A DNA stretch of 64,000 nt from Faecalibacterium prausnitzii (GTDB taxonomy: Bacteria; Bacillota; Clostridia; Oscillospirales; Ruminococcaceae): positions 62,001 through 126,000 of the forward strand of contig NZ_PXUP01000009.1 of NCBI RefSeq assembly GCF_003324185.1, given 5' to 3'. Positions 1 to 64,000 of this stretch are shown here, piece after piece. The notes beneath the pieces are model-generated. The model did no database searches, was not told the DNA's origin, and was given only the letters and a program-made list of their open reading frames with translations. The translations under genes were made by a program, and so were the position numbers. Position 1 is the stretch's first letter, and each line of letters starts with the position of its first letter.

Positions 1-189
1 TACGCCAACTGCTTTGTACCCTACCTGACCGCCAACTACGCTGACATCGACGTGGTGGACTTCCGCAACTACAACTACGGCTTGGATCAGCTGATCGCCG
101 ATAACGGCTACGACCAGATCCTTGTGCTGTATAACTTTGACAGCTTCAAGAGCGACCCCTACCTCTACCGCGTCGGGGTACAGGGGTAA
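1..189 (+). CDS. C-terminal end of a DHHW-family protein (partial)
   Basis: An open frame runs in from the left edge and stops at TAA 187-189, giving the last 62 residues of a protein. The visible part reads as a beta-alpha-beta tail with 'VDFRNYN' and 'ILVLYNFDSF', which resembles the C-terminus of DHHW proteins, an AlgX/SGNH-hydrolase-like family found near cell-surface polysaccharide genes in Firmicutes. The catalytic part lies outside the window, so this family call rests on the tail only. The 220 bp after the stop hold only the promoter of the next gene. Confidence 0.55.
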   Translation, partial: YANCFVPYLTANYADIDVVDFRNYNYGLDQLIADNGYDQILVLYNFDSFKSDPYLYRVGVQG

Positions 190-286
190 ACAGCCAAAAG
201 CCTAAATTATTGCAGTCTATTTTCACAAATTTATAGCCGCAATTTCATGCGTCCCGCCAGTTTTTGCACAGATGTGCCAAAACCCC

Positions 287-315
287 TTGATAAAATCCGA
301 CCACTGTTGTAGAAT
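287..315 (+). promoter_or_regulatory. Sigma-A promoter of the MAM-like gene pair
   Basis: A -35 box TTGATA (287-292) and a -10 box TAGAAT (310-315) are separated by exactly 17 bp. The predicted transcript starts near 322 and leaves a leader of about 90 nt before the first MAM-like start codon. Confidence 0.65.
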
Positions 316-412
316 GGTCATATAGAGAACAATGCTCTATCGGCAATTGGGTATAGACGCCGGGGGATCGGGATGCAATGCGGCATTTCCCTTTGACAAA
401 GGAGTATTGAAG

Positions 413-766
413 ATGAAAAAGATGAATTATCCCGCAGATTATGCGGTACTTTCCAACGAAGAAATGACCTATACCACCGGCGGCGGCGCAGTGGATGATG
501 CTGCCAGTCTCGCCACTACTGCCGCAACGGTCGTAGGTGCTGTGGTGCTGGCCTCCAGCTACATCTGGGGCATCAAGCAGGCACGCACATGGTTGCAGCA
601 GGACGGCAACAAGGACGGCAACTTCTTTACCGTGATGGGCCGCGCCACCGATGCCCTTGCCGCCGATATGGGCAAATCCGCCGGCAACTTTGTGCGGGAT
701 GCCGTTTCCACCACCATGGTGGTGGCGCTGGCTCCCCTGAGCGCCGTTCTGCTGATCGTGCGCTGA
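413..766 (+). CDS. MAM-like small protein 1 with double-glycine-type leader
   Basis: A 117-residue protein. I start it at ATG 413, which has AAAGGAG 9 nt upstream, rather than at an upstream in-frame ATG without a ribosome site. The N-terminus 'NYPADYAVLSNEEMTY' followed by TTGGG matches the leader I recall for MAM of F. prausnitzii (MMMPA-Y-V...EMTY..GG). A Gly-Gly leader of this kind is typically cut by a peptidase-containing ABC exporter, so the mature part probably begins after residue 25. That part has a hydrophobic alanine/valine segment, the motif DALAADMGKSAGNFVRD, and a hydrophobic C-terminus, so it may sit in or cross membranes. It shares leader and motif with the next gene; the rest has diverged. 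Function is unknown. Confidence 0.8.
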   Translation: MKKMNYPADYAVLSNEEMTYTTGGGAVDDAASLATTAATVVGAVVLASSYIWGIKQARTWLQQDGNKDGNFFTVMGRATDALAADMGKSAGNFVRDAVSTTMVVALAPLSAVLLIVR

Positions 767-781
767 CCTTTTTAATCAGAT

Positions 782-811
782 AAAACGGTGCTTTTTTGGA
801 TGCACCGTTTT
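782..811 (+). terminator. Hairpin between the two MAM-like genes
   Basis: AAAACGGTGC (782-791) pairs perfectly with GCACCGTTTT (802-811) across a 10-nt T-rich loop. Only a short T tract follows. It could be a leaky terminator setting the ratio of the two MAM-like transcripts, or a processing site; no second promoter is obvious between the genes. Confidence 0.5.
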
Positions 812-841
812 GGATAGCTTTGTTTCAAAAGGAGTGTTATT

Positions 842-1171
842 ATGGAAAAAATGATGATGCCCGCGTACTACAATGTACTGTCCACTGAGGAAATGACCTA
901 CACCGAAGGCGGCGCCAATGCTACCATGTCTGAGGCTCTGCTGTGCTGGCTGATTCCCCCGTACGGCTGGTTCAAGGGTCTGACCGCTGTCCGCAATTAC
1001 CGCCGTAAGAACCCCAACACTTGGACTGAGACCGGTCTGGATGCTCTGACTGCCGATATGGAGAAGAGCACTGCCAACGCCATCCGTGACATCGCCTGCA
1101 CCGCTTACATGATCAGCTCCACCGCTACCGGTGTCGGCCTGATCATCAATGCAGCAGTCATCCTGCTCTGA
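842..1171 (+). CDS. MAM-like small protein 2 with double-glycine-type leader
   Basis: A 109-residue protein starting at ATG 842, with AAAAGGAG 7 nt upstream. Its N-terminus MEKMMMPAYYNVLSTEEM continues TYTEGGA, and is even closer than its neighbour to the MAM leader as I recall it (MMMPA...EMTY..GGA). The body holds DALTADMEKSTANAIRD, aligned with the DALAADM motif of the upstream paralogue, and ends in a hydrophobic helix. The two genes are 75 bp apart and probably one transcript. Export by a Gly-Gly-cleaving ABC transporter is inferred from the leader; no such transporter is in this window. Confidence 0.82.
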   Translation: MEKMMMPAYYNVLSTEEMTYTEGGANATMSEALLCWLIPPYGWFKGLTAVRNYRRKNPNTWTETGLDALTADMEKSTANAIRDIACTAYMISSTATGVGLIINAAVILL

Positions 1172-1221
1172 TCCATCTTATCTCATAAGACCGGCTCGGA
1201 GTACACCAAAGAACAAAGCAG

Positions 1222-1262
1222 GCGGAGGCGCTGCCCGAAAGGGCAGCGCCTCCGCTGTTTTT
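1222..1262. terminator. Strong terminator after the MAM-like genes
   Basis: A 15-bp perfect GC-rich stem (1222-1236 with 1241-1255) closed by a GAAA tetraloop is followed by TGTTTTT. It ends the MAM-like transcript and lies just before the convergent toxin gene. Confidence 0.85.
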
Positions 1263-1266
1263 ATGC

Positions 1267-1623
1267 TCATTCTTCCGGCAAAGAATCCTCTTCCAAAGGT
1301 TCTTCCCTTGTTTTATCAAACAACACGCTCAGATAGTCCCTGCGGCCATAGAGTACACGGTCGACCGTGACCACCGATTTTCCGGTATGGTAAAAAATCA
1401 AATAGTTCTCGCATACAAGGAACCGTTCTTCTCCTATTACTTCCGATATGGATGAAAGCAGCATTCCGCTCTCCGCAAAATCTTCCAGCTGATCTACTCT
1501 GTCCATGATTTTATTGACAAGTCTTTCCGCCGCCTGCTGATTTTGCAGATCAAGTGCAATATAATCCCAGATCGAATCCAAATCACAGCGTGCCTCGTCT
1601 GTGTATAAGATCTTATTTTTCAT
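1267..1623 (-). CDS. RelE/ParE-family toxin
   Basis: About 118 residues with the RelE/ParE fold pattern: N-terminal 'KILYTDEARCDL', a pair of helices, then strand blocks with 'ERFLVCENYLIFY' and 'VDRVLYGRRDY'. The last resembles the C-terminal R-x-x-Y strand of ParE-type toxins. Family members either inhibit gyrase or cleave ribosome-bound mRNA; the sequence does not tell which. I use ATG 1623, which overlaps the antitoxin stop by 11 bp; a GTG at 1635 is the alternative. The overlap with an upstream antitoxin is typical of a type II operon. The C-terminus is extended and acidic. Confidence 0.8.
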   Translation of the reverse strand: MKNKILYTDEARCDLDSIWDYIALDLQNQQAAERLVNKIMDRVDQLEDFAESGMLLSSISEVIGEERFLVCENYLIFYHTGKSVVTVDRVLYGRRDYLSVLFDKTREEPLEEDSLPEE

Positions 1624-1873
1624 TTGCTCTTGCACGGAAATGCGCCCTCATTTCTTCACTGGTCAGACAGCCTTTCTCTTCCCCGGAGCGGCGACCTTTT
1701 GCGATCTCACTCATCAGACGGATCGTTGCCTGTGCTTTCTCATAATCACGCAGTTCCACAATGGCATATTTTCCGCGGCCGTTCTTGGTCAGAAAGACCG
1801 GCGAGCCTTCCTCCACATCCCGCAATACCTCGTTATAATTTCGCAAATCAGAGATCGGTTTAATATTCGGCAT
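1613..1873 (-). CDS. Phd/YefM-family antitoxin
   Basis: An 86-residue protein that starts at ATG 1873 behind AAAGGAG. It begins MPNIKPISDLRNYNEV and contains 'VFLTKNGRGKYAIVEL', the typical Phd/YefM DNA-binding fold, followed by a charged C-terminal segment that would wrap the toxin. It should neutralise the downstream ParE-like toxin and repress its own promoter (1896-1924). A longer in-frame start at 1948 is rejected because it would begin upstream of the promoter and has no ribosome site. Confidence 0.85.
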   Translation of the reverse strand: MPNIKPISDLRNYNEVLRDVEEGSPVFLTKNGRGKYAIVELRDYEKAQATIRLMSEIAKGRRSGEEKGCLTSEEMRAHFRARANEK

Positions 1874-1895
1874 ATTATCCACTCCTTTCAGTTTT

Positions 1896-1924
1896 AGTAT
1901 AACGCATCTTGTTGTAAAATTCAA
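1896..1924 (-). promoter_or_regulatory. Promoter of the toxin-antitoxin operon
   Basis: On the minus strand TTGAAT (1919-1924) and TATACT (1896-1901) are separated by 17 bp and lie just upstream of the antitoxin ribosome site. Confidence 0.7.
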
Positions 1925-1948
1925 CGTAAAATTTGCAGCAAAAAACAA

Positions 1949-1988
1949 AAATCCCCTGAACTGCTGTTCCCGGCAGCTCAGGGGATTT
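1949..1988 (-). terminator. Terminator of the hrcA-grpE-dnaK-dnaJ operon
   Basis: AAATCCCCTGA (1949-1959) pairs with TCAGGGGATTT (1978-1988) around an inner CTGC/GCAG stem. Read on the minus strand, a T-rich tract follows. It sits 6 bp after the dnaJ stop codon. Confidence 0.75.
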
Positions 1989-1994
1989 CATACC

Positions 1995-3167
1995 TTATGC
2001 GTTGAACATATCCTTCAGCTTTTTGAAGAAGCCCTTACGCTTTTCGTAGTTTTCTTCTTTCAGCGTGCCCTCAAATTTTTTCAGGGCATCGCGCTGCGCC
2101 TTGTTCAGCTTTTTGGGGATCTCCACCTCGCACTTGACGTACATATCGCCGCGGCCACGGCCGTTCAGGTACTGGATACCCTTGCCGCGCAGGCGGAAGG
2201 TGGTGCCGCTCTGGGTGCCCTCGGGCACGGTGTACTCCACCTTGCCGTCAATGGAGGGCACGGTGACGCTGTCGCCCAGCACAGCCTGACTGTAAGTGAT
2301 GGGCACGGTGACCCACACATCGTAGCCATCGCGCTGGAACACCTCGCTGGGGCGCACGGTGACCATGACGATGACGTCACCGGCGGGACCGCCGTTGGTA
2401 CCGGCATCGCCCATGCCGCGCAGTGCAAAGCTCTGGTCGTCGTCGATGCCCATGGGGATGGACACCTCCAGCGTCTTTTTGGTAGCCACCTTGCCGCTGC
2501 CGTGGCAGACCTTGCAGGGGTTCTTTACCAGCTTGCCCTTGCCGCCGCAGCGGGAGCAGGGCTGCTGGGTCTGCATCACGCCAAAGGGGGTGCGCTGCTG
2601 GCGGATGACAAAGCCGCGTCCGCCGCAGTCCGGGCAGGTCTCGGGGCTGGTACCGGCGGCGCAGCCGGAGCCGTGGCACTCAGTACACTCCTGCTGGCGG
2701 GTGATGGTAATGTTCTTCTTGCAGCCGTGCACGGCCTCGTCAAAACTCAGGGTGATGCGCACCCGGATGTCCTGACCCTTGCGGGGGGCGTTGGGGTTTG
2801 CCTGACGGGACGAGCCGCCGAAGCCGCCAAAGCCGCCGCCGAAGATATCGCCAAAAATGTCGCCCAAGTCCACACCGTCGCCGCCAAAACCGCTAAAGCC
2901 GCCGGGGCCGCCGCCGTTCTGTGCTGCATAAGTGGGGTCAACACCGGCAAAGCCGTACTGGTCGTACAGCTGGCGCTTTTTCGGGTCCGAAAGCACCTCG
3001 TTTGCCTCGTTGATCTCCTTGAACTTTGCCTCGGCGTCCTTATCGCCGGGGTTATAGTCCGGGTGGTACTTCATGGCAAGCTTGCGGTATGCCTTTTTGA
3101 TCTCGGCATCGCTTGCGCCCTTGGATACCCCCAGCACTTCGTAATAATCACGCTTTTCCTGTGCCAT
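1995..3167 (-). CDS. dnaJ: Chaperone protein DnaJ
   Basis: A 390-residue Hsp40 co-chaperone that stimulates the DnaK ATPase and delivers unfolded clients in the cytoplasm. Domain order is canonical: J domain (about 1-70, HPD in '[10 protein letters not shown]'), a Gly/Phe-rich linker (about 75-130), a zinc domain with four CxxCxGxG repeats ([32 protein letters not shown]), and a C-terminal substrate-binding region. ATG 3167 is chosen because GAGAGGTG lies 7 nt upstream; the in-frame GTG two codons earlier fits less well. It is the last gene of the heat-shock operon, separated from dnaK by about 280 bp. Confidence 0.97.
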
Positions 3168-3264
3168 ATCCACTCACCTCTCCGGGAACGCCCTCCCCGG
3201 GTAACGCCCCGGTCGGTTCCTCCTGTTCAAAAGCTCCCGCTTCGGTCTTTCGCAGCTGTTGTCT

Positions 3265-3335
3265 GCGCCCTCATCCGTCATGCCGCTTCGCGTCATGCCA
3301 CCTTCCCCCGTCCGGGGGAAGGCTTTTGCGGCAGC
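3265..3335. repeat. Partial dispersed GGGG-type repeat in the dnaK-dnaJ spacer
   Basis: Read on the minus strand, this stretch has CCTTCCCCC, then GGGGGAAGGTGGCATGACG and a second GCATGACGGATG unit. It matches the right half of the element at 7204-7350 (GGGGAAGGTGGCACGGCG and GTGACGGAAGGGG). It appears to be a decayed fragment of the same repeat. The 3168-3450 spacer has no gene. Confidence 0.5.
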
Positions 3336-3365
3336 GAGAACTCTTTTACTTATAAACCAGCAAGA

Positions 3366-3395
3366 GCCGCTCCGGCCTAAACCGGAGCGGCTTTT
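3366..3395. terminator. Hairpin between dnaK and dnaJ
   Basis: GCCGCTCCGG (3366-3375) pairs with CCGGAGCGGC (3382-3391); TTTT follows on the plus strand, with only TCTTG on the minus strand. It may partly terminate or stabilise the dnaK message and so lower dnaJ expression. Confidence 0.5.
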
Positions 3396-3450
3396 GCTCT
3401 ATTGCGCGTGTGCCCGCCGGTTTGGCCGGACACAGCGCTTTGTGTCAAAC

Positions 3451-5277
3451 TTAGACTTCCTTGAAGTCGGCATCCACAACGCCATCATCGTTGGGCTTTT
3501 CGTTGGTTGCGCCTGCGTCAGCACCGGGCTGTGCACCGGCGGCCTGCTGTGCGGCAGCGGCTGCCTGATACATCTTCTCGAACACCTGGCTCAGGGCTTC
3601 CTGCTTTGCCTTGATGTCGTCCACGTTGCCGGACTGGACAGCGGTCTTCAGGTCAGCAAGCTTTGCCTCGGCATCGCTCTTCACGTCTGCGGGCAGCTTG
3701 TCGCCGTTCTCCTTCAGCATCTTCTCGGTCTGGAACACCATCTGGTCGGCACCGTTGCGGATATCGACCTCTTCACGCTTCTTCTTATCGTCGGCAGCAA
3801 ACTGCTCAGCTTCCTTCACAGCCTTGTCGATGTCCTCCTTGGACATATTGGTGGAAGCGGTGATGGTGATGTTCTGCTCCTTGCCGGTGCCCAGATCCTT
3901 AGCGCTGACCTTCACAATGCCGTTGGCATCGATATCGAAGGTAACTTCGATCTGAGGCACGCCACGGGGAGCCGGAGCAATGCCGTCCAGATGGAACACA
4001 CCCAGACTCTTGTTGTCGCGGGCAAACTCACGCTCGCCCTGCAGCACGTTGACCTCAACAGAGGGCTGGTTATCGGCTGCGGTGGAGAACACCTGGCTCT
4101 TGTGGGTGGGGATGGTGGTGTTGCGGTCGATGATCTTGGTGCACACGCCGCCCAGAGTCTCAATGCCGAGGCTCAGCGGGGTGACATCCAGCAGCAGCAG
4201 ACCCTTCTTCTCGCCGTTCAGAACGCCGCCCTGAATAGCAGCACCGACAGCCACGCACTCATCGGGGTTGATGCCCTTGAAGGGCTCGCAGTTCAGTTCC
4301 TTCTTCACGGCATCGTAGACAGCGGGGATACGAGTGGAACCACCGACCATCAGGACCTTCTTCAGGTCGGAAGCGCGCAGACCTGCATCCTGCAGAGCCT
4401 TGCGCACGGGGGTCATGGTGCGATCGACCAGATCAGCGGTCAGCTCGTTGAACTTTGCGCGGGTCAGGGTCATATCCAAGTGCTTGGGGCCGGTAGCATC
4501 AGCGGTGATGAAGGGCAGGTTGATCTGGCTGCTCATTGCGCTGGACAGCTCGATCTTAGCCTTCTCGGCAGCTTCCTTCAGGCGCTGTGCAGCCATCTTG
4601 TCCTTGCGCAGGTCGATGCCGTTCTCGGTCTGGAAAGCGTCTGCCATCCAGTCGATGATGCGCTGGTCGAAGTCATCGCCGCCCAGATGGGTATCGCCGT
4701 TGGTGGCCAGAACCTCGGTAACGCCGTCGCCCATCTCGATGATGGACACATCGAAGGTGCCGCCGCCCAGATCGTAGACCATGATCTTCTGGTCGTCCTC
4801 TTTATCCACACCGTAAGCCAGAGCAGCTGCGGTGGGCTCGTTGATGATACGGCGGACGTTCAGGCCTGCAATAGTGCCTGCGTCCTTGGTTGCCTGACGC
4901 TGGCTGTCGTTGAAGTAGGCAGGCACAGTGATGACAGCCTCGGTGACGGTCTCGCCCAGATAAGCCTCGGCGTCAGCCTTCAGCTTCTGCAGGATCATAG
5001 CGCTGACCTGCTGGGGAGTGTACTCCTTGCCGTTCAGGGTCACCTTGTGGTCGGTGCCCATCTGACGCTTGATGGAAGAAACGGTGTTGTCGGGGTTGGT
5101 GATAGCCTGACGCTTTGCAACCTGACCTACCAGACGGTCGCCGGTCTTGGTGAAGCCGACAACGGACGGGGTGGTGCGGGCACCCTCAGAGTTGGCGATA
5201 ACAACAGGCTCGCCGCCCTCCATAACAGCCACGCAGCTGTTGGTAGTACCAAGGTCGATACCAATAATCTTACTCAT
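3451..5277 (-). CDS. dnaK: Chaperone protein DnaK (Hsp70)
   Basis: A 608-residue ATP-dependent chaperone of full length. The nucleotide-binding domain begins '[16 protein letters not shown]' and contains the phosphate loop [13 protein letters not shown] and the [10 protein letters not shown] motif. The peptide-binding beta domain and helical lid follow, then an Ala/Gln/Gly-rich tail ending DADFKEV. It works with GrpE (nucleotide exchange) and DnaJ. It lies 101 bp after grpE, with a possible extra promoter in the gap. Confidence 0.98.
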
Positions 5278-5309
5278 AATGAAGTCTCCTCTCGAAAGAA
5301 CAAATCTTG

Positions 5310-5336
5310 TTTATATGATGCTTATGATGATGTCAA
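5310..5336 (-). promoter_or_regulatory. Possible secondary promoter upstream of dnaK
   Basis: On the minus strand TTGACA (5331-5336) is followed after 15 bp by TATAAA (5310-5315) in the grpE-dnaK gap. The spacing is short and no CIRCE is present here, so this would be a constitutive booster if used. A small hairpin (CTCCC-TTGC-GGGAG) lies just upstream. Confidence 0.4.
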
Positions 5337-5378
5337 GCGGATGTTATTGCAAACTCCCTTGCGGGAGGTTCGGCTTAT

Positions 5379-5996
5379 TTATTCGGCCACCACAACGGTT
5401 GCATGGCGGATGATCTTGTCACCCAGCTTGTAACCCTTCTGGAAAACGGTGACCACCGTGCCGCTCTCCTGCCCGTCCGGGGCGGGGATCTGCTGCACAG
5501 CATTCATAAAGTTGGGGTCAAAGGGCTTGCCCAGCACCTCGATCTCCTCCACATGGAGGGCTTCCAGTGCCTTTGCCGCCTTATCCAGCGTCATGACCAC
5601 GCCCTTTTTGTAATTCTCATCGGTGGTGGGGGCGTTGGCAGCCATATCCAGCGTATCCAGAATGGGGATGATCTTTTCCACTGCATGGGAAACACCGTCG
5701 CCAAACTTCTGGTCGGCCTCGCGGGTGGAGCGCTTACGGTAGTTGTCGTACTCGGCAGCCATGCGCAGCAGCTGATCCTTAGCCTGTGCAGCGTTCTTTT
5801 CCGCTGCATCCAGCTTTGCCTTAACGGCTTCCATCTCCCGGGCCTTCTTGTTGAACCAGCCGCCGTCCTTCTTCTTGTCCTCTTCGGTGGCAGCTTCGGC
5901 AGCAGCCTGTTCGGGCGCTGCGGCAGCGGTCTTTTCCTCGGGGGCAGTCTCCGGCTGCTCGTTCTCGGGCACCGTGTTCTTTGCTTCTTCGCTCAT
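5379..5996 (-). CDS. grpE: Nucleotide exchange factor GrpE
   Basis: A 205-residue protein that releases ADP from DnaK. The first 45 or so residues are an acidic Ala/Glu-rich disordered tail. A long helical dimerisation region follows, containing 'RMAAEYDNYRKRSTRE', then the beta-domain signature near the C-terminus ('VVTVFQKGYKLGDKIIR'). The ATG overlaps the hrcA stop codon (ATGA), so the two are translationally coupled. Confidence 0.96.
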   Translation of the reverse strand: MSEEAKNTVPENEQPETAPEEKTAAAAPEQAAAEAATEEDKKKDGGWFNKKAREMEAVKAKLDAAEKNAAQAKDQLLRMAAEYDNYRKRSTREADQKFGDGVSHAVEKIIPILDTLDMAANAPTTDENYKKGVVMTLDKAAKALEALHVEEIEVLGKPFDPNFMNAVQQIPAPDGQESGTVVTVFQKGYKLGDKIIRHATVVVAE

Positions 5997-7066
5997 TCCA
6001 GATCCTCCTTATAGATCACAGTCCGCCGTGGTACGGCAGCCTGCGGGGTGTCTTTTCGTTTGCCGCTCATGCCCTCGCCCAGCTGGTCTGCAAACTCGTG
6101 CAGCAGGGGCATCAGCTTCTGGAAGGGCATCCGGGTGGGGCCGATCAGGGCAATGGAGCCCCACAGCCCGCCGCCTACCAGATACCGGTCGCTCACGATG
6201 CACAGCCCGGGGATCTGCGGTTCCAGATCCTCGCCCAGCAGCACGCTTTCGCTGCGGTTTTCCGGGGGTGCGATCAGGCTTGCGGCCTGTTCCTCGTCGT
6301 TCAGCAGGGTAAGGATATCACCCACTCTGCCGTCCAGCTGCGGCCAGTCCAGCAGGTACTGCTCGCCGCCCAGAAATACATGGGGCTTTACGCTGTCCTG
6401 CAGAATTGCGGCTGCGGCGCTGACCACCGGCACAAGCTCCGGTGCGATCTGGCTGCACAGCTCGCTGAGCATCCGGGTGGAAAGATCCACCGGTGCCACA
6501 AAGGTAAGGTTGCGGTTGAGCAGCGCCGCAAGGGCGGCTGCATTTTCCCGGGAAAGCCCGGTGCGTACCCGCGCCACCCGGGTGCGGACGTAACCGGCGG
6601 TGGTCACAGCCAGCACAGCGGCTGCGCTGCGGCCCACCTGCACCACCTCGTAATGGGCGATGCACAGATCCTCGGCGCAGGGAGTGCTGACGGCGGCGGT
6701 GCAGCCGCTGATGGCGGCCAGCGCCTTGGCAGCGCCCTGTGCCAGCTTTTCCGGCTCGTGGTCAAGGCTGGCGAACACCGCATCCACCCGGGCGCGGGTA
6801 ACGCGGTCCAGCGGCTGATCATCGGTCAGCAGGTTGTCCAGATAATACCGGTAGCCCTTGGCGCTGGGCACACGCCCTGCGCTGGTGTGGGGCTGCTCCA
6901 GCAGGCCCAGCTTTGTCAGCGCCGCCATCTCGTTGCGCAGCGTTGCGCTGGACACTGCCATGTCAAAGTAGTTTGCCAGCACGCTGCTGCCCACCGGCTC
7001 GCCCTCAAGGCCATACAGCGCCACGATCGCCTGCAAGACCCGTTGCTTGCGTGCATCCATCGTCAT
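5993..7066 (-). CDS. hrcA: Heat-inducible transcription repressor HrcA
   Basis: A 357-residue repressor of class I heat-shock genes. It has an N-terminal winged helix ('SSATLRNEMAALTKLGLLEQ') and a C-terminal GAF-like/dimerisation region. ATG 7066 has AAAAGGAGG 8 nt upstream; the in-frame codon at 7108 lies inside the CIRCE operator and cannot be the start. HrcA binds the CIRCE at 7102-7128, so it represses its own operon; activity depends on the GroE chaperonin in known systems. Confidence 0.96.
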   Translation of the reverse strand: MTMDARKQRVLQAIVALYGLEGEPVGSSVLANYFDMAVSSATLRNEMAALTKLGLLEQPHTSAGRVPSAKGYRYYLDNLLTDDQPLDRVTRARVDAVFASLDHEPEKLAQGAAKALAAISGCTAAVSTPCAEDLCIAHYEVVQVGRSAAAVLAVTTAGYVRTRVARVRTGLSRENAAALAALLNRNLTFVAPVDLSTRMLSELCSQIAPELVPVVSAAAAILQDSVKPHVFLGGEQYLLDWPQLDGRVGDILTLLNDEEQAASLIAPPENRSESVLLGEDLEPQIPGLCIVSDRYLVGGGLWGSIALIGPTRMPFQKLMPLLHEFADQLGEGMSGKRKDTPQAAVPRRTVIYKEDLE

Positions 7067-7101
7067 AGCGCCTGCCTCCTTTTTGTATCGCTTTCGTTTG
7101 T

Positions 7102-7128
7102 TTAGCACTCCTTGTTCCTGAGTGCTAA
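7102..7128 (-). promoter_or_regulatory. CIRCE operator
   Basis: A perfect TTAGCACTC-N9-GAGTGCTAA inverted repeat lies directly downstream of the -10 box of the hrcA promoter. This is the canonical HrcA-binding site. Confidence 0.97.
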
Positions 7129-7132
7129 GACC

Positions 7133-7160
7133 ATTATAATCGTTTTTGCCCTGCTGTCAA
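7133..7160 (-). promoter_or_regulatory. hrcA operon promoter
   Basis: On the minus strand a consensus TTGACA (7155-7160) and TATAAT (7133-7138) are separated by 16 bp. Near-perfect boxes plus CIRCE suggest a strong promoter held off by HrcA. Confidence 0.9.
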
Positions 7161-7203
7161 GCCCTTTGCAAAAATGTTTATAAAGATTCATAATTCTGTC
7201 ATA

Positions 7204-7350
7204 AAGGGGGTTACCCCCTCAGGCGCCCTCCGGCGCCAGCTCCCCCAAGGGGGCGCCTTATGGCTATACCATAAACTTTCCCTCCACAGCAAAAGCCGTC
7301 CCCTTGGGGAAGGTGGCACGGCGAAAGCCGTGACGGAAGGGGTGATCCCC
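7204..7350. repeat. GGGG-ended composite repeat (MITE-like)
   Basis: About 150 bp bounded by GGGGGTTACCCCCTC at the left and, inverted, GGGGGGATCACCCCTTC at the right. Internal hairpins include GGCGCC-CTCC-GGCGCC and GGCACGGCGAAAGCCGTG. Related fragments lie at 3265-3335 and 33826-33875. It has no coding capacity and resembles small non-autonomous elements common in gut Clostridia. Confidence 0.6.
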
Positions 7351-7352
7351 CC

Positions 7353-7459
7353 GTGAAAAAGTAGTTCCGAAACGCCCGCAGGCGTTTCGGAACTACCAAT
7401 AAAAATATTCTTTCCGCTTTTTATGCGCAAAGCAGCGCGGCTCGCATTTAAAATCGTCC
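7353..7459 (+). repeat. Dispersed hairpin element, copy 1
   Basis: Starts with GTGAAAA, then a 16-bp perfect hairpin (7361-7376 with 7381-7396, loop CGCA), an AT-rich block with TTTCCGC, a short GCGC-type inverted repeat and a terminal AAATCGTCC. The same order is found in six other intergenic places in this window. The end is 4 bp from the spoVT stop codon, and the hairpin may also terminate that gene. Confidence 0.75.
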
Positions 7460-7463
7460 CGCC

Positions 7464-8006
7464 TTATTCCTCCATCTGCTTTGCCAGAAAGGCCGCTGCC
7501 ACTGCCACCGCCTTGCACTGGGCGTCCTCCGGGCAGGCGGTGCGGTCCTCGGTCAACAGACCCACCGCGCCGGTCACGTCCCCGCCCGCCAGCACCGGCG
7601 CGGCGCATAGCAGCACCCGGGGTGCGCCCTCGCAGGGCAGCAGGGTCTTTTCCGGGCTGCCCGGGCTCTGGTAGGGCTTGCGGGCTTCCATCAGCTTTTC
7701 CAGCGGCTGGCTGATGCTGCGGTCGGTCAGCTCCCGCCGCCCGCTGCCGCTGACTGCCAGAATGCGGTCCCTGTCGCACACAAAGGCGGTCAGTGCAAAC
7801 TGGCGGCTGAGCACCTCTGCCAGCTGGGCGGCAAGGGTGTTCACCTCGCCCATGGGCGAGTACTTTTTAAAGATCACTTCCCCGTCGCCGGTGGTAAAGA
7901 TCTCCAGCGGGTCGCCCCGCCGGATGCGCTGGGTGCGGCGGATCTCCTTGGGGATCACCACCCTGCCAAGCTCGTCGATGCGGCGCACGATACCGGTTGC
8001 TTTCAT
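7464..8006 (-). CDS. spoVT: SpoVT/AbrB-family transcription regulator with GAF-like domain
   Basis: A 180-residue protein, the length of Bacillus SpoVT. The N-terminal swapped-hairpin DNA-binding domain reads 'GIVRRIDELGRVVIPKEI', almost the family consensus, and the rest is GAF-like. ATG 8006 is preceded by AAGGAGGG. In spore formers SpoVT adjusts late sigma-G genes; Faecalibacterium is not known to sporulate, so here it may serve another purpose or be a remnant that is still intact. It is monocistronic, divergent from the next gene. Confidence 0.88.
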   Translation of the reverse strand: MKATGIVRRIDELGRVVIPKEIRRTQRIRRGDPLEIFTTGDGEVIFKKYSPMGEVNTLAAQLAEVLSRQFALTAFVCDRDRILAVSGSGRRELTDRSISQPLEKLMEARKPYQSPGSPEKTLLPCEGAPRVLLCAAPVLAGGDVTGAVGLLTEDRTACPEDAQCKAVAVAAAFLAKQMEE

Positions 8007-8162
8007 TATTTTGCCCTCCTTGCGGTTTCCTTTGTATGTAGTATCTGTCAGCGGCGGCAAATTATACCGGCAGCACATTTTTTGCTTTGCCCGCCGCATT
8101 GCGTTCCGGGCGGGGTTCTGCTACAATAAATAGGAATAAACCCAAAGAAAGCAGGTGTCCGC

Positions 8163-9401
8163 ATGGCACACATCCTTATTCTGGGCGGCGGTGCCGCCGG
8201 ACTGGCCGCTGCGCTGGCGGCTGCACAGGCCGCGCCCGCTGCCCGCGTCACGGTGCTGGAGCGCAACCCCAAGGTGGGCAAAAAGCTGCTGGCTACCGGC
8301 AACGGCCGCTGCAATCTGGACAACACCGCCATTGCGCCGGAAAAATACTTCACCGCCGACCCCGCCGCACTGCGCCCCCTGCTGGCGGCGGTGGATGCCG
8401 CCGCGCCGCTGACGTGGTTTGAGCAGCTGGGGCTGTACACCCGCACCGATGAAGCCGGGCGGGTGTATCCCTATTCCAATCAGGCGGCAGACGTGCTGGC
8501 GCTGCTGGAGCTGCATTTGCAGCGGCACACCGTACAGCTGCGCACCGGCTGCACGGTAAGCACCCTGCGGCAGAGCAAAGGCGGCTACGCGGTGCAGTTT
8601 ACCACCGCCGAGGGCGGCACCGAAAGCCTGCGGGCAGATGCCGTTATCTGCGCCATGGGCGGCGCCGCCGGGCCGCAGTTCGGCACGGACGGCTTCGGCA
8701 CCCGCTTTGCCGCCGACTGCGGCGGGCAGATGCGCCCGCTTTACCCCTGCCTGACCGCCCTGCAATGCGCAAAGCCGAACAAGAGCCTTGCGGGCATCCG
8801 CGCCAAAGCCGCCGCCCGCCTGCTGGACGGCGACCGGGTATTGGCTGAAGAGATGGGCGAAGTACAGTTTACCGACTACGGGCTTTCCGGCATCTGCATC
8901 ATGCAGCTGTCCGGCCTGCTTGCCCCCGGGCGCAGGCTGAGAGACCCTGTCGTGGAACTTGACCTGTTCCCGGAGCTGAGCGAGATAGACCTGACCCGTC
9001 TGCTTGCCCGGCACGCCATCCAAACCGCATCCGACACCCTCGCCGGGTTCTGGACAGGGCTGTTGAACGTCAAGCTGGGTTACGCCCTCTGGGAAGCTGC
9101 CAATATGCCCAACAACCGCTCGGTCAAGCAGATGCAGCCCCTTGCCCACACCGCCAAGCACTGGCGGTTCGAGGGGCTTGCCCCCTGCGGCTGGCGGCAG
9201 GCGCAGACCACCGGCGGCGGGCTTGCCCTGACCGAGGTGGAACCGACCTTCCAGTTCAAGGGCTGTCCGGGGCTGTACTTCGTGGGTGAAACGTTGGACT
9301 GCGCCGGAAGCTGCGGCGGCTTCAACCTGCACTGGGCGTTCGGCAGCGGCCTTGCCGCCGGGCGGGACGCCGCAAAGCACCTTTGCAGCCGAAAACGGTA
9401 A
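8163..9401 (+). CDS. HI0933/YhiN-family FAD-dependent oxidoreductase
   Basis: A 412-residue flavoprotein. The N-terminal dinucleotide fold has 'ILGGGAAGLAAALAAA', followed by the family mark 'GKKLLATGNGRCNL'. The C-terminus has the second FAD contact, 'LYFVGETLDCAGSCGGF', and an N-L-x-W-A-x-x-S/G-type end. Members include BaiN-type enzymes proposed to act on bile-acid intermediates, but most are uncharacterised, so the substrate is open. The ribosome site is AAGCAGGTG. It stands alone between spoVT and a convergent transporter gene. Confidence 0.88.
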   Translation: MAHILILGGGAAGLAAALAAAQAAPAARVTVLERNPKVGKKLLATGNGRCNLDNTAIAPEKYFTADPAALRPLLAAVDAAAPLTWFEQLGLYTRTDEAGRVYPYSNQAADVLALLELHLQRHTVQLRTGCTVSTLRQSKGGYAVQFTTAEGGTESLRADAVICAMGGAAGPQFGTDGFGTRFAADCGGQMRPLYPCLTALQCAKPNKSLAGIRAKAAARLLDGDRVLAEEMGEVQFTDYGLSGICIMQLSGLLAPGRRLRDPVVELDLFPELSEIDLTRLLARHAIQTASDTLAGFWTGLLNVKLGYALWEAANMPNNRSVKQMQPLAHTAKHWRFEGLAPCGWRQAQTTGGGLALTEVEPTFQFKGCPGLYFVGETLDCAGSCGGFNLHWAFGSGLAAGRDAAKHLCSRKR

Positions 9402-9408
9402 CAAAAAA

Positions 9409-9452
9409 GGGATCCTGAAGCGCCAGCTGGCGCTTCAGGATCCCTTTTTATT
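9409..9452. terminator. Bidirectional terminator between convergent genes
   Basis: A perfect 36-bp palindrome (9409-9444) is flanked by A6 on the left and T5AT5 on the right, so it can stop transcription from both sides. Confidence 0.92.
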
Positions 9453-9453
9453 T

Positions 9454-10101
9454 TTACTCGCCCTTGGAAAGCAGCTTTGCACGCTCCAGTGCGGGGCGCA
9501 GTGCCAGATACAGCACCACGGCGCAGGCAGTGGAAGCCACACTGTTCACAAAGGTGACGCCGCCGGCGATCTTGGTCAGCGCCTGTGCCACGGTGTACTC
9601 CTGCCCAAAGATGTACACGTTGCGGAAGTAGCCAAGGAAGGGGTCGGTGAACACGTTCAGCAGCAGACCGGAACCCGCAGAGACGATCACCTTGACCAGA
9701 TACCCGGCGCTGTGACGATCCTGATCCCGCAGCTTGAACACCTTATGTGCCACGGCACCGCAGGTGATGCCGATGATGAACTTGAGCACGAAGGTGGTAA
9801 TAGCGTAGCCCGGGTCACCGGCAAGGATATCCGCCAGCGCCAGACCGATGGCACCCGCCAGACCGCCGGATACACCGTCCAGCAGCAGCGCCGTCAAGGC
9901 AGTAAAGGTGTTGCCCAGATGGAACGAAGAACCGCCGTAGAAGGGGATGCGGAAGAACAGGTAGGCCACAAGGCTCAGTGCAGCCATCACACCGGTAAGC
10001 GCCAGCTCGTGCACCGTAAAGCGGCGCTTGTACAGCACACTGAAAAAAAGGATCAGGATAACGACGACTGCCAGCAGCAGCCACATTGCAGTAGTAGACA
10101 T
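9454..10101 (-). CDS. ECF transporter S component (possibly vitamin B6)
   Basis: About 215 residues with five or six membrane segments. After an N-terminal helix comes 'HELALTGVMAALSLVAYL', then 'FHLGNTFTALTALLLDG' and 'GLAGAIGLALADIL', a typical substrate-binding subunit of an energy-coupling-factor transporter that shares a genome-wide ATPase/T module. ATG 10101 has GGAGG 9 nt upstream. It is divergent from a MocR/PdxR-type regulator and shares an operator-like region with it; such regulators often control pyridoxal salvage, so B6 is a reasonable but unproven substrate. Confidence 0.8.
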   Translation of the reverse strand: MSTTAMWLLLAVVVILILFFSVLYKRRFTVHELALTGVMAALSLVAYLFFRIPFYGGSSFHLGNTFTALTALLLDGVSGGLAGAIGLALADILAGDPGYAITTFVLKFIIGITCGAVAHKVFKLRDQDRHSAGYLVKVIVSAGSGLLLNVFTDPFLGYFRNVYIFGQEYTVAQALTKIAGGVTFVNSVASTACAVVLYLALRPALERAKLLSKGE

Positions 10102-10143
10102 GATACTTTCCCTCCAATCGCGCCGATAACCCCACAAAACCAC

Positions 10144-10237
10144 TTGACATTTGGGTGTCCGGCGGGTATGCTCCTATTATACGCAAAACTGACCCCATGA
10201 AAATACCCAGAACAAAGTTTTTTTATGGGGTCAGTTT
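10144..10237. promoter_or_regulatory. Divergent promoters and 13-bp inverted repeat between ECF-S and mocR genes
   Basis: Plus strand: TTGACA (10144-10149), 17 bp, TATGCT (10167-10172), reading toward mocR. Minus strand: TATAAT (10176-10181), reading toward the ECF gene. Downstream of the mocR start and upstream of the ECF -10 lies AAACTGACCCCAT (10186-10198), repeated inverted as ATGGGGTCAGTTT (10225-10237). The two arms are a good candidate for the MocR-type regulator's binding site, placed to affect both promoters. Confidence 0.7.
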
Positions 10238-10267
10238 GACGCAATACCCAGATGGGAGGGACATTCT

Positions 10268-11710
10268 ATGGTACATCTGACCACGGCACTGGACCCGGCT
10301 TCGGCGGTGCCGCTGTACGAGCAGCTCTACCGCAGCCTTGCCGCCGAGATGCGGGCGGGCACCCTGACAGCGGGCACCCGGATGCCCGGCAAACGGCGGC
10401 TGGCGGCAGAGCTGTCGGTCTCGGTGAACACGGTGGACACTGCCTACCAGATGCTGGCAGCCGAGGGCTACCTGACCGCCCGGGAGCGCAGCGGCTTCAC
10501 GGTGCAGGAGTATCTTGCCCTGCCGCAGGGGGTGCAGCCGCCCGCCGCGCCCTCTGCGCCGGTGGCAGCGCCCCCCGCCGAAACCACCCCGCCGGTGCAG
10601 TTCGATTTATCTACCCGGGGCGTGGACCCGGGGCTGTTCCCCTTCCGCACATGGGCACGGCTGCAAAAGGAACTGCTCTATTCCGCGCCGGAGCTGCTCA
10701 CCCCCGGGGATGCCCGGGGCGACGCTGCTCTGCGGCAGGCGCTGGCAGAGTATCTGGCCGAGTACCGGGGCGTGCAGTGCGACCCGGAGCAGCTGGTGGT
10801 GGGTGCAGGGCTGGAATATCTTCTAGGGCTGCTGGCACCGCTGCTGCCCGGCCCTGCCGCCGTGGAGACTCCCGGCTACCCCCGCGCCCGGCAGGTGCTG
10901 GAAAACAACGGCGTGCCCTGCCGCTGCCTGCCGGTGGACGCGGACGGCCTGTCCCTGACGGCTCTTTCCGCCAGCGATGCGGCGGTGTGCTACGTCACTC
11001 CCAGCCACCAGTTCCCCACCGGGGTCACCATGCCCGCCGGACGCCGGGCCGAGCTGCTGCACTGGGCAGCCCGCGCCCCGGGGCGGCGGTACATCATTGA
11101 GGACGACTACGACTCCGAGTTCCGCTTTGATACCCGCCCGCTGCCCAGCTTGCAGGGCATGGCGGGCGCAGACGGCCCGGTGGTGTACCTGTCCACCTGC
11201 TCCCGCAGCCTTGCCCCGGGCATCCGCATTGCCTATATGGTACTGCCCCGGCAGCTGCTGGGCGCGTGGCAGGCCAAGTACCGGCTGTACTCCGGCACGG
11301 TGGGACGGTTTGAGCAGCAGACGCTGGCGCGCTTTATCACCGGGGGCTATTTCACCCGGCACTTAGCGCGGGAACGCACCGCCTACAAAGCCCGCCGGGA
11401 TGCGCTGGTGGCGGCACTGCGCACCTCCTTTGCACCGGAAGAGCTGACCCTTGCGGGGCTGCACACCGGTCTGCACCTGCTGGCACAGCTGAAAGACCCG
11501 CCGCCGGACGCCGCCCTGCGGGCTGCTGCCCGGCAGTACGGGGTGCGCTGTTCCCTGCTGAGCGACTACGACCTGACCGGCACGGCGCACTCTGCCGCCG
11601 GGACGCTGGTGCTGGGTTATGGCTCACTGCCGGACGCGGACTGCGCCGCCGCCGGGGAGAGGTTGAAAAAGCTCTGCACCGCCGCCCGGGAGGCATCGGA
11701 CACCGTATAG
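10268..11710 (+). CDS. MocR/PdxR-family regulator (GntR winged helix fused to aminotransferase-like domain)
   Basis: 480 residues. The N-terminal GntR winged helix (about 5-75) includes 'GTRMPGKRRLAAELSVS' and 'NTVDTAYQMLAAEGYL'. The larger part is a fold-type I aminotransferase domain with the PLP-contact pattern 'IIEDDYDSEFRFD' and 'YLSTCSRSLAPGIRIAY', where the lysine normally seen after the T-x-S is absent in this stretch (S-R-S instead of S-K-x); this should be checked against the family. Such proteins sense PLP and control B6 genes or GABA/amino-acid uptake. It overlaps the next, convergent gene by 94 bp. Confidence 0.85.
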   Translation: MVHLTTALDPASAVPLYEQLYRSLAAEMRAGTLTAGTRMPGKRRLAAELSVSVNTVDTAYQMLAAEGYLTARERSGFTVQEYLALPQGVQPPAAPSAPVAAPPAETTPPVQFDLSTRGVDPGLFPFRTWARLQKELLYSAPELLTPGDARGDAALRQALAEYLAEYRGVQCDPEQLVVGAGLEYLLGLLAPLLPGPAAVETPGYPRARQVLENNGVPCRCLPVDADGLSLTALSASDAAVCYVTPSHQFPTGVTMPAGRRAELLHWAARAPGRRYIIEDDYDSEFRFDTRPLPSLQGMAGADGPVVYLSTCSRSLAPGIRIAYMVLPRQLLGAWQAKYRLYSGTVGRFEQQTLARFITGGYFTRHLARERTAYKARRDALVAALRTSFAPEELTLAGLHTGLHLLAQLKDPPPDAALRAAARQYGVRCSLLSDYDLTGTAHSAAGTLVLGYGSLPDADCAAAGERLKKLCTAAREASDTV

Positions 11711-12540
11711 TGTCCGCCTGCCCAGTCCCCGGGCAGGGCGTCAGCGGTGATATCCACCGGCTCGGCGCTGGTGGCTAAAAATTCCAGCGTGCGTTCCAGT
11801 GTAGCAAGGTCTACGGCGGTCAGGCTGGTCAGCAGACTGCTGCTCACCTCCCGCAGACCCTGCGGCAGGGTGGTGGGCAGCAGCTCCAGCGCCTGCCGGA
11901 AAAACGCATCCCACACCGCCGCCCGGGCGGCGGCGCTGCGCCGGGGCGAAAGAACAGTGTCGGCATCCAGCGCCGCTAAAAAGCTGTGGGCATCGGCGGC
12001 GGAGATGCCCTGCACCCCGGTGCCTTTGCCGTACCGCGCCAGCTGCTCCGGGGTGAGCGCCCCGGTAAAACCCACCCGCACTGCGCCGTACCGCGCCGCA
12101 AGCTTTGTCAGCACCGCCGGGGCGATGGCAAGATAATCGGTATCCTCCGGCAGGGCGAACACCTCGCCCAGCGCCTCCCGGCAGCGGGCGGGTCCTGCGG
12201 CGGCGTAACAGTCCGCAAGAGGGACGTTCTTGCCCCCAAAGGGCACTTCCAGCGCGGCGGGCACCGCCAGCAGATGGATACAGTTCTGCCCGGCGTTCAG
12301 GTAAGCCAGCACAAAGCCCGGGGTCTCGTCTGCCACGCACAGCAGCACGGTGCACTGGTCGGCGGCTTTGGGCAGACGGATGGGCACCCCGCTTTGGCTT
12401 TTTGCAGCCTGCCGCAGACTGCTGCGCAGCTGGGCGCGGCTGAGCAGCACTGTGCCGCCCACCAGCGGCAGCAACACCAGCAGGGCGGCGCACAGCGCCG
12501 CCCAGAAGGGACGCCAGCCGCTGCGTTTTGCGTGTTTCAT
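11617..12540 (-). CDS. LytR-CpsA-Psr (LCP)-like membrane protein, degenerate
   Basis: 307 residues with a short basic N-terminus and one membrane helix (about 9-34), so a cytoplasmic-in, outside-out topology. The outer part follows the LCP layout: 'VLLCVADETPGFVLAYL', 'LLAVPAALEVPF' where LCP proteins have S-I-P-R-D, 'LADCYAAAGPARCREAL' for the A-Y-x-G-G block, and 'KLAARYGAVRVGF'. The arginine that contacts pyrophosphate in true LCP ligases appears missing, so attachment of wall polymers is doubtful. ATG 12540 has AAAGGAGG. Its last 31 codons lie antisense to the end of mocR. Confidence 0.6.
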   Translation of the reverse strand: MKHAKRSGWRPFWAALCAALLVLLPLVGGTVLLSRAQLRSSLRQAAKSQSGVPIRLPKAADQCTVLLCVADETPGFVLAYLNAGQNCIHLLAVPAALEVPFGGKNVPLADCYAAAGPARCREALGEVFALPEDTDYLAIAPAVLTKLAARYGAVRVGFTGALTPEQLARYGKGTGVQGISAADAHSFLAALDADTVLSPRRSAAARAAVWDAFFRQALELLPTTLPQGLREVSSSLLTSLTAVDLATLERTLEFLATSAEPVDITADALPGDWAGGHYTVSDASRAAVQSFFNLSPAAAQSASGSEP

Positions 12541-12613
12541 GGCTCTGCCTCCTTTTTGTGCATAAAGCATAGCCCACCGGGCGACCCTTTATGCAGAAAG
12601 GCAGGGATGCTGT

Positions 12614-12733
12614 ATGGATAAAGCAGAAAACCCCAACGAAAAAGACCGCGAGGAACAGGAGGACTTCTGGCTGACGCTGGAACCCCTTCCCGCCCCAGAC
12701 CCCGAAAAGCCCTCCGCACCGCATGAGGACTAA
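12614..12733 (+). CDS. Possible small acidic protein (39 aa)
   Basis: ATG 12614 to TAA 12731-12733 encodes 39 residues rich in E, D and P with a central 'EEQEDFWLTLEPLP'. It reads away from the LCP-like gene. The ribosome site is weak and there is no recognised homologue, so it may be chance. The strongly acidic composition and lack of rare codons are the only arguments for it. Confidence 0.3.
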   Translation: MDKAENPNEKDREEQEDFWLTLEPLPAPDPEKPSAPHED

Positions 12734-12788
12734 GGCTGCTGCATAAAATGCGGTAAAGGGGTGAGCCGTTTCTCGTTACGCCCCTTCT

Positions 12789-12896
12789 GTGAAAATGTGT
12801 TTGGAGCGGCCCGCAGGCCGCGACAAACACGAAATTATAAATAATTTTTCCGCTGAATATGCCCAGAGTGTAACGGAGGGCATTTCAAATCGTACC
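12789..12896 (+). repeat. Dispersed hairpin element, copy 2
   Basis: GTGAAAA, then a hairpin GTGTTTG...CAAACAC (12797-12830) with an inner GCGGCC-CGCA-GGCCGC stem, an AT-rich block with TTTTTCCGCTGAATATG, a GCCC...GGGC inverted repeat, and AAATCGTACC. It aligns end to end with the copy at 25858-25963 read on the minus strand. It lies 20 bp before the symporter start codon, so it may be transcribed in that gene's leader. Confidence 0.8.
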
Positions 12897-12916
12897 ACCA
12901 CAAAGGAGGCCACGAG

Positions 12917-14356
12917 ATGCCAGAGCGGTTCATGCGGGGAGTCGAGGCCGTGAACGGCATCGTGTGGGGGCCGATGGGGCTGGGGCTGCTCTTCGGCACC
13001 GGGCTGCTGCTGACGGTGCGCACCGGGGGCTTCCAGCTGCGGCGGTGGGGCTACTGGATGCGGCACACCCTCGGTGCCATCCTGACCGACCAGAGCGTCA
13101 CCGCCCATACCGCCCGCGAGGAGCAGGCCATCAGCCAGTTCCAAAGCCTGTGCACCGCGCTGGCGTCCACCATCGGCACCGGCAACCTTGTGGGGGTGGC
13201 AACAGCCATCCTTTCCGGCGGGGCGGGGGCGGTGTTCTGGATGTGGGTCATGGCGCTGCTGGGCATGATGACCAGCTACGCCGAGAATGTGCTGGGCATC
13301 TACTACCGCCGCAAAGACCCGGCGGGCGGCTGGCGCGGCGGGCCGATGTACTACCTGCGGGACGGCCTTGGCGGCAAGCCGGGGCGGGTGCTGGCGGTGC
13401 TGTTTGCTGCGTTCTGCGCGCTGGCAAGCTTTGGCATCGGCAACCTGAGCCAGCTCAATTCCATCGCGGGCAACCTGAAAGCGGCGTTTGGCGTGCCGGA
13501 GGCCGTTACCGGCGCAGTGCTGGCGGCAGTGTCGGCGGTGATTTTGCTGGGCGGGCTGAAGCGTGTGGCTGCGGTGGCAGAAAGGCTTGTCCCCGCCATG
13601 GCGCTGCTGTACATCGTGGGTGCGCTCACCGTAGTGGGGGTGCATATCACCGCCGTCCCGGCGGCGCTTGCCGCCATCCTGAAAGGCGCGTTCGGGCTGC
13701 GGGCCGCCGGTGGGGGCATCGTAGGCTACGGCCTGTCCCGGGCGGTCACTTGGGGCTTCAAGCGGGGTGCTTTTTCCAACGAAGCGGGGCTTGGCTCCTC
13801 GGTGATGGTGCACGCGGCTTCCAACGTAAAGGAGCCGGTGCAGCAGGGCATGTGGGGCATTTTTGAGGTGTTTGCAGACACCATGGTGGTGTGCACCCTG
13901 ACGGCGCTGGTGGTGCTGACCTCCGGCTTTGTGGAGCCGGACACCGGGCGCATTGCCGCCAGGGCGGCGGGCAGTGCACTGGTGGGGCAGGCCTTTGACG
14001 CCGTGTTCGGCACGCTGGGGTCCAAGCTCATTGCGGTGTGCATCCTGCTGTTCGCCTATTCCACCGTGCTGGGCTGGAGCTGCTACGGCTGCAAGGCTGT
14101 GGAGTATCTCTTCGGCGCAGGGGCAGGGGCATTTTACCGGGTGCTGTTCGTAGCGCTGATGCCGGTGGGCGCGGTGATACGGCTGGACCTTGCATGGACG
14201 CTTTCCGACACCTTCAACGGCCTGATGATGCTGCCGAACCTCATCGGCGTGGTGGCGCTGTCCGGTACGGTGGTGAAGATCACCCAAAACTACCTTGCCC
14301 GCAAGCTGCACGGCAGCGCCGCGCCGCCGCTGTTGTCTGCGGGTGAGACAATTTAA
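12917..14356 (+). CDS. Sodium:alanine symporter (AGCS family)
   Basis: A 479-residue inner-membrane symporter with about 11 helices. Family signatures are visible: 'GNLVGVATAILSGGAGAVFWMW', split here as GNLVGVATAI and GGAGAVFWMWV, then 'YYLRDGLGGK' and 'FSNEAGLGSSVM'. It should take up alanine or glycine with Na+. The start has AAAGGAGG 7 nt upstream. A MATE exporter follows in the same direction but with its own promoter. Confidence 0.93.
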   Translation: MPERFMRGVEAVNGIVWGPMGLGLLFGTGLLLTVRTGGFQLRRWGYWMRHTLGAILTDQSVTAHTAREEQAISQFQSLCTALASTIGTGNLVGVATAILSGGAGAVFWMWVMALLGMMTSYAENVLGIYYRRKDPAGGWRGGPMYYLRDGLGGKPGRVLAVLFAAFCALASFGIGNLSQLNSIAGNLKAAFGVPEAVTGAVLAAVSAVILLGGLKRVAAVAERLVPAMALLYIVGALTVVGVHITAVPAALAAILKGAFGLRAAGGGIVGYGLSRAVTWGFKRGAFSNEAGLGSSVMVHAASNVKEPVQQGMWGIFEVFADTMVVCTLTALVVLTSGFVEPDTGRIAARAAGSALVGQAFDAVFGTLGSKLIAVCILLFAYSTVLGWSCYGCKAVEYLFGAGAGAFYRVLFVALMPVGAVIRLDLAWTLSDTFNGLMMLPNLIGVVALSGTVVKITQNYLARKLHGSAAPPLLSAGETI

Positions 14357-14374
14357 AATCGTCAGCCCTGCCCC

Positions 14375-14403
14375 TTGTCCCAAGGCGGGGTTTGTGCTAT
14401 GCT
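14375..14403 (+). promoter_or_regulatory. Promoter of the first MATE gene
   Basis: TTGTCC (14375-14380) and TATGCT (14398-14403) are 17 bp apart, 42 bp before the start codon, in the gap after the symporter gene. Confidence 0.55.
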
Positions 14404-14444
14404 AAGGGGTACAAGCGATTTTTTGCGCTGAGAGGAGGAGCCCC

Positions 14445-15800
14445 ATGGCCGCCGTAAAAACACGGAATACCGCTACCCTTATGACCGAGGGCAGCATTGT
14501 AAAAAGCCTGCTGCTGTTTGCCCTGCCGCTGATCTTCGGCAACCTGCTGCAGCAGATGTACAACACCGCCGACAGCATCATCGTGGGCAATTTTGTGGGC
14601 AGCAATGCCCTTGCCGCCGTGGGCTCCAGCGGGTCGCCCATCTACCTGCTCATCGGCTTCAGTCAGGGGCTTGCCGTGGGCGCGGGCGTGGTGGTGTCGC
14701 AGTATCTGGGCGCGGGCGACCACAAGGAGACCCGCGAGGCGGTGCACACCTCCCTTGCCATTGCGGTGGTCATGGGGCTTTTGCTGACGGTGGGCGGCGT
14801 TGCCTGCGGGCGCGCTTTGCTGGTGGCCATGAACACCCCCGCCGAGGTGCTGGCCGATGCCGTGACCTATATCCGCATCTACTTCGGCGGGGTGCTGTTC
14901 AGCGTGGTGTATAACATGACCGCCGGCATCCTGAACGCCGCCGGCAACTCCCGCCGCTCGCTGGTGTATCTGGCATGGGCGTCGGTGACCAACATCGTGC
15001 TGGACTTTGTGTTCATCGTGGGGCTGCGGATGGGGGTGGCGGGCGCTGCCATCGCCACAGACCTGAGCCAGCTGGTGTCCTGCGTGCTGAGCCTGCGTTT
15101 TCTGATGAAAAGCGAGGACGCCTGCCGGGTGGAACTTTCCGCCATCCGGCTGCACCGCAAAATGGCAGGCCGCATCATCCGGGTGGGTCTGCCCACCGGC
15201 ATCCAGAACATGGTCATCTCCTTTTCCAACGTGCTGGTGCAGGCCAGCGTGAACAGCTACGGTGCCGCCGCCATGGCGGGCTTTGCGGCCTACATGAAGA
15301 TCGACGGCTTCAACATCCTGCCGGTGAGCAGCATCAGCATGGCTGCCACCACCTTTGTGGGGCAGAACTACGGTGCGGGGCGTCTGGACCGGGTAAAGCG
15401 CTCGGTGTGGGTCACCCTTGCCATCGGGGTCATCTACACCCTTTGCACCGGCGCGGCGCTATTGGCCGGACAGGACGCCATTCTGCACCTGTTCACCGCC
15501 GACGAGGCCGTGGTCACCTACGGCAAGCTGGCCATGCGGTGGTTCTGCCCGTTCTACTTCCTGCTCAGCATCCTTCACGGCCTTGCCGGTGCCGTGCGCG
15601 GCACGGGTGCCAGCATCCCGCCCATGGTGGTGCTGCTGGTCTCGCTGTGCCTGTTCCGTGTGGTGTGGATCCAGTTCCTGCTGCCCTTCTTCTCCGGCAT
15701 CGAGGGCGTGTTCATCCTCTACCCCGTCAGCTGGGGTCTGGGCGCATTGCTCATGATCCTGTATGCGTGGAAGGGCAAATGGATGGAGTATCATACATAA
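14445..15800 (+). CDS. MATE-family efflux transporter
   Basis: 451 residues, twelve predicted helices in two related halves. 'NLLQQMYNTADSIIVGNFVG' occurs in helix 1 and 'VGQNYGAGRLDRVKRSVW' in the second half, both standard for the DinF/NorM-like clostridial MATE group. It exports cationic compounds using Na+ or H+; the substrate is not evident. The ribosome site is AGAGGAGGAG. It is followed by a strong terminator. Confidence 0.93.
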   Translation: MAAVKTRNTATLMTEGSIVKSLLLFALPLIFGNLLQQMYNTADSIIVGNFVGSNALAAVGSSGSPIYLLIGFSQGLAVGAGVVVSQYLGAGDHKETREAVHTSLAIAVVMGLLLTVGGVACGRALLVAMNTPAEVLADAVTYIRIYFGGVLFSVVYNMTAGILNAAGNSRRSLVYLAWASVTNIVLDFVFIVGLRMGVAGAAIATDLSQLVSCVLSLRFLMKSEDACRVELSAIRLHRKMAGRIIRVGLPTGIQNMVISFSNVLVQASVNSYGAAAMAGFAAYMKIDGFNILPVSSISMAATTFVGQNYGAGRLDRVKRSVWVTLAIGVIYTLCTGAALLAGQDAILHLFTADEAVVTYGKLAMRWFCPFYFLLSILHGLAGAVRGTGASIPPMVVLLVSLCLFRVVWIQFLLPFFSGIEGVFILYPVSWGLGALLMILYAWKGKWMEYHT

Positions 15801-15811
15801 CATTATTTTAC

Positions 15812-15857
15812 AAAAAACGACCCGCCGCACTGAAAGAGATGCGGCGGGTCGTTTTTT
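15812..15857. terminator. Bidirectional terminator between MATE and hydrolase genes
   Basis: An 18-bp stem (15812-15829 with 15840-15857) with A6 at one end and T8 at the other lies between convergent genes. Confidence 0.92.
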
Positions 15858-15881
15858 TTCAGGTACTCCTGTCGGGGCAGC

Positions 15882-17066
15882 TTACCATGCAAAGCCCACG
15901 GAGTCCATGTCGATCTTCTTTTCCATCAGCCCCAGACGGCTCTCGATGAAGTTGACAGCCATATCCGGCCACTGGGCGATCTGGGTATAGTAATCCACAT
16001 AGCCCTTGGTGCCAGTGCCCAGACCCACACCGTGGGGTGCATCAGGTGCCAGATAGAAGCTGAAATCTTTGAAGATATTCGCGCACTCCGGCAGAGCGGG
16101 CAGCATCATCGCACTCAGGCCGTCTTTCTGACCCACAACACCAAAGACCGGAGGCAGGTTGGGGTTCTTCGTGAAGTTCAGACCGGTGACGAACAGTCCG
16201 TAGATGGGGATCGCCACGTTCAGGTCAGCGCTCTCATGGTCCACAGCATCGCAGACGTAGCTGGGGTAGACCTTATCCGGGGTATTCGTAGTGCCGAACT
16301 GGTCGGCCACCACCTGCATCACATTCATGCCGCCAGCAGAGAAGCCCACCGCGATCATGATATCGGTCTTGCCGATGTGTTTTTCAGAGGCGTTGTGGCG
16401 GATGTAGCGGATAGCACGGGCCAGATCCAGCTGCTGATCCACAGCGGCATAAGGGTTGACGCGGCGCTGCAGCACAAAGGCGTTGTAGCCGTTCTTGTTG
16501 AAGAACTCGGCCACCGGGTAGCCTTCCACCACGTTGTTGCGGTGGGTGCTGCCGCCGCCTGCAATAATGATCACGTTGCCCTTCACCTTGCCCTGATCTC
16601 GCAACAGGTACGGGTTCAGGAAGGGACGGAAGCCCTCGTTATCGTAGCAATTTTCCCAGTTGGTGGGCAGCGGAGATTCCACGGCCATCTGATCTCCCCA
16701 AATTTCCCAAACGGTGCTCTTGGGGTCCTTGATCTGGCGCAGCGCCTTGCGGGCATTGGTCAGAGCAACACACATCTCGTAGTGAGAAGCATTGATGCCG
16801 GGCACAGCTGCACCGTCCACCTTCTCGTACTGAGCGCGGGACAGCTTGTGGAACAGCACATAGAACTTGTCAAAATCGCCCCGGAAAGCAGCCGGATAAA
16901 AGGCTACCTCGCGGGAGAGGCGGAGTTCCTCTGCCACCATGGCCTGCACCTCAGCATCGGTGTGCACGCCAGCGTTTTCAGCAAAGGATGCTGGCGCCAT
17001 GCCAGCCACTGCGCCCATGGTCACGGCAGAAGCGGCGGAAAGCTTCATAAAGTCTCTTCTGTTCAT
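15882..17066 (-). CDS. Exported alpha/beta hydrolase with Tat-type signal
   Basis: 394 residues. The N-terminus NRRDFMKLSAASAVTMGAV has the twin-arginine R-R-x-F motif, a hydrophobic core and an A-x-A-like cut site near residue 29. The mature part is an alpha/beta hydrolase: oxyanion-side 'IIIAGGGSTHRN', nucleophile elbow GFSAGG and a likely catalytic histidine in PDAPHGVG. It belongs with esterase/lipase-type (BD-FAE-like) enzymes; the substrate is unknown. Of three consecutive ATG codons I choose the third, 8 nt after AAGGAG. A Tat substrate is unusual for this lineage. Confidence 0.75.
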   Translation of the reverse strand: MNRRDFMKLSAASAVTMGAVAGMAPASFAENAGVHTDAEVQAMVAEELRLSREVAFYPAAFRGDFDKFYVLFHKLSRAQYEKVDGAAVPGINASHYEMCVALTNARKALRQIKDPKSTVWEIWGDQMAVESPLPTNWENCYDNEGFRPFLNPYLLRDQGKVKGNVIIIAGGGSTHRNNVVEGYPVAEFFNKNGYNAFVLQRRVNPYAAVDQQLDLARAIRYIRHNASEKHIGKTDIMIAVGFSAGGMNVMQVVADQFGTTNTPDKVYPSYVCDAVDHESADLNVAIPIYGLFVTGLNFTKNPNLPPVFGVVGQKDGLSAMMLPALPECANIFKDFSFYLAPDAPHGVGLGTGTKGYVDYYTQIAQWPDMAVNFIESRLGLMEKKIDMDSVGFAW

Positions 17067-17305
17067 CATCATTTCTCCTTTTAAATGCAGACGGCTCATT
17101 TGTGCGGAGCAAAGCCGCCCAAAGCTGTGCAGCAAACGCCCTGCTGCCGGGCCCGATAGACATTCCAGTTGTATCATGCCATCGAAATCTACACAAATCG
17201 TACCACAATATAACGCACTTGTAAATAGATTTTATTGTTTTTGTGCTAAATTGATATATTAGTATGCCAGTTCTTGTGAAAATCAACAAGCATGAGAATG
17301 GGCAT

Positions 17306-17345
17306 AAAAAAGGACTGCCGTGCACTCTGCACGGCAGTCCTTTTT
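17306..17345. terminator. Terminator of the rpe-rnf-rlmA operon
   Basis: GGACTGCCGTGCA (17312-17324) and TGCACGGCAGTCC (17328-17340) form a perfect 13-bp stem with a 3-nt loop. A5 precedes it and T5 follows, so it works on both strands. The minus-strand gene rlmA stops 7 bp away. Confidence 0.9.
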
Positions 17346-17351
17346 ATCTTA

Positions 17352-18200
17352 TTACAGCTTTTCAAACACCAGAAAGCGGAAAGCAATGGTGGTGGTCAGC
17401 TGCGGCAGAGCCGCAAGGCGGGCGGCACCGTCGCGGGGTGTTTTCCAGTAGTAGGGGGTCATGGCGAACAGGGCTTCCAGCTGGGCGGCGGGCACGGTGA
17501 TGGTACCCTGCACCTCACGCTCATCAATGGCGCGGAAGCCCGGGTACTCCACCTGCTGCACCGGGTTTTTGTAGGGCTTTTCGTAGAGCACAGCCTTCAT
17601 CTGGTACAGATGCTCTGCCCCCGGCACAACGTAGATCATGCGCCCGCCCGGGCGCAGCACCCGGCTGAACTCCTCCTGCGCAAAGGGCGAAAAGCAGTTC
17701 AGCAGCACGTCTGCCCAGCCGGTGCGCACCGGCTGGCTGAAGCTGGACGCCACCGCATACTGCGCGGCGGGCAGCGCCTTTGCCGCCAGCCGCACGGCGG
17801 GCTTTGCGATATCGAACCCGGCCAGCTGCAACGGCTTTTCCGCCGCCGCGAACTGCTGCGCGATGCAGCGGTCGTACCAGCCCTCGCCGCAGCCTGCGTC
17901 CAGCAGATGCAGTGGGGCGTCCTTCGCGGCGGGCACGCCGTGGGCAAGGCACAACTCCCCCAGCGCCTGCCCGAAGATGCCGTAGTATCCGGCGTTCAGG
18001 AAGGCGCGGCGGGCAGCTACCATCTCCTTGCTGTCCCCGGGGGCTTTGGTGCGCATACTCTGCACCGGCAAAAGATGCCAGTAGCCCTCCCGGGCGCGGT
18101 CAAAGCAGTGGCCTTTTTCACATTTCAGATCGTTCTCCCCTTGCAGCGCGCCGCCGCACAGGGGGCACTGCCACGGGGTAAAGGCTTCGTTCCGGCTCAT
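17352..18200 (-). CDS. rlmA: 23S rRNA (guanine-N1)-methyltransferase, RlmA type
   Basis: 282 residues. An N-terminal zinc site '[10 protein letters not shown]' plus 'KCEKGHCFD' (two CxxC-like pairs) precedes a SAM-dependent methyltransferase fold with motif [12 protein letters not shown]. RlmA proteins methylate G745 or G748 of 23S rRNA hairpin 35; which one cannot be told. The ATG overlaps the helicase stop (ATGA), making it the last gene of the operon. Confidence 0.87.
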
Positions 18201-20122
18201 ACTTCTTCGCTGTGATCCTCAATGGGTGCGGTGGCACCGCCGTGGGCGTCCATATATTCCTCAAAGCTGGTGTACTTCTGCTGGGGCGGGCGGCGGCTGA
18301 TGAGCATCAGCCCCGGGTCCTCGTCCCGGGCGGCGGCATTGCGGCCGCGGCGGGCAGGCTCGGCCTTGGCAGCGCGGGGTGCGCTGCCGGTGCGGCTCTG
18401 GCTTCCTGCATTGCCGCGCTCGTTGCGGGCAGGACGGGCGTTATTGCTCTGGGCTGCGGGGCGGGCATTGCGCTGTTCACCCCGGTCGTTGCGGTCGTTG
18501 CGGCGGCTGCCGCTGCGGTTTGCGTTCTGGATATTCTGAGGCTCCTGTGCGCTACGGATGGCGGGTGCTGCCGGAGCGGCAGGGGTCTTGCGTGCCGGGC
18601 GCAGCGGAGTAGCCTCCGGGGCGCTGACAAAATGGGGGTCAAACTTGGGCTGGACGTTGCTGCCCCGGGCGGGGGCGGCATTCTCGCGGCGGGCGCGGGG
18701 CGCTGCCGTCTCCTTGGGGGCGTTTGCGCCCCGGTTGTTGGCGCGGCGGTCGTTGCGGGCCCCGCGCTTTGCGTTGCTGTCTTGCATCAGTGTTTCCTCT
18801 TTTTTCGGTTTTGCAGGCACCGCGTTCTTTGCAGCCTTCGGCTCCTGCTTCGGCGCGGGCGCAGCTGCCTTTGCAGCCTTTGCGGGCGCAGTTTCGGCCT
18901 GTTTTTTCGGCGCTTCGGCCAAGTTTTCCGCTTCGGGGCGGGGCTTTTTGCCGCGCACGGGCAGCACCGGGCGCACCGGGGCGGGCACGCCGTCCCACGG
19001 GTGGCCGGATACCACCGGGATCTTGCGGCGGTTCAGCTTTTCAATGCCTGCCAGATACTCCTGCTCCTCCGGGGCGCAGAAGCTGACGGCGGTGCCGTCC
19101 GCACCGGCGCGGGCGGTGCGCCCGATGCGGTGCACATAGGTCTCCGGCACCTCGGGCAGGTCGTAGTTGAACACATGGGAAAGCTCGCTGATATCAATGC
19201 CGCGTGCGGCGATATCGGTGGCCACCAGCACCCGGGTCTTGCCGGACTTGAAATCCTCCAGCGCGGTGACGCGGGCGGTCTGACTCTTGTTGCCGTGGAT
19301 GGCGGCGGCGGGGATGCCCTGCTTTGTCAGATCCTTTGCGATCTTATCCGCGCCGTGCTTGGTGCGGCTGAACACCAGCGCATTGACCACCGGCGGCTGC
19401 AGATTTTTGATGAGCCACGGCAGCAAAAGCTTTTTGTTGCCCTTTTCCACATAGTACAGGCTCTGCTGGATGCGGTCCACGGTGCTGGACACCGGGTCCA
19501 CCTTGACAAAGGCGGGGTCGTGCAGGATGCCGGAAGCCAGCTGCTCGATCTCGGCGGGCATGGTGGCGCTGAACATCAGGTTTTGGCGCTGGGCGGGCAG
19601 CTTTGCAATGACCTTTTTCACGTCATGGACAAAGCCCATGTCCAGCATCCGGTCGGCCTCGTCCAGCACAAAAATTTCCAAAGCGGACAGGTCGATAAAG
19701 CCCTGCCCGATCAGGTCGTTCAGCCGTCCCGGGCAGGCGATGAGGATATCCACGCCCTTTTTCAGCGCTTCCACCTGCGGTGCCTGTCCCACGCCGCCAA
19801 AGATGACGGTGCTGCGCAATTTCAGGTACTTGCCGTAGGCTTCAAAGCTTTCGCCGATCTGCAAAGCCAGCTCCCGGGTGGGGGTCAGGATCAGCGCACG
19901 GACAGCGCCCTTGCGGCGGGGTGCGTTGGCGGTGAGCCGGTCCAGCATGGGCAGCGCAAAGGCCGCCGTCTTGCCGGTGCCGGTCTGGGCGCAGCCCATC
20001 AGATCCCGGCCTGCCAGCACCGGCGGGATGGCCGCTGCCTGAATGGGCGAGGGGGTCTCGTAGCCCGCTTCCTGCACAGCGCGCAGCAGCGGGGCGGACA
20101 GATTCAGTTCTTTAAATGTCAT
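18197..20122 (-). CDS. DEAD-box RNA helicase with long basic low-complexity tail
   Basis: 641 residues. The helicase core (about 1-375) carries all motifs: Q motif '[15 protein letters not shown]', [33 protein letters not shown], and [10 protein letters not shown]. The remaining 260 residues are rich in Ala, Pro, Arg, Asn and Lys with RGG/RNDR-like patches and no fold I recognise; it is probably a disordered RNA-binding tail. Such enzymes act in ribosome assembly or mRNA turnover, which suits the overlap with the rRNA methyltransferase. ATG 20122 follows TAGGAG. Confidence 0.93.
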
Positions 20123-20132
20123 GGTTCTCCTA

Positions 20133-21425
20133 TTATTCTGTGATCTTCCGGCACTCGATGTAGTAGCGCTTTTCCTCCGCATGTCCCATGCTGAAGGTCT
20201 TGCGGGGCAGCACGCCGCCCATCACAACGCCGCGGAACAGGTCGCTCTTGGCGAAGGGCGGCATCAAAAACGCCACTGCGCCCTGCTTGCACAGCGCACG
20301 CACAGCCGGCTCGTCATGCACATAGTCCACCTTTGCTTCCGGGTGGCGCTCGATATAATCCGAAATAAAATCGTCGATGGTGCCCACGGTCAGCGGCTCG
20401 GTGGGGTCCTCAAAGCTGAGCACATTGGCCATGTGGGGGCCCGCCAGCGTAAAAGGCTGCTTTTTGCTGCCGCCAAAGCAGCAGCCTGCCATGTTGGAAT
20501 CGCTCCATGTAATGAGGCTCAGCAGCACGGTGGCGCAGTCCACGTTGAACAGCACCCGGTGGATGGGCTCGATCTCGATGGCCGGGGAGTGCACGTTGCA
20601 CACCTCTGCCAGACACCAGCGGGCGGGGTGATTTTCTGCCTGTTCCGGGGTCAGAGTCTTTTTCAGCTCCTCCCAGCAGGCCTTTGCGGTAGCCAGCGAG
20701 TGGTTGCCATCGCCCACGGCCAGCGTCAGCGGGTCGCGGCGGGTGGCATCGGGGTATTTCTTGTCAAATTCTTCCTGACTGCCCAGCACGGTCAGCGCAT
20801 TTTCGATCTGTGCGATGAGGGCGGGGTCCTCCACCGCCCAGCCTGCCACATGGCCGCCGCCCAGCATCAGCTCGCCCTCGTATACCTTGGGCAGGCTGTC
20901 CTTGTGGGCGGCAATGGGCTCGATGAGGGTGCAGTCCGGGTCATCCGCCAGCATCATGATGTGGGGCGTTTCCAGCGCAGCGCCGGTGCGCACCTTCATG
21001 CGGGGCGGGATGCGGCTTTCCACGGTGCACTCGCTGGGGCGCACGGTACATTTTTCGCCACGGCGGTAGCTGTAAGCTTCCAAGTCCACACGCCCTACAA
21101 GACCCTGCCGCACCCGGCCGCTCTGCTCGGTGCGCTCCACATAGATAAAGCCGTCCACCGCCCGGGTGAGCACATTTTTGGCGTAATCCTGCATGGTGGC
21201 GTGGATCTTTTCCACCCGCGCATCGGCGTCTCCGTCCTCCAGATACACCTCCGGCAGGATCAGGTTCAGGGTGCTGGGCGCACCCGCAGCGGTCTCTTCT
21301 GCCCGCTGCCAATAGCTGCGGTCACTGGTGAACTGGTCACAGGCGATGCAGCCCCACTGCTCCAGCGGCACCTGCTCCGAAGGCAGCAGGATGTGTGCGG
21401 GTGCAAAACAGGTAGTCGGTTTCAT
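20133..21425 (-). CDS. DUF1015-family protein
   Basis: 430 residues matching the DUF1015 pattern: '[17 protein letters not shown]', a central [18 protein letters not shown] block with conserved H and D residues, and a C-terminal '[14 protein letters not shown]'. No function is established for the family; it is found in many anaerobes, sometimes near serine-biosynthesis genes. The conserved GDGNHS suggests an enzyme. It sits 10 bp before the helicase gene and 34 bp after the membrane-anchored DUF4015-like gene. Confidence 0.8.
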
Positions 21426-21459
21426 AGTCGTTTCCTCCCCTCTCTATCAAAGCCGCTTC

Positions 21460-22560
21460 TCAGCGGAACGCTGCGGTGTCGTGCACCACAATGTGCTGCA
21501 CACCGGCGTCGGCAGCGGCCTGCTCCAGCGCAGCGCGGCTGTCCGCATCCAGTGCGGTGCTGCTGGTGACCAGCAGGTTTTCCATGCCAAGGGACGTGCC
21601 GGTGGTGCCAAGGGCATCGGTAGCGGCGGTGCACAGTGCGTCCGGGTAGCTGACCCACAGGGTCACGCTGCCTGCAAAGCGGGTCTGCCATGCGGCGATA
21701 TCCGCCGTCAGCTGGGCGGCGCGTCCCTCCCGGCTCTTGCCGCCGGAGGCACCGAAGTCCTGCTTGCGGGTGATGATATTGGGGAACTGCACCCCGGTAA
21801 GCACCACCTGCTCGTAGCCCATGCCCTGCACCTCCTCAATGAGGTCGCCGACATACTGCACCGCGCTTGCGGCAAAGGGGTTCATCCATGCCTTGCCGCC
21901 CTTGGCTGCGCTGACGTTGTCCAGCCAGAGGCTGTTGCCATCGTAGTGCACGCCCATGCTGCGGTCGGTGTACACCGACACCGGGTCGGTAAAGGCGGCA
22001 AGCTGTGCCGCCGGGATAATGCCCTCCTCCCGCAGGATGGCGGCGATATTGGCCGCATCCACCGGGTTTTCGGTGATGCTCTGGGCAGCGGCTGCCACCC
22101 CGGAAGCGTAGTACACCGTGCCAGCGGCGTCCTTCAGGGTGACAAGGGCGTAGTCTGCGCCCTGCTGCTTCAGCTGCCGGACGGCGGTGCGGATGGCGGC
22201 TTCATCGGTCAGGGTGGTCACGTCCAGCTCTGCCCAGCTGCCGCCGGTAATGGCCTTGCCGTCCAGCGGCTTTTCCTCCTCCGGCTCAGACGCTGCCTGC
22301 GAAGCAGCAGCGCTGCTTGCCGCCGCAGAGGAGGCGGCTGCCTCGGCGCGGGAAGCGCTTTCGGCCTCCAGATCCCGATCCTTGACCACGGTATACCAAG
22401 TGTGGGTGGCCCAATCCAGCACATGGGGTGCGGCAAACCATGCTGCTGCCAGCACTGCCACTACCAGCACCGCAATGCCGATGCCGCGCTTGACGCGCAT
22501 TTCACGGCTGTAAAAGCTGCGGTGATAATGCTTGACCTTCTGACGTTTATACTTAGCCAT
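21460..22560 (-). CDS. Membrane-anchored putative glycoside hydrolase (DUF4015-like)
   Basis: 366 residues. A basic N-terminus and one membrane helix (about 24-48) are followed by an Ala/Ser/Glu spacer of about 35 residues and an extracytoplasmic domain. That domain follows the DUF4015 barrel layout: 'DYALVTLKDAAGTVYYAS', 'AAQLAAFTDPVSVY', 'WLDNVSAAKGGKAWMNPF', and a 'VQFPN' in place of the usual R-F-P strand end. DUF4015 is placed among clan-level glycosidase barrels but lacks a defined substrate. It is 24 bp after the rnfA-like gene, which ties a surface protein to that complex. Confidence 0.65.
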   Translation of the reverse strand: MAKYKRQKVKHYHRSFYSREMRVKRGIGIAVLVVAVLAAAWFAAPHVLDWATHTWYTVVKDRDLEAESASRAEAAASSAAASSAAASQAASEPEEEKPLDGKAITGGSWAELDVTTLTDEAAIRTAVRQLKQQGADYALVTLKDAAGTVYYASGVAAAAQSITENPVDAANIAAILREEGIIPAAQLAAFTDPVSVYTDRSMGVHYDGNSLWLDNVSAAKGGKAWMNPFAASAVQYVGDLIEEVQGMGYEQVVLTGVQFPNIITRKQDFGASGGKSREGRAAQLTADIAAWQTRFAGSVTLWVSYPDALCTAATDALGTTGTSLGMENLLVTSSTALDADSRAALEQAAADAGVQHIVVHDTAAFR

Positions 22561-22584
22561 GGTATCTTTTCCTCCCTGTCTGCA

Positions 22585-23196
22585 TTACAGGATAACGGAA
22601 TGTCCGGTAAAGCCATAGATCGCCAGCGCCAGCACGCCGATATACACCAGCGTGATGGGCAGGCCGCGGAATGCTTTGGGGATCGCTTTGCTGCGCAGGC
22701 GGTGGCGCGCCTCGGTGACCAGCAGCACCGCCAGCACATAGCCAAGGCCGCTGCCAAGGCCAAAGCCAAGGCTCTGGCCAAGGGTAAAGGACTGGGTGCG
22801 CTCCACCAGCACCGTGCCCAGCACGCCGCTGTTCAGCGCGGCCAGCGGCACGATGCGCAGCAGCTGGGCGCGGCGGGGCAGGCTGCGCAGCAGCCACAGC
22901 ACCAGATGCTCCGCCAGACACACCACGGCAATGCTGGCAATATACACCAGCGGGCGCAGCTGGGCGCGGTTATCCAGCGGGGCAATGAACCGCCCGGCAA
23001 GAAAAGCCACCGGCGCCACCAGCACCTGCGTGATGCACAGCATCATGCCGAACAAGGCGCTGCTGGTGCGGTCGTCCCCCACCAGCTGCACCATGCGGGA
23101 CACGCCCAGTGCACGGGTAAAGACAGCGTTCTGTGCAAAAATGGCCAGCAGTGCATAGCTGAAAAACACTGCCGAGCTGCTTACAACTTCCTTCAC
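22585..23196 (-). CDS. RnfA-like membrane protein lacking the cluster cysteines
   Basis: 203 residues, six helices, aligned over its length with RnfA/RsxA. Where RnfA has L-G-I/L-C-P-F, this protein has LGVSRM (Ser33); where RnfA has T-T-N-C-A-V-L-G it has AALNSGVLG (Ser123). Those two cysteines normally bind the intramembrane [2Fe-2S] cluster shared with RnfE. The GTG start at 23196 overlaps the rnfE-like stop (GTGA), preceded by AAGGAGGTG. In the family this subunit passes electrons across the membrane for Na+ or H+ pumping; here that role looks lost. Confidence 0.78.
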   Translation of the reverse strand: MKEVVSSSAVFFSYALLAIFAQNAVFTRALGVSRMVQLVGDDRTSSALFGMMLCITQVLVAPVAFLAGRFIAPLDNRAQLRPLVYIASIAVVCLAEHLVLWLLRSLPRRAQLLRIVPLAALNSGVLGTVLVERTQSFTLGQSLGFGLGSGLGYVLAVLLVTEARHRLRSKAIPKAFRGLPITLVYIGVLALAIYGFTGHSVIL

Positions 23197-23918
23197 GGTT
23201 CGCGGTCCACCTCCTTCTGGTAGTGCACGGTCAGGGTATCCCGTGCTTCCTTTTTCAGATATTCCTTGCGCTTTGCAGCCGCAGCGCGCCAGATGGCGCA
23301 CAGGATGCCCAGCACGATAAAGCCGCCCGCCGGCATCTTAGCCAGCGGCAGCAGCGCCCAGCGCCCCACCGGGGCACCGAACACGGTGCCAAGGCTGAGC
23401 CACTCGCGCACCACGCCCACCACGAGCAGCAGCAGCGCGTAGCCCACGGTGATGCGCACGCCCTTGGAAACGGCCTTGTGCACTGTCTCCTGCACGCGGC
23501 CGAAGCGGTAGGTCAGAAGCGGCTCCACCACCAGCATGGGCAGGTAGATGCCAAGGTTCAAAAGCCCGGTGCCAAACACGAAGTTCAAAATGGGATATGC
23601 CGCCAGGTACACCACAGCGGCGCTGGCTGCGTACAAAAGTGCGCGGGGCAGCAGCTTTTTTTGCAGCTGCTCCGGGGTAGGCTCCTCGTCCCGCAGGGGT
23701 ACAAGGCGGCTGAGCAGGCAGGCCAGCACGCGGGAGGGCACCAGCAGCAGCGTCACCGCCGCCGCCAGCATCAGGCCGTTCTGCCCGGTGGTAGCCACGA
23801 CCACCAGCGGTGCCAGACCCATGCCCTGCATGACCACCGGGTTATTCAGGAACACACGGTCATGATGGGCAAACTTTTCGGGGTCCTTTAAAATCAGTTC
23901 CGCAGTACGCTTTTTCAT
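23193..23918 (-). CDS. RnfE-like membrane protein lacking the cluster cysteines
   Basis: 241 residues and about six helices. RnfE features are recognisable: 'LNNPVVMQGMGLAP' (normally N-N-x-x-L-V-Q-L-L-G-L-C-P), LGIYLPMLVVEP (normally L-G-I-F-I-P-L-I-V-x-N-C), VVREWLSLGTVFG and 'PAGGFIVLGILCA'. Both cluster cysteines are replaced (Ala36, Pro133). A charged insertion (DEEPTPEQLQKK, about 77-88) and a charged C-terminal tail are extra. ATG overlaps the rnfD-like stop by 4 bp. It pairs with the RnfA-like protein, to which it is homologous with inverted topology. Confidence 0.76.
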   Translation of the reverse strand: MKKRTAELILKDPEKFAHHDRVFLNNPVVMQGMGLAPLVVVATTGQNGLMLAAAVTLLLVPSRVLACLLSRLVPLRDEEPTPEQLQKKLLPRALLYAASAAVVYLAAYPILNFVFGTGLLNLGIYLPMLVVEPLLTYRFGRVQETVHKAVSKGVRITVGYALLLLVVGVVREWLSLGTVFGAPVGRWALLPLAKMPAGGFIVLGILCAIWRAAAAKRKEYLKKEARDTLTVHYQKEVDREP

Positions 23919-24934
23919 TCCGCAGCCTCCTTTCGTTCGGACGGCAGACGGTGCAGCAGACGGTACAGCCGCTCCTCGGTGCGGTCAATGAGCGCGGACA
24001 CGCTGTTGACTGCCAGCAGTGCAAAGCAGACGCCGGTCTCGTACACGCCGAAATAGCGGAAGCCCATGGTGGCAGCACCCACTAGGGCGCCGTACAGGAT
24101 GCGTCCGAGCCGGTGATGGGCGCAGGTGTAGGGCTCGTTGAGCAGGAACACCGCACAGAACAGCACCGCACCGGTGTGCAGCTCGTCCCGGATGCCCTGC
24201 AGGCGGGGCAGCAGGCTGCTGAAGAGGGTGCTGTCCGCCAAACCCACCTGACGCGGGAAGAAGAAGGCGATGAGCCCGCAGGTGATGAGAAAGCTCGCTG
24301 ATGCGCCGATGTGCACGTCCTTCTGGGTCCACAGCACAAGGCCGCAGGCCAGAATGACCAGCGCCGCACCGGTGCCCATGGGGGCAGCAAACTCGCCCAG
24401 CACAACGGCGAGGGCGTTCAGGTTCAGGATGCCGCCGCTGCGCAGGGTATCCTCGATGGTGCTGCTCACCGGCACGGCAGAGGCGTTCCACAGGGGCAGC
24501 GGCGTATAGGGCTGCGGGTAGCGCACCACCTGCTCCGGCCACGATACCGCCGCCACGGCGTAGCCCACGGCAGCGGGGTTGAAGGGATAGCTGCCGTAGC
24601 CGCCAAAGACCTCCTTGCCGATGAGCACGCCCGCCAGCACTGCCACCACCAGCACATAGATGTCCACGGTGGCGGGCATGAGCAGGGCGATGATCAGGCT
24701 GAAACTCTCGTTGGAGAGATCTTTATTGGTGTACACCCGATGGCGCAGCAGCGCCACCAGACGGTCGCACAGGTTGCCGGTAAGCAGGGCGATGCCGCAC
24801 AGCAGCAGCGGACGCGCCCCATAGAAATAGCAGGCCATGCACAGCAGCGGCACACACAGCCAGAAAACGTGCTTATAGTACCGGCCGGTCTTTTGCAGCT
24901 GCCGCTCCTGCTCTTGGATCAAAGCTTCATCCAT
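23915..24934 (-). CDS. RnfD-like membrane protein without FMN-attachment motif
   Basis: 339 residues, eight to ten helices. 'YTNKDLSNESFSLIIALLMP' and FGGYGSYPFNPAAVGYA mark it as NqrB/RnfD family. Canonical RnfD carries FMN covalently on the Thr of an S-G-A-T motif; the corresponding loop here, around residues 145-175, reads NASAVPVSSTIEDTLRSGG, with no such motif. It starts 12 bp after rpe with AAGGAGG. There is no RnfC, RnfG or RnfB gene in the cluster. Role unknown; a membrane complex with the next two proteins is likely from the gene order. Confidence 0.78.
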   Translation of the reverse strand: MDEALIQEQERQLQKTGRYYKHVFWLCVPLLCMACYFYGARPLLLCGIALLTGNLCDRLVALLRHRVYTNKDLSNESFSLIIALLMPATVDIYVLVVAVLAGVLIGKEVFGGYGSYPFNPAAVGYAVAAVSWPEQVVRYPQPYTPLPLWNASAVPVSSTIEDTLRSGGILNLNALAVVLGEFAAPMGTGAALVILACGLVLWTQKDVHIGASASFLITCGLIAFFFPRQVGLADSTLFSSLLPRLQGIRDELHTGAVLFCAVFLLNEPYTCAHHRLGRILYGALVGAATMGFRYFGVYETGVCFALLAVNSVSALIDRTEERLYRLLHRLPSERKEAAE

Positions 24935-24946
24935 ATACGGGCCTCC

Positions 24947-25597
24947 TTACAGGCTGGCCAGTGCGCCCACAGCCGCAGCAGGGTCGGCGGCGCCGAACAC
25001 GGCACTGCCTGCCACCAGCACGTCGGCACCGGCTTCTACGCACAAGGGTGCGGTGGCGGCATCCACGCCGCCGTCCACCTCCAGCAGGTAGGAAAGGCCG
25101 CGTGCTTCCCGCTCTGCCTTGAGCCAGCGGAGCTTGTCCAGCGCCGAGGGCATGAACTTCTGCCCGCCGAAGCCGGGTTCCACGCTCATCACCAGCACCA
25201 GATCCAGCTGGTTCAGCCACGGGGCCAGCGCCTCGGCCGGGGTGCCGGGCTTAATGGTCAGACCCACCTTGCAGCCCAGCGCACGAACGGCATCAATGGT
25301 GGCCTGAATATCATCTTCGCACTCCAGATGGAAGTTATACAGGGTAGCACCAGCCTTGATAAAGGGCTCGGCGTATTGCAGCGGGTGGCTGATCATCAGA
25401 TGCACGTCATAAAAGGCATCCGGCAGCGCCTTGTGCAGGCTTTTGAGCACCGGCACACCAAAGCTGATGTTGGGCACAAAATGCCCGTCCATCACGTCAT
25501 AGTGCAGCATCTGTGCGCCGGCGTCCAACACCATGCGGCAGTCTGCACCCAGCTTGCCAAAATCAGCAGAAAGAATCGAAGGACTTACGATGGCCAT
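24947..25597 (-). CDS. rpe: Ribulose-phosphate 3-epimerase
   Basis: 216 residues, a TIM barrel of standard length. 'SPSILSADFGKLGADC', 'HYDVMDGHFVPNISFG' and 'MSVEPGFGGQKFMP' contain the metal-binding histidines and catalytic aspartates. It interconverts ribulose-5-phosphate and xylulose-5-phosphate. It is the first gene of the eight-gene operon; in many Firmicutes rpe follows rsgA, which is not the case here. The ribosome site is weak (GGAGCG about 12 nt away). Confidence 0.96.
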   Translation of the reverse strand: MAIVSPSILSADFGKLGADCRMVLDAGAQMLHYDVMDGHFVPNISFGVPVLKSLHKALPDAFYDVHLMISHPLQYAEPFIKAGATLYNFHLECEDDIQATIDAVRALGCKVGLTIKPGTPAEALAPWLNQLDLVLVMSVEPGFGGQKFMPSALDKLRWLKAEREARGLSYLLEVDGGVDAATAPLCVEAGADVLVAGSAVFGAADPAAAVGALASL

Positions 25598-25700
25598 AAT
25601 ATTTCATTACGCTCCGTTATTTTTAGCAATTTTTATCCCATGTGTTGCGCGTTTTGCAGGGTTCTGCCGGGCAAAAAATACGCGGGCATGGTTATCTTTT

Positions 25701-25729
25701 AGTTTACATGAAAACGGCCAAAAAATCAA
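25701..25729 (-). promoter_or_regulatory. Likely promoter of the rpe-rnf-rlmA operon
   Basis: On the minus strand TTGATT (25724-25729) and TAAACT (25701-25706) are 17 bp apart, about 100 bp before rpe. Confidence 0.5.
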
Positions 25730-25857
25730 ACCCGCAGCCGTTTTTTTCACCGAAAAGTCGTAAATGGCGCAAAAAGTCCATTGCGCGGCAGCATCTCCAT
25801 GTGCCGCGCAGCTGCCGCCGAAGGCTTGCCATTTTGCAGCAGCTTTCTTTGAAGCAG

Positions 25858-25963
25858 AACGATTTGGAATGGCCTCCGCGTTGCTCTGGCCATATTCAGC
25901 GGAAAATAGATTTTTAATTCCGCGTTTGTCGCACTCTGCGGAGTGCTCCAAACGCATTTTCAC
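25858..25963 (-). repeat. Dispersed hairpin element, copy 3
   Basis: Read on the minus strand: GTGAAAA, hairpin GCGTTTG...CAAACGC (25922-25955) with inner AGCACT/AGTGC pairing, an AT block, TTTTCCGCTGAATATG, a GGCC...GGCC inverted repeat and CAAATCGTT. About two thirds of positions match copy 2. It fills most of the gap between rpe and the histidine-kinase gene. Confidence 0.82.
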
Positions 25964-26012
25964 AAGAGGGGGTCACAGCGGTAAGCAGAATTTTTATTCC
26001 AACAACGCCAAA

Positions 26013-26047
26013 GCAGCCAGACCGCCCGGGCGGGGCAGTCTGGCTGC
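26013..26047. terminator. Hairpin after the histidine kinase gene
   Basis: GCAGCCAGAC (26013-26022) pairs with GTCTGGCTGC (26038-26047). The T tract on the minus strand is poor, so termination may be incomplete. Confidence 0.5.
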
Positions 26048-26053
26048 GGGGTC

Positions 26054-27583
26054 TTATTCTACCGGCTTCATGCTGGCGGGTTCCTCCACTGCGCCGGGCT
26101 GCCCGGCGGCGTCCGGCAGGCGCTTCATGCCGCCGGGGTTGGGGGAACAGGTGGGCAGGGTGAACACAAAGCGGCACCACTCGCCCTGCTGGCTCTCCAC
26201 GCGGATCTGCCCGCCGGACAGATTGACCAGCACCTTGCAGATGTTCAGTCCCAAACCGGAGCCGCGGGCGTGCAGGCCGCGGGAACGATCCTCCTTGTAG
26301 AACCGCTCGAACACATAGGGCAGCGCCTCCGGGCTGATGCCCTGCCCGGAGTTCCAGATGGAGATCTCGGCCTCGGGGCCAAGCTTTTCCACGCTGAAGC
26401 GGATGGTGCCGCCCGCCGGGGTGAACTTGATGGCGTTGTCCAGCAAATTATACGCCACCTGATGGATCAGGTCGGGGTCGGCGTAGACCAGCACCTTTTC
26501 ATCCATGGTCAGGCCTTCCAGCTCGATCATGCCATCGTTGATGCGCTGCTCTGCGGCAAGCGCCACGCCGGTCAGGGTCTCCCAGATATTGAACATCCGG
26601 GCGTTCACCTGATACTCTCCGCTTTCCAGCTTGGAGAGATCCAGCATATTCTGGATGAGCCGTGCCAGACGGCCGGTCTCCTCGCTGACCAGCTGCAGGT
26701 AGTGGTTCTGCATCTCGGGCGGGATGGTGCCGTCCAGAATGCCGTCCACAAAGCCCTTGATGGTGGTCATGGGGGTGCGCAGTTCGTGGGCGATGTTGCC
26801 CATGAACTGACCCCGGGAGTTATCGTTGGACTGGATGTTCTCCGCCATCTGGTTGAAGGTGCGGGCAAGGTCTGCCACCTCGCCATCACCCTCCACGCCC
26901 TCCACGCGGACAGAGAGGTCGCCGCCGCCAAAGCGCTGGGCGGCATCGGTGACCTTTTGCAGCGGGTCGGTGAGCTGACGCATCAACAGGCGGGTCAGCA
27001 CGCTGGCGCACAGCAGCATCACGCAGGCGGACATGAGGAAGTTGGACCAGAACTGCTGCTTGAAGTCGGTGAGCTGCGCGCCGGAGGAGCACAAAAACAG
27101 CCAGCCGCTGAACAGGCTCTGGTCATCGATGGTCTCCACCGCCGCGATATAGCTTTTTTCGGTCAGGGCGCCTCCCAAATCGCCGAAAGCGTGGTAGTGC
27201 CGGGCGTCCGGGTCAGCCACTGCGTTGGCGCGCTGGCAGATATCCAGCGGCACGGTGGTGGTAGTAAGCTTGTCCGGGTCGGAGGCGATGAGCACATTGC
27301 CCTGTCGGTCGGTGAAAAACAGATAAGCCTCGGCGCTCTCGCCGATGATCTCCAGCTTGGTGTTCAAAGCGTCCAGCTCTGCGCCCTGCGGCATGGTCTC
27401 GCTGTTTACCAGATACTCTGCGGTGCGCTTGGCGACATTTACCACCTGATCCAGTGTTTCGTAGCGATCCTTCGCAAAATAATTCTTGAACAGCACCCAC
27501 TCCGAGCAGCCCATCAGCACGATGCCCAGCACCATCAGGGTGGACACCATGGAGAAAAAGGCCGTGGAGATACTTTTACGCAT
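26054..27583 (-). CDS. Sensor histidine kinase
   Basis: 509 residues. Membrane helix near 8-30, an extracytoplasmic sensor domain (about 32-165), a second helix (about 172-195), HAMP, then the kinase core: H box 'GNIAHELRTPMTTIKGF' with phospho-accepting His, N box 'LLDNAIKFTPAGG', and G boxes 'IWNSGQGISPEALPYVFE' and 'GSGLGLNICKVLV'. A Pro-rich tail ends the protein. Its ATG overlaps the response-regulator stop by one base (TAATG). The signal is unknown. Confidence 0.94.
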   Translation of the reverse strand: MRKSISTAFFSMVSTLMVLGIVLMGCSEWVLFKNYFAKDRYETLDQVVNVAKRTAEYLVNSETMPQGAELDALNTKLEIIGESAEAYLFFTDRQGNVLIASDPDKLTTTTVPLDICQRANAVADPDARHYHAFGDLGGALTEKSYIAAVETIDDQSLFSGWLFLCSSGAQLTDFKQQFWSNFLMSACVMLLCASVLTRLLMRQLTDPLQKVTDAAQRFGGGDLSVRVEGVEGDGEVADLARTFNQMAENIQSNDNSRGQFMGNIAHELRTPMTTIKGFVDGILDGTIPPEMQNHYLQLVSEETGRLARLIQNMLDLSKLESGEYQVNARMFNIWETLTGVALAAEQRINDGMIELEGLTMDEKVLVYADPDLIHQVAYNLLDNAIKFTPAGGTIRFSVEKLGPEAEISIWNSGQGISPEALPYVFERFYKEDRSRGLHARGSGLGLNICKVLVNLSGGQIRVESQQGEWCRFVFTLPTCSPNPGGMKRLPDAAGQPGAVEEPASMKPVE

Positions 27584-28281
27584 TATTGACGCACCTCGAA
27601 CTTATAGCCCACGCCCCAGACGGTTTTCAGTTCCCACTTATCGGAAGCACCGGCCAGCTTTTCGCGCAGGCGCTTGACGTGGACATCAATGGTGCGGCTG
27701 TCGCCGTAGTACTCAAAGCCCCACACCTCGTCCAGCAGCTGGTCGCGGGTGTACACGCGGTTGGGGTGGGAAGCCAGACAGTTCAGCAGTTCCAGCTCCT
27801 TGGGGGGAGCCTCCACCACCTTGCCCTTGACCCGCAGCTCGTAGCTGTTCATATCCAGACGGAGGTTGTCGAACTCAATAACGCCCTCGGTGCTCTCGGC
27901 GGCAGCGGAGGTAGTCTGGCAGCGGCGCAGCACCGCCTTGATGCGTGCCACCACTTCTTTTGCGTCAAAGGGCTTGACCATGTAATCGTCTGCGCCAAGC
28001 TCCAAGCCCAGCACCTTGTCAAAGGTCTCGCCCTTGGCGGTAAGCATCATCACCGGGGTGTTGCCCGCCTTGCGGATGCGGCGGCAGACCTCAAGACCGT
28101 CCATGCGGGGCATCATCACGTCCAGCAGCACCATGTCCGGCTTGACCGCGTTGAACTTTTCCAGCCCTTCTTCGCCATCGTTTGCCACCGTGACCTGATA
28201 GCCCTCCTTGGTCAGGTACAGCCGCAGCAGCTCGCAGATGTTGGCGTCGTCGTCCACCACAAGGATCTTTTCGTTTGCCAT
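27583..28281 (-). CDS. OmpR/PhoB-type response regulator
   Basis: 232 residues. Receiver domain with 'ILVVDDDANICELLRLYL', phospho-acceptor Asp in 'MVLLDVMMPRMDGLEV', and K in MVKPFDAKEV; then a winged-helix output domain ('LELLNCLASHPNRVYTRDQL'). It is co-translated with the kinase. A TATAAT -10 box lies about 85 bp upstream (28362-28367, minus). Targets are not evident from the window. Confidence 0.95.
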   Translation of the reverse strand: MANEKILVVDDDANICELLRLYLTKEGYQVTVANDGEEGLEKFNAVKPDMVLLDVMMPRMDGLEVCRRIRKAGNTPVMMLTAKGETFDKVLGLELGADDYMVKPFDAKEVVARIKAVLRRCQTTSAAAESTEGVIEFDNLRLDMNSYELRVKGKVVEAPPKELELLNCLASHPNRVYTRDQLLDEVWGFEYYGDSRTIDVHVKRLREKLAGASDKWELKTVWGVGYKFEVRQ

Positions 28282-28361
28282 AAGTGTTTTCCTCCCCTTT
28301 TATGCAGGTTTTTGCTGTATCTTCAGCCCTTCCGGGCGTTTTGACCGGCTCTTTCCTTTCT

Positions 28362-28367
28362 ATTATA
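28362..28367 (-). promoter_or_regulatory. Probable -10 box of the two-component operon
   Basis: A consensus TATAAT on the minus strand; the -35 region at the expected distance is poor (T-rich), suggesting an activator. Between this and the ychF promoter, GCAAGAAA (28453-28460) and TTTCTTGC (28489-28496) form an inverted repeat in the shared upstream region. Confidence 0.45.
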
Positions 28368-28551
28368 CGGGACAGTTATGACAAAATAAAGAAGGAAGTG
28401 TAGTTTTTTTCACATTTCTGCCTAGGGTACACCTTACGCAGCCGCGCTATCAGCAAGAAACGTTTGCAGCAGAAGCCCCGAAATTTGATTTCTTGCCGAT
28501 AACCCATCCCGGATTATTTCAGGATTCCTGATTCAAGATAGCCCTGCCCCC

Positions 28552-28580
28552 TTGCGCTGGCGGGGTTCATCGCGTATAAT
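28552..28580 (+). promoter_or_regulatory. ychF promoter
   Basis: TTGCGC (28552-28557) and TATAAT (28575-28580) are 17 bp apart, 47 bp before the ychF start. Confidence 0.7.
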
Positions 28581-28627
28581 GGTAGATGTATCGTTATGCC
28601 AAAAAACGTGTAAGGAGCGTATTTTAT

Positions 28628-29761
28628 ATGAAGTTAGGTATCGTCGGCCTGCCCAACGTGGGCAAGTCCACTCTGTTCAACGCCATCACCTCCACCAAGA
28701 ACGCGGAGGCTGCAAACTATCCCTTCTGCACCATCGAGCCGAACTCCGGCATCGTGGCTGTGCCGGACAAGCGGCTGGACAAGCTGGCCGAGATCTGGCA
28801 GACCAACAAAAAGACCCCCGCCATCGTGGAGTTCGTGGACATTGCCGGTCTTGTGAAGGGTGCAAGTCAGGGCGCAGGCCTTGGCAACAAGTTCCTTGGC
28901 CACATCCGCGAGTGTGACGCCATCGTGCACGTGGTGCGCTGCTTTGACGATGACAACATCATCCATGTGGTGGAGGACGTGACCAAGGCCGAGGCCGTGG
29001 ACCCCATTGCCGATATTGAAGCCATCGACTACGAGCTGATCCTCTCCGACCTTGAGGTGGTGCAGAACCGCGCAGGCCGCATGGCAAAGGCTGCCAAGAG
29101 CGGCAACAACAAGGGCGCTGCCGCCGAGGCCGCATGGCTGCAGCAGCTGGCCGACCATCTGAGCGCCGGTAAGCCCGCCCGCAGCTTTGATTTTGACCCC
29201 ACCGACACCGAGCAGCAGACCGTTCTGCACGAGATGGGTCTGCTGAGCGCAAAGCCGGTGCTGTACGCCTGCAACGTGGGCGAGGATGACCTGATGGAGG
29301 GCATCGAGAACAACAAGTACGTCCCGCTGGTGGCTGCCCGCGCCAAGGAGGAGGGCGCCCGCTACATCCCCATCTGCGCCAAGACCGAGGAGGACATTGC
29401 GGATTACAGCCCCGAGGAAAAGAAGGCATTTCTGGCCGAGATGGGCATCGAGGCCAGCGGTCTGGACAACCTCATCACCGCCAGCTACGACCTGCTGGGT
29501 CTGATCTCCTTCCTGACCGACGGCAAGAAGGAGTGCCGCGCATGGACCATCCGCAAGGGCACCAAGGCTCCGCAGGCTGCCGGTAAGATCCACAGCGACT
29601 TCGAGCGCGGCTTCATCCGCGCCAGCGTCATCGGCTACAACGATCTGGAAGCCAACAACTTCGACTACGCCGCCGTCAAGGCCAAGGGTCTGCAGCGCAC
29701 CGAGGGCAAGGAGTATGTTGTGCAGGATGGCGATGTCATCGAGTTCCTGTTTAATGTTTAA
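28628..29761 (+). CDS. ychF: Redox-regulated ATPase YchF (Obg-like)
   Basis: 377 residues, close to the usual 363. P-loop '[18 protein letters not shown]', switch '[19 protein letters not shown]', coiled-coil insertion and a C-terminal TGS domain ending '[15 protein letters not shown]'. YchF binds ribosomes and hydrolyses ATP; it is linked to stress and translation. ATG 28628 follows AAGGAG at 10 nt; an upstream in-frame ATG at 28586 lacks a ribosome site. mtnN follows after 11 bp. Confidence 0.96.
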
Positions 29762-29772
29762 AGGAGTCCACC

Positions 29773-30456
29773 ATGATCTTTGGTATTATGGGCGCTATGC
29801 CCGATGAAGTAGACCAGCTGTGTGCAAAGCTGGAAAATGTCACCGTTGAGCCCTACGGCGGCGTGGAGTACCACAAGGGTATGCTGGCCGGCAAGCAGGT
29901 GGTGGTGTGCTGCGCCGGTATGGGCAAGGCCAATGCCGCCGCTACCACGCAGGTGCTCATCACCAAGTTCGGCGCGGAGAAGATCATCTTCTCTGGCATT
30001 GCGGGCAACATGACCAGCAAGATCGGCATCGGGGATGTGGTCATCGGCAAGACGGTGCTGTACCACGATGCCCAGCTGGATATGATCTGCCAGAACCCGC
30101 CGTTCCTGAAGGAATACACCGGCGACCCGGAACTGATCGCCGCTGCCGAAGCCGCCTGCGCCGAAGCCGGGGTAAAGGCACTGGTGGGCAAGATCGCCAC
30201 CGGCGATCTGTTCGTGGGCGACAGCGAGACGAAGGCCGCCATTGAGGCCAAGTGCGCCCCGGACTGCGTGGAGATGGAGGGCGCTGCGGTAAGCCAGATC
30301 GCCGCCAAGAACGGCGTGCCCTGCGTCATCCTGCGCGCCATGAGCGACAACGCCGACGAGGACGGCCACGAGGTGCTGGTGGTGAAGAAGTTCTCTATCA
30401 GCGAGTATGTCGCCACCGCCACTAAGATCGTAGCAGCGATGGTGGAAAAGCTGTAA
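29773..30456 (+). CDS. mtnN: 5'-methylthioadenosine/S-adenosylhomocysteine nucleosidase
   Basis: 227 residues, typical length. 'FGIMGAMPDEVDQLCAKL' opens the protein; 'VVCCAGMGKANAAATTQ', 'FSGIAGNMTSKIGIGDVV', and the catalytic 'VEMEGAAVSQIA' and 'ILRAMSDNADEDG' follow. It cleaves MTA and SAH, recycling methylation by-products. Co-transcribed with ychF, then a strong terminator. Confidence 0.96.
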   Translation: MIFGIMGAMPDEVDQLCAKLENVTVEPYGGVEYHKGMLAGKQVVVCCAGMGKANAAATTQVLITKFGAEKIIFSGIAGNMTSKIGIGDVVIGKTVLYHDAQLDMICQNPPFLKEYTGDPELIAAAEAACAEAGVKALVGKIATGDLFVGDSETKAAIEAKCAPDCVEMEGAAVSQIAAKNGVPCVILRAMSDNADEDGHEVLVVKKFSISEYVATATKIVAAMVEKL

Positions 30457-30474
30457 ATTTCCCCAAAACAACAA

Positions 30475-30507
30475 CAGCCAGACCGGCAGTGCCGGTCTGG
30501 CTGTTTT
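30475..30507. terminator. Bidirectional terminator after mtnN
   Basis: CAGCCAGACCGGC (30475-30487) and GCCGGTCTGGCTG (30491-30503), loop AGT, then TTTT; the other side ends in an A-rich run, serving the convergent P-type ATPase. Confidence 0.88.
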
Positions 30508-30516
30508 GCGTTTATG

Positions 30517-32400
30517 TCAGTTTTTGGTCAGGTCTTTGGTATACAGGGCGCGGGTGGCGTTGAGCACGGCGATGACCATCACGCCCACATCTGCAAAGAT
30601 GGCTGCCCACATTCCGGCAATGCCCAGTGCGCCCAGCAGCAGGCACAGCGCCTTGATGCCCAGCGCGAACACGATGTTCTGGTGCACGATGCGCAGGGTG
30701 CGGCGGGCAATGCGCATAGCCAGCGCGATCTTGGCGGGGTCGTCATCCATCAGCACCACGTCTGCGGCCTCGATGGCGGCGTCCGAGCCCAGCGCACCCA
30801 TGGCGATGCCCACGTCTGCGCGGGAGAGCACCGGCGCATCGTTGATGCCGTCACCCACAAAGGCAAGGTTCTCCTTGGGCTGCTTTTCAGCCAGCAGCTT
30901 TTCGATCTGGTCTACCTTGTCGCCGGGCAAAAGACCGGCGTGGTACTCGTCCAGACCCAGCTGCTGCGCTACCGCCTGTGCCACCGGCTGTGCATCGCCG
31001 GTCAGCATGACCGTCTTGCGCACGCCGGAAGCCTTCAAAGCGCGGATGGCATCGGCGCTGTGGGGCTTTACCACGTCCGAAATCAGCAGATAGCCCGCAT
31101 AGCTGCCCTCCACGGCAACGTGCACGATGGTGCCCACGCCGTCCACGGCGGGCACGGCAAGGCCAAGCTTTTCCATCAGGCGGGCGTTACCGGCAGCAAC
31201 GCTCTTGCCGTCCACCTTCGCGGTCACGCCATGACCGCCCAGCTCCTGCACGTCCGTGACCCGGGCGGCGTCAATGGGCTTGCCGTAGGCGGCCTTGATG
31301 CTCAGGGAGATGGGGTGCTTGGACCAGCTTTCTGCCAGCGCAGCGGCTTCCACCAGTGCGGCGTCGGTCACGCCCTCGGCCGGGTGGATGCCGGTGACCT
31401 TAAAGGTGCCCTGCGTCAGGGTGCCGGTCTTATCGAACACCACAACGCCGGTGTTGGCAAGCTCTTCCAGATAGGTAGAGCCCTTGATGAGGATGCCGCA
31501 GGAGGAAGCGCCGCCGATGCCGCCGAAGAAGCTCAGCGGAATGGAGATGACCAGCGCACAGGGGCAGCTGATGACAAGGAAGGTCAGGGCGCGGTAGACC
31601 CAGTCGCCAAAGCGGGCGGGCTGTCCCATGAGCAGCAGCACCACCGGCGGCAGAAGAGCCAGCGCCAGTGCGCCGTAGCAGACGGCGGGGGTATACACCC
31701 GGGCAAAGCGGGTGATAAAGTTTTCTGCTCGGGCTTTTTTCATGCTGGAATTTTCCACAAGATCCAGAATTTTAGAGACGGTGGACTCGCCAAATTCCTT
31801 GGTGGTGCGCACCTTCAAAAGGCCGGTCATGTTCACGCAGCCGCTGATGACCTCGTCCCCGGCGTTCACGTCCCGGGGCAGGCTCTCGCCGGTCAGGGCG
31901 GCAGTGTTCAGGGCAGAAGCGCCCTCCACGATGACGCCGTCAATGGGCACCCGCTCGCCGGGCTGCACCACGATGACGGTGCCCACCTCGACCTCATCCG
32001 GGTCCACCTGTTCCAGCTTGCCGTCCTCGCCCTCGATGTTGGCGTAGTCCGGGCGAATGTCCATCAGGCTGGCAATGCTCTGGCGGCTCTTGCCCACGGC
32101 GACGCTCTGGAACAGCTCGCCGATCTGGTAGAAGATGATAACGGCGCAGCCCTCCACATAGTCGCCCAGCGCAAACGCGCCCACGGTGGCCACTGCCATC
32201 AGAAAGCACTCGTCAAAGGGCTGACGGTTCTTGATGCCCTTCAGCGCCTTGCGCAGCACGTCCCAGCCCACCACAAGGTAGGGGATGCAGTAGAGCGCCA
32301 GCTCTACCGGCATGGGCAAGGCGGGCAAAAGCTTGAGCACGATCACCAGTGCCACGGCGATCAGAATGCGCTCAAGGGTCTTTTTTTGTTTCTTGTTCAT
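30517..32400 (-). CDS. Zn/Cd/Pb-exporting P1B-type ATPase
   Basis: 627 residues. No N-terminal metal-binding domain; membrane helices begin at about residue 12. The translocation motif is SCPCALV (near 278), phosphorylation motif DKTGTLT (near 322), TGES in the actuator domain, 'SKHPISLSI' and GDGINDAPVL. The C-P-C with a single K/D pattern in the last helices fits ZntA/CadA-type export. The missing metal-binding domain is supplied as a separate small protein two genes upstream. ATG 32400 has GAGGAGCG; a TTG at 32406 is the alternative. Confidence 0.94.
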   Translation of the reverse strand: MNKKQKKTLERILIAVALVIVLKLLPALPMPVELALYCIPYLVVGWDVLRKALKGIKNRQPFDECFLMAVATVGAFALGDYVEGCAVIIFYQIGELFQSVAVGKSRQSIASLMDIRPDYANIEGEDGKLEQVDPDEVEVGTVIVVQPGERVPIDGVIVEGASALNTAALTGESLPRDVNAGDEVISGCVNMTGLLKVRTTKEFGESTVSKILDLVENSSMKKARAENFITRFARVYTPAVCYGALALALLPPVVLLLMGQPARFGDWVYRALTFLVISCPCALVISIPLSFFGGIGGASSCGILIKGSTYLEELANTGVVVFDKTGTLTQGTFKVTGIHPAEGVTDAALVEAAALAESWSKHPISLSIKAAYGKPIDAARVTDVQELGGHGVTAKVDGKSVAAGNARLMEKLGLAVPAVDGVGTIVHVAVEGSYAGYLLISDVVKPHSADAIRALKASGVRKTVMLTGDAQPVAQAVAQQLGLDEYHAGLLPGDKVDQIEKLLAEKQPKENLAFVGDGINDAPVLSRADVGIAMGALGSDAAIEAADVVLMDDDPAKIALAMRIARRTLRIVHQNIVFALGIKALCLLLGALGIAGMWAAIFADVGVMVIAVLNATRALYTKDLTKN

Positions 32401-32446
32401 AAGCAACGCTCCTCATTTTGCGGTGCAGCGGATGAAAAACGGGTGG

Positions 32447-32612
32447 TTTTCCACAAGTTTTTCGGCAAAAAATGGTTATTCCACAGTTTTACCCGCGTTT
32501 TCCACACAGTTTTCCTGTAAAAAAGCGCTTTTCCACGCTTCTTTTTCTCTTTTTCCGCAAAGCGTGTTGAAAACCCGGTGGAAATTGTTGAAAAGTGGTG
32601 GATTTTTCCACA
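32447..32612 (+). other. Cluster of TTTTCCACA (DnaA-box-like) repeats
   Basis: In the 258-bp gap between the HMA protein and the ATPase, TTTTCCACA occurs at 32447-32455, 32498-32506 and 32604-32612, with near copies TTATTCCACA (32476-32485) and TTTTCCACG (32529-32537). All are on the plus strand. They differ from the DnaA box TTATCCACA by one base. The gap has no gene. Confidence 0.55.
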
Positions 32613-32613
32613 G

Positions 32614-32645
32614 AAAAACTCCCCCAGTCCGTACCGACCGGGAGA
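32614..32645 (-). terminator. Terminator after the HMA protein gene
   Basis: On the minus strand CTCCCGGTC pairs with GACTGGGGGAG across a short loop and T5 follows. It would reduce read-through from arsR-HMA into the ATPase gene. Confidence 0.65.
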
Positions 32646-32658
32646 GCTTTGCCGCACA

Positions 32659-32880
32659 TCAGATATCAAAGATCTCGCAGTCGTCCTCTACCTTCTTGCA
32701 GGCAGACAGCACATTCTCCATGGTGGCGTGGGGGTCGGCACCCTCGGCGAACTCCACCTTCATCTTCTGGGTCATAAAGCTGACGGTCGCCTTTTCCACA
32801 CCGGCTACGGTGTTGGCGGCATCCTCCATCTTCTGGGCGCAGTTGGCGCAGTCCACTTCGATCTTGTAGGTCTTTTTCAT
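32659..32880 (-). CDS. Heavy-metal-associated (HMA) domain protein
   Basis: 73 residues forming one ferredoxin-like HMA domain: 'YKIEVDCANCAQKMEDAA' holds the CxxC metal site (C-A-N-C), and a C-terminal 'VEDDCEIFDI' adds acidic residues and another cysteine. It probably passes Zn or a similar ion to the downstream ATPase, which lacks such a domain. ATG 32880 is used; upstream in-frame codons overlap the ribosome region. Confidence 0.88.
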   Translation of the reverse strand: MKKTYKIEVDCANCAQKMEDAANTVAGVEKATVSFMTQKMKVEFAEGADPHATMENVLSACKKVEDDCEIFDI

Positions 32881-32921
32881 AATAAGTACCAGCCTTTCTT
32901 TTTGTGCGGGCGTGCGCCCGG

Positions 32922-33257
32922 TCATTCTTCGATATGGTCCATCCCCATGGAGAGGATGCTGCGCACATGGTCATCGTCCAGTGCGTAGAAAACAGTTTTG
33001 CCCTCCCGCCGGAAGCGCACAAGCTTGGAATCCTTGAGCACCCGCAGCTGGTGGCTGACGGCAGACTGGCTCAGCTGCACGGCGTCCGCGATATCCTGCA
33101 CGCAAAGTTCGCTGTCATGTAAGGCATACAAAATTTTGATGCGGGTGGAATCGCCAAACACGCGGAACAGATCTGCCAGTTCGTACAGCACCTCGTCATC
33201 CGGCATCTCCACCGGCTGTTTTTCCTTTTCCGGTGCGGCTTGTTCTAGCCCGGTCAT
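32922..33257 (-). CDS. ArsR/SmtB-family metal-responsive repressor
   Basis: 111 residues. Winged helix with 'DSTRIKILYALHDSELCV', recognition helix 'LSQSAVSHQLRVLKDSKLV', and wing 'RREGKTVFYALDD'. The C-terminal helix has D-x-H and H-x-x-E (DDDHVRSILSMGMDHIEE), the alpha-5 site of SmtB/CzrA zinc sensors; the alpha-3 site is incomplete (ELCVQ, one Cys). It should release its operator when Zn or Co rises. ATG 33257 follows GGGAGAGG; it is first in the operon. Confidence 0.92.
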   Translation of the reverse strand: MTGLEQAAPEKEKQPVEMPDDEVLYELADLFRVFGDSTRIKILYALHDSELCVQDIADAVQLSQSAVSHQLRVLKDSKLVRFRREGKTVFYALDDDHVRSILSMGMDHIEE

Positions 33258-33283
33258 GCTGTCCTCTCCCTTCGTTTCGATAT

Positions 33284-33334
33284 ATGAGCATCTGTTCATG
33301 TGTTCATGATAACACGCAGACAGCCCCCTGTCAA
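33284..33334 (-). promoter_or_regulatory. Zinc-efflux operon promoter and ArsR operator
   Basis: On the minus strand TTGACA (33329-33334), 17 bp, TATCAT (33306-33311). Immediately downstream, ATGAGCATCTGTTCAT (33284-33299) is an inverted repeat close to the SmtB/CzrA site (TGAACA half-sites), with an extra TGTTCAT at 33301-33307 touching the -10. Binding here would block transcription start. Confidence 0.82.
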
Positions 33335-33442
33335 GCAAAATCCGCAAAGTTTTTTACATTGCCGCAAAATTGCTGAAAATCGCCGTAAAACGCAAAAAAG
33401 ATGCAATTTTAATTTGCAAACAGGGTGCGGGTTGGGCAGCAG

Positions 33443-33762
33443 AACGATTTGAAATGGCTTCCGCTTCTTCCGGGTTGCGGCACCCAGCATCCGCATCGTG
33501 CCTTGGGCGGCACGTGCGTCTTGCTGGCCGCTGCCCCAACAACTCCTCCCTGTTTCCGCCGCTGGCGGCGGTCGTCGTCGTTGCTAGCCATATTCAGTGG
33601 AAAAATCATTTTCAATTTCGCGTTTGGAGCGACCGCGTTTGCGGAGCGCAGCGCAGCAATGAAAGCCCCAGTGGGGCTTTTAAGCGGCAGAGCGGTCTGC
33701 GTTAGCAGATGGAGGGGCTTTGCCCTGACAAGCTCTGCGGAGCGCTCCAAACGCATTTTCAC
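33443..33762 (-). repeat. Dispersed hairpin element, copy 4 (expanded)
   Basis: Ends match the other copies (AACGATTT at 33443, TTTTCAC at 33756), but both internal hairpins are enlarged, giving 320 bp. The left hairpin contains GTTGCGGCACCCAGC-type repeats; the right one carries a block of about 105 bp (33637-33741) with AAAGCCCCAGTGGGGCTTT, also found inverted in the copy at 47733. No gene is present between 33258 and 34264. Confidence 0.75.
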
Positions 33763-33825
33763 GGGAGGAGTCGTAACGGAAAACGGCATTTGCAGCGCCG
33801 CTTTCTGCGAAAGCGCAGCGCTGCG

Positions 33826-33875
33826 GGCGGGCGCTCGCTCCCCCTCGGGGGAGCTGTCGCGCAGCGACTGAGGGG
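33826..33875. repeat. Fragment of GGGG-type repeat
   Basis: CTCCCCCTCGGGGGAG followed by CTGTCGCGCAGCGACTGAGGGG is the left-end type of the element at 7204-7350. Confidence 0.5.
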
Positions 33876-34010
33876 CTATGGATGGAGAAGCGAAAAAAGC
33901 GTTAAAGCGATAGCGCCGACTGGCGCAGCGCTAGCTTTTTTGTGCTTCGACTTCTTCTTTAGGATTGTCAAGGGCGAGCAGCCCCTGGCCCGTTGCGGGG
34001 TGGGTGGAGT

Positions 34011-34057
34011 CCAGAGGTAGGGAGGGGGGGAGTCGGAACACCCCTCCCTGCCTCTGG
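34011..34057. other. 17-bp hairpin of unknown role
   Basis: CCAGAGGTAGGGAGGGG (34011-34027) pairs with 34041-34057 with one G-U wobble and a 13-nt loop. No T tract follows. A second structured stretch (about 33893-33944, AAAAAAGC ... GCTTTTTT) precedes it. They lie between the zinc operon and the thioesterase gene; the region could encode a structured RNA. Confidence 0.5.
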
Positions 34058-34264
34058 CCCAGCGGAGCGTCCCTGCACGCTGCTGGCAGGCAGAAACGTT
34101 CCCCGCGGAGCGCGACACGCTTCCAGTCCTCCCGCTTTCCGGGCGCTTCCCTGAAAAAATATGCAAAAAATAGTGCATTCCGGCGCGTTTTGTGATATCT
34201 TATAAAGGTGTATGACCACAAATAACACAACTGCGTCCAAAGGACGCATAAGGAGGAACTGTAT

Positions 34265-34654
34265 ATGAAGCTGGAAACCGGTATCTGCGGCGAGCAGAGC
34301 GTGCGCGTGAGCGCAGAGAACACTGCAAAGACCATGGGCAGCGGCACACTGGACGTGTTTGCCACCCCCGCACTGGTGGCACTGGCCGAAAAGACCTGCT
34401 GGCAGAGCGTTGCCCCTGCGCTGGAAGCAGGCAGCGGCACCGTGGGTACCAAGCTGGAGCTGGAGCACACCGCACCCACCCCTGTGGGCATGACTGTGAC
34501 CTGCCGCAGCGAGCTGGTGGCAGTGGAGGGCCGCAAGCTGACCTTTAAGGTGACGCTTGCGGACGAGAAAGGCCCTGTGGGCGGCGGCACCCACGAGCGC
34601 TTTGTCATCTTTGAGGAAAAGTTTGCTGCTAAGGCCGAGGCCAAAAAGGGCTAA
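34265..34654 (+). CDS. FlK-like hotdog thioesterase
   Basis: 129 residues with a single hotdog fold. 'FATPALVALAEKTCW' includes the catalytic-region helix; 'GTVGTKLELEHTAPTPVGM' and 'GTHERFVIF' match the fluoroacetyl-CoA thioesterase family, whose members in gut bacteria are mostly of unknown substrate. The start follows AAGGAGG. It ends 4 bp inside a small convergent gene. Confidence 0.88.
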   Translation: MKLETGICGEQSVRVSAENTAKTMGSGTLDVFATPALVALAEKTCWQSVAPALEAGSGTVGTKLELEHTAPTPVGMTVTCRSELVAVEGRKLTFKVTLADEKGPVGGGTHERFVIFEEKFAAKAEAKKG

Positions 34655-34806
34655 GAGTCGCTTTTGTCTGTTTCGTCCAGCCGCAGCGGCGGCAAGTCTG
34701 CAGCCAGCAGCTGCTGCTCGGCGCGGGTCTGCGCGTCCTGCAAAAGCTGCACAGCCTGCACACTGGCGCGGAACAGCTCAAAGTACATGGCCTTGTAATC
34801 CGGCAC
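34651..34806 (-). CDS. Small helical protein (51 aa)
   Basis: GTG 34806 is preceded 6 nt upstream by AGGGGGTG; the product reads 'PDYKAMYFELFRASVQAV' then a charged helix with 'QDAQTRAEQQLLA', probably one long amphipathic coiled coil. Similar short proteins are common and unnamed in this group. Its stop overlaps the thioesterase stop tail to tail. Function unknown. Confidence 0.6.
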   Translation of the reverse strand: MPDYKAMYFELFRASVQAVQLLQDAQTRAEQQLLAADLPPLRLDETDKSDS

Positions 34807-34913
34807 GGTGCACACCCCCTTTGCGTTTCTGTGGGTAGTCTGCCCCGCAGCCTGCGCCCCGATACGCCGGACGAACCCCGCAGACAATGATTGACACCTG
34901 ATATGAGGAGCTT

Positions 34914-36587
34914 ATGAAAAACAAAAACTTATCCTGGGCGGGGGCGCTGTTCGTCTTTGCCCTGCTGCTGTGGTGCACGGCGGTGACCCCCGGCAAGGTG
35001 GCCGACCCCGCCACCTACACCTGTGCGGTGTACAGCACTTTCTTTTCCCTGCTGCCGCCGGTCATTGCCATCGTGCTGGCGCTGAACACCAAGGAGGTGT
35101 ACACCTCGCTGCTGGTGGGCATTGCTTCCGGTGCGCTGCTGTATGCCAACGGCAACCTTGAGCTGGCGCTGAACACCCTGTTCTTCAACGAGGACGGCGG
35201 CATGATCACCAAGCTGTCGGACTCCGGCAACGTGGGCATTCTGGCCTTTCTGGTGATGCTGGGCATTCTGGTGGCGCTGATGAACAAGGCGGGCGGCTCG
35301 GCAGCCTTCGGGCGCTGGGCGTCCACCCACATCCACAGCCGGGCGGGCGCACAGTTTGCCACCCTGCTGCTGGGCGTGATGATCTTTGTGGACGACTACT
35401 TCAACTGCCTGACCGTTGGCTCGGTGATGCGCCCGGTGACCGACCGGCAGAAGGTGTCCCGCGCAAAGCTGGCTTACCTGATCGATTCCACCGCCGCGCC
35501 CATCTGCATCATTGCGCCGGTGTCCAGCTGGGCGGCTGCGGTCACCTCCAGCGTCCCGGCGGGCTCTGGCATCAACGGCTTTACCATGTTCCTGCGCACC
35601 ATTCCTTATAACTATTACGCCGTCATGACCGTTGTGATGAGCCTGTTCCTCATCTTTACCGGGGCGGAGTTCGGCCCCATGAAGCTGAACGAGGACAACG
35701 CCAAAAACGGCGACCTGTTTACCACCGCCGACCGTCCCTATGGCGACGATGTGGACGATGGGAATGACACCAACGGTCACGTCATCGACCTGATCGCACC
35801 GGTGCTGGTGCTGATCGCGGCCTGCATCTTCGGCATGGTGTACACCGGCGGCTTCTTTGAGGGCGTGGACTTCATCACCGCCTTTGCGGACTGCAACGCT
35901 TCGGCGGGTCTGGTGCTGGGCAGCAGCATCGCCCTGCTGTTCACCTTTGTATTTTACCGGGTACGCGGCGTGATGACCTTTCAGGACTTTGCCGCCTGCA
36001 TCCCCGAGGGCTTCAAGGCCATGGTCAGCCCCATGCTGATTTTGTCCCTTGCATGGACGCTGTCCGGCATGACCGGCCTGCTGGGCGCAAAGTATTATGT
36101 GGCAAACCTGCTGGGCAATTCTGCGGCGGCGCTGCAGTATCTGCTGCCGTTCATCATCTTCCTTGTGGCGGTGTTCCTTGCCTTTGCCACCGGCACTTCC
36201 TGGGGCACCTTCTCCATCCTGATCCCCATCGTCTGTCAGGCATTCCCGGACGGCGAGATGCTGGTGGTGTCCATTGCCGCCTGCCTGTCCGGCGCGGTGT
36301 GCGGCGACCACTGCTCTCCCATCTCGGATACCACCATTATGGCTTCGGCGGGCGCACATTGCAGCCATGTGAACCACGTTTCCACCCAGCTGCCTTACGC
36401 CATTACGGCGGCAGCCTGCTCGGCGGTGTGCTACATCATCACCGGCCTTGCACAGGCAGTGCTGGGCAGCCGCGCAAGCCTTGTCACCTCGCTGGTGCTG
36501 CTGGTGGTAGCCATCGTGCTGGAACTGGCGGTGCTCAGCGTCATCCGCGCCCGCACCCGGGCAAAAACTTCCGGGGATGCTGTGTAA
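34914..36587 (+). CDS. NhaC-family Na+/H+ antiporter
   Basis: 557 residues, about 12 helices. 'FVDDYFNCLTVGSVMRPVTD' and 'SWGTFSILIPIV', plus 'GDHCSPISDTTIMASAGAHC', are hallmarks of the NhaC/YqkI group. It exchanges Na+ for H+, or in relatives organic acids. SD AGGAG precedes ATG at 34914. A hydrophilic loop around 255-285 is rich in Asp/Asn. Confidence 0.9.
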   Translation: MKNKNLSWAGALFVFALLLWCTAVTPGKVADPATYTCAVYSTFFSLLPPVIAIVLALNTKEVYTSLLVGIASGALLYANGNLELALNTLFFNEDGGMITKLSDSGNVGILAFLVMLGILVALMNKAGGSAAFGRWASTHIHSRAGAQFATLLLGVMIFVDDYFNCLTVGSVMRPVTDRQKVSRAKLAYLIDSTAAPICIIAPVSSWAAAVTSSVPAGSGINGFTMFLRTIPYNYYAVMTVVMSLFLIFTGAEFGPMKLNEDNAKNGDLFTTADRPYGDDVDDGNDTNGHVIDLIAPVLVLIAACIFGMVYTGGFFEGVDFITAFADCNASAGLVLGSSIALLFTFVFYRVRGVMTFQDFAACIPEGFKAMVSPMLILSLAWTLSGMTGLLGAKYYVANLLGNSAAALQYLLPFIIFLVAVFLAFATGTSWGTFSILIPIVCQAFPDGEMLVVSIAACLSGAVCGDHCSPISDTTIMASAGAHCSHVNHVSTQLPYAITAAACSAVCYIITGLAQAVLGSRASLVTSLVLLVVAIVLELAVLSVIRARTRAKTSGDAV

Positions 36588-36668
36588 AAATTCCGCTATG
36601 CAGCGGGGCATTTTCGTGGTATACTAGCCGTATAGCAAGAAAACTAAAGCATTGGAGGCGCATGACCC

Positions 36669-37124
36669 ATGCTGGAAAAAGCTTTTCAGGACGTCTACAC
36701 CAAATTCAAGCTGCATTTTTACCAGAACGTGTTCCAGCGCTTTGCCACCCGTGAGGCTACCCTGACCACGGTGGAGTCCTTCTGCATGGAGGGCATCATG
36801 GCGATGGGCGAGCCCACCATCGCGGAGTTTTCCCGCATGATGCAGATCTCCACCCCCAATGCGGCGTACAAGATCGGCAGTCTGGTGAAAAAGGGCTATG
36901 TGGAAAAGATCCAGTCCACCACCGACCGGCGGGAGTACCATCTGCGCCCCACCCAGAAGTATATCGACTACTACAACATCAGTTACTCTTACCTGCACAC
37001 CGTAGTGGAGCGTGCCCGGCAGCGCTTTACCCCCGAGGAATGCGCAAAGCTGGAGCAAATGCTTACCATCGTGAGCACCGAGCTGATGCCGGAACTGGAC
37101 ATACTGAAAAAAGGCGAGGAATAA
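36669..37124 (+). CDS. MarR-family transcription regulator
   Basis: 151 residues. Winged helix 'PTIAEFSRMMQISTPNAAYKI' and wing 'QSTTDRREYHLRPTQ', flanked by the long dimer helices of MarR proteins. An extended -10 (TGG-TATACT, 36620-36625) lies upstream. Regulated genes are unknown; the NhaC antiporter is the nearest candidate. A terminator follows immediately. Confidence 0.88.
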   Translation: MLEKAFQDVYTKFKLHFYQNVFQRFATREATLTTVESFCMEGIMAMGEPTIAEFSRMMQISTPNAAYKIGSLVKKGYVEKIQSTTDRREYHLRPTQKYIDYYNISYSYLHTVVERARQRFTPEECAKLEQMLTIVSTELMPELDILKKGEE

Positions 37125-37131
37125 AAACGAT

Positions 37132-37171
37132 AAAACGGCTGCTGCACAAGAACGTGCAGCAGCCGTTTTGC
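37132..37171. terminator. Bidirectional terminator after marR
   Basis: A 16-bp stem AAAACGGCTGCTGCAC (37132-37147) with its complement at 37154-37169. Confidence 0.88.
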
Positions 37172-37179
37172 ATATCTCG

Positions 37180-37593
37180 TTACAGCACCATAAACAGCGT
37201 ACCGGCGGTGATGAGGGCGCAGCCGATGAGGTTTTTGGCGGTGAAGGGCTCGTGCAGCACCACAAAGGCCAGCGCAAGGGTGATGACCACGCTCAGCTTA
37301 TCAATGGGCACTACCTTGGACGCTGCACCCACCTGCAAGGCGTGGTAGTAGCACAGCCAGCTTGCACCCGTGGCAAGGCCGGACAGCACCAGAAACAGCC
37401 AGCTGCGGCGGGAGATATCCGCAATGCCGGTCTGGGTGCCGGTGAGGAACACCATGCCCCAGCTCATCAGCAGCACTACCGCCGTGCGGATGGCGGTGGC
37501 AAGGGTGGAGTTGACCCCCTCGATGCCGATCTTCGCCAGAATCGAGGTAAGGGCAGCGAACACCGCAGACCCCAGCGCGTAAACGAACCACAT
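37180..37593 (-). CDS. EamA-domain membrane protein (half-size)
   Basis: 137 residues, five helices, a single EamA repeat ('GLATGASWLCYYHALQVG', 'IDKLSVVITLALAFVVLHE') where drug/metabolite transporters have two. Single-repeat members work as dimers. ATG 37593 follows AAGGAGG; a GTG three codons upstream is less likely. Substrate unknown. Confidence 0.85.
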   Translation of the reverse strand: MWFVYALGSAVFAALTSILAKIGIEGVNSTLATAIRTAVVLLMSWGMVFLTGTQTGIADISRRSWLFLVLSGLATGASWLCYYHALQVGAASKVVPIDKLSVVITLALAFVVLHEPFTAKNLIGCALITAGTLFMVL

Positions 37594-37661
37594 GGCAAAC
37601 ACCTCCTTTTTGCCCCAGTATACGCCTTTGTGTGACGGAATACAAGGTTGCCGGGAGGAGG

Positions 37662-37768
37662 ACGATTTGGATTGCGCGCCGCGTTGCTCTGCGCATCATC
37701 AGCGGAAAGAATATTTATAATTTCGGAGCACCGGAGCGTCTGCGGACACTCCGGTGCTCCATTTTCAC
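37662..37768 (-). repeat. Dispersed hairpin element, copy 5
   Basis: Bounded by ACGATTT and TTTTCAC; the hairpin arms are GGAGCACCGGAG (37725-37736) and CTCCGGTGCTCC (37749-37760). AT block, CAGCGGAAA and a GCGC-type repeat are in the same order as other copies. It lies in the gap before the his promoter. Confidence 0.8.
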
Positions 37769-37862
37769 GAGAGGGGCTGATGGGTTGAAAAAATTTCGCC
37801 TTCCTGTACAAACGCACTGAAAAATTGTAGGATAAGAATGGAAAAGACGTTCACTTTCACGC

Positions 37863-37891
37863 TTTACAGCTTTACCTAGATAAAGTAAAAT
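37863..37891 (+). promoter_or_regulatory. Histidine operon promoter
   Basis: TTTACA (37863-37868) and TAAAAT (37886-37891) are 17 bp apart. The transcript would begin near 37898, giving a leader of about 117 nt. Confidence 0.7.
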
Positions 37892-37916
37892 AAGAACAGA
37901 AGCCTTTCATCCTATG

Positions 37917-37976
37917 GGCGCGGAGGATGCCGCGCCGGATGTTTTTGTGTATAGAGACGCCGGAATTGTGCCGGCG
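37917..37976 (+). promoter_or_regulatory. Structured leader of the his operon
   Basis: GGCGCGG (37917-37923) pairs with CCGCGCC (37930-37936), followed by GGATGTTTTTG, terminator-like; a second stem CGCCGG/CCGGCG spans 37958-37976. No His-codon run and no T-box sequence were found, so the mechanism, if any, differs from classical his attenuation. Confidence 0.4.
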
Positions 37977-38014
37977 CAGGGAAAGAAACAAGGGAAAGGA
38001 AACGAGGGAGCGAA

Positions 38015-39610
38015 ATGGAGTTCAGTCTGGAGCATTTGCAGCCAAAGGAGCGCGCCTCCTTTGCGCTGCGCAGCCTGTACGAGACGGCAGGCTGCCGCAA
38101 GTACCACATGGGACGGTTCGAGGAGTACAGCCTGTATCAGGAGAACCGCAGCTTTCTGTCGTCGGAGCAGGTCATCACCTTTACCGATTTGGACGGCCGT
38201 CTGCTGGCACTCAAGCCGGACGTGACCCTGTCCATCGCAAAGACGGCGCAGCCCGCCCCGGGCGAGACGCTGCGGTACTACTACCACGAGAACGTCTACC
38301 GCCCCTCCGCCGAAAGCCACACCTTTAAAGAGATCTCCCAGATGGGTCTGGAGCTGCTGGGCGCTGTGGGCGAAGCCGAGGTGCAGCAGGCGGTATGTCT
38401 GGCGGCGCAGTCGCTTGCGGCGCTGGGCGCAGAGTGGGTGCTGGAAGTCAGCCACATGGGCTACCTGTTCGGCCTGTTCGATGCGCTGGGCGTGCCGGAG
38501 GCCGCCCGGGCGCAGCTGCTGGAAAAGCTGCGGCAGAAAAACGCCCACGAACTGCGCGCCGCCGCGCTTTCTGCGGGGCTTTCCGAAACGGCGGCGGACG
38601 CCTTGTGCGGGGTGCTGGAACTTTCCGGCGGGTACGCTACCACCCTTTCCAAGGCGGCGGCGCTCTGCCGCAACCCCGCCATGACCGCCGCCGTGGCAGA
38701 GCTGACCGCCCTAGCGCCCACGCTGGGACGGGCGGGCGGCAGCATCCGGCTGGACCTGACCTTAGCCGGTGAGATGGAATACTACAACGGCCTTGTGTTT
38801 CAGGGCTATCTCAAGGCTTTGCCCCGTCCGCTGCTGAAGGGCGGACGGTACGATTTACTGCTGCAAAAGTTCACCCCCGGGGCGGGTGCTATCGGCTTTG
38901 CGGTGTATCTGGACGAGCTGGACCGGCTGAACGCGATGCCGCCGGTGCAGCATCAGGACACCGGCAAGGTGATGCTGAACGTGGCGCTGCCCAAGGGGCG
39001 GCTGGGCGACAAGGTCTATCATCTGCTGGCTGGCATCGGCTACGGCTGCCCGGAGGACTACAACGCCACCCGCAAGCTGGTGGTGGAAAACCCGGCAGCG
39101 GGCATCCGGTATTTTCTGGTCAAACCCAGCGACGTGGCCATCTATGTGGAGCACGGCGCTGCCGATGTGGGCATCGTGGGCAAGGATATCCTGACCGAGG
39201 CCGCCGCAGACGTGTACGAGCTGCTGGACACCGGTCTTGGCCGCTGCCGGATGTGCGTAGCCGCCCCGGCGGGCTACCGGGACGACCCCAGCCGCCCGGT
39301 GCGGGTGGCCACCAAGTTCGTCAACATTGCAAAGCGCTACTACGCCTCCATGGGGCGGGATATCGATATCATCAAGCTGAACGGCTCCATTGAGCTGGCC
39401 CCCATCCTTGGGCTTTCGGATGTCATCGTGGACATCGTGGAGACCGGCACCACCCTGCGGGAAAACGGCTTGCAGGTGGTCACCGAATTCATGCCCATCT
39501 CGGCGCGGTTCATCGCCAACAAGGCCAGCTACCAGTTCAAGCACCGGCAGATGGACACCATGCTGGAAAAGCTGCGCGACACCTTGCACAAGCAGGAGGA
39601 AGAGAAATGA
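38015..39610 (+). CDS. hisZG: HisZ-HisG fusion: ATP phosphoribosyltransferase with its regulatory subunit
   Basis: 531 residues in one frame. Residues 1 to about 312 are HisZ, a class II aminoacyl-tRNA-synthetase-like regulatory domain ('HMGRFEEYSLYQENRSFL', 'FTDLDGRLLALKPDVT', 'GGRYDLLLQKF'). From about 318 ('VMLNVALPKGRLGDKVY') comes short-form HisG with 'VGIVGKDIL' and the PRPP loop VDIVETGTTLREN. Short HisG normally needs HisZ as a separate protein; here they are joined. It catalyses the first step, ATP plus PRPP, and is the histidine-sensitive point. SD GAGGGAG. Confidence 0.93.
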   Translation: MEFSLEHLQPKERASFALRSLYETAGCRKYHMGRFEEYSLYQENRSFLSSEQVITFTDLDGRLLALKPDVTLSIAKTAQPAPGETLRYYYHENVYRPSAESHTFKEISQMGLELLGAVGEAEVQQAVCLAAQSLAALGAEWVLEVSHMGYLFGLFDALGVPEAARAQLLEKLRQKNAHELRAAALSAGLSETAADALCGVLELSGGYATTLSKAAALCRNPAMTAAVAELTALAPTLGRAGGSIRLDLTLAGEMEYYNGLVFQGYLKALPRPLLKGGRYDLLLQKFTPGAGAIGFAVYLDELDRLNAMPPVQHQDTGKVMLNVALPKGRLGDKVYHLLAGIGYGCPEDYNATRKLVVENPAAGIRYFLVKPSDVAIYVEHGAADVGIVGKDILTEAAADVYELLDTGLGRCRMCVAAPAGYRDDPSRPVRVATKFVNIAKRYYASMGRDIDIIKLNGSIELAPILGLSDVIVDIVETGTTLRENGLQVVTEFMPISARFIANKASYQFKHRQMDTMLEKLRDTLHKQEEEK

Positions 39611-40884
39611 TCAAGCTGTATAATTTTGACGAGCTGAAGCCGGAGGAAATTCTGAACCGGGACATCCGCGCCGAAAAGAACGTAGAGGACGTGGTGGACG
39701 CCATCATTGCGGACGTGCGCACCCGGGGCGACGATGCCCTGAAGGACTACGCCCTGAAATTTGACGGTGCAACAATCGAAAATTTACAGGTGACGCAGGC
39801 GGAGATCGACGAAGCCTTTGCGGGCATGGACCCCTATTTTCTCGAGACCCTGCGGCAGGCGGCGGAGAACATCGAGCAGTTCCACCGCCAGCAGGTACAC
39901 AAGAATTTTGTGATGAACGACCGCCCCGGCATTGTACTGGGGCAGAAATACACCCCCATTGAAAAAGCCGGTGTGTATGTGCCCGGCGGCACGGCGGCGT
40001 ACCCTTCCACCGTGCTCATGGACGTCATTCCTGCCAAGGTGGCAGGGGTGTCCGAGATCGTCATGACCACCCCCGCCGGGAAGGACGGCAAGGTGAACCC
40101 GGTCATTCTGGCCGCTGCCGCCACCGCCGGGGTGACCAAAATTTTCAAGACCGGCGGCGCACAGGCCGTGGCGGCGCTGGCCTACGGTACCCAGAGCATC
40201 CCGGCGGTGGATAAGATCGTAGGCCCCGGCAACATCTACGTTGCTACCGCCAAACGCAAGGTGTTCGGCAAGGTGGGCATTGATATGATCGCTGGCCCCA
40301 GCGAAATTCTGGTGCTGGCAGACGGCAGCTGCAATCCCGCGTGGGTGGCGGCAGACCTGTTAAGTCAGGCCGAGCACGACAGGCTGGCAAGCCCGGTGCT
40401 TGTCACCGACAGCGCAGACCTTGCCAAAGCGGTACAGGCCGAGCTGGAAGTACAAATTCCGCAGCTGCCCCGCGCCGCCATTGCCCGCGCCAGCGTGGAC
40501 GACAACGGCAAGATCATCCTCTGCACCGACCTGCACAAGGCCATCGAGGCCTGCAATATCATCGCGCCGGAACACTTGGAGGTCTGCGTGGAGGACCCCT
40601 TTGGGGTGCTGAACGAGATCCGCAACGCGGGCAGCATTTTCCTTGGCCGCAACGTACCAGAGGCGCTGGGCGATTACTTTGCGGGCCCCAACCACACCCT
40701 GCCCACCAGCGGCACCGCACGCTTTTCCAGCCCGCTGGGCGTGGACGACTTCGTCAAGAAGTCCAGCTTCATTTACTACACCCGGGACGCGCTGGAAGCC
40801 GTTGCGCCCCGCATTGCAGACTTTGCCGAGCGCGAGGGTCTGCACGCCCACGCCCGCAGCGTGACCATTCGATATGAGAAGTAA
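39607..40884 (+). CDS. hisD: Histidinol dehydrogenase
   Basis: 425 residues, standard length. 'AGVYVPGGTAAYPSTVLM', 'GPGNIYVATAKRKVFGKVGID' and 'QAEHD' with zinc/catalytic residues; the C-terminal 'PTSGTARFSSPLGVDDF' is typical. It oxidises histidinol to histidine with two NAD+. Its start overlaps the hisZG stop by 4 bp. Confidence 0.97.
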   Translation: MIKLYNFDELKPEEILNRDIRAEKNVEDVVDAIIADVRTRGDDALKDYALKFDGATIENLQVTQAEIDEAFAGMDPYFLETLRQAAENIEQFHRQQVHKNFVMNDRPGIVLGQKYTPIEKAGVYVPGGTAAYPSTVLMDVIPAKVAGVSEIVMTTPAGKDGKVNPVILAAAATAGVTKIFKTGGAQAVAALAYGTQSIPAVDKIVGPGNIYVATAKRKVFGKVGIDMIAGPSEILVLADGSCNPAWVAADLLSQAEHDRLASPVLVTDSADLAKAVQAELEVQIPQLPRAAIARASVDDNGKIILCTDLHKAIEACNIIAPEHLEVCVEDPFGVLNEIRNAGSIFLGRNVPEALGDYFAGPNHTLPTSGTARFSSPLGVDDFVKKSSFIYYTRDALEAVAPRIADFAEREGLHAHARSVTIRYEK

Positions 40885-40896
40885 GAGGAAACCATT

Positions 40897-41958
40897 ATGA
40901 GCCGTTTTCTTTCCCCTGCCCTGTCCGCTGTCACCCCCTACACGCCCGGGGAGCAGCCGCAGGATCAGCAGTACATCAAACTGAATACCAACGAAAGCCC
41001 CTATCTGCCGTCGCCCCGGGTGGTGGCAGCCGTGAGCGAAGCCGAGGTGGAAAAGCTGCGTCTTTACTCCGACCCCGCCTGTGCCCAGCTGCTGCGCACG
41101 GCGGCGGCGCATTTCGGCTTGCAGCCTTCCCAGGTCATGCCCGGCAACGGCAGCGACGAGAACCTGTTCTTTGCGCTGCGGGCCTTCTGTGACGAGAGCC
41201 ACCCGCTGGCCTTTGCGGATATCACCTACGGCTGCTACGGCGTGTGGTGCGGTCTGCTGCACATTCCTGCCCATATCATTCCGTTAAAAGAGGACTTCAC
41301 CCTTGACCCCGCCGATTACCACGGCCTGCACGAGACCATCGTCATTGCAAACCCCAACGCCCCCACCGGGCTGTGCCTGCCCCGGGATGCCATCGAGGGC
41401 ATTTTGCGATCGAACCCGGACAGCGTGGTCATTGTGGACGAAGCCTATGTGGACTTTGGCGGCGAGAGCTGCGTGCCCCTCATCGACCAATACGAAAACC
41501 TGCTGGTGGTGCAGACCTTCTCCAAATCCCGGCAGCTGGCGGGTGCGCGGCTGGGGCTTGCCATGGGCAATGCGGCGCTGATCGCTGACCTGAACCGGGT
41601 CAAGTTCAGCCTGAACCCCTACAACATCAACCGCCTGACCCTGAAAGCCGGGCAGGCTGCGCTGGAAGATACCGCCTACTTTGAAAAGACCCGCACCGCC
41701 GTTATGGACACCCGCGCATGGACGATGCAGCAGCTGACCGACCGGGGCTTTACCGTACTGGACAGCCGCGCAAACTTTGTGTTTGCCAGCACAGGGCGGA
41801 TAAACGGCGGTGAGCTATACAAAGAGTTAAAGAAAAGCGGCATTCTGGTGCGGCATTTTGATGCGCCGCGCATTGAAAACTGGCTGCGCATCACCATCGG
41901 CACGCCGGAGCAGATGCAGGCGCTGATGGACGCCGTGGACAAAATACTGGAGGTGTGA
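40897..41958 (+). CDS. hisC: Histidinol-phosphate aminotransferase
   Basis: 353 residues, fold-type I. 'LNTNESPYLPSPRVV' at the N-terminus, 'NPNAPTG', 'VDEAYVDFGGESC' and PLP-lysine motif 'FSKSRQLAGARLG'. Converts imidazole-acetol phosphate to histidinol phosphate with glutamate. Confidence 0.96.
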   Translation: MSRFLSPALSAVTPYTPGEQPQDQQYIKLNTNESPYLPSPRVVAAVSEAEVEKLRLYSDPACAQLLRTAAAHFGLQPSQVMPGNGSDENLFFALRAFCDESHPLAFADITYGCYGVWCGLLHIPAHIIPLKEDFTLDPADYHGLHETIVIANPNAPTGLCLPRDAIEGILRSNPDSVVIVDEAYVDFGGESCVPLIDQYENLLVVQTFSKSRQLAGARLGLAMGNAALIADLNRVKFSLNPYNINRLTLKAGQAALEDTAYFEKTRTAVMDTRAWTMQQLTDRGFTVLDSRANFVFASTGRINGGELYKELKKSGILVRHFDAPRIENWLRITIGTPEQMQALMDAVDKILEV

Positions 41959-41960
41959 CA

Positions 41961-42557
41961 ATGGCAGAGCGCATGGTAACGCTGGAACGCAACACCAACG
42001 AGACCCAGATCGAGCTGACCCTTGATCTGGACGGCACCGGCCGCTACGAGATCGACACCGGCTGCGGCTTTCTGAACCACATGCTGGAGCTGTTTGCCCG
42101 GCACGGACGGTTTGATCTGGTGCTCACCTGCCACGGCGATGTGCAGGTGGACTACCACCACACCACCGAGGACGTGGGCATTGCGCTGGGACAGGCCTTT
42201 GCCCGGGCGCTGGGCGAGATGCGCGGCATCTGCCGCTACGGCAGCTTCTACCTGCCCATGGACGAGGCGCTGGTGCTGTGCGCGGTGGATCTTTCCGGCC
42301 GGTGCACCCTGAACTGGGACATCCGCTGCCAGACCGAAAAGGTGGGCGATTTTGACGTGGAGTGCGCCAAGGAGTTCTGGTACGGCTTTGCCCGCTGCGT
42401 GCCCGCAACCGTCCACTTTGTGCAGTTTGCGGGCGAGAACACCCACCACATTCTGGAAGCCTGCTTCAAGGGCGCGGGGCACGCATTGGCCGAGGCCGTG
42501 CGCATCGACGCGGCACACCGGGACGAGATTCCCTCCACGAAAGGACTGCTGGTATGA
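41961..42557 (+). CDS. hisB: Imidazoleglycerol-phosphate dehydratase
   Basis: 198 residues, only the dehydratase domain (no phosphatase fusion as in E. coli). 'GCGFLNHMLELFARHG', 'DYHHTTEDVGIALGQA' and 'GENTHHILEACFKG' contain the manganese-binding histidines. ATG 41961 has GGAGG 7 nt before; a GTG overlapping the hisC stop at 41955 is the alternative. Confidence 0.96.
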   Translation: MAERMVTLERNTNETQIELTLDLDGTGRYEIDTGCGFLNHMLELFARHGRFDLVLTCHGDVQVDYHHTTEDVGIALGQAFARALGEMRGICRYGSFYLPMDEALVLCAVDLSGRCTLNWDIRCQTEKVGDFDVECAKEFWYGFARCVPATVHFVQFAGENTHHILEACFKGAGHALAEAVRIDAAHRDEIPSTKGLLV

Positions 42558-43162
42558 TCGCCATTCTTGATTACGGCGTGGGCAATCTGTTCAGCCTGCG
42601 TTCCAGCTTGCAGCAGCTGGGGCTGCAGGCGGTGGTCACCGCCGACGCCGCTGCCATCCGCGCCGCCGACCGGCTTATCCTGCCGGGGGTGGGCGCATTC
42701 GGGGATGCCATGGCAAAGCTTACCGCCACAGGCCTTGTGCCGGTGCTGAAGGATCAGGCGGAACAGAAGCCCCTGCTGGGCATCTGCCTTGGGATGCAGC
42801 TGCTGTTTGAAAAAAGCTACGAATACGGCGAGCACGCCGGGCTGGGCTTTATCAAAGGCGAGGTCTGCCCGCTGGGGCCCGACCTTGCGGACAAAAGTCT
42901 GAAAGTGCCGCAGATGGGCTGGAACGCCTTGCACATCGTAAAGGATGACCCCCTGTTCCGCTACATCCGCGAGGGCGAGTATGTGTACTACGTCCACAGC
43001 TACTACGGCAAAAACTGCACCGAAAGCACCCTTGCCGTCAGTGATTATTCCATCCCGGTCACCGGCGCGGTGCGGGCGGGGCGGGTGTACGGCACCCAGT
43101 TCCACCCGGAAAAGAGCGGCGACACCGGGCTCAGAATTCTGAAGGCGTTCAGCGAATTGTGA
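42554..43162 (+). CDS. hisH: Imidazole glycerol phosphate synthase, glutamine amidotransferase subunit
   Basis: 202 residues. Class I glutaminase with nucleophile 'GICLGMQLLFEK', and His/Glu in 'QFHPEKSG'. It supplies ammonia to HisF. Start overlaps the hisB stop (ATGA). Confidence 0.96.
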   Translation: MIAILDYGVGNLFSLRSSLQQLGLQAVVTADAAAIRAADRLILPGVGAFGDAMAKLTATGLVPVLKDQAEQKPLLGICLGMQLLFEKSYEYGEHAGLGFIKGEVCPLGPDLADKSLKVPQMGWNALHIVKDDPLFRYIREGEYVYYVHSYYGKNCTESTLAVSDYSIPVTGAVRAGRVYGTQFHPEKSGDTGLRILKAFSEL

Positions 43163-43192
43163 GCGGGCGAGGACGCTAAAGGAGAAACAACT

Positions 43193-43912
43193 ATGCAGCT
43201 ATTTCCAGCCATTGACCTGCGCGGCGGGCAGGTGGTGCGCCTGACACAGGGCGACTACGACCGCATGACCGTTTACGGGCAGGACCCCTGCGCACAGGCA
43301 CGCAGCTTTGTGGCCGCCGGGGCAAAAAATCTTCATGTGGTGGACTTGGACGGTGCCAAGGACGGCACCCTTTCCAACTACGATACCATTGCCGCACTGG
43401 CAAAGCAGGGCGGTTTGTACATCGAGGTAGGCGGCGGCATCCGCACCGAGGAGCGCATTGAAAAATACCTTTCCCTCGGGGTGGGGCGCTGCATTCTGGG
43501 CAGCGTGGCGGTGACGGATTTTGCCTTTACCGCCCGGATGCTGCAAAAATACGGCGATAAAATTGCCGTGGGCGTGGACGCCAAGGACGGCTATGTGGCC
43601 ATCCACGGCTGGAAGGAGGTCAGCGCCGAGCCGGGCGTAGCCTTCTGCAAGCGGCTGGCAGAGGCCGGCTGCACCGCCATCATCTACACCGACATTGCCT
43701 GTGACGGCGCGATGCAGGGCACAAACCTGAGCCTTTACCGGCAATTAGCGGCCCAAGTGCCCGGGGTGGCCTTTACCGCCAGCGGCGGCATCTCCTCTGA
43801 GGCAGAGCTGCTGGAATTGCAGCGCATGGGCACGGCAGCGGCCATTCTGGGCAAAAGTCTGTACACCGGCGCGCTGGACCTTGCCCGCTGCGTGCAGCTG
43901 GTGCAGGACTGA
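43193..43912 (+). CDS. hisA: ProFAR isomerase
   Basis: 239 residues, TIM barrel. Opens with 'FPAIDLRGGQVVRLTQGD'; second phosphate site 'FTASGGISSEAEL'. Catalytic Asp residues lie in AIDLRGG and 'IYTDIACDGAMQG'. Isomerises ProFAR to PRFAR. Confidence 0.96.
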   Translation: MQLFPAIDLRGGQVVRLTQGDYDRMTVYGQDPCAQARSFVAAGAKNLHVVDLDGAKDGTLSNYDTIAALAKQGGLYIEVGGGIRTEERIEKYLSLGVGRCILGSVAVTDFAFTARMLQKYGDKIAVGVDAKDGYVAIHGWKEVSAEPGVAFCKRLAEAGCTAIIYTDIACDGAMQGTNLSLYRQLAAQVPGVAFTASGGISSEAELLELQRMGTAAAILGKSLYTGALDLARCVQLVQD

Positions 43913-43927
43913 GAAAGAGGGAGCTTT

Positions 43928-44683
43928 ATGATAACCAAACGCATCATCCCCTGTCTGGACGTGCGCGACGGCCGGGTGGTCAAGGGCACGAACTTTGAGG
44001 GCATTAAAGACGTGGCCGACCCGGTGGAGATGGCACGACTGTACAACGCCGCCGGGGCGGACGAACTGGTGTTCTACGATATCACCGCCAGCTTTGAGGG
44101 ACGCGCCCTCTTTACCGACATCCTGACCCGGGTGGCGGGAGAGATTTTTATCCCCCTGACCGTGGGCGGCGGCATCAACACACTGGAGGATTTTGACCGG
44201 GTGCTGAAATGCGGCGCGGATAAGGTAAGCGTCAACTCCGGTGCGCTGAAGGACCCCGGGCTCATCCCCGCCGCCGCCCAGCGGTACGGCGACCAGTGCG
44301 TGGTGCTTTCCGCAGATGTGAAGCGTGTGAACGGGCAGTTCCGGGTGTTCGCCAAGGGCGGGCGTGAGGATACCGGCCGGGATGCGCTGGACTGGATCAG
44401 CTGGTGCGCCGCCCACGGCGCGGGCGAAATATGCCTGAACAGCATCGACACCGATGGCGTGCGCAACGGCTTCGACCTTGAAATGCTGGACGCGGTGGCT
44501 GCCCGGGTGAACATCCCCATCATTGCCAGCGGCGGCGCGGGCAAAAAAGAGGATTTTCTGGAGCTGTTCCACCACAAGGGCATCGACGCTGGGCTGGCGG
44601 CGGGCATCTTCCACCAGAAGCTGCTGGGCATCCGGGAGCTGAAGGAATACCTGAACGCCAACGGCGTGGAGATGCGGCTGTAA
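43928..44683 (+). CDS. hisF: Imidazole glycerol phosphate synthase, cyclase subunit
   Basis: 251 residues, TIM barrel paralogous to HisA. 'RIIPCLDVRDGRVVKGTNF' with the catalytic Asp, 'NSIDTDGVRNGFDLEML' with the second. It forms IGP and AICAR from PRFAR and ammonia with HisH. Confidence 0.97.
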   Translation: MITKRIIPCLDVRDGRVVKGTNFEGIKDVADPVEMARLYNAAGADELVFYDITASFEGRALFTDILTRVAGEIFIPLTVGGGINTLEDFDRVLKCGADKVSVNSGALKDPGLIPAAAQRYGDQCVVLSADVKRVNGQFRVFAKGGREDTGRDALDWISWCAAHGAGEICLNSIDTDGVRNGFDLEMLDAVAARVNIPIIASGGAGKKEDFLELFHHKGIDAGLAAGIFHQKLLGIRELKEYLNANGVEMRL

Positions 44684-44698
44684 AAACGCATAAAACCC

Positions 44699-44727
44699 TT
44701 GCATTTTTGTCTTGAATACGATAAAAT
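44699..44727 (+). promoter_or_regulatory. Possible internal promoter before hisIE
   Basis: TTGCAT (44699-44704) and TAAAAT (44722-44727) with 17-bp spacing lie in the 78-bp hisF-hisIE gap. It would drive hisIE and the phosphatase separately. Confidence 0.5.
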
Positions 44728-44761
44728 ACACAATATCCCCATCCGGGGAGGGAGAACCGTC

Positions 44762-45397
44762 ATGGAACTGAAATTTGATGAAAAAGGCCTGATCCCCGCC
44801 ATCGTGCAGGATCACTACACAAAGCAGGTGCTCACCCTTGCCTACATGAACGCCGAAACGCTGGCGCTGACCATTGCCGAGGGGCGCACCGTATTCTGGA
44901 GCCGCAGCCGTCAGGAGATCTGGCGCAAGGGCGAGACCAGCGGCAATGTGCAGCGGGTGGTGTCCATTACCGCTGACTGCGATGCCGATGCACTGGTGGT
45001 AGAGGTCGTAAAGGACGGCCCCGCCTGCCACACCGGGGCAGAGAGCTGCTTTTTCAACGAGGTATACGTCTCCCCGGAGCTGAAGCAGTTCAGCTGGCAG
45101 GGGCTGTATAACCTCATCAAGGGCCGCAAGGATACCCCCACGGAGGGCAGCTACACCACCTACCTGTTTGAAAAGGGCAAGGAGAAGATCCTGAAAAAGG
45201 TGGGCGAAGAGTGCACCGAGGTCATCATTGCGGGTGAAAAAGAGGACAAGGCCGAGACGGTCTACGAGATCAGCGACCTTGCCTATCATGTACTGGTGCT
45301 GATGGTCAGCGCGGGCATTACCGTAGAGGATGTGACCCGGGAGCTGGAAAAGCGCCATGTCATCGACCACAAGGTCAAGCAGGAAAGGATGCAGTGA
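44762..45397 (+). CDS. hisIE: Bifunctional phosphoribosyl-AMP cyclohydrolase / phosphoribosyl-ATP pyrophosphatase
   Basis: 211 residues. Cyclohydrolase half (1 to about 110) with '[11 protein letters not shown]' and '[13 protein letters not shown]' (metal and zinc ligands); pyrophosphatase half with '[18 protein letters not shown]' and a C-terminal 'ELEKRH'. Catalyses steps 2 and 3. ATG 44762 follows GGGGAGGGAG. Confidence 0.96.
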
Positions 45398-45404
45398 GAA
45401 GCCT

Positions 45405-46229
45405 ATGGCAGATTACAGAAAATCCAGCGTACATTGCCACTCTACCCTGTGTGACGGCAAAAACACCCTGCAGCAGATGGCGGGTGCCGCCTGTGCGCAG
45501 GGGTTGACCACCCTTGGCTTCAGCGGCCACAGCTACACAACGCCCGACCGCGAATACTGCATGACCCCCGGCCGCACTGCGCAGTACCGCGCCACCATTG
45601 CCAAGCTGAAAAACGAGTACCGTGGCAAGGTGGACATCCTGTGCGGCATCGAGTGGGACCTGCTGAGCGAGGGCACGCCCAAAGGCTTTGATTACTGGAT
45701 CGGCAGCGCGCACCATCTGTACGGCAAAAATACCGGCAAATACTACGAGATCGATTTCCGCCCCGAGGATCTGCGGGACTGCATCAGCAACGATTTTGAC
45801 GGCGATTCGCTGGCAGCGGTGGAAGCCTATTTTGCCGAGGTGGAGAAGATCGCCGCCAAAAAACCGGATATTCTGGGACATATCGACCTTGTCAAAAAGC
45901 TGAACGCGGACGGCAGCTTCTTTGATGAGGAGTCTCCCCGCTACAAGGCAGCGGCGTTCAAGGCGCTGCAAGCTGCCCGGGAGAACGACTGCATTCTGGA
46001 GGTAAACACCGGCGGCGTATACCGGGGCTACCGCAAGGACTTCTACCCCGGCGCATGGCTGCTGGGCGAGTGGAACAAGCTGGGCGGCAGGGTGATCATC
46101 ACCGCCGACGCTCACGACACCGCTGCACTGACCTTCGGCTTTGACGAAGCCGCCGCCGCCATCAAGGCCGCAGGCTTTACCGCCCTGACAGTGCTGACCG
46201 TCAACGGGTTTGAGCAGCAGGAGTTATAA
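45405..46229 (+). CDS. hisK: PHP-family histidinol-phosphate phosphatase
   Basis: 274 residues. PHP metal site 'VHCHSTLCDGKNT', then 'GFSGHSYTT', 'GIEWDLLSE', 'HIDLVKKL' and 'ITADAHDTA'. The HisK/HisJ type hydrolyses histidinol phosphate and supplies the activity missing from the short HisB. The end overlaps the left border of a dispersed hairpin element. Confidence 0.93.
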   Translation: MADYRKSSVHCHSTLCDGKNTLQQMAGAACAQGLTTLGFSGHSYTTPDREYCMTPGRTAQYRATIAKLKNEYRGKVDILCGIEWDLLSEGTPKGFDYWIGSAHHLYGKNTGKYYEIDFRPEDLRDCISNDFDGDSLAAVEAYFAEVEKIAAKKPDILGHIDLVKKLNADGSFFDEESPRYKAAAFKALQAARENDCILEVNTGGVYRGYRKDFYPGAWLLGEWNKLGGRVIITADAHDTAALTFGFDEAAAAIKAAGFTALTVLTVNGFEQQEL

Positions 46230-46293
46230 AAAAGCAGTTGCGAAACACCTACGGTGTTTCGCAACTACACAAATAAATTTTTTTTAAATCGTT
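46226..46293 (+). repeat. Dispersed hairpin element, copy 6 (short)
   Basis: ATAAAAAAGC leads into AGTTGCGAAACACC-TAC-GGTGTTTCGCAACT (46235-46265), then an AT-rich block with T8 and AAATCGTTTT. It matches the copy at 7353 but lacks the TTTCCGC and second inverted repeat. The first bases contain the hisK stop codon, and it probably terminates the his transcript. Confidence 0.7.
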
Positions 46294-46362
46294 TTACCGC
46301 AAAAGAGGCCACTGCACAGTTTTTGTGCAACGGCCTCCTTTTTGCGCGAAGAAAGGAATCCT

Positions 46363-47742
46363 ATGACCCAGACGCGACCCCTGAAAACAAACCTCTTTAA
46401 CCGGAATGCAGACCTGCTGCACGGGCCTATTTTCAAGAATCTTTTTCTGTTCATGCTGCCCATTCTGGTGTCCAATTTATTCCAGCAGCTGTATAATACC
46501 GTGGATACCATGATCGTGGGCAACGTGCTGGGCGATACCGCACTGGCTGCCATCGGCTCCTGCGGGTCCATCTACGAGCTGCTGGTGGGCTTTGGCATCG
46601 GCATCGGCAACGGGCTTTCCATCGTGGCTGCACGCTCCTACGGGGCACAGGACGAGGATCTGCTCAAAAGGACGGTGGCCGGGGCGCTGGTCATCGGGCT
46701 TTGCGCAAGCTTTGTCATTACCACGGCGGGCTTTTTCGGCCTGCGGCCGCTTTTGCAGCTGCTGGACACCCCCGCCGAAATTTTAGAGGACGCCTACCGG
46801 TATATCATCGTCATCGATTTGGGCGTGCTGGTGATGTTCTTTTATAACCTGTGCGCCGGGCTGCTGCGCGCCATCGGCAACAGCGTGATGCCGCTGGTGT
46901 TCCTGCTCATCAGTTCGGGGCTGAACGTGGCGCTGGACCTGTGGTTCATTGCCGGGCTGGGCATGGGCGTGCAGGGCGCAGCGGTGGCTACCGTCATTGC
47001 GCAGGGCATCTCGGTGGTGCTGTGCATTCTGTATGTGATGCGCCGCGTGCCGCTGCTGCTGCCCGCCCGCAAGCACTGGGCGGTGGGGCAGCATTTGTAC
47101 TGGGAACTGTTCAGCCAGAGCATCTCCATGGGACTGATGAGCAGCATCGTGTCGGCGGGGTCGGTGGTGCTGCAATACGGCATCAACGGGCTGGGCACGC
47201 TGACCATTGCGGGGCACACCGCCGCGCGCAAGCTGTTCTCCTTTACCAGTATGCCGCTGATCTCCATGGCAAACGCCGGCTCCACCTTTGTCTCTCAGAA
47301 CCGGGGTGCAGCCCAGCCGGAGCGGGTGCGCAAGGGAATGCGCACCATGTACCTGTGCTCGGTGGTCATCATGGCGGCAGAGGTGGTGCTGATGCAGCTT
47401 TTTGCCCGGCAGCTGGTGCAGCTGATCTCCGGTTCCTCCGCGCCCCTCGTGCTGGAAAACGGCGCACGGTATCTGATGTGGAACGCGCCGTTCTACGCGG
47501 TGCTGGGGGTGCTGCTGTGCACCCGGTACGCCTTGCAGAGCCTTGGGCAGAAGGTGCTGCCGCTGTTTTCCAGCGTCATCGAGCTGGTGGGCAAGGTGAT
47601 CTTTGTGCTGGTGTTCATCCCGCGCTACGCCTACAACGCCGTCATCCTGTGCGAGCCCATCATCTGGTGCTTCATGGCGGCATATCTCGTGGCAGTGTAC
47701 CGCCGCGACGCCTTTGTGTATCCGAGGAAGAAAACCATCTGA
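46363..47742 (+). CDS. MATE-family efflux transporter
   Basis: 459 residues, twelve helices; 'NLFQQLYNTVDTMIVGNVLG' and 'FVSQNRGAAQPERVRKGM'. It differs from the MATE at 14445 and is not a recent duplicate. ATG 46363 has AAAGGA 6 nt upstream. The stop codon lies inside the next dispersed element, so the element supplied or replaced the end of the gene. Confidence 0.92.
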   Translation: MTQTRPLKTNLFNRNADLLHGPIFKNLFLFMLPILVSNLFQQLYNTVDTMIVGNVLGDTALAAIGSCGSIYELLVGFGIGIGNGLSIVAARSYGAQDEDLLKRTVAGALVIGLCASFVITTAGFFGLRPLLQLLDTPAEILEDAYRYIIVIDLGVLVMFFYNLCAGLLRAIGNSVMPLVFLLISSGLNVALDLWFIAGLGMGVQGAAVATVIAQGISVVLCILYVMRRVPLLLPARKHWAVGQHLYWELFSQSISMGLMSSIVSAGSVVLQYGINGLGTLTIAGHTAARKLFSFTSMPLISMANAGSTFVSQNRGAAQPERVRKGMRTMYLCSVVIMAAEVVLMQLFARQLVQLISGSSAPLVLENGARYLMWNAPFYAVLGVLLCTRYALQSLGQKVLPLFSSVIELVGKVIFVLVFIPRYAYNAVILCEPIIWCFMAAYLVAVYRRDAFVYPRKKTI

Positions 47743-47932
47743 ATGCGCTCCGCTTGCGCTCTGCGCATATTCAGCGGAAAATTTATTTTGAATTTTGGGG
47801 TTCTGAAAAGTCTGCGGAGCTTGTCGGGGCAAAGCCCCTCCATCTGCTTGCGCAGACCGCTCTGCCGCTTAAAAGCCCCACTGGGGCTTTCATTGCTGCG
47901 CAAACGCGGACTTTTCAGAACCCCTTTTTCAC
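47733..47932 (-). repeat. Dispersed hairpin element, copy 7 (with insert)
   Basis: Left border overlaps the MATE stop codon. Order is as in other copies: TCTGCGCATATTCAGCGGAAAA, split as GCGC-type repeat and CAGCGGAAAA, AT block, then hairpin GGGGTTCTGAAAAGTC...CTTTTCAGAACCCC enclosing about 100 bp (47810-47911) and TTTTCAC at 47926. The enclosed block is the inverse of that in copy 4. Confidence 0.8.
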
Positions 47933-47950
47933 AGAAGAGAACCATAAAGA

Positions 47951-47985
47951 CACCCCCGGACAGCACGCAGAGCTGTCCGGGGGTG
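47951..47985. terminator. Terminator of the mur cluster
   Basis: CACCCCCGGACAGC (47951-47964) and GCTGTCCGGGGGTG (47972-47985) form a perfect 14-bp stem between the convergent MATE and mupG genes. Confidence 0.85.
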
Positions 47986-47997
47986 TTGTGTTATGAT

Positions 47998-49047
47998 TTA
48001 TGATACTTTTACCATGCGGAAGGTCTTTCCGCGCTTAATGCAGTCCAGCAGCAGGTCGTATTCTGCGGGCACTTCACCGATGACGTTTACCTTTTCGTCT
48101 GCGGGTAAGTCAGCGCGCACAAGCTGGATCTCGCCGGAGTAGCGGCCGTAGCCGATGTTATCCATGGTCACGCAGCGGCGGCGGCGCTCCACGCAGTTGT
48201 CCGGCTGCACGGTGCTGCCAAAGCAGGAGTAGAGCCGGGATTCCTGATACCGCACAAGCCCTTTGGGCGAATCCGGGCGGCAGGTAAAGGTGCGGTCGTA
48301 CAGAGTCTCATAGCCGGGGCGCAGGGCGACCGGCAGGCAGAGTTCGCCGGTGGTGCAGAAGTGCCGGATGTACTCCTGCTCCCGGGTGCTGACCTCCGGG
48401 TCGCCCGCAAAAATGCCGTCCAGCCCGTAGTTCAGCGCCAAGTCCGCAAAGGCCGCCGAGGGGGCAGCGGTGCGGTGGGCTTCCAGCGTGGGCAGACCCT
48501 GATACAGCGGCCCACGCAGCAGGGCGTCGCCGGGGATAAAGCCGTACACCTGCAAGCCCTCTGCCTGCAAAGCTGCGGTGCTCTCGCGCAAAAATTCCGG
48601 GTCAAGGCCGGTCTCCGGGCGGGGGTAGAAGTTGTGCATGGCGATGACCGTGCCGCCGCCTGCCGCCAGCTGCCGCGCCACCTCCGGGGTGGTGGTGGAG
48701 GCGTTGACGGCAACGGGCAGCTGCTGCGCAAGGGCGCACATTTCCTCCAGCGAGAAGCCGTAATCCAGTCGCAGACCCCACAGGTGCAGCCGCTTTGCCA
48801 GCGCGGTCAGGTCGGCACAGCCAAACTGCCGGATGGTCTTTTCCGACACGTCTGCCAGAATGCGCCAGCCCTGTGCGGAGAGAAAATCGCACATTTCCTG
48901 CACGCGGGCGCAGTAAGCGGCATCAAATTCTTCGCTGATATGCAGTGAGATAAAAACAGGCGCGCCGCCTGCCGCAAAAGCGGAAAGCGACGCACGCTGT
49001 TCCTCAAACTGCGTCAGATACACTGACCGTCCGAGTGTTTTAAGCAT
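47998..49047 (-). CDS. mupG: MupG-family protein (6-phospho-N-acetylmuramidase, DUF871)
   Basis: 349 residues. TIM-barrel N-terminus ('FISLHISEEFDAAYCARV', 'LRLDYGFSLEEM') and a C-terminal beta domain. In S. aureus MupG cleaves MurNAc-6P-GlcNAc inside the cell after PTS uptake; its presence beside murP and murQ supports the same role. Start ATG 49047 overlaps the murP stop by 8 bp. Confidence 0.88.
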   Translation of the reverse strand: MLKTLGRSVYLTQFEEQRASLSAFAAGGAPVFISLHISEEFDAAYCARVQEMCDFLSAQGWRILADVSEKTIRQFGCADLTALAKRLHLWGLRLDYGFSLEEMCALAQQLPVAVNASTTTPEVARQLAAGGGTVIAMHNFYPRPETGLDPEFLRESTAALQAEGLQVYGFIPGDALLRGPLYQGLPTLEAHRTAAPSAAFADLALNYGLDGIFAGDPEVSTREQEYIRHFCTTGELCLPVALRPGYETLYDRTFTCRPDSPKGLVRYQESRLYSCFGSTVQPDNCVERRRRCVTMDNIGYGRYSGEIQLVRADLPADEKVNVIGEVPAEYDLLLDCIKRGKTFRMVKVS

Positions 49048-50482
49048 TGGCAACGTCCTCAACAGAGACCATTGCGTTGGTCACGATAAAGCCCATGATG
49101 TAGCAGATGACCAGACCCACTGCGTAGCAGCCAACGGAAGCAGCCACACCGTGAGGGCCGGCGGTCATGACGAACAGAGCCAGCAGACCGGAGGGGCCCC
49201 AAGCAGTAGCAGCCACCTGCATGGCCATAACGAAGGCACCGCCGAAGCCGGCACCCAGACCGGCGCTGATGAAGGGCTTGCCCATGGGCAGGGTGACGCC
49301 GTAGATCAGCGGCTCGCCGATGCCCAGCAGACCTGCGGGCAGTGCGCCGGTGATAACGTTCTTCAGGCGGGTGTTGCCGCACTTCTTAGCCTTGAAGTAG
49401 ATAGCGACAGCAGCGCCAACCTGACCTGCACCGGCCATAGCCAGAGCGGGGTACAGGGTAACGTAGCCAAAGCTCTCCAGCTGCACGGAGTACAGAGCAA
49501 CCAGACCATGGTGCATGCCCATAGCGACCATGGGCAGGAACAGAGCGGTGGAAATATAACCGGCAATGATGCGCACGATCAGGATATCGCTCATGCACAG
49601 CTTTTCAACCACCCAGCACAGCGCGGTGGAAACATAGCCGGTAGCGGGCATGATGATCAGGATATAGGGCACGAGGCACAGGATCATGGTGATCAGCGGG
49701 GTGAACACGATGTCCAGAGATTCGGGCATCCACTTACGCACCCAGCGCTCGATCTTGACAAGGCACCATGCGCCCAGCACAACGGCCAGCACGCCGCCGC
49801 GGCCTGCACGCAGGATGGAATCCAGCGGCACAGCCTCGTTGAAGAGACCCAGAATGGAAGAGATCTTGTTGATACCGTCCAAACCGGTGATCATGCCCAG
49901 CATACCGCCCAGAATGGGGGTGCCGCCGAACTTTTCGGCTGCGCGGTAGCCGACCCATGCGGTCAGGTAGCCCAGGAAGCAGGTATTCATCAGACCCAGC
50001 AGGGTGCTGATAAGGGCCAGTGCGGGGATGTCGGCGTAGTTCGGCACCACCTGACCGATCAGGGAGTTGATGCCGGCGCACAGACCGGAAGCCACAACGC
50101 CCGGGATCAGGGGGATAAAGATATCGCCGAAGGTCTTGAACAGCTCCTTGACCTTGCTCTGCTTCTGCCCGGCCTTGACTGCGGCCTTGTTGGTCTGCCA
50201 GTCGTTGGCGGTGGAAGCGGCGGCGTCTGCCGGGATGCCCATGTCGCGGCAGATATCTGCGCACTTGCGGCACTTGCCGGGGCCGACCACGATCTCCACA
50301 TAGCCGGTACGGTCATGCACGATGCCCATCACGCCCTCGATGGCCTTCAGGCCCTCGTCGTCGATCTTGGCGTCATCTTTAACGCGCACCCGCAGACGGG
50401 TCATACAGTTGGTTGCGGTGAGAACGTTGCTCTTTCCGCCGACCTTCTCCAGCGCCGCGCGGACCAGTTCTTCATTCGTCAT
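49040..50482 (-). CDS. murP: PTS transporter EIIBC, MurNAc type
   Basis: 480 residues. N-terminal EIIB with phospho-cysteine in 'ATNCMTRLRVRVKD' (Cys26), linker, then EIIC with about ten helices ('GIGEPLIYGVTLPMGKPF'). No EIIA domain, so it needs a separate one, usually the glucose EIIA. It imports MurNAc or MurNAc-containing disaccharide as 6-phosphate. SD GGAGG. Confidence 0.9.
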   Translation of the reverse strand: MTNEELVRAALEKVGGKSNVLTATNCMTRLRVRVKDDAKIDDEGLKAIEGVMGIVHDRTGYVEIVVGPGKCRKCADICRDMGIPADAAASTANDWQTNKAAVKAGQKQSKVKELFKTFGDIFIPLIPGVVASGLCAGINSLIGQVVPNYADIPALALISTLLGLMNTCFLGYLTAWVGYRAAEKFGGTPILGGMLGMITGLDGINKISSILGLFNEAVPLDSILRAGRGGVLAVVLGAWCLVKIERWVRKWMPESLDIVFTPLITMILCLVPYILIIMPATGYVSTALCWVVEKLCMSDILIVRIIAGYISTALFLPMVAMGMHHGLVALYSVQLESFGYVTLYPALAMAGAGQVGAAVAIYFKAKKCGNTRLKNVITGALPAGLLGIGEPLIYGVTLPMGKPFISAGLGAGFGGAFVMAMQVAATAWGPSGLLALFVMTAGPHGVAASVGCYAVGLVICYIMGFIVTNAMVSVEDVANA

Positions 50483-50551
50483 AAGTGGGTCCTCCTTTAA
50501 AACAGGTGTATATCCGATGCGGCCTTTGCCGCTAAGGAACTTAGAGATATC

Positions 50552-51460
50552 TTACAGCACTTCCAGCCGGATGGCCTCCCGCACATGGCCGCGGGCCTTT
50601 TCCAGCCGCCGGGCGGCTTCTGCGGCATCGCAGTCTGCCAGCAGCATGGTGATGGCGGTCTTTACGCTGCCGCCCGCTGCGTCAATGGCGGCGCGGGCTT
50701 TCTCCCGCTCCACGCCGGTGGCGTCAATGACGATATTCTCGGCGCGGGTGTGCAGCTTTTCGTTGGTCTGCTGCACGTCCACCATCAGGTTCTGGTAGGC
50801 CTTGCCGGTGCGCACCATAGAGCCGGTGGAGATCATGTTCAGGATCAGCTTCTGTGCTGTGCCGGACTTGAGCCGGGTGGAACCGGTCAATACCTCGGGG
50901 CCGCAATTCACCTCAATGGCAAGCTCTGCGGCCTTGCCGATGGCGCTGCCGATATTGCAGGCAATGGCGGCGGTGTGGCAGCCCACGCTCTTGGCGTAGT
51001 CCAGACCGCCCAGCACATAGGGCGTGCGGCCGGAAGCGGCAATGCCCACCACAAAGTCATTCGCGGTCAGGCCGTGGGCTTTCAGATCCTCAACAGCCAG
51101 CTCCCGGCTGTCCTCTGCGCCCTCCACAGCCTCGATAAAGGCTTTTTCGCCGCCGGCGATGAGCCCTACCACCATCTCCTTCGGCACACCGAAGGTGGGC
51201 GGGCACTCGGCGGCATCCAACACGCCTAAGCGGCCGGAGGTACCGGCGCCCATATAGAACAGCCGTCCGCCTTTTTCAAAGGATTCTGCCGCCCATGTGA
51301 CCGCCTGCGCGATCTGCGGCAGGCACTTGGCAATGGCCAGCGGTACCCGGGCGTCCTCCTCGTTCATGACAGTCACGATCTCCAGCGGGGACATCTGGTC
51401 CAGCTGCATCGTGCGCGGGTTGCGGGTCTCGGTGGTCATCCCACTCAGATTCAAACCCAT
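50552..51460 (-). CDS. murQ: N-acetylmuramic acid 6-phosphate etherase
   Basis: 302 residues. SIS fold with 'YMGAGTSGRLGVLDAAE' and 'GIAASGRTPYVLGGLDYA', C-terminal helical domain. Cleaves the lactyl ether of MurNAc-6P to give GlcNAc-6P and D-lactate. ATG 51460 has GGAGGTG; the longer ORF start overlaps the promoter. Confidence 0.96.
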   Translation of the reverse strand: MGLNLSGMTTETRNPRTMQLDQMSPLEIVTVMNEEDARVPLAIAKCLPQIAQAVTWAAESFEKGGRLFYMGAGTSGRLGVLDAAECPPTFGVPKEMVVGLIAGGEKAFIEAVEGAEDSRELAVEDLKAHGLTANDFVVGIAASGRTPYVLGGLDYAKSVGCHTAAIACNIGSAIGKAAELAIEVNCGPEVLTGSTRLKSGTAQKLILNMISTGSMVRTGKAYQNLMVDVQQTNEKLHTRAENIVIDATGVEREKARAAIDAAGGSVKTAITMLLADCDAAEAARRLEKARGHVREAIRLEVL

Positions 51461-51511
51461 ATCCTGCACCTCCAGTTTCCGCCGCACCCCTTGCGGCGTG
51501 ATTGTGACCAA

Positions 51512-51565
51512 AGTATAAACTTTTTCAAACAAAATGTCCATAAAAAGACTATTTTGTGGTACAAT
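51512..51565. promoter_or_regulatory. Divergent murQ/murR promoters with inverted repeat
   Basis: Minus-strand -10 TATACT (51512-51517) for murQ; plus-strand extended -10 TGG-TACAAT (51557-51565) for murR. ACAAAAT (51529-51535) and ATTTTGT (51551-51557) form an inverted repeat between them, a candidate MurR operator. Confidence 0.6.
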
Positions 51566-51662
51566 GTTTTATGCAAGCATTATTTTTGAAATTTTCGCTT
51601 ACAAGTACGACTTTTTTGTGCAGCTTGTTCAATCCATCCTGAAATACAACAGAGGTATCTAT

Positions 51663-52529
51663 ATGCAGAACGTTCTTTTACGCCTGCGGGAGGTGCAGCC
51701 CTCCCTCAGCAGCACCGAGCGGCAGATCGCGCAGTTCATTCTGGAAAACCCGGACGAGACCACCACCCTTACCATCCGGGATCTGGCGCGGCGCTCCTTC
51801 TCCTCCCCTTCCAGCGTGGTGCGCATCTGCCGGGTGATCGGCTTTCAGGGCTACAAGGAGCTGCGCCACGCCCTGACGCTGGAGCTTGCCACCCTTGGGG
51901 AGAACGGCAGCCACCGGGAAAAGGACATCACCCCGCAGGACAGCCTGCAGGAGATCGTGGACAAGGTGACCCACAAGAACATCCAGAGCCTGCTGGACAC
52001 CCAGCGGCTGCTTTTGCTGGACGAACTGGAGCAGTGCGTAGAGCTGATCGCCAACGCCCGCACGGTGCTGCTGTTCGGCATCGGTTCCTCGCTGTGCGTG
52101 GCAAAAGACACCTACCTGAAATTTCTGCGTCTGGACAAGCCCTGCGTGGTCAACGAGGACTCCCACTCGCAGCTTTTGCAGGCACGCAACGCCACTGCGC
52201 AGGATGTGGGCATCGTGTTCTCCTACTCCGGGCAGACCATGGAGATGATCCAGTGCATCAAGGAGATGAAGGCGGGCGGCGCACCGGTGATCGCAGTGAC
52301 CCGCTACTACCCCTCCGAGGTGGCACAGCTGGCCGACCATGTGCTGTATGTGGCCGCCAACGAGAGCCTGTTCCGCAACGGCGCCATGTCCTCCCGCCTT
52401 TCCCAGCTGAACGTAATGGATATTCTGTACACCGCCTACGCCAGCCGCAACCACGAGGACACCATGCGCCGTCTGGCCAAGACTCATATCTATAAGCCCG
52501 GTGACCCGGAGGTGCTCACCCAGCCGTAA
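51663..52529 (+). CDS. murR: RpiR/MurR-family regulator
   Basis: 288 residues. HTH_6 domain (about 1-75: 'LTIRDLARRSFSSPSSVVRI') and SIS domain ('VLLFGIGSSLCVAKDTYLKF', 'IVFSYSGQTMEMIQCI'), which would sense MurNAc-6P. ATG 51663 follows AGAGGT. Divergent from murQ, it most likely represses the mur operon. Confidence 0.9.
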   Translation: MQNVLLRLREVQPSLSSTERQIAQFILENPDETTTLTIRDLARRSFSSPSSVVRICRVIGFQGYKELRHALTLELATLGENGSHREKDITPQDSLQEIVDKVTHKNIQSLLDTQRLLLLDELEQCVELIANARTVLLFGIGSSLCVAKDTYLKFLRLDKPCVVNEDSHSQLLQARNATAQDVGIVFSYSGQTMEMIQCIKEMKAGGAPVIAVTRYYPSEVAQLADHVLYVAANESLFRNGAMSSRLSQLNVMDILYTAYASRNHEDTMRRLAKTHIYKPGDPEVLTQP

Positions 52530-52561
52530 AACAAAGACCGTCCCGCAGGGTACAATAACCA

Positions 52562-52592
52562 AAACCCCCGGCCTGACAAAGCAGACCGGGGG
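52562..52592. terminator. Terminator between murR and the cation antiporter gene
   Basis: CCCCCGG (52565-52571) and CCGGGGG (52586-52592) with a run of A/T on the minus-strand side. Confidence 0.6.
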
Positions 52593-52614
52593 CAAGGAAG
52601 TATCTCCGGGAATG

Positions 52615-53589
52615 TCACATGGTAAACTGGATAGCGCAGAAGGCAGCGTAGATGCACAGCAGAATAATGCCCTGTGCACGGGACAGCTTGCCGCGCTTCA
52701 GTGCGGGAAGGGTCATGATCATCATGACAGCCAGCATGACCGGGATCTCCAGCACAAGGCTGGAATTGATGCCGAACAAAGTAGAGCTCTGCGGCACGGT
52801 GAAGGGTGCCAGCGTGACGGACACGCCGCTGACCAGCACCAGATTGAACACGTTTGCGCCCACGATGTTGCCAAGGGACAAATCGCTGCAGCCCTTGACC
52901 AGCGAGGTGATGGCGGTGACCAGCTCCGGCAGAGAGGTGCCCAGCGCCACAAAGGTCAGCGCGATGACCGACTCCGGCACGCCCAGTGCCTGTGCGATGA
53001 GGGTGCCGTTATCCACCAGCAGGTTTGCGCCCAGTGCGATCAGCACAGCGCCCAGCACCAGCAGCACCAGCGTTTTGGTAAGGGACATTTCTTCCCCGGC
53101 ATTTTCGGCCTCGGCCTCCGCTTCGGCGGCGGCAGGGGCTTTTTTCATCTGCAATACGTTTGCCACCATGTAGGCCACGAACATGGCCAGCATCACAAAG
53201 CCCAGCGGGCGGGTGAACTCGCCCATGGCGTAAGCAGCCACGCAGTAGATGGCGGCTGCGGCAAAGAAGAAGGCTACCGGCACCCGCAGGGTCTTGGGGT
53301 CTACCTTGCCCGGACGGACGGCGATGGTGATGGCCGCGATCAGGGCAGAGTTGCAGATGACCGAGCCGATGGCGTTGCCGTAGGCGATCTCACCATGACC
53401 GGACACGGCGGACATGGTGGACACCATGACCTCCGGCAGGGTGGTGCCGATGGACACCACCGTTGCGCCGATGAGCAGCTCCGGCAGGTGGAACCGCCGT
53501 GCCAGTGCCGAAGCACCGTCCACGAACCAGTCGCCGCCCTTGATCAGGAACAGCAGACCGACGATAAATAACAATACAGGAACCAGCAT
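52615..53589 (-). CDS. Calcium/sodium antiporter (CaCA family)
   Basis: 324 residues in two inverted halves, each with an alpha repeat: 'VSIGTTLPEVMVSTMSA' and 'VALGTSLPELVTAITS'. The halves are joined by an Ala/Glu-rich loop (about 152-166). YrbG-like K+-independent exchangers have this length. ATG 53589 with AGAGGAG. It follows the VOC gene after a hairpin, at the far end of the acid-sugar locus. Confidence 0.92.
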   Translation of the reverse strand: MLVPVLLFIVGLLFLIKGGDWFVDGASALARRFHLPELLIGATVVSIGTTLPEVMVSTMSAVSGHGEIAYGNAIGSVICNSALIAAITIAVRPGKVDPKTLRVPVAFFFAAAAIYCVAAYAMGEFTRPLGFVMLAMFVAYMVANVLQMKKAPAAAEAEAEAENAGEEMSLTKTLVLLVLGAVLIALGANLLVDNGTLIAQALGVPESVIALTFVALGTSLPELVTAITSLVKGCSDLSLGNIVGANVFNLVLVSGVSVTLAPFTVPQSSTLFGINSSLVLEIPVMLAVMMIMTLPALKRGKLSRAQGIILLCIYAAFCAIQFTM

Positions 53590-53626
53590 AGTTTTTCTCC
53601 TCTGATTTTTCGCGGGGCGTGAACCA

Positions 53627-53662
53627 CAGAACCGGGAACGGATTGCTCCATCCCCGGTTCTG
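53627..53662. terminator. Hairpin after the VOC gene
   Basis: CAGAACCGGG (53627-53636) pairs with CCCGGTTCTG (53653-53662); no good T tract. Confidence 0.45.
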
Positions 53663-53683
53663 CACAAGATCGGTCAGTTGGCG

Positions 53684-54031
53684 TTATTTCTGCATGATGT
53701 GGATGGCAAAACCGCCGTACTCGCCCTCAAGATACACATTCTTGATGCGGCCGTCCTCAAAATAGGCGGCAGTCTCCATGCGGAAGCGGAAGCCATTTTC
53801 CTCCAGCTCCTCCATCGCAGCCTTCAGGTCGGGGGTGCGCATTGCGATGTGGCCGTTCTTGCCCAGAAAGGGGCTCTTCATGCACTCGAAATAGTTGCCG
53901 GCAAACTCGGACTTCTGTCCGTGGCGGGGCTCTAAGTTGAACAGCTTGCACAGCAGCAGCGCCAGCTGCTCGGCCTCGCCTGCGTTGTCGGTGTTGATGC
54001 CGACGTGCTCCAGCTCAAACGTGTTTTTCAT
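53684..54031 (-). CDS. VOC-family (glyoxalase-like) protein
   Basis: 115 residues with one VOC module set: 'FELEHVGINTDNAGEAEQ', 'GHIAMRTPDLKAAMEEL' and a C-terminal 'EYGGFAIHIMQK'. Metal-binding positions (His9, Glu/His later) are plausible. In some bacteria a similar domain is linked to KDPG-type aldolases. Next to an acid-sugar permease it may act on a keto-acid intermediate, which is inference. Confidence 0.82.
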   Translation of the reverse strand: MKNTFELEHVGINTDNAGEAEQLALLLCKLFNLEPRHGQKSEFAGNYFECMKSPFLGKNGHIAMRTPDLKAAMEELEENGFRFRMETAAYFEDGRIKNVYLEGEYGGFAIHIMQK

Positions 54032-54046
54032 TTTGCGTTTCTCCTG

Positions 54047-55327
54047 TTACTTCATGGGGAAGATCAGCACAGCGCCCACCGTCAGCGCCAGCAGACGGAT
54101 GAAGTACTGCGGAATGGTGAACTTCCAGAACTCGGTGATCTTGTAGTCACCGGCGCCCATGATCATGGCGGGCATACCGTCAATGGGCAGGAAGTGTCCG
54201 CACCAGCCGGAGACCACGATAGCGGCAGCGGCTGCGGTGGGGTCCAGACCCAGATTGACGCAGGTGGCAATGGCCATGGGAGCAAAGACGTACACGGTGC
54301 CGATGGTGGAACCGGTCAGGGTTGCCAGCACACTGGTCAGGATGCAGAAGGCGAAGATCAGCACGAAGGGGTTGACGTTGGTGCCCAGCATCTTGGCAAC
54401 GGTCTCGCCGACCAGACTGGTCAGGCCGGTGTTGCCCAGAGCATCGGCAATGCCGATGACGCCTGCGGACATCAGGATGATGGGTGCGCTGATGGAGTTG
54501 CGGATTTCGTTGAAGTCCATGACGCCGGAGATCAGGATGATGCCCACGGCCAGACCGGTGATGGCGTAGCCTGCGTCACCGATCTTGCTCTGCAGGATCA
54601 TGCCCACAACGGCGAGCACAAAGCTGAAGTAGGTGATAAGCTCCTGATTCTTGGTCAGAGCGACCTTCTGCTCACCGGCGTGGAGAGCCTCTTCCTTGGC
54701 CTCGGCAATGGGGTGGTCGGGCATGATCTTGTAGGCCAGGATGCACCACACCAGGAAGCCGATGGACAGGCACAGGTTGACCAGAGAGAACTTGACCAGA
54801 TTGACGTTTGCCGCAACGCCTGCGCTTTCCAGAACGGCGATCACGATACCGTACTGCAGAGCGGTGTTGAAGGGCAGCAGCGGATGGTTTGCTGCAAAGC
54901 CCGCAGGCATCAGAACCTTGGACGGGGGCAGCTGCTTGGAGTAGGGCAGAGTGGACAGCAGGCCGATGACCAGCACATAGTAGGCGGTGGAACCGGTGCC
55001 GAACAGGCTGCAGCCCAGCATAACGATGAGGATCAGCAGGACGTAGGCCTTAAAGCCGCCCTTGCTGGCCATGTTGAACATGGTCTGCTTGAACTTGACG
55101 ATGAAGCTGGTCTTTTGCAGGGCCGCGATGATGGCCATGAAGGATGCCAGCATGACGATGGTGGGGTTTGCGAAGCCGCCGAAGGCGGTCTTGATGTCGG
55201 TAACGCCGAACACCACCAGCAGCAGCAGCGCCAGCAGCGGGGGTGCACCGAAGGGCAGTTTATCCACCATGATCAGGATGATCATGAGGACAGTCACTGC
55301 CAGAGCAATGATCATGGGAAGTGTCAT
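54047..55327 (-). CDS. SLC13/DASS-type anion permease
   Basis: 426 residues, about 11 helices. 'FGGFANPTIVMLASFMAI', 'PLLPFNTALQYGIVIAVL' and 'ATLTGSTIGTVYVFAPMA' fit the ArsB/NhaD-like ion-transporter superfamily that includes dicarboxylate and sugar-acid carriers. It is placed downstream of the catabolic genes with its own promoter and upstream boxes, so uptake of the pathway's acid substrate is likely. Confidence 0.85.
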   Translation of the reverse strand: MTLPMIIALAVTVLMIILIMVDKLPFGAPPLLALLLLVVFGVTDIKTAFGGFANPTIVMLASFMAIIAALQKTSFIVKFKQTMFNMASKGGFKAYVLLILIVMLGCSLFGTGSTAYYVLVIGLLSTLPYSKQLPPSKVLMPAGFAANHPLLPFNTALQYGIVIAVLESAGVAANVNLVKFSLVNLCLSIGFLVWCILAYKIMPDHPIAEAKEEALHAGEQKVALTKNQELITYFSFVLAVVGMILQSKIGDAGYAITGLAVGIILISGVMDFNEIRNSISAPIILMSAGVIGIADALGNTGLTSLVGETVAKMLGTNVNPFVLIFAFCILTSVLATLTGSTIGTVYVFAPMAIATCVNLGLDPTAAAAAIVVSGWCGHFLPIDGMPAMIMGAGDYKITEFWKFTIPQYFIRLLALTVGAVLIFPMK

Positions 55328-55416
55328 AGAACGTGTCCTCCTTTTTTGTGTCCGCAGTCCCTGTTGCGCAAGAGCCCGACCCTTTGCACAATTCCGATGC
55401 GGCTTTCTTGATTAAA

Positions 55417-55572
55417 AGTATATAGTTTTCCGCTGTGCGTCACAATCATTTTTTGGCTTGTTGTGTTCTTTTTTGAAACATATTCAGAATTTGTTCAATT
55501 CTTTTGCTGCAATGCGTTGCTTTTTGAAACACATTGCGGTTAGTTTCGGCTGATTTGTTGCTTTTTGAAACA
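55417..55572 (-). promoter_or_regulatory. Permease promoter with three TTTTTGAAACA boxes
   Basis: On the minus strand TTGTGA (55440-55445) and TATACT (55417-55422), 17 bp apart. Upstream lie three plus-strand copies of TTTTTGAAACA: 55470-55480, 55521-55531 and 55562-55572. The first continues TATTCAG, similar to TTTTGAAACCATATTCTG before the regulator gene (61531). They are candidate sites for the PrpR-like regulator, positioned as for an activator. Confidence 0.65.
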
Positions 55573-55584
55573 GGGCAAAACCAG

Positions 55585-55618
55585 AAAAAGCCGCCGCACC
55601 GTACGGGGTGCAGCGGCT
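55585..55618 (-). terminator. Terminator of the acid-sugar operon
   Basis: On the minus strand AGCCGCTGCACC pairs with the complementary arm across GTAC, followed by TTTTT. It lies 43 bp after the pdxA2 stop. Confidence 0.75.
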
Positions 55619-55660
55619 CTCTCTGGAAGAAAATGAAGAATTGGTTGGGATGGGGATAAC

Positions 55661-56731
55661 TTAGTTGGCGCGGCCGGTCATTTTGACCGCATACTTGATG
55701 GCGTTGACAAGGCTCAGCTCGTTGCCGTTGCCCTTACCGGCGTGGTAGAAGTCGGTGCCGTGATCCACGCTGGCGCGGATGATGGGCAGACCCAGCGTGA
55801 CGTTGACGCCCTCCACGGCCTTCCACTCCTGCTTTTCGCGGTCGTAGACAAAGCCCACGGTCTTGAGCGGGATGTGACCCTGATCGTGGTACATACACAC
55901 CACGATGTCGTACCAGCCGCCGATGGCCTGCGAGAACACGCTGTCCGGCGGGCAGGGACCCACGACACCGGTGATGCCCTCGGCCTTGGCAGCCTCAATG
56001 GCGGGGGTGATCTCCTCGATCTCCTCCCGGCCGAACAGGCCGTTCTCACCGCAGTGGGGGTTCAGACCTGCCACAGCGATGCGGGGGTTCTCGATGCCCA
56101 TATCCTTGCAGGCCTTGTTGGCGATCTCGATGACCTCCAGCACGCGATCCTTCTTGACCCGGTCGCAGGCTTCCCGCAGGGAAACGTGGGTGGAAACGTG
56201 CACCACGCGCAGGTCGTGATGAGCCAGCATCATGGTGTACTTTTTGGTGTGGGTGTAGGTGGCGTAGATCTCGGTATGGCCGTCAAAGTGGGTGTAGCCG
56301 TCCGACTTTTCGCCGTGGTAGTACTCCAGTGCCTTGTTCATGGCTTCCTTGTTCAGGGCGTTGGTGCAGGTGGCATCCACCTCACCGGCCATAGCAAGCT
56401 CAATGACCTTTTTCACGCACTGGAAGGCTGCGTTGCCGCCCTCCACGCTGACCTTTGCTATCTCGAACTTGCTGATGTCCTCGATCAGATCCAGATGCAG
56501 CACGTCGATGGTGCCGGGGGTGAACAGGGCATCCGACACCTTCTCGCAGCGGTGGATGACGATGTCCTCGCGGCCAACGAACTTCTTGGCCTGCTCCATC
56601 ACCTTCACATCGCCCACCACGATGGGGCGGCAGTAGCTGTACTGCTCCGGGTCAGCCAGAGCCTTGATGGTGATCTCCGGGCCGGAACCGGCGGGATCGC
56701 CCATGGTAATACCGACAATGGGTTTATTCAT
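55661..56731 (-). CDS. pdxA2: PdxA2-type 4-phospho-threonate/erythronate dehydrogenase
   Basis: 356 residues, PdxA family. 'GITMGDPAGSGPEI' start, metal-binding His in 'TDGHTE'-like FDGHTEIYATYTH and MLAHHDLRVVHVSTHV, and 'GLNPHCGENGLFG'. The neighbouring DUF1537 kinase points to PdxA2, which oxidises and decarboxylates a 4-phospho-four-carbon acid to dihydroxyacetone phosphate, rather than to vitamin B6 synthesis. Last gene of the operon. Confidence 0.88.
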   Translation of the reverse strand: MNKPIVGITMGDPAGSGPEITIKALADPEQYSYCRPIVVGDVKVMEQAKKFVGREDIVIHRCEKVSDALFTPGTIDVLHLDLIEDISKFEIAKVSVEGGNAAFQCVKKVIELAMAGEVDATCTNALNKEAMNKALEYYHGEKSDGYTHFDGHTEIYATYTHTKKYTMMLAHHDLRVVHVSTHVSLREACDRVKKDRVLEVIEIANKACKDMGIENPRIAVAGLNPHCGENGLFGREEIEEITPAIEAAKAEGITGVVGPCPPDSVFSQAIGGWYDIVVCMYHDQGHIPLKTVGFVYDREKQEWKAVEGVNVTLGLPIIRASVDHGTDFYHAGKGNGNELSLVNAIKYAVKMTGRAN

Positions 56732-56759
56732 AGCAGCCTTCTCCTTGCTTCAGCGCGTT

Positions 56760-57674
56760 TCAGTGCAGACCCTTGGCCTCATTCTCGGCCAGAACCTTCT
56801 TGATGGCCTCCATGCCCTCTTCCGGCACATAGTTGAAGGGTGCGCGGCACTTGCCAACGGGGTGACCCTGCAGGGCAACGGCGGTCTTGATGATGGTGTT
56901 GGGGTTGCCGTACTTGAAGGTCTGCTGCAGGATGGCAATGGCGTCCTGTGCAGCCTGTGCGCCCTCCAGATCTCCGGCCTTGAAGCAATCGTAGATCTTG
57001 GCAACGGTCTCCGGCCAGATGTTGGCGCGGCCTGCAATGCCGCCTGCGCCGCCCTCTTTCAGGCAGGTCAGGATGGCGCCGTCGTTACCGGCCAGAATGG
57101 CAACTTCCTTATCCAGCTCGCGGGTCAGGCGGATGTAGGCCTTCAGGTTCTCGATATCGCCGCTGGAATCCTTTGCGCCCACGATGTTCTCCACGTCACG
57201 GCACAGTGCCTGCACGGTCTCGGGCAGCAGCTTGTTGCCGGTGCGGGCGGGGATGTTGTACAGGATGATGGGCAGGTTCACAGCCTTTGCCACAGCGGTG
57301 TAGTGGTCGTACAGCTCCTTCTGGGAGGCCAGTGCAAAGCTGGGGGTGATGATGGACAGTGCGTCTGCGCCCAGCTCCTCGGCACGCTTGCTCAGGCGGA
57401 TGGTCTCGGCGGTGGTGATGCAGCCGGTGCCTGCGTAGACCGGTACGCGGCCCTTTACCTGATCGATGACAGTGGCAAGGATCTCTTCCTTCTCCTGGAA
57501 GGACAGGGCGTAGGCTTCGCCGTTGGTGCCCATGGGGAAGATGCCGTGCACGCCGCCTGCCAGCAGGCGCTCCACCTGCTCGCGCAGAGCCTGATGGTTG
57601 ACCGTCTGCTCAGGGTCGTTATTCATAGGGGTGATTACGGGAGGGATGATGCCCTTGATATCGCTGGTCTTCAT
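56760..57674 (-). CDS. DapA-family (dihydrodipicolinate synthase/NAL-like) aldolase
   Basis: 304 residues, TIM barrel. 'GIIPPVITPMNND', 'PMGTNGEAYALS' (GTNGE instead of GTTGE), catalytic Tyr in 'YNIPARTGNKL' and Schiff-base Lys in VGAKDSSGDIENL. GTNGE is more usual in keto-acid aldolases than in DapA, so it probably splits a 2-keto acid of the pathway. ATG 57674. Confidence 0.88.
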   Translation of the reverse strand: MKTSDIKGIIPPVITPMNNDPEQTVNHQALREQVERLLAGGVHGIFPMGTNGEAYALSFQEKEEILATVIDQVKGRVPVYAGTGCITTAETIRLSKRAEELGADALSIITPSFALASQKELYDHYTAVAKAVNLPIILYNIPARTGNKLLPETVQALCRDVENIVGAKDSSGDIENLKAYIRLTRELDKEVAILAGNDGAILTCLKEGGAGGIAGRANIWPETVAKIYDCFKAGDLEGAQAAQDAIAILQQTFKYGNPNTIIKTAVALQGHPVGKCRAPFNYVPEEGMEAIKKVLAENEAKGLH

Positions 57675-57694
57675 AAGTCTTTACTCCTTTTCTG

Positions 57695-58861
57695 TTACAT
57701 GATTTCCTGATACAGCTTGCGTGCGTCGTCGGCGGTAACGGGGCGCATATTGTTCACCAGCAGGCGCTGTACCTGCATACCGGCGTTGACCAGACCTTCC
57801 AGATCCTCGGCAGGCACGCCGAACTCCTTGAGGCTGGTGGGGATATCCAGATGCTTGACGATGTGCTCCAGACGGGCGATCATCCATGCAGTCTTTTCCT
57901 CCACGGTGGTGCAGGTCTTTTCCTCGTGGCAGCAGCGGTCGTAGGCGGTAGCCAGACGCTCGCGCACGGCGGGGTGCTCGCTGTTGAAGCGCATGACCGG
58001 TGCCAGCAGGATGGCGTTGGACACGCCGTGTGCAATGTGGTACTTGCCGCCCAGCGGGTAGCTCAGTGCGTGCACAGCGGTGGTGCCGGAAGCGGTGATG
58101 GCCAGACCGCCGTAGTAGGCTGCGATCTGCATCCGGTTCTTCTCTGCCATGGCCTCGGGGTCATCGCAGGCTTTTTCGATGTTGTTCAGGATCAGGTCCA
58201 AGCCTTCCAGTGCGTACAGATCGCTGAAGGGGTTGGCCTTGTTGCTGGTAAAGCACTCGATGCAGTGTGCCAGCGCATCCACGCCGGTAGCGGCCGCGAT
58301 CTTGCGGGGCAGGTTCTTGATCATGCGGGCGTCCAGAATGACGTAGTCCGCGATCATGTTCTCGTTGACGATGCCCACCTTCAGCTCCTTCTCAGGCACA
58401 GCCACGATGGCGTTGGGGGTAACCTCGGCGCCGGTACCGGCGGTGGTGGGGATCAGCACGATGGGCACGCACTTCTGTGCCATGCCGGGGTTATCCAGCA
58501 GCTCCTTCACACCGTAGGCGTCGGTCACCAGCACGCTTGCCAGCTTGGCAGCGTCCATCACGGAGCCGCCGCCACAGGCCACGATCAGGTCTGCACCGGA
58601 GACCTTGAACTCGTCCACCAGCTTCTGCACAGCCATGTAGCTGGGCTCCGGGGGCAGCTCGTCCAGCACATAGTACTCTGCGCCGGAGGCCTTGACGGCC
58701 TCTTCCGGCAGAGCAAACAGGCCTGCGCCCTCAATGCCCTTATCGGTGAACATGGCTACCTTTTTTGCGCCGCGCGCCTTGATGATGGCGGTGATATTGT
58801 CCATAGCGTTCTCGCCGCCGTAAACTGCGTGCGGCATTTTAAGATTGTACTGGGTCAGCAT
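57695..58861 (-). CDS. Iron-containing alcohol dehydrogenase
   Basis: 388 residues. NAD fold with 'ACGGGSVMDAAKLAS' and metal residues in 'GVDALAHCIECFTS' and 'YHIAHGVSNAILLAPV'. In a sugar-acid operon it would interconvert an aldehyde or keto group; exact substrate unknown. ATG 58861 with GGAGG. Confidence 0.9.
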   Translation of the reverse strand: MLTQYNLKMPHAVYGGENAMDNITAIIKARGAKKVAMFTDKGIEGAGLFALPEEAVKASGAEYYVLDELPPEPSYMAVQKLVDEFKVSGADLIVACGGGSVMDAAKLASVLVTDAYGVKELLDNPGMAQKCVPIVLIPTTAGTGAEVTPNAIVAVPEKELKVGIVNENMIADYVILDARMIKNLPRKIAAATGVDALAHCIECFTSNKANPFSDLYALEGLDLILNNIEKACDDPEAMAEKNRMQIAAYYGGLAITASGTTAVHALSYPLGGKYHIAHGVSNAILLAPVMRFNSEHPAVRERLATAYDRCCHEEKTCTTVEEKTAWMIARLEHIVKHLDIPTSLKEFGVPAEDLEGLVNAGMQVQRLLVNNMRPVTADDARKLYQEIM

Positions 58862-58924
58862 ACTGATCAACCTCCTGAATGATGTTCTGATCTATAAAAA
58901 GGATGAAACTCTCGAAAAGCTTTT

Positions 58925-60085
58925 TCAGCGGCTCTGCGCTGCGGTGGGGTTATACAGACCCACGGTCTCCCGCTTTGCGCCCAGCACGTCCTGCTCCGAG
59001 AAGCGGACATACTTGATGCCCTGCCGGGTGCGGGCAGCGTAGGCCAGATGCAGCATGCCGTCCCGTCCCTGCATCAGGTAGGGGTACTCGTACTGCTTGT
59101 TGTTGGTCTTGTTCTCATCGCCCATGTAGCCCTCGCCGCGCTCCATCCAGCGGATGATGGGGAAGGTCAGGCCGCCGTCCTCCGAAAGCGCCACCGCCAC
59201 CGGGCAGCGCAGGCCGGGCCATGCAGCCTTGCCGGGCACGGGGTTGGGGGTGCAGGTGGGGTTATAGGCAATGGCGATGCGGCCGCTCTGCAGCTTGACC
59301 GCGCTGATGCTGGAGTTGTTATTGGGCAGCGGGGTGGGTGCAGGCACCGTCCAAGTCTCGCCCCAGTCAAAGGACTCGCTGCGGTGGATGCGGTAGGCCT
59401 CGCGGTTGCGCATAAAGGCCACCAGATGCCCCGGTTCCAGCTCGATGACATTGGCGTGGACGTGGCCGTTGCTGCCGGGCATCATGACCATGCGCCAAGT
59501 CTTGCCCTCATCGTCCGAGATGCGGAAGGCGGTGGGGTCGCCGGACAGACCCTCGGCAGAGTCGGTGCACAGCCAGTTGGCAAAGATCCAGCGGCCGTTG
59601 GACAGCACCTGAATGGGCTGGCGGCAGAAGGTGCCTTCCTCCGGGAACACGGTGGTGTAGTCGCCCCATGTTTTGCCGCCGTCGGTGCTCTTCTGGCAGC
59701 GCACCACAGCGGTGAACTGCATATTGTCCTTACCCTCTACGCGGTCCAGCTGGGCGGTGTACATCGCCCACACGGCGTTGTCCGGGCCGTAGAACAGCGA
59801 GGGGTTCTGCTCGCTGCGGGTGGGGTCGCCGGAGATATTCACCGGCTCCAGCCACTTGGTACCGTCATGCGGCAGCACCGAGCAGATGATGTGCACATCT
59901 GCGCTGCCCTCATAAGTACCGGCGAACCAGCAGCAGAGCAGGTCACCGTTGGGCAGCTCCACCATGGCAGGTGCGTGGGCGGTGGGCCAGCCGCCGGTGG
60001 GCAGCAGGGCTTCCAGTGTGCCCATCTCCTCGTTCTCGTACACGGTGCCGTCCCAGGTCAGGCCGGGCAGTTTTGCATAGGTCAT
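58925..60085 (-). CDS. Sialidase-fold (BNR/Asp-box) protein, cytoplasmic
   Basis: 386 residues. Four Asp boxes are visible: STDGGKTW, SDDEGKTW, SFDWGETW and SEDGGLTF, giving a six-bladed propeller. 'VEGKDNMQF', 'RNREAYRI' and 'NNNSSISAVKL' may line the active site. There is no signal peptide or anchor, so it acts inside the cell, unlike host-sialic-acid sialidases. Its place between a sugar-acid kinase and dehydrogenase suggests that it hydrolyses or eliminates a glycosyl derivative of the acid. ATG 60085 follows AAGGAG. Confidence 0.82.
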   Translation of the reverse strand: MTYAKLPGLTWDGTVYENEEMGTLEALLPTGGWPTAHAPAMVELPNGDLLCCWFAGTYEGSADVHIICSVLPHDGTKWLEPVNISGDPTRSEQNPSLFYGPDNAVWAMYTAQLDRVEGKDNMQFTAVVRCQKSTDGGKTWGDYTTVFPEEGTFCRQPIQVLSNGRWIFANWLCTDSAEGLSGDPTAFRISDDEGKTWRMVMMPGSNGHVHANVIELEPGHLVAFMRNREAYRIHRSESFDWGETWTVPAPTPLPNNNSSISAVKLQSGRIAIAYNPTCTPNPVPGKAAWPGLRCPVAVALSEDGGLTFPIIRWMERGEGYMGDENKTNNKQYEYPYLMQGRDGMLHLAYAARTRQGIKYVRFSEQDVLGAKRETVGLYNPTAAQSR

Positions 60086-60149
60086 GGTCGTTCTCCTTCT
60101 GTTACATTTATCTTCTGTTCCAGCCGCAAAGGGCTGTCTGCTTCTGTTC

Positions 60150-61391
60150 TCAATGCTTTGCAATGCGGTCTGCCAGCTCCACCAGCAGATCCTCCTGCCC
60201 AAAGCCGCCGGACTTGGTAATGACGTAGCGGGTGCGCCCCTGATAGGTGAACCGCGCCAGCACGATGCCGCTTTCCAGTTCGCACACCGGTTCCAGCTCC
60301 CGTGCGCCCACGCTGTTCATACATTGCAGCAGGGTGTCGCCGCCGGTGAGCAGCAGCGTACCCAGATGTTCGCTGCCGAACAGCGCCCCGAACATCTGCC
60401 CGACGCTGCCGGAAATGCCCACCCGCATGCCGTCCAAGTCAATGCCCCGGGCGGCGGCGTAATCGGCGGTAAGCTGGTTGCCCCCGGCGTCATTCGTCTC
60501 GATGATGCAGCGGGGGTTTGCTGCCAGCATCTGTTCAATTTCTGCCAGCGCAGCCTTGCCGTCGGCGCTTGCCCAGTAGCCGGGCTCCAGCTTCTGCCGG
60601 GGGGTCAGCCGCAGGCGGGCAAAGCCTGCCTTTTCGGCGGTGTCCATCTGCCGCAGGGTGATGGGGTTCACGCTGCCGCAGAGCACCAGCAGCCGGGGGT
60701 CCAGCTGCGGGGGCTCGACCACGCTGCCGTCCGAAAGCCCCAGCAGCTCCGGCAGAAAGGCGGCAAAGCCTGCACAGCCTGCCAGCACCGGGGGTGTTCC
60801 ATTCTGGAACAGCTGCCGCCCGGCGGTTTCCAGATCTGCGGCGGTTGCAGCGTCATACACCAGAATGCCGGTCTTGTCCGCTGCCGTCTCACCGGGGCGC
60901 AGGTTCTGTGCGGGGATCTCAGTCTGCAAATGGATCAGCTTTGTCACCTCGGCACAGCGCACCGGCTCGAAGGGGTCGATGCCGAAGGGGCTTTCGTTCA
61001 CCGGCACGCCTTTGATGTAATGGACGCCCTTTTCGGTGGTGCGTCCGATCTGCGGGAAGGCCGGCAGAAAGGGTAAATTGCGTGCGCCGCTTGCCTTGAG
61101 CAGGGCGGCAAGCTCTGCGCCGATGTTGCCGCGCAGGGCAGAATCCGTCTTTTTATAGATGCAGCCCACGCCGTTTTCCACCGCGCTGCGGGTCAGCTCT
61201 TCAACAGCCTTGGCAGCCTTTGCGGCGGGCAGATGCCGCGTTTCGGTATCCACCACCAGCACGGTGCTGCTGCACGCGGAAAGGTCTGCCTGCCCCACCA
61301 CGACCTGCGTGGGGATGCCGTGTGCCGCAAGCTGTACGCCGGTATCCAGCGCACCCGTAAAATCATCTGCAATCATCAGCAGGCGAAGCAT
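60150..61391 (-). CDS. Four-carbon acid sugar kinase (DUF1537)
   Basis: 413 residues. N-terminal domain 'LLMIADDFTGALDTGVQ' with catalytic Asp pair and 'YKKTDSALRGNIG'; C-terminal nucleotide domain with 'LLTGGDTLLQC' and 'ITKSGGFG'. Proven members phosphorylate D-threonate, D-erythronate or L-threonate at C4. It is the first gene of the operon. ATG 61391 with GGAGG. Confidence 0.9.
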   Translation of the reverse strand: MLRLLMIADDFTGALDTGVQLAAHGIPTQVVVGQADLSACSSTVLVVDTETRHLPAAKAAKAVEELTRSAVENGVGCIYKKTDSALRGNIGAELAALLKASGARNLPFLPAFPQIGRTTEKGVHYIKGVPVNESPFGIDPFEPVRCAEVTKLIHLQTEIPAQNLRPGETAADKTGILVYDAATAADLETAGRQLFQNGTPPVLAGCAGFAAFLPELLGLSDGSVVEPPQLDPRLLVLCGSVNPITLRQMDTAEKAGFARLRLTPRQKLEPGYWASADGKAALAEIEQMLAANPRCIIETNDAGGNQLTADYAAARGIDLDGMRVGISGSVGQMFGALFGSEHLGTLLLTGGDTLLQCMNSVGARELEPVCELESGIVLARFTYQGRTRYVITKSGGFGQEDLLVELADRIAKH

Positions 61392-61530
61392 TCGTTCGTG
61401 CCTCCTCACTTGTTTTTGTGCTTTCATTATGCCGTATCCACCGCGGGAATGCACCCGGCGCAAGCGGGAAAAGCGTTTCATTTTAGCACGTTTTCAATTT
61501 TCTTTTTGTTTTGTTGGCAAAAACGTTCTA

Positions 61531-61586
61531 TTTTGAAACCATATTCTGTTTTCTTTTTGAACCAGACCGTTTATAATAGTTTCAAA
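61531..61586 (+). promoter_or_regulatory. Regulator promoter with TTTTGAAAC boxes
   Basis: TATAAT at 61572-61577 has no good -35. Boxes TTTTGAAACCATATTC (61531-61546), TTTTTGAACCAG (61554-61565) and inverted GTTTCAA (61579-61585) surround it, in the divergent region between the kinase and regulator genes. No TGGCAC-N5-TTGC (sigma-54) sequence was seen in 61392-61608. Confidence 0.55.
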
Positions 61587-61608
61587 GAGAAACACGGAGG
61601 GACGTTTT

Positions 61609-63426
61609 ATGGTCGAGACTCACACCCGCATTCTGGGCATTGCCCCCTACGACGGAATGCGCACCGCCATGGAGCAGGCGGCGCAGGCCTACCCCAACGT
61701 TGAGCTGGAGGTGTACACCGGCGATCTGGAAGAGGGACAGGCCATCGTGCAGCGCATGGCCCCCAACAGCTACGACTGCATTATCTCCCGCGGCGGCACC
61801 GCCACCCTGATCCGGCAGGTGACCGACCTGCCGGTGGTGGATATCCATATCTCGGTGTATGATGTGCTGCGCACCATGAAACTGGCAGAGAACTACACCA
61901 GCCTGTACGCCATCGTGGGCTTTCCCAGCATCACCGAACCCGCCCACACCCTTTGCAGCCTGCTGAACTTTGATCTGGACATCCTTACCGTCCGCAGTGC
62001 CGAGGAGGTGCGCCATACCTTGGAGCGGCTCAAGCAGGGCGGCTACCGGATGGTGGTCTGTGATATGGTCACCCACACCATTGCCCGGGAGATGGGCTTT
62101 GACGCCTTCCTGATCACCTCCGGCATCGAGAGCCTGCACAGCGCCATCGATCAGGCGGTGAACATCAGCACATGGTTCGGCCAGCTGCGGCAGGAGAACC
62201 TGTTTCTACGCAGCATCACGCAGGAGCAGGGCGGCAGAGTGGTGGTGATGGAGCCGGACGGCAGCCTGTTCTATAATAATATGAAGGACATCTCCCCGGA
62301 GCTGCACCGCTGTTTGCAGACCCATCTGCGGGAGATCCCCGCCACGGGCAGCTTAAAGTTCTATTACACCGAGCGTAGCCAGCTGTACAGCATCACAGCA
62401 CAGGTGCTGCTGATGAACAATGTGCAGCGGTATCTGTTCTACTGCGTGCCCTCCCGCATCCCGCTGCATTCCAACCGCCCGGGGCTGCGGTCGCTGAACA
62501 AAGGCGAGTGCGAATATCTTTTCTCTAACAGCTTTTACAGCCTGAGCGGTGCCATGGGCACGCAGGACGCCGAGATCAACGCCCTTGCTGCCGTGCGCCA
62601 GCCCCTGTTCATCTGCGGCGAGCCGGGCACCGGCAAAGAGCAGATCGCCCGCTACCTCTACCTGCACAGCGCACTGGTAAACCGCCCCCTCGTGGTGGCA
62701 AACTGCGCTTTGATGAACGATAAATCATGGGATTTTCTGCTCAACCACTATAACTCACCCCTGAACGCCAACGGCAACACGGTCTACTTCCAGAACTTTG
62801 AGTCCATCCCGGAGCAGTGGAGCACCGAGCTGCTGGCTGCCATCGAGGAGACCGGTCTTGCCCGCCGGGTGCGGCTGCTGTTCTCCCGCTCGGTGCGCCC
62901 GGAAGAGCCGGTCTCCCCGGTCACCCGCCGCTTTATCGAGCGGCTGGGCGCACTGACGCTGGAACTGCCCCCGCTGCGCAGCCGGTCGGATGAGATCCCG
63001 TCCCTTTCCAGTTTGTACCTGAACAGCCTGAATCTGGAGCTGGGCAAGCAGATCTCCGGCTTTGAGCCCCGCGCCATCGAGATGCTGCGGCAGTACCCGT
63101 GGCCGAACAACTACACCCAGTTCAAAAACCTGCTGCGCTCCCTTGCCACCCTGACGAACGGCCCCTACATCCGCAGCAGCAGCGTGGCAGACCTGCTCTC
63201 CAAGGAGCGCAGTCTGCGCAGCGCCCCGGCAGCGCACCCGGCGGCGGTGGTCAGCACCGACACCTCCCGCACGCTGGAAAGCATCATCGGCGAGGTGGTG
63301 CAGCAGACGGTAGCCGCCCACGGCGGCAACCGCGCCGCCGCCGCCCGGCAGCTGGGCATCAGCCGCACGACCCTGTGGCGGTATCTGGGTAAAATTGAAG
63401 CCGGGGAGCCTACCGACCCCACCTGA
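61609..63426 (+). CDS. PrpR-like regulator with degenerate AAA+ domain
   Basis: 605 residues. PrpR N-terminal sensor domain (1-200; 'DCIISRGGTATLIRQV', 'VVDIHISVYDVLRTM'), a middle region, an AAA+ domain (about 320-510) with Walker A GEPGTGKE, and a Fis-type helix-turn-helix at the end ('NRAAAARQLGISRTTLWRYL'). The GAFTGA loop that contacts sigma-54 is missing; the stretch reads LNHYNSPLNANGN. The Walker B strand is VYFQNFE, without D-E. ATG 61609 follows GGAGGG. It probably senses an intermediate and controls the divergent operon via sigma-A. Confidence 0.85.
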   Translation: MVETHTRILGIAPYDGMRTAMEQAAQAYPNVELEVYTGDLEEGQAIVQRMAPNSYDCIISRGGTATLIRQVTDLPVVDIHISVYDVLRTMKLAENYTSLYAIVGFPSITEPAHTLCSLLNFDLDILTVRSAEEVRHTLERLKQGGYRMVVCDMVTHTIAREMGFDAFLITSGIESLHSAIDQAVNISTWFGQLRQENLFLRSITQEQGGRVVVMEPDGSLFYNNMKDISPELHRCLQTHLREIPATGSLKFYYTERSQLYSITAQVLLMNNVQRYLFYCVPSRIPLHSNRPGLRSLNKGECEYLFSNSFYSLSGAMGTQDAEINALAAVRQPLFICGEPGTGKEQIARYLYLHSALVNRPLVVANCALMNDKSWDFLLNHYNSPLNANGNTVYFQNFESIPEQWSTELLAAIEETGLARRVRLLFSRSVRPEEPVSPVTRRFIERLGALTLELPPLRSRSDEIPSLSSLYLNSLNLELGKQISGFEPRAIEMLRQYPWPNNYTQFKNLLRSLATLTNGPYIRSSSVADLLSKERSLRSAPAAHPAAVVSTDTSRTLESIIGEVVQQTVAAHGGNRAAAARQLGISRTTLWRYLGKIEAGEPTDPT

Positions 63427-63451
63427 TGCTTTTGACCCTCAACGGGTTCGT

Positions 63452-63489
63452 TTTCGGTGCTTCATACGGAGCACCGAAAGAGCGTTTTT
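63452..63489 (+). terminator. Terminator after the PrpR-like gene
   Basis: TTTCGGTGC (63452-63460) pairs with GCACCGAAA (63471-63479); GAGCGTTTTT follows. Confidence 0.65.
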
Positions 63490-64000
63490 CAAAAACGTGC
63501 AGCCTGCATCCATCGGATGCAGTTCAAGGGCTTGGGTGTTCCCCAACAAGTATTTTGCAACGCAAAAATGGTATATATATACGTGTGAAGACACATCTTG
63601 TTAGCACTATGAGGCTGCTCAAAACGCCTCCCAAATTTGACAATCATTTTGCAAGAATGATCGTCCGTTTTCAAGCTCAACTTGAAGCAGACGGTTGTTT
63701 TTCTGCTCGGAAAAGTTCCGAGTTTGCATTCCGTTGCAAACAGAACGAGCTATCCAGCCCTCTCTTTTTACCAAGGTTTCCATCATTTTTTCTTGCAATC
63801 TGCCGAAAGTAGTGTGTTTTCAAAACTTTTTGTTGACACGGCTCGATTTTTGTGGTAACCCATTTCAACAATTTAATATAACATATTTACTTAGAGTTCC
63901 AGCTCGGCTCCCGAAGGAGTCGGAGCAAGTTTTTAACTTTCTTATCGCTACATAGCAAACCCGAACCAAGGCCATCCCAGAAGGGATGGTCAGGTTCAGG
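63483..64000. other. Non-coding, AT-richer stretch with serial short hairpins
   Basis: No gene is supported here. At least nine small inverted repeats follow one another: CGTTTTT/AAAAACG, CTGCATCC/GGATGCAG (63504-63522), TTTTGC/GCAAAA (63553-63567), ATCATT/AATGAT (63643-63661), TTCAAG/CTTGAA (63670-63686), CTCGGAA/TTCCGAG (63706-63722), TTTGCA/TGCAAA (63723-63740), and CCATCCC/GGGATGG (63972-63989). Confidence 0.55.

What the first reader, a model, noticed from the sequence alone, without database searches (positions are those of the whole stretch)
22585..24934. Orphan RnfD/E/A-like trio that has lost its redox centres
The three overlapping genes align with RnfD, RnfE and RnfA, but lack the residues that make Rnf an electron carrier. 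RnfA-like: the two cluster cysteines are Ser33 (LGVSRM) and Ser123 (LNSGVLG). RnfE-like: they are Ala36 (MGLAP) and Pro133 (VVEPL). RnfD-like: no S-G-A-T motif for covalent FMN. RnfB, RnfC and RnfG are absent from the operon. The frames are intact and compact (4-bp overlaps), so this is not decay. It looks like a membrane complex built from an Rnf core and used for something other than electron flow, perhaps transport.
Basis: partly seen in the sequence, partly recalled or inferred. Interest (0 to 1): 0.88.

Follow-up and report, generated by a model that had tools for sequence, protein, structure and literature searches.

The report
Rnf membrane core without redox centres
Faecalibacterium and many of its relatives keep a second, stripped-down copy of the Rnf respiratory complex whose metal and flavin attachment sites are gone but whose membrane core is still under selection, which suggests that an electron-driven ion pump was rebuilt into a membrane machine with a different, still unknown job.

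Summary
Three overlapping genes encode RnfD-, RnfE- and RnfA-like proteins (D', E', A') without the four cysteines of the RnfA/E [2Fe-2S] cluster or the FMN-threonine motif of RnfD. The same genome has a separate, complete rnfCDGEAB. Related clusters occur in several families of the order (58 loci scored, none with the four cysteines). In the tree they form one clade, nested among canonical Rnf of the order and apart from the organism's own functional Rnf. Some canonical members of that wider clade have a DUF4015 (glycosyl-hydrolase-like) gene downstream, two with rpe upstream. The trio lies between the same two genes, so it is best read as an ancestral operon degraded in place: CDGEAB, then C'D'E'A' (C' keeps two [4Fe-4S] motifs, not the flavin/NAD motif), then D'E'A'. 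dN/dS of 0.07-0.33, presence in 29 of 31 congeneric genomes and rate co-variation with DUF4015 argue against decay. The DUF4015 protein has itself lost its probable catalytic Asp in most trio-only loci. Function is not shown; I favour a non-redox membrane transport or coupling complex partnered with the DUF4015 protein. 'Transport' remains a hypothesis.

The parts
24947..25597 (-). rpe, ribulose-phosphate 3-epimerase; upstream border gene of the operon, 12 bp before D'
   Evidence: TIGR01163 above cut-off; rpe found in 54 of 58 non-canonical loci, the other 4 being short contigs or stretches that end near the trio
23915..24934 (-). D', RnfD-like membrane protein, 339 aa, no ATPL FMN-Thr motif
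   Evidence: PF03116 189 bits; below the NCBIfam rnfD cut-off, 134.7 of 207.05; alignments
24578..24580 (-). D' Asn119, position of riboflavin ligand N123 of A. woodii RnfD (His in 17 of 29 Faecalibacterium loci)
24134..24136 (-). D' Glu267, position of riboflavin ligand D249 of A. woodii RnfD (Glu in 29 of 29 Faecalibacterium loci)
23193..23918 (-). E', RnfE-like membrane protein, 241 aa, both cluster Cys lost
   Evidence: PF02508 83 bits; 51.8 of 213.4 for NCBIfam rnfE
23811..23813 (-). E' Ala36 in place of the first cluster Cys (A. woodii C25)
23520..23522 (-). E' Pro133 in place of the second cluster Cys (A. woodii C108)
22585..23196 (-). A', RnfA-like membrane protein, 203 aa (GTG start), both cluster Cys lost
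   Evidence: PF02508 84 bits; 77.3 of 229.3 for NCBIfam rnfA
23098..23100 (-). A' Ser33 in place of the first cluster Cys (A. woodii C25)
22828..22830 (-). A' Ser123 in place of the second cluster Cys (A. woodii C113); Asn122 beside it (A. woodii N112, Na+ site) is kept
21460..22560 (-). DUF4015 glycosyl-hydrolase-like protein, 366 aa, one N-terminal hydrophobic anchor (about 26-44), probably extracellular TIM-barrel-like domain; 24 bp after A'
   Evidence: PF13200 49.3 bits, cut-off 27; model and fold search; beside the trio in 50 of 58 loci
21796..21798 (-). DUF4015 protein Thr255, where 4s1a (FDYIRFP) and 7 of 9 reference proteins have Asp; probable catalytic residue lost (inference)

Best explanation
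SUPPORTED by sequence, tree and synteny: the trio descends from an Rnf operon that stood between rpe and a DUF4015 gene, has lost rnfC, rnfG, rnfB and the known covalent or cysteine-bound redox sites of the remaining subunits, and is under purifying selection beside an intact Rnf of another lineage. INFERRED: D', E' and A' still assemble as the Rnf membrane core (E'/A' as the inverted-topology dimer). Without the [2Fe-2S] cluster the dimer cannot be driven by electrons in the known way, so it most likely works as a gradient-driven or passive alternating-access element for an ion or small solute, or as a conformational relay across the membrane. Its probable partner is the membrane-anchored DUF4015 protein, whose sugar-enzyme-like domain has the topology of RnfG (one N-terminal helix, domain outside) and which in most trio-only loci has itself lost its probable catalytic Asp, so that it more likely binds than cuts envelope glycan. 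My estimates: redox-dead descendant of Rnf under selection 0.92; functional partnership with DUF4015 0.55 (lowered from 0.6 on recount, because only a minority of canonical rnf operons in the order have DUF4015 beside them); transport or ion conduction as the activity 0.4.
For: Motif loss in the first set scored is sharply two-state: 26 of 26 canonical clusters keep all four Cys and the FMN-Thr, and 24 of 24 with rnfC in the stretch keep GGAxFP, while 0 of 58 non-canonical clusters have A Cys25, 20 of 58 have A Cys113, 1 of 55 has E Cys25 and 0 of 56 have E Cys108. Tree of D+E+A with the trait columns left out: all 52 redox-dead rows are one clade (SH-aLRT 99.7), inside a clade (99) of canonical Rnf of the order that includes DUF4015-linked ones, while the own canonical Rnf (L005) is in another clade (100). 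Holding the dead clade with L005's clade is rejected only marginally (AU p 0.044). Synteny: rnfCDGEAB-DUF4015 in 16 loci judged canonical by profile, with rpe in the same place in 2 (L214, L221); rpe-(C')D'E'A'-DUF4015 in most non-canonical loci. dN/dS for the three closest Faecalibacterium pairs: D' 0.07-0.11, E' 0.10-0.14, A' 0.08-0.17, DUF4015 0.06-0.10. A' found in 29 of 31 genomes of the genus; the two without are about 80% complete assemblies. Rate co-variation beyond rpe: E'-A' 0.78, DUF4015 with D', E', A' 0.60, 0.66, 0.63, D'-E' 0.58, D'-A' 0.46 (39 loci). Probable DUF4015 Asp: D in 7 of 9 reference proteins, 5 D plus 2 E of 11 C'-bearing, 3 D plus 3 E of 39 loci without C' found.
Against: No activity, no complex and no structure of the trio is shown; the D' model failed (mean pLDDT 34.5). 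Parts of the Na+ path known from A. woodii are gone in Faecalibacterium (A E88, A K32, E E115), which speaks against plain Na+ transport by the old route. The DUF4015 gene and the rnf genes can part: 8 of 58 non-canonical loci have no DUF4015 hit, three loci have rpe and DUF4015 with no rnf between, and only 2 of the 26 canonical loci, and about 18 of some 117 canonical RnfA places that I counted in the capped list, have DUF4015 nearby. Only rpe served as the species-tree control, so the partial correlations may be inflated. Riboflavin in D' cannot be excluded (Asn119, Glu267). The trio evolves faster than rpe, and A' than the canonical RnfA in the same genus. Three genomes of genus g65 in the same family lack both a DUF4015 match and a third RnfA/E-type match, so the system can be lost.
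Confidence: 0.5

Rival explanations
1. Residual electron transfer. D' still binds riboflavin, and in relatives C' with its two [4Fe-4S] clusters hands electrons to it; the Faecalibacterium trio is a shrunken one-flavin device with an unknown donor and acceptor.
For: C' keeps two CxxCxxCxxxC motifs in 17 of 17 loci. Riboflavin positions N123 and D249 are kept in C'-bearing D' (N 16 of 17, D 14 of 17) and less so in D' without C' found (N 15 of 34, D 19 of 34), as if the flavin site and C' were lost together. A published two-subunit Nqr/Rnf-like system also lacks the FMN-Thr (PMC10979944, passages read).
Against: In Faecalibacterium C' is gone, D249 is Glu in 29 of 29 and N123 is His in 17 of 29 loci. 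No [2Fe-2S] ligands, no xATPL site, no RnfG or RnfB in the operon. The association of C' with the riboflavin residues is not significant once shared descent is allowed for (2 independent pairs on well-supported branches).
Confidence: 0.13
2. The trio joins, replaces or competes with subunits of the organism's canonical Rnf (RnfB, C, G from the other operon) and regulates or uncouples it.
For: Canonical RnfA is present in 30 of 31 Faecalibacterium genomes, the trio's A' in 29 of 31, so both nearly always co-occur; homologous cores could mix.
Against: The dead clade descends from a different Rnf lineage than the resident functional Rnf in the best tree. In the f7 genomes G066, G090 and G441 the dead cluster gives the only RnfA-type match. 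Of the RnfA residues said to interact with the RnfB cluster (K32, R154, E158; PMC11889175), K32 and E158 are kept in 0 of 29 and R154 in 12 of 29 Faecalibacterium loci.
Confidence: 0.12
3. Slow decay. The operon is a relic that happens not to have been deleted yet.
For: Longer branches than canonical Rnf; stepwise loss of genes; loss of the rnf genes from the slot in three loci; a short E' (134 aa) in L060.
Against: dN/dS well below 1 for all genes in the pairs tested; tight 4-bp overlaps in the window; presence in 29 of 31 genomes of the genus and in other families of the order; residues kept in both groups such as A N15, N112, P163, G168 and D F114-G116, P124.
Confidence: 0.08
4. The DUF4015 gene is only a chromosomal neighbour, inherited with the locus, and has nothing to do with the trio; the trio works alone, for instance as a small-solute or ion channel.
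For: DUF4015 stays beside rpe where no rnf is left (L216-L218), C'D'E'A' stays where no DUF4015 gene was found (six f24 loci), and most canonical rnf places of the order have no DUF4015 match nearby (both lists capped).
Against: Same-strand adjacency in 50 of 58 non-canonical loci, 24-bp spacing in the window, the link also present in 16 canonical operons, rate co-variation, and parallel loss of its probable catalytic Asp.
Confidence: 0.2

Closest known systems
Rnf complex, RnfABCDGE (structures 9eri, 7zc6, 8ahx)
   Same: D', E', A' are homologues of RnfD, RnfE, RnfA in the same gene order; the clade is nested among canonical Rnf of the same order
   Different: No RnfB, C, G in the operon; four cluster Cys and FMN-Thr motif lost; below the NCBIfam rnfA, D, E cut-offs, whereas the own canonical RnfA, D, E, C pass them
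Na+-NQR, where NqrA is an RnfC relative without cofactors (PMC12174285, PMC4014512, passages read)
   Same: Precedent for an Rnf-derived subunit that lost its cofactors and kept a structural role after duplication and gene loss
   Different: In NQR the membrane core keeps its cofactors; here the membrane core itself loses them. No NqrF-like gene beside the trio
Two-subunit Nqr/Rnf-like flavinylation systems (PMC8238504, PMC10979944, passages read)
   Same: Partial set of Rnf subunits; RnfD-like protein without the FMN-Thr
   Different: Those have an NAD-binding domain fused to the RnfD part and an RnfG-like flavoprotein; the trio has neither and keeps RnfA/E-like proteins
DUF4015 (PF13200) proteins, e.g. 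Cthe_0052 (4s1a); DUF4015 domain fused to a YkyA domain (PMC12700454, one passage read)
   Same: The downstream protein's family profile finds 4s1a (E 1.5e-33) and its model matches it best
   Different: Anchored by an N-terminal hydrophobic segment, encoded beside rnf or its remnant, Asp of the FDYIRFP motif replaced in the window (Thr255)

Membership tests
Rnf complex (RnfABCDGE) | RnfA/E homologues with four Cys for the [2Fe-2S] cluster | tested here: not met
   A' Ser33, Ser123; E' Ala36, Pro133; 0 of 58 related loci have A Cys25, 0 of 56 have E Cys108
Rnf complex (RnfABCDGE) | Covalent FMN on a Thr of RnfD (xATPL) | tested here: not met
   SAVPV in the window; a Thr-Pro pair at the site survives in only 3 of 55 related D' (L139, L154, L155)
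Rnf complex (RnfABCDGE) | Riboflavin ligands in RnfD (Asn, Asp) | tested here: inconclusive
   Asn119 kept, Asp replaced by Glu267; His for Asn in 17 of 29 Faecalibacterium loci
Rnf complex (RnfABCDGE) | RnfB, RnfC and RnfG encoded with the core | tested here: not met
   Neighbours are rpe and DUF4015; full rnf lies on another contig
Rnf complex (RnfABCDGE) | Scores above NCBIfam rnfA, rnfD, rnfE cut-offs | tested here: not met
   77.3 of 229.3, 134.7 of 207.05, 51.8 of 213.4 bits
Rnf complex (RnfABCDGE) | Ferredoxin:NAD+ oxidoreductase activity coupled to ion transport | not testable with these tools
   Needs membranes or purified protein
Rnf/Nqr membrane-subunit superfamilies (PF02508, PF03116) | Pfam model above gathering score | tested here: met
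   84.2, 83.0 (cut-off 23.8) and 189.1 bits (cut-off 27.7)
Na+-NQR | NqrF (FAD/NADH, Fer2) encoded with the core | tested here: not met
   The flanking genes scanned are rpe, DUF4015 and DUF1015; other clostridial loci do have an NqrF-like gene (L180, L184)
Two-subunit Nqr/Rnf-like system | RnfD-like domain fused to an NAD-binding domain, with an RnfG-like partner | tested here: not met
   D' is 339 aa and matches PF03116 only; none of the flanking genes scanned has an FMN_bind match
DUF4015 (PF13200) | Pfam model above gathering score | tested here: met
   49.3 bits, cut-off 27, covering 7-171 of 313 positions only
Active glycoside hydrolase | Acidic residue at the Asp of FDYIRFP (catalytic role inferred, not tested) | tested here: not met
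   Thr255 in the window; D or E in 6 of 39 loci without C' found

The most novel reading that the evidence does not exclude
A whole redox-driven ion pump has been turned into a non-redox membrane machine: the Rnf core (D'E'A') lost every known electron carrier yet kept its alternating-access architecture, and now couples ion or solute movement across the membrane to a membrane-anchored, catalytically silenced glycan-binding domain outside, in principle comparable to ion-channel/cell-wall-anchor machines. The order preserves intermediate stages of this conversion.
Probability: 0.28. Interest if true: 0.92.

Novelty: new variant of a known kind. Interest (0 to 1): 0.78.

Why it matters
How the Rnf membrane core couples electron flow to ion movement is debated (PMC11889175, passages read, argues for RnfA/E against earlier proposals for RnfD/NqrB). 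A natural series of complexes that shed the cofactors set by set shows which residues the membrane core keeps for reasons other than electron transfer, and offers a cofactor-free core on which ion conduction can be tested directly. Faecalibacterium is a major human gut commensal (general knowledge), and 29 of 31 genomes of the genus carry the A' gene. It also warns annotators that an RnfA, D or E hit in these genomes is not by itself evidence of Rnf respiration.

Tried and rejected
Compensating cysteines at shifted positions: none in A' or E' of the window at canonical places, and no new Cys column shared by a third of the family in A' or E' apart from A 79 (20 of 58). Annotation or start-site artefact: the alignments cover nearly the full length of solved chains. 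Recent duplication of the resident Rnf: not favoured (AU p 0.044, so only marginally rejected). Class-wide occurrence: in 341 genomes of the class, A'-profile scores of 159 bits or more came from 6, all of the same order. Of the 23 loci outside the order among the 30 best returned, 21 showed both canonical A Cys motifs and 2 showed the second only. Divergent members outside the order could have been missed, because some confirmed ones score only 118-150 bits and the lists are capped. Further RnfA-type matches in 20 class genomes: 15 loci fetched; 12 are D-G-E-A clusters (11 with all four Cys, L178 with Tyr for the first A Cys), 1 canonical, 2 CDG with altered E/A. AlphaFold of D' failed (mean pLDDT 34.5, 7 close sequences); that of the DUF4015 protein is moderate (64.4, pTM 0.60), so its fold match is read together with the profile match to 4s1a. 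The C'/riboflavin association looked attractive but has only 2 independent pairs, and L059, whose stretch ends just before D', was counted there as without C'. The dN/dS values for A' in three pairs include about 35 codons upstream of the likely start that overlap E' (n=238). Literature: ten searches listed no paper whose title or abstract start describes cysteine-less RnfA/E or an rnf-DUF4015 link; only open-licence PMC papers were searched, lists were short, and of the listed papers I read passages of six, none in full.
Full report
WHAT IS THERE. On the minus strand the window encodes, in one tight run, rpe (24947-25597), D' (23915-24934), E' (23193-23918), A' (22585-23196, GTG start) and a DUF4015 protein (21460-22560). 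D'/E' and E'/A' overlap by 4 bp; rpe-D' and A'-DUF4015 are 12 and 24 bp apart. D' matches PF03116, E' and A' match PF02508, the last gene PF13200, all above cut-off. None of the three reaches the NCBIfam rnf cut-offs, whereas the organism's own canonical RnfC, D, E, A do. The canonical rnfCDGEAB is on another contig (G000:C6, L005). The named loci found with D' are all Faecalibacterium (6 loci).

THE LOST SITES. Against solved Rnf chains, A' has Ser33 and Ser123 and E' has Ala36 and Pro133 where the four ligands of the RnfA/E [2Fe-2S] cluster should be, and D' lacks the ATPL site of covalent FMN. RnfD has a second flavin, a non-covalent riboflavin held by N123 and D249 in A. woodii (PMC11889175, passages read). 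In the window these are Asn119 and Glu267, so this site is weakened rather than plainly gone; in Faecalibacterium the Asp is Glu in 29 of 29 loci and the Asn is His in 17 of 29 (one search gave these counts with one locus of another genus included).

A FAMILY, NOT A FREAK. I fetched relatives around RnfA-type matches. In the first set scored, 84 loci fell into 26 canonical and 58 non-canonical ones by profile (the 58 include ten Faecalibacterium loci and a few contig fragments, so A was scored in 58, E in 56, D in 55). All 26 canonical loci have the four Cys and the FMN-Thr, and the 24 with rnfC in the stretch have GGAxFP. Of the non-canonical ones 0 of 58 have A Cys25, 20 of 58 have A Cys113, 1 of 55 has E Cys25 (L171) and 0 of 56 have E Cys108. 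A Thr stands in the FMN column in 8 of 55; five of these are Faecalibacterium loci without the motif, and a Thr-Pro pair survives in 3 (L139, L154, L155). A N112, whose side chain lies at the Na+ site in A. woodii, is kept in 56 of 58, E R67 in 46 of 55 and E E115 in 29 of 56, while A E88 is kept in almost none. Seventeen non-canonical loci carry a RnfC-like gene before D'; all 17 keep two CxxCxxCxxxC motifs and none keeps GGAxFP. In the one such C' scanned against Pfam (L068) the RnfC_N and FMN-binding 51K domains are not found while SLBB and ferredoxin domains are. Within the genus A' is in 29 of 31 genomes and canonical RnfA in 30 of 31. In a sample of 295 genomes of the order 26 have an A'-type match of 159 bits or more, and at least 12 more of that sample have lower-scoring redox-dead clusters that I read as sequence (G049, G066, G090, G096, G302, G323, G441, G443, G583, G601, G619, G647).

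STEADY NEIGHBOURS. rpe was found in 54 and the DUF4015 gene in 50 of the 58 non-canonical loci, giving the order rpe-(C')-D'-E'-A'-DUF4015. The four without rpe (L049, L055, L059, L081) are short contigs or stretches that end near the trio. Eight lack a DUF4015 hit: six of family f24, which keep C', and L051 and L052. Three genomes have rpe and DUF4015 with no rnf between, only a convergent small gene that I take for mecA from recall (L216-L218).

WHERE IT CAME FROM. The DUF4015 gene also follows complete rnfCDGEAB operons, in a minority: 2 of the 26 canonical loci, and 18 canonical RnfA places with a DUF4015 match within about 2.4 kb when one search is held against the capped list (about 117 canonical places by my count). 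I read sequence for 17 of these 18: 16 are canonical CDGEAB-DUF4015 by profile (L066, L070, L214, L215, L220-L223, L225-L232), with all four Cys and the FMN-Thr checked in 11 of them; the 17th (L224) is described below. In two of the 16 (L214, L221, one genus of family f4) rpe precedes rnfC, so the full operon occupies the same slot as the trio. A tree of concatenated D, E, A without the trait columns places all 52 redox-dead rows in one clade (SH-aLRT 99.7), nested in a clade (99) with canonical operons of the order, DUF4015-linked and not; the resident canonical Rnf of Faecalibacterium and relatives is in a different clade (100). This is a quick tree without bootstrap. Joining the dead clade to that second clade is marginally rejected (AU p 0.044). 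The simplest history is in-place degradation of an ancestral rpe-rnf-DUF4015 operon in lineages that mostly have another, intact Rnf. Graded forms survive: L224 (f3) has all six rnf genes and DUF4015 but has lost both A Cys and one E Cys; the f7 loci L212, L213, L234 and the f9 locus L233 have C-D-E-A-DUF4015 with a C of 439-479 aa that, in L212, still has a recognisable FMN-binding domain but no GGAGFP; then the 17 C'-bearing clusters and the 41 in which no C' was found (four of which end too early to tell). On the tree presence of C' changes at least 4 times. L224 branches with canonical members of its family, but one origin with the dead clade is not excluded (AU p 0.215).

IS IT FUNCTIONAL. 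Nei-Gojobori dN/dS between the three closest Faecalibacterium pairs is 0.07-0.17 for the trio and 0.06-0.10 for DUF4015 (rpe 0.03-0.06); in four more distant pairs 0.20-0.33 for the trio and 0.25-0.35 for DUF4015 (rpe 0.13-0.17). So it is constrained, but evolves faster than rpe. Distances of E' and A' co-vary most strongly after removal of the rpe signal (0.78), as expected for a dimer, and DUF4015 co-varies with each trio protein (0.60-0.66) about as strongly as D' does with E' (0.58) and more than D' with A' (0.46); 0 of 999 permutations reached these values (39 loci). rpe is the only control gene, so part of this may be shared species history.

THE PARTNER. The DUF4015 protein of the window has ten basic residues before one hydrophobic segment near residue 26 and no other strong one, hence probably a domain anchored in the membrane and facing outside. 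A family profile finds 4s1a (Cthe_0052, uncharacterised) at E 1.5e-33, and Foldseek with the moderate model gives 4s1a first and then glycosidases such as GH191 and dispersins. Where 4s1a has FDYIRFP the window has LTGVQFP. The Asp is present in 7 of 9 reference proteins (linked to canonical rnf, or from loci without a redox-dead cluster), D or E in 7 of 11 C'-bearing and 6 of 39 other redox-dead loci. That this Asp is catalytic is my inference. If right, the partner lost catalysis while the core lost redox chemistry. The only paper found that names DUF4015 reports its fusion to a YkyA domain, in a study of sporulation genes that also models polysaccharide deacetylases (PMC12700454, one figure legend seen), which hints at an envelope-glycan role.

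HOW IT MAY WORK. Supported: descent, loss of sites, selection, synteny. Inferred: D', E', A' still assemble; without cluster and FMN the core cannot be driven by electrons in the known way; the A'/E' inverted dimer could pass or exchange an ion or small solute, or relay a conformational change to the DUF4015 domain outside. RnfG, the canonical partner at that face, has the same topology as DUF4015 (one helix, then a domain outside; PMC11889175). The loss of other Na+-path residues warns that the cargo, if any, need not be Na+. Alternatives are an unrelated DUF4015 neighbour, residual flavin chemistry, regulation of the resident Rnf, and slow decay (see rivals, with my odds).

COMPARED WITH WHAT IS KNOWN. 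NqrA is a cofactor-free RnfC relative (PMC12174285, PMC4014512), and the two-subunit Nqr/Rnf-like system lacks the FMN-Thr (PMC8238504, PMC10979944); passages of these were read. In the listings of ten searches I found no report of a membrane core without the RnfA/E cluster or of an rnf-DUF4015 link. The trio descends from Rnf but fails its defining tests: a new variant of a known kind, with a categorically new function possible but unshown.

Noticed in passing
L224 (G479), 7250-13380: Full six-gene rnfCDGEAB-DUF4015 operon in which A has lost both cluster Cys (LGITPF, VNTAVL), E one, and RnfC reads GGSARP for GGAGFP, while the two [4Fe-4S] motifs of C, Cys-rich motifs of B and the D and G Thr sites are present: possibly a second, independent start of the same loss.
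   Followed up: partly
L187 (3606-7570) and L190 (3530-7570), family f83 of the class: rnfC, D, G of canonical type with divergent E and A (A lost both cluster Cys; E keeps one or both) and no same-strand rnfB in the stretch read: a different kind of partial Rnf outside the order.
   Followed up: partly
L177-L186, L188, L191; e.g. L180 4823-8700, L184 4767-8687: Twelve clostridial D-G-E-A clusters (11 with all four Cys, L178 with Tyr for the first A Cys); in L180 and L184 an NqrF-like gene follows directly and no rnfC hit was found in the stretch: an NQR-type operon apparently without NqrA.
   Followed up: partly
L220 (G456) against L212, L213, L234 (G066, G090, G441), all genus g37: Within one genus code one genome has the complete canonical rnf-DUF4015 operon and the others only the redox-dead C-D-E-A-DUF4015 form, with no other RnfA match: a good pair for experiments.
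   Followed up: partly
L231 and L232 (RnfG 46 and 59 bits): Otherwise canonical rnf-DUF4015 operons with weakly scoring RnfG; the L231 RnfG has no SGAT flavinylation motif in its sequence, so the flavin of RnfG may also be lost in some lineages.
   Followed up: no
L216, L217, L218: rpe, a convergent small gene (mecA-like, from recall) and the DUF4015 gene with no rnf between: the DUF4015 gene can outlive the rnf genes at this locus.
   Followed up: partly
L064, L145, L151, L154, L168, L169 (family f24): rpe-C'-D'-E'-A' clusters with no DUF4015 gene found after A'; other genes follow.
   Followed up: partly
window 15882-17177 (-): Protein with a sub-threshold TAT-signal match and a BD-FAE match (30.1 bits, cut-off 26.8).
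   Followed up: no
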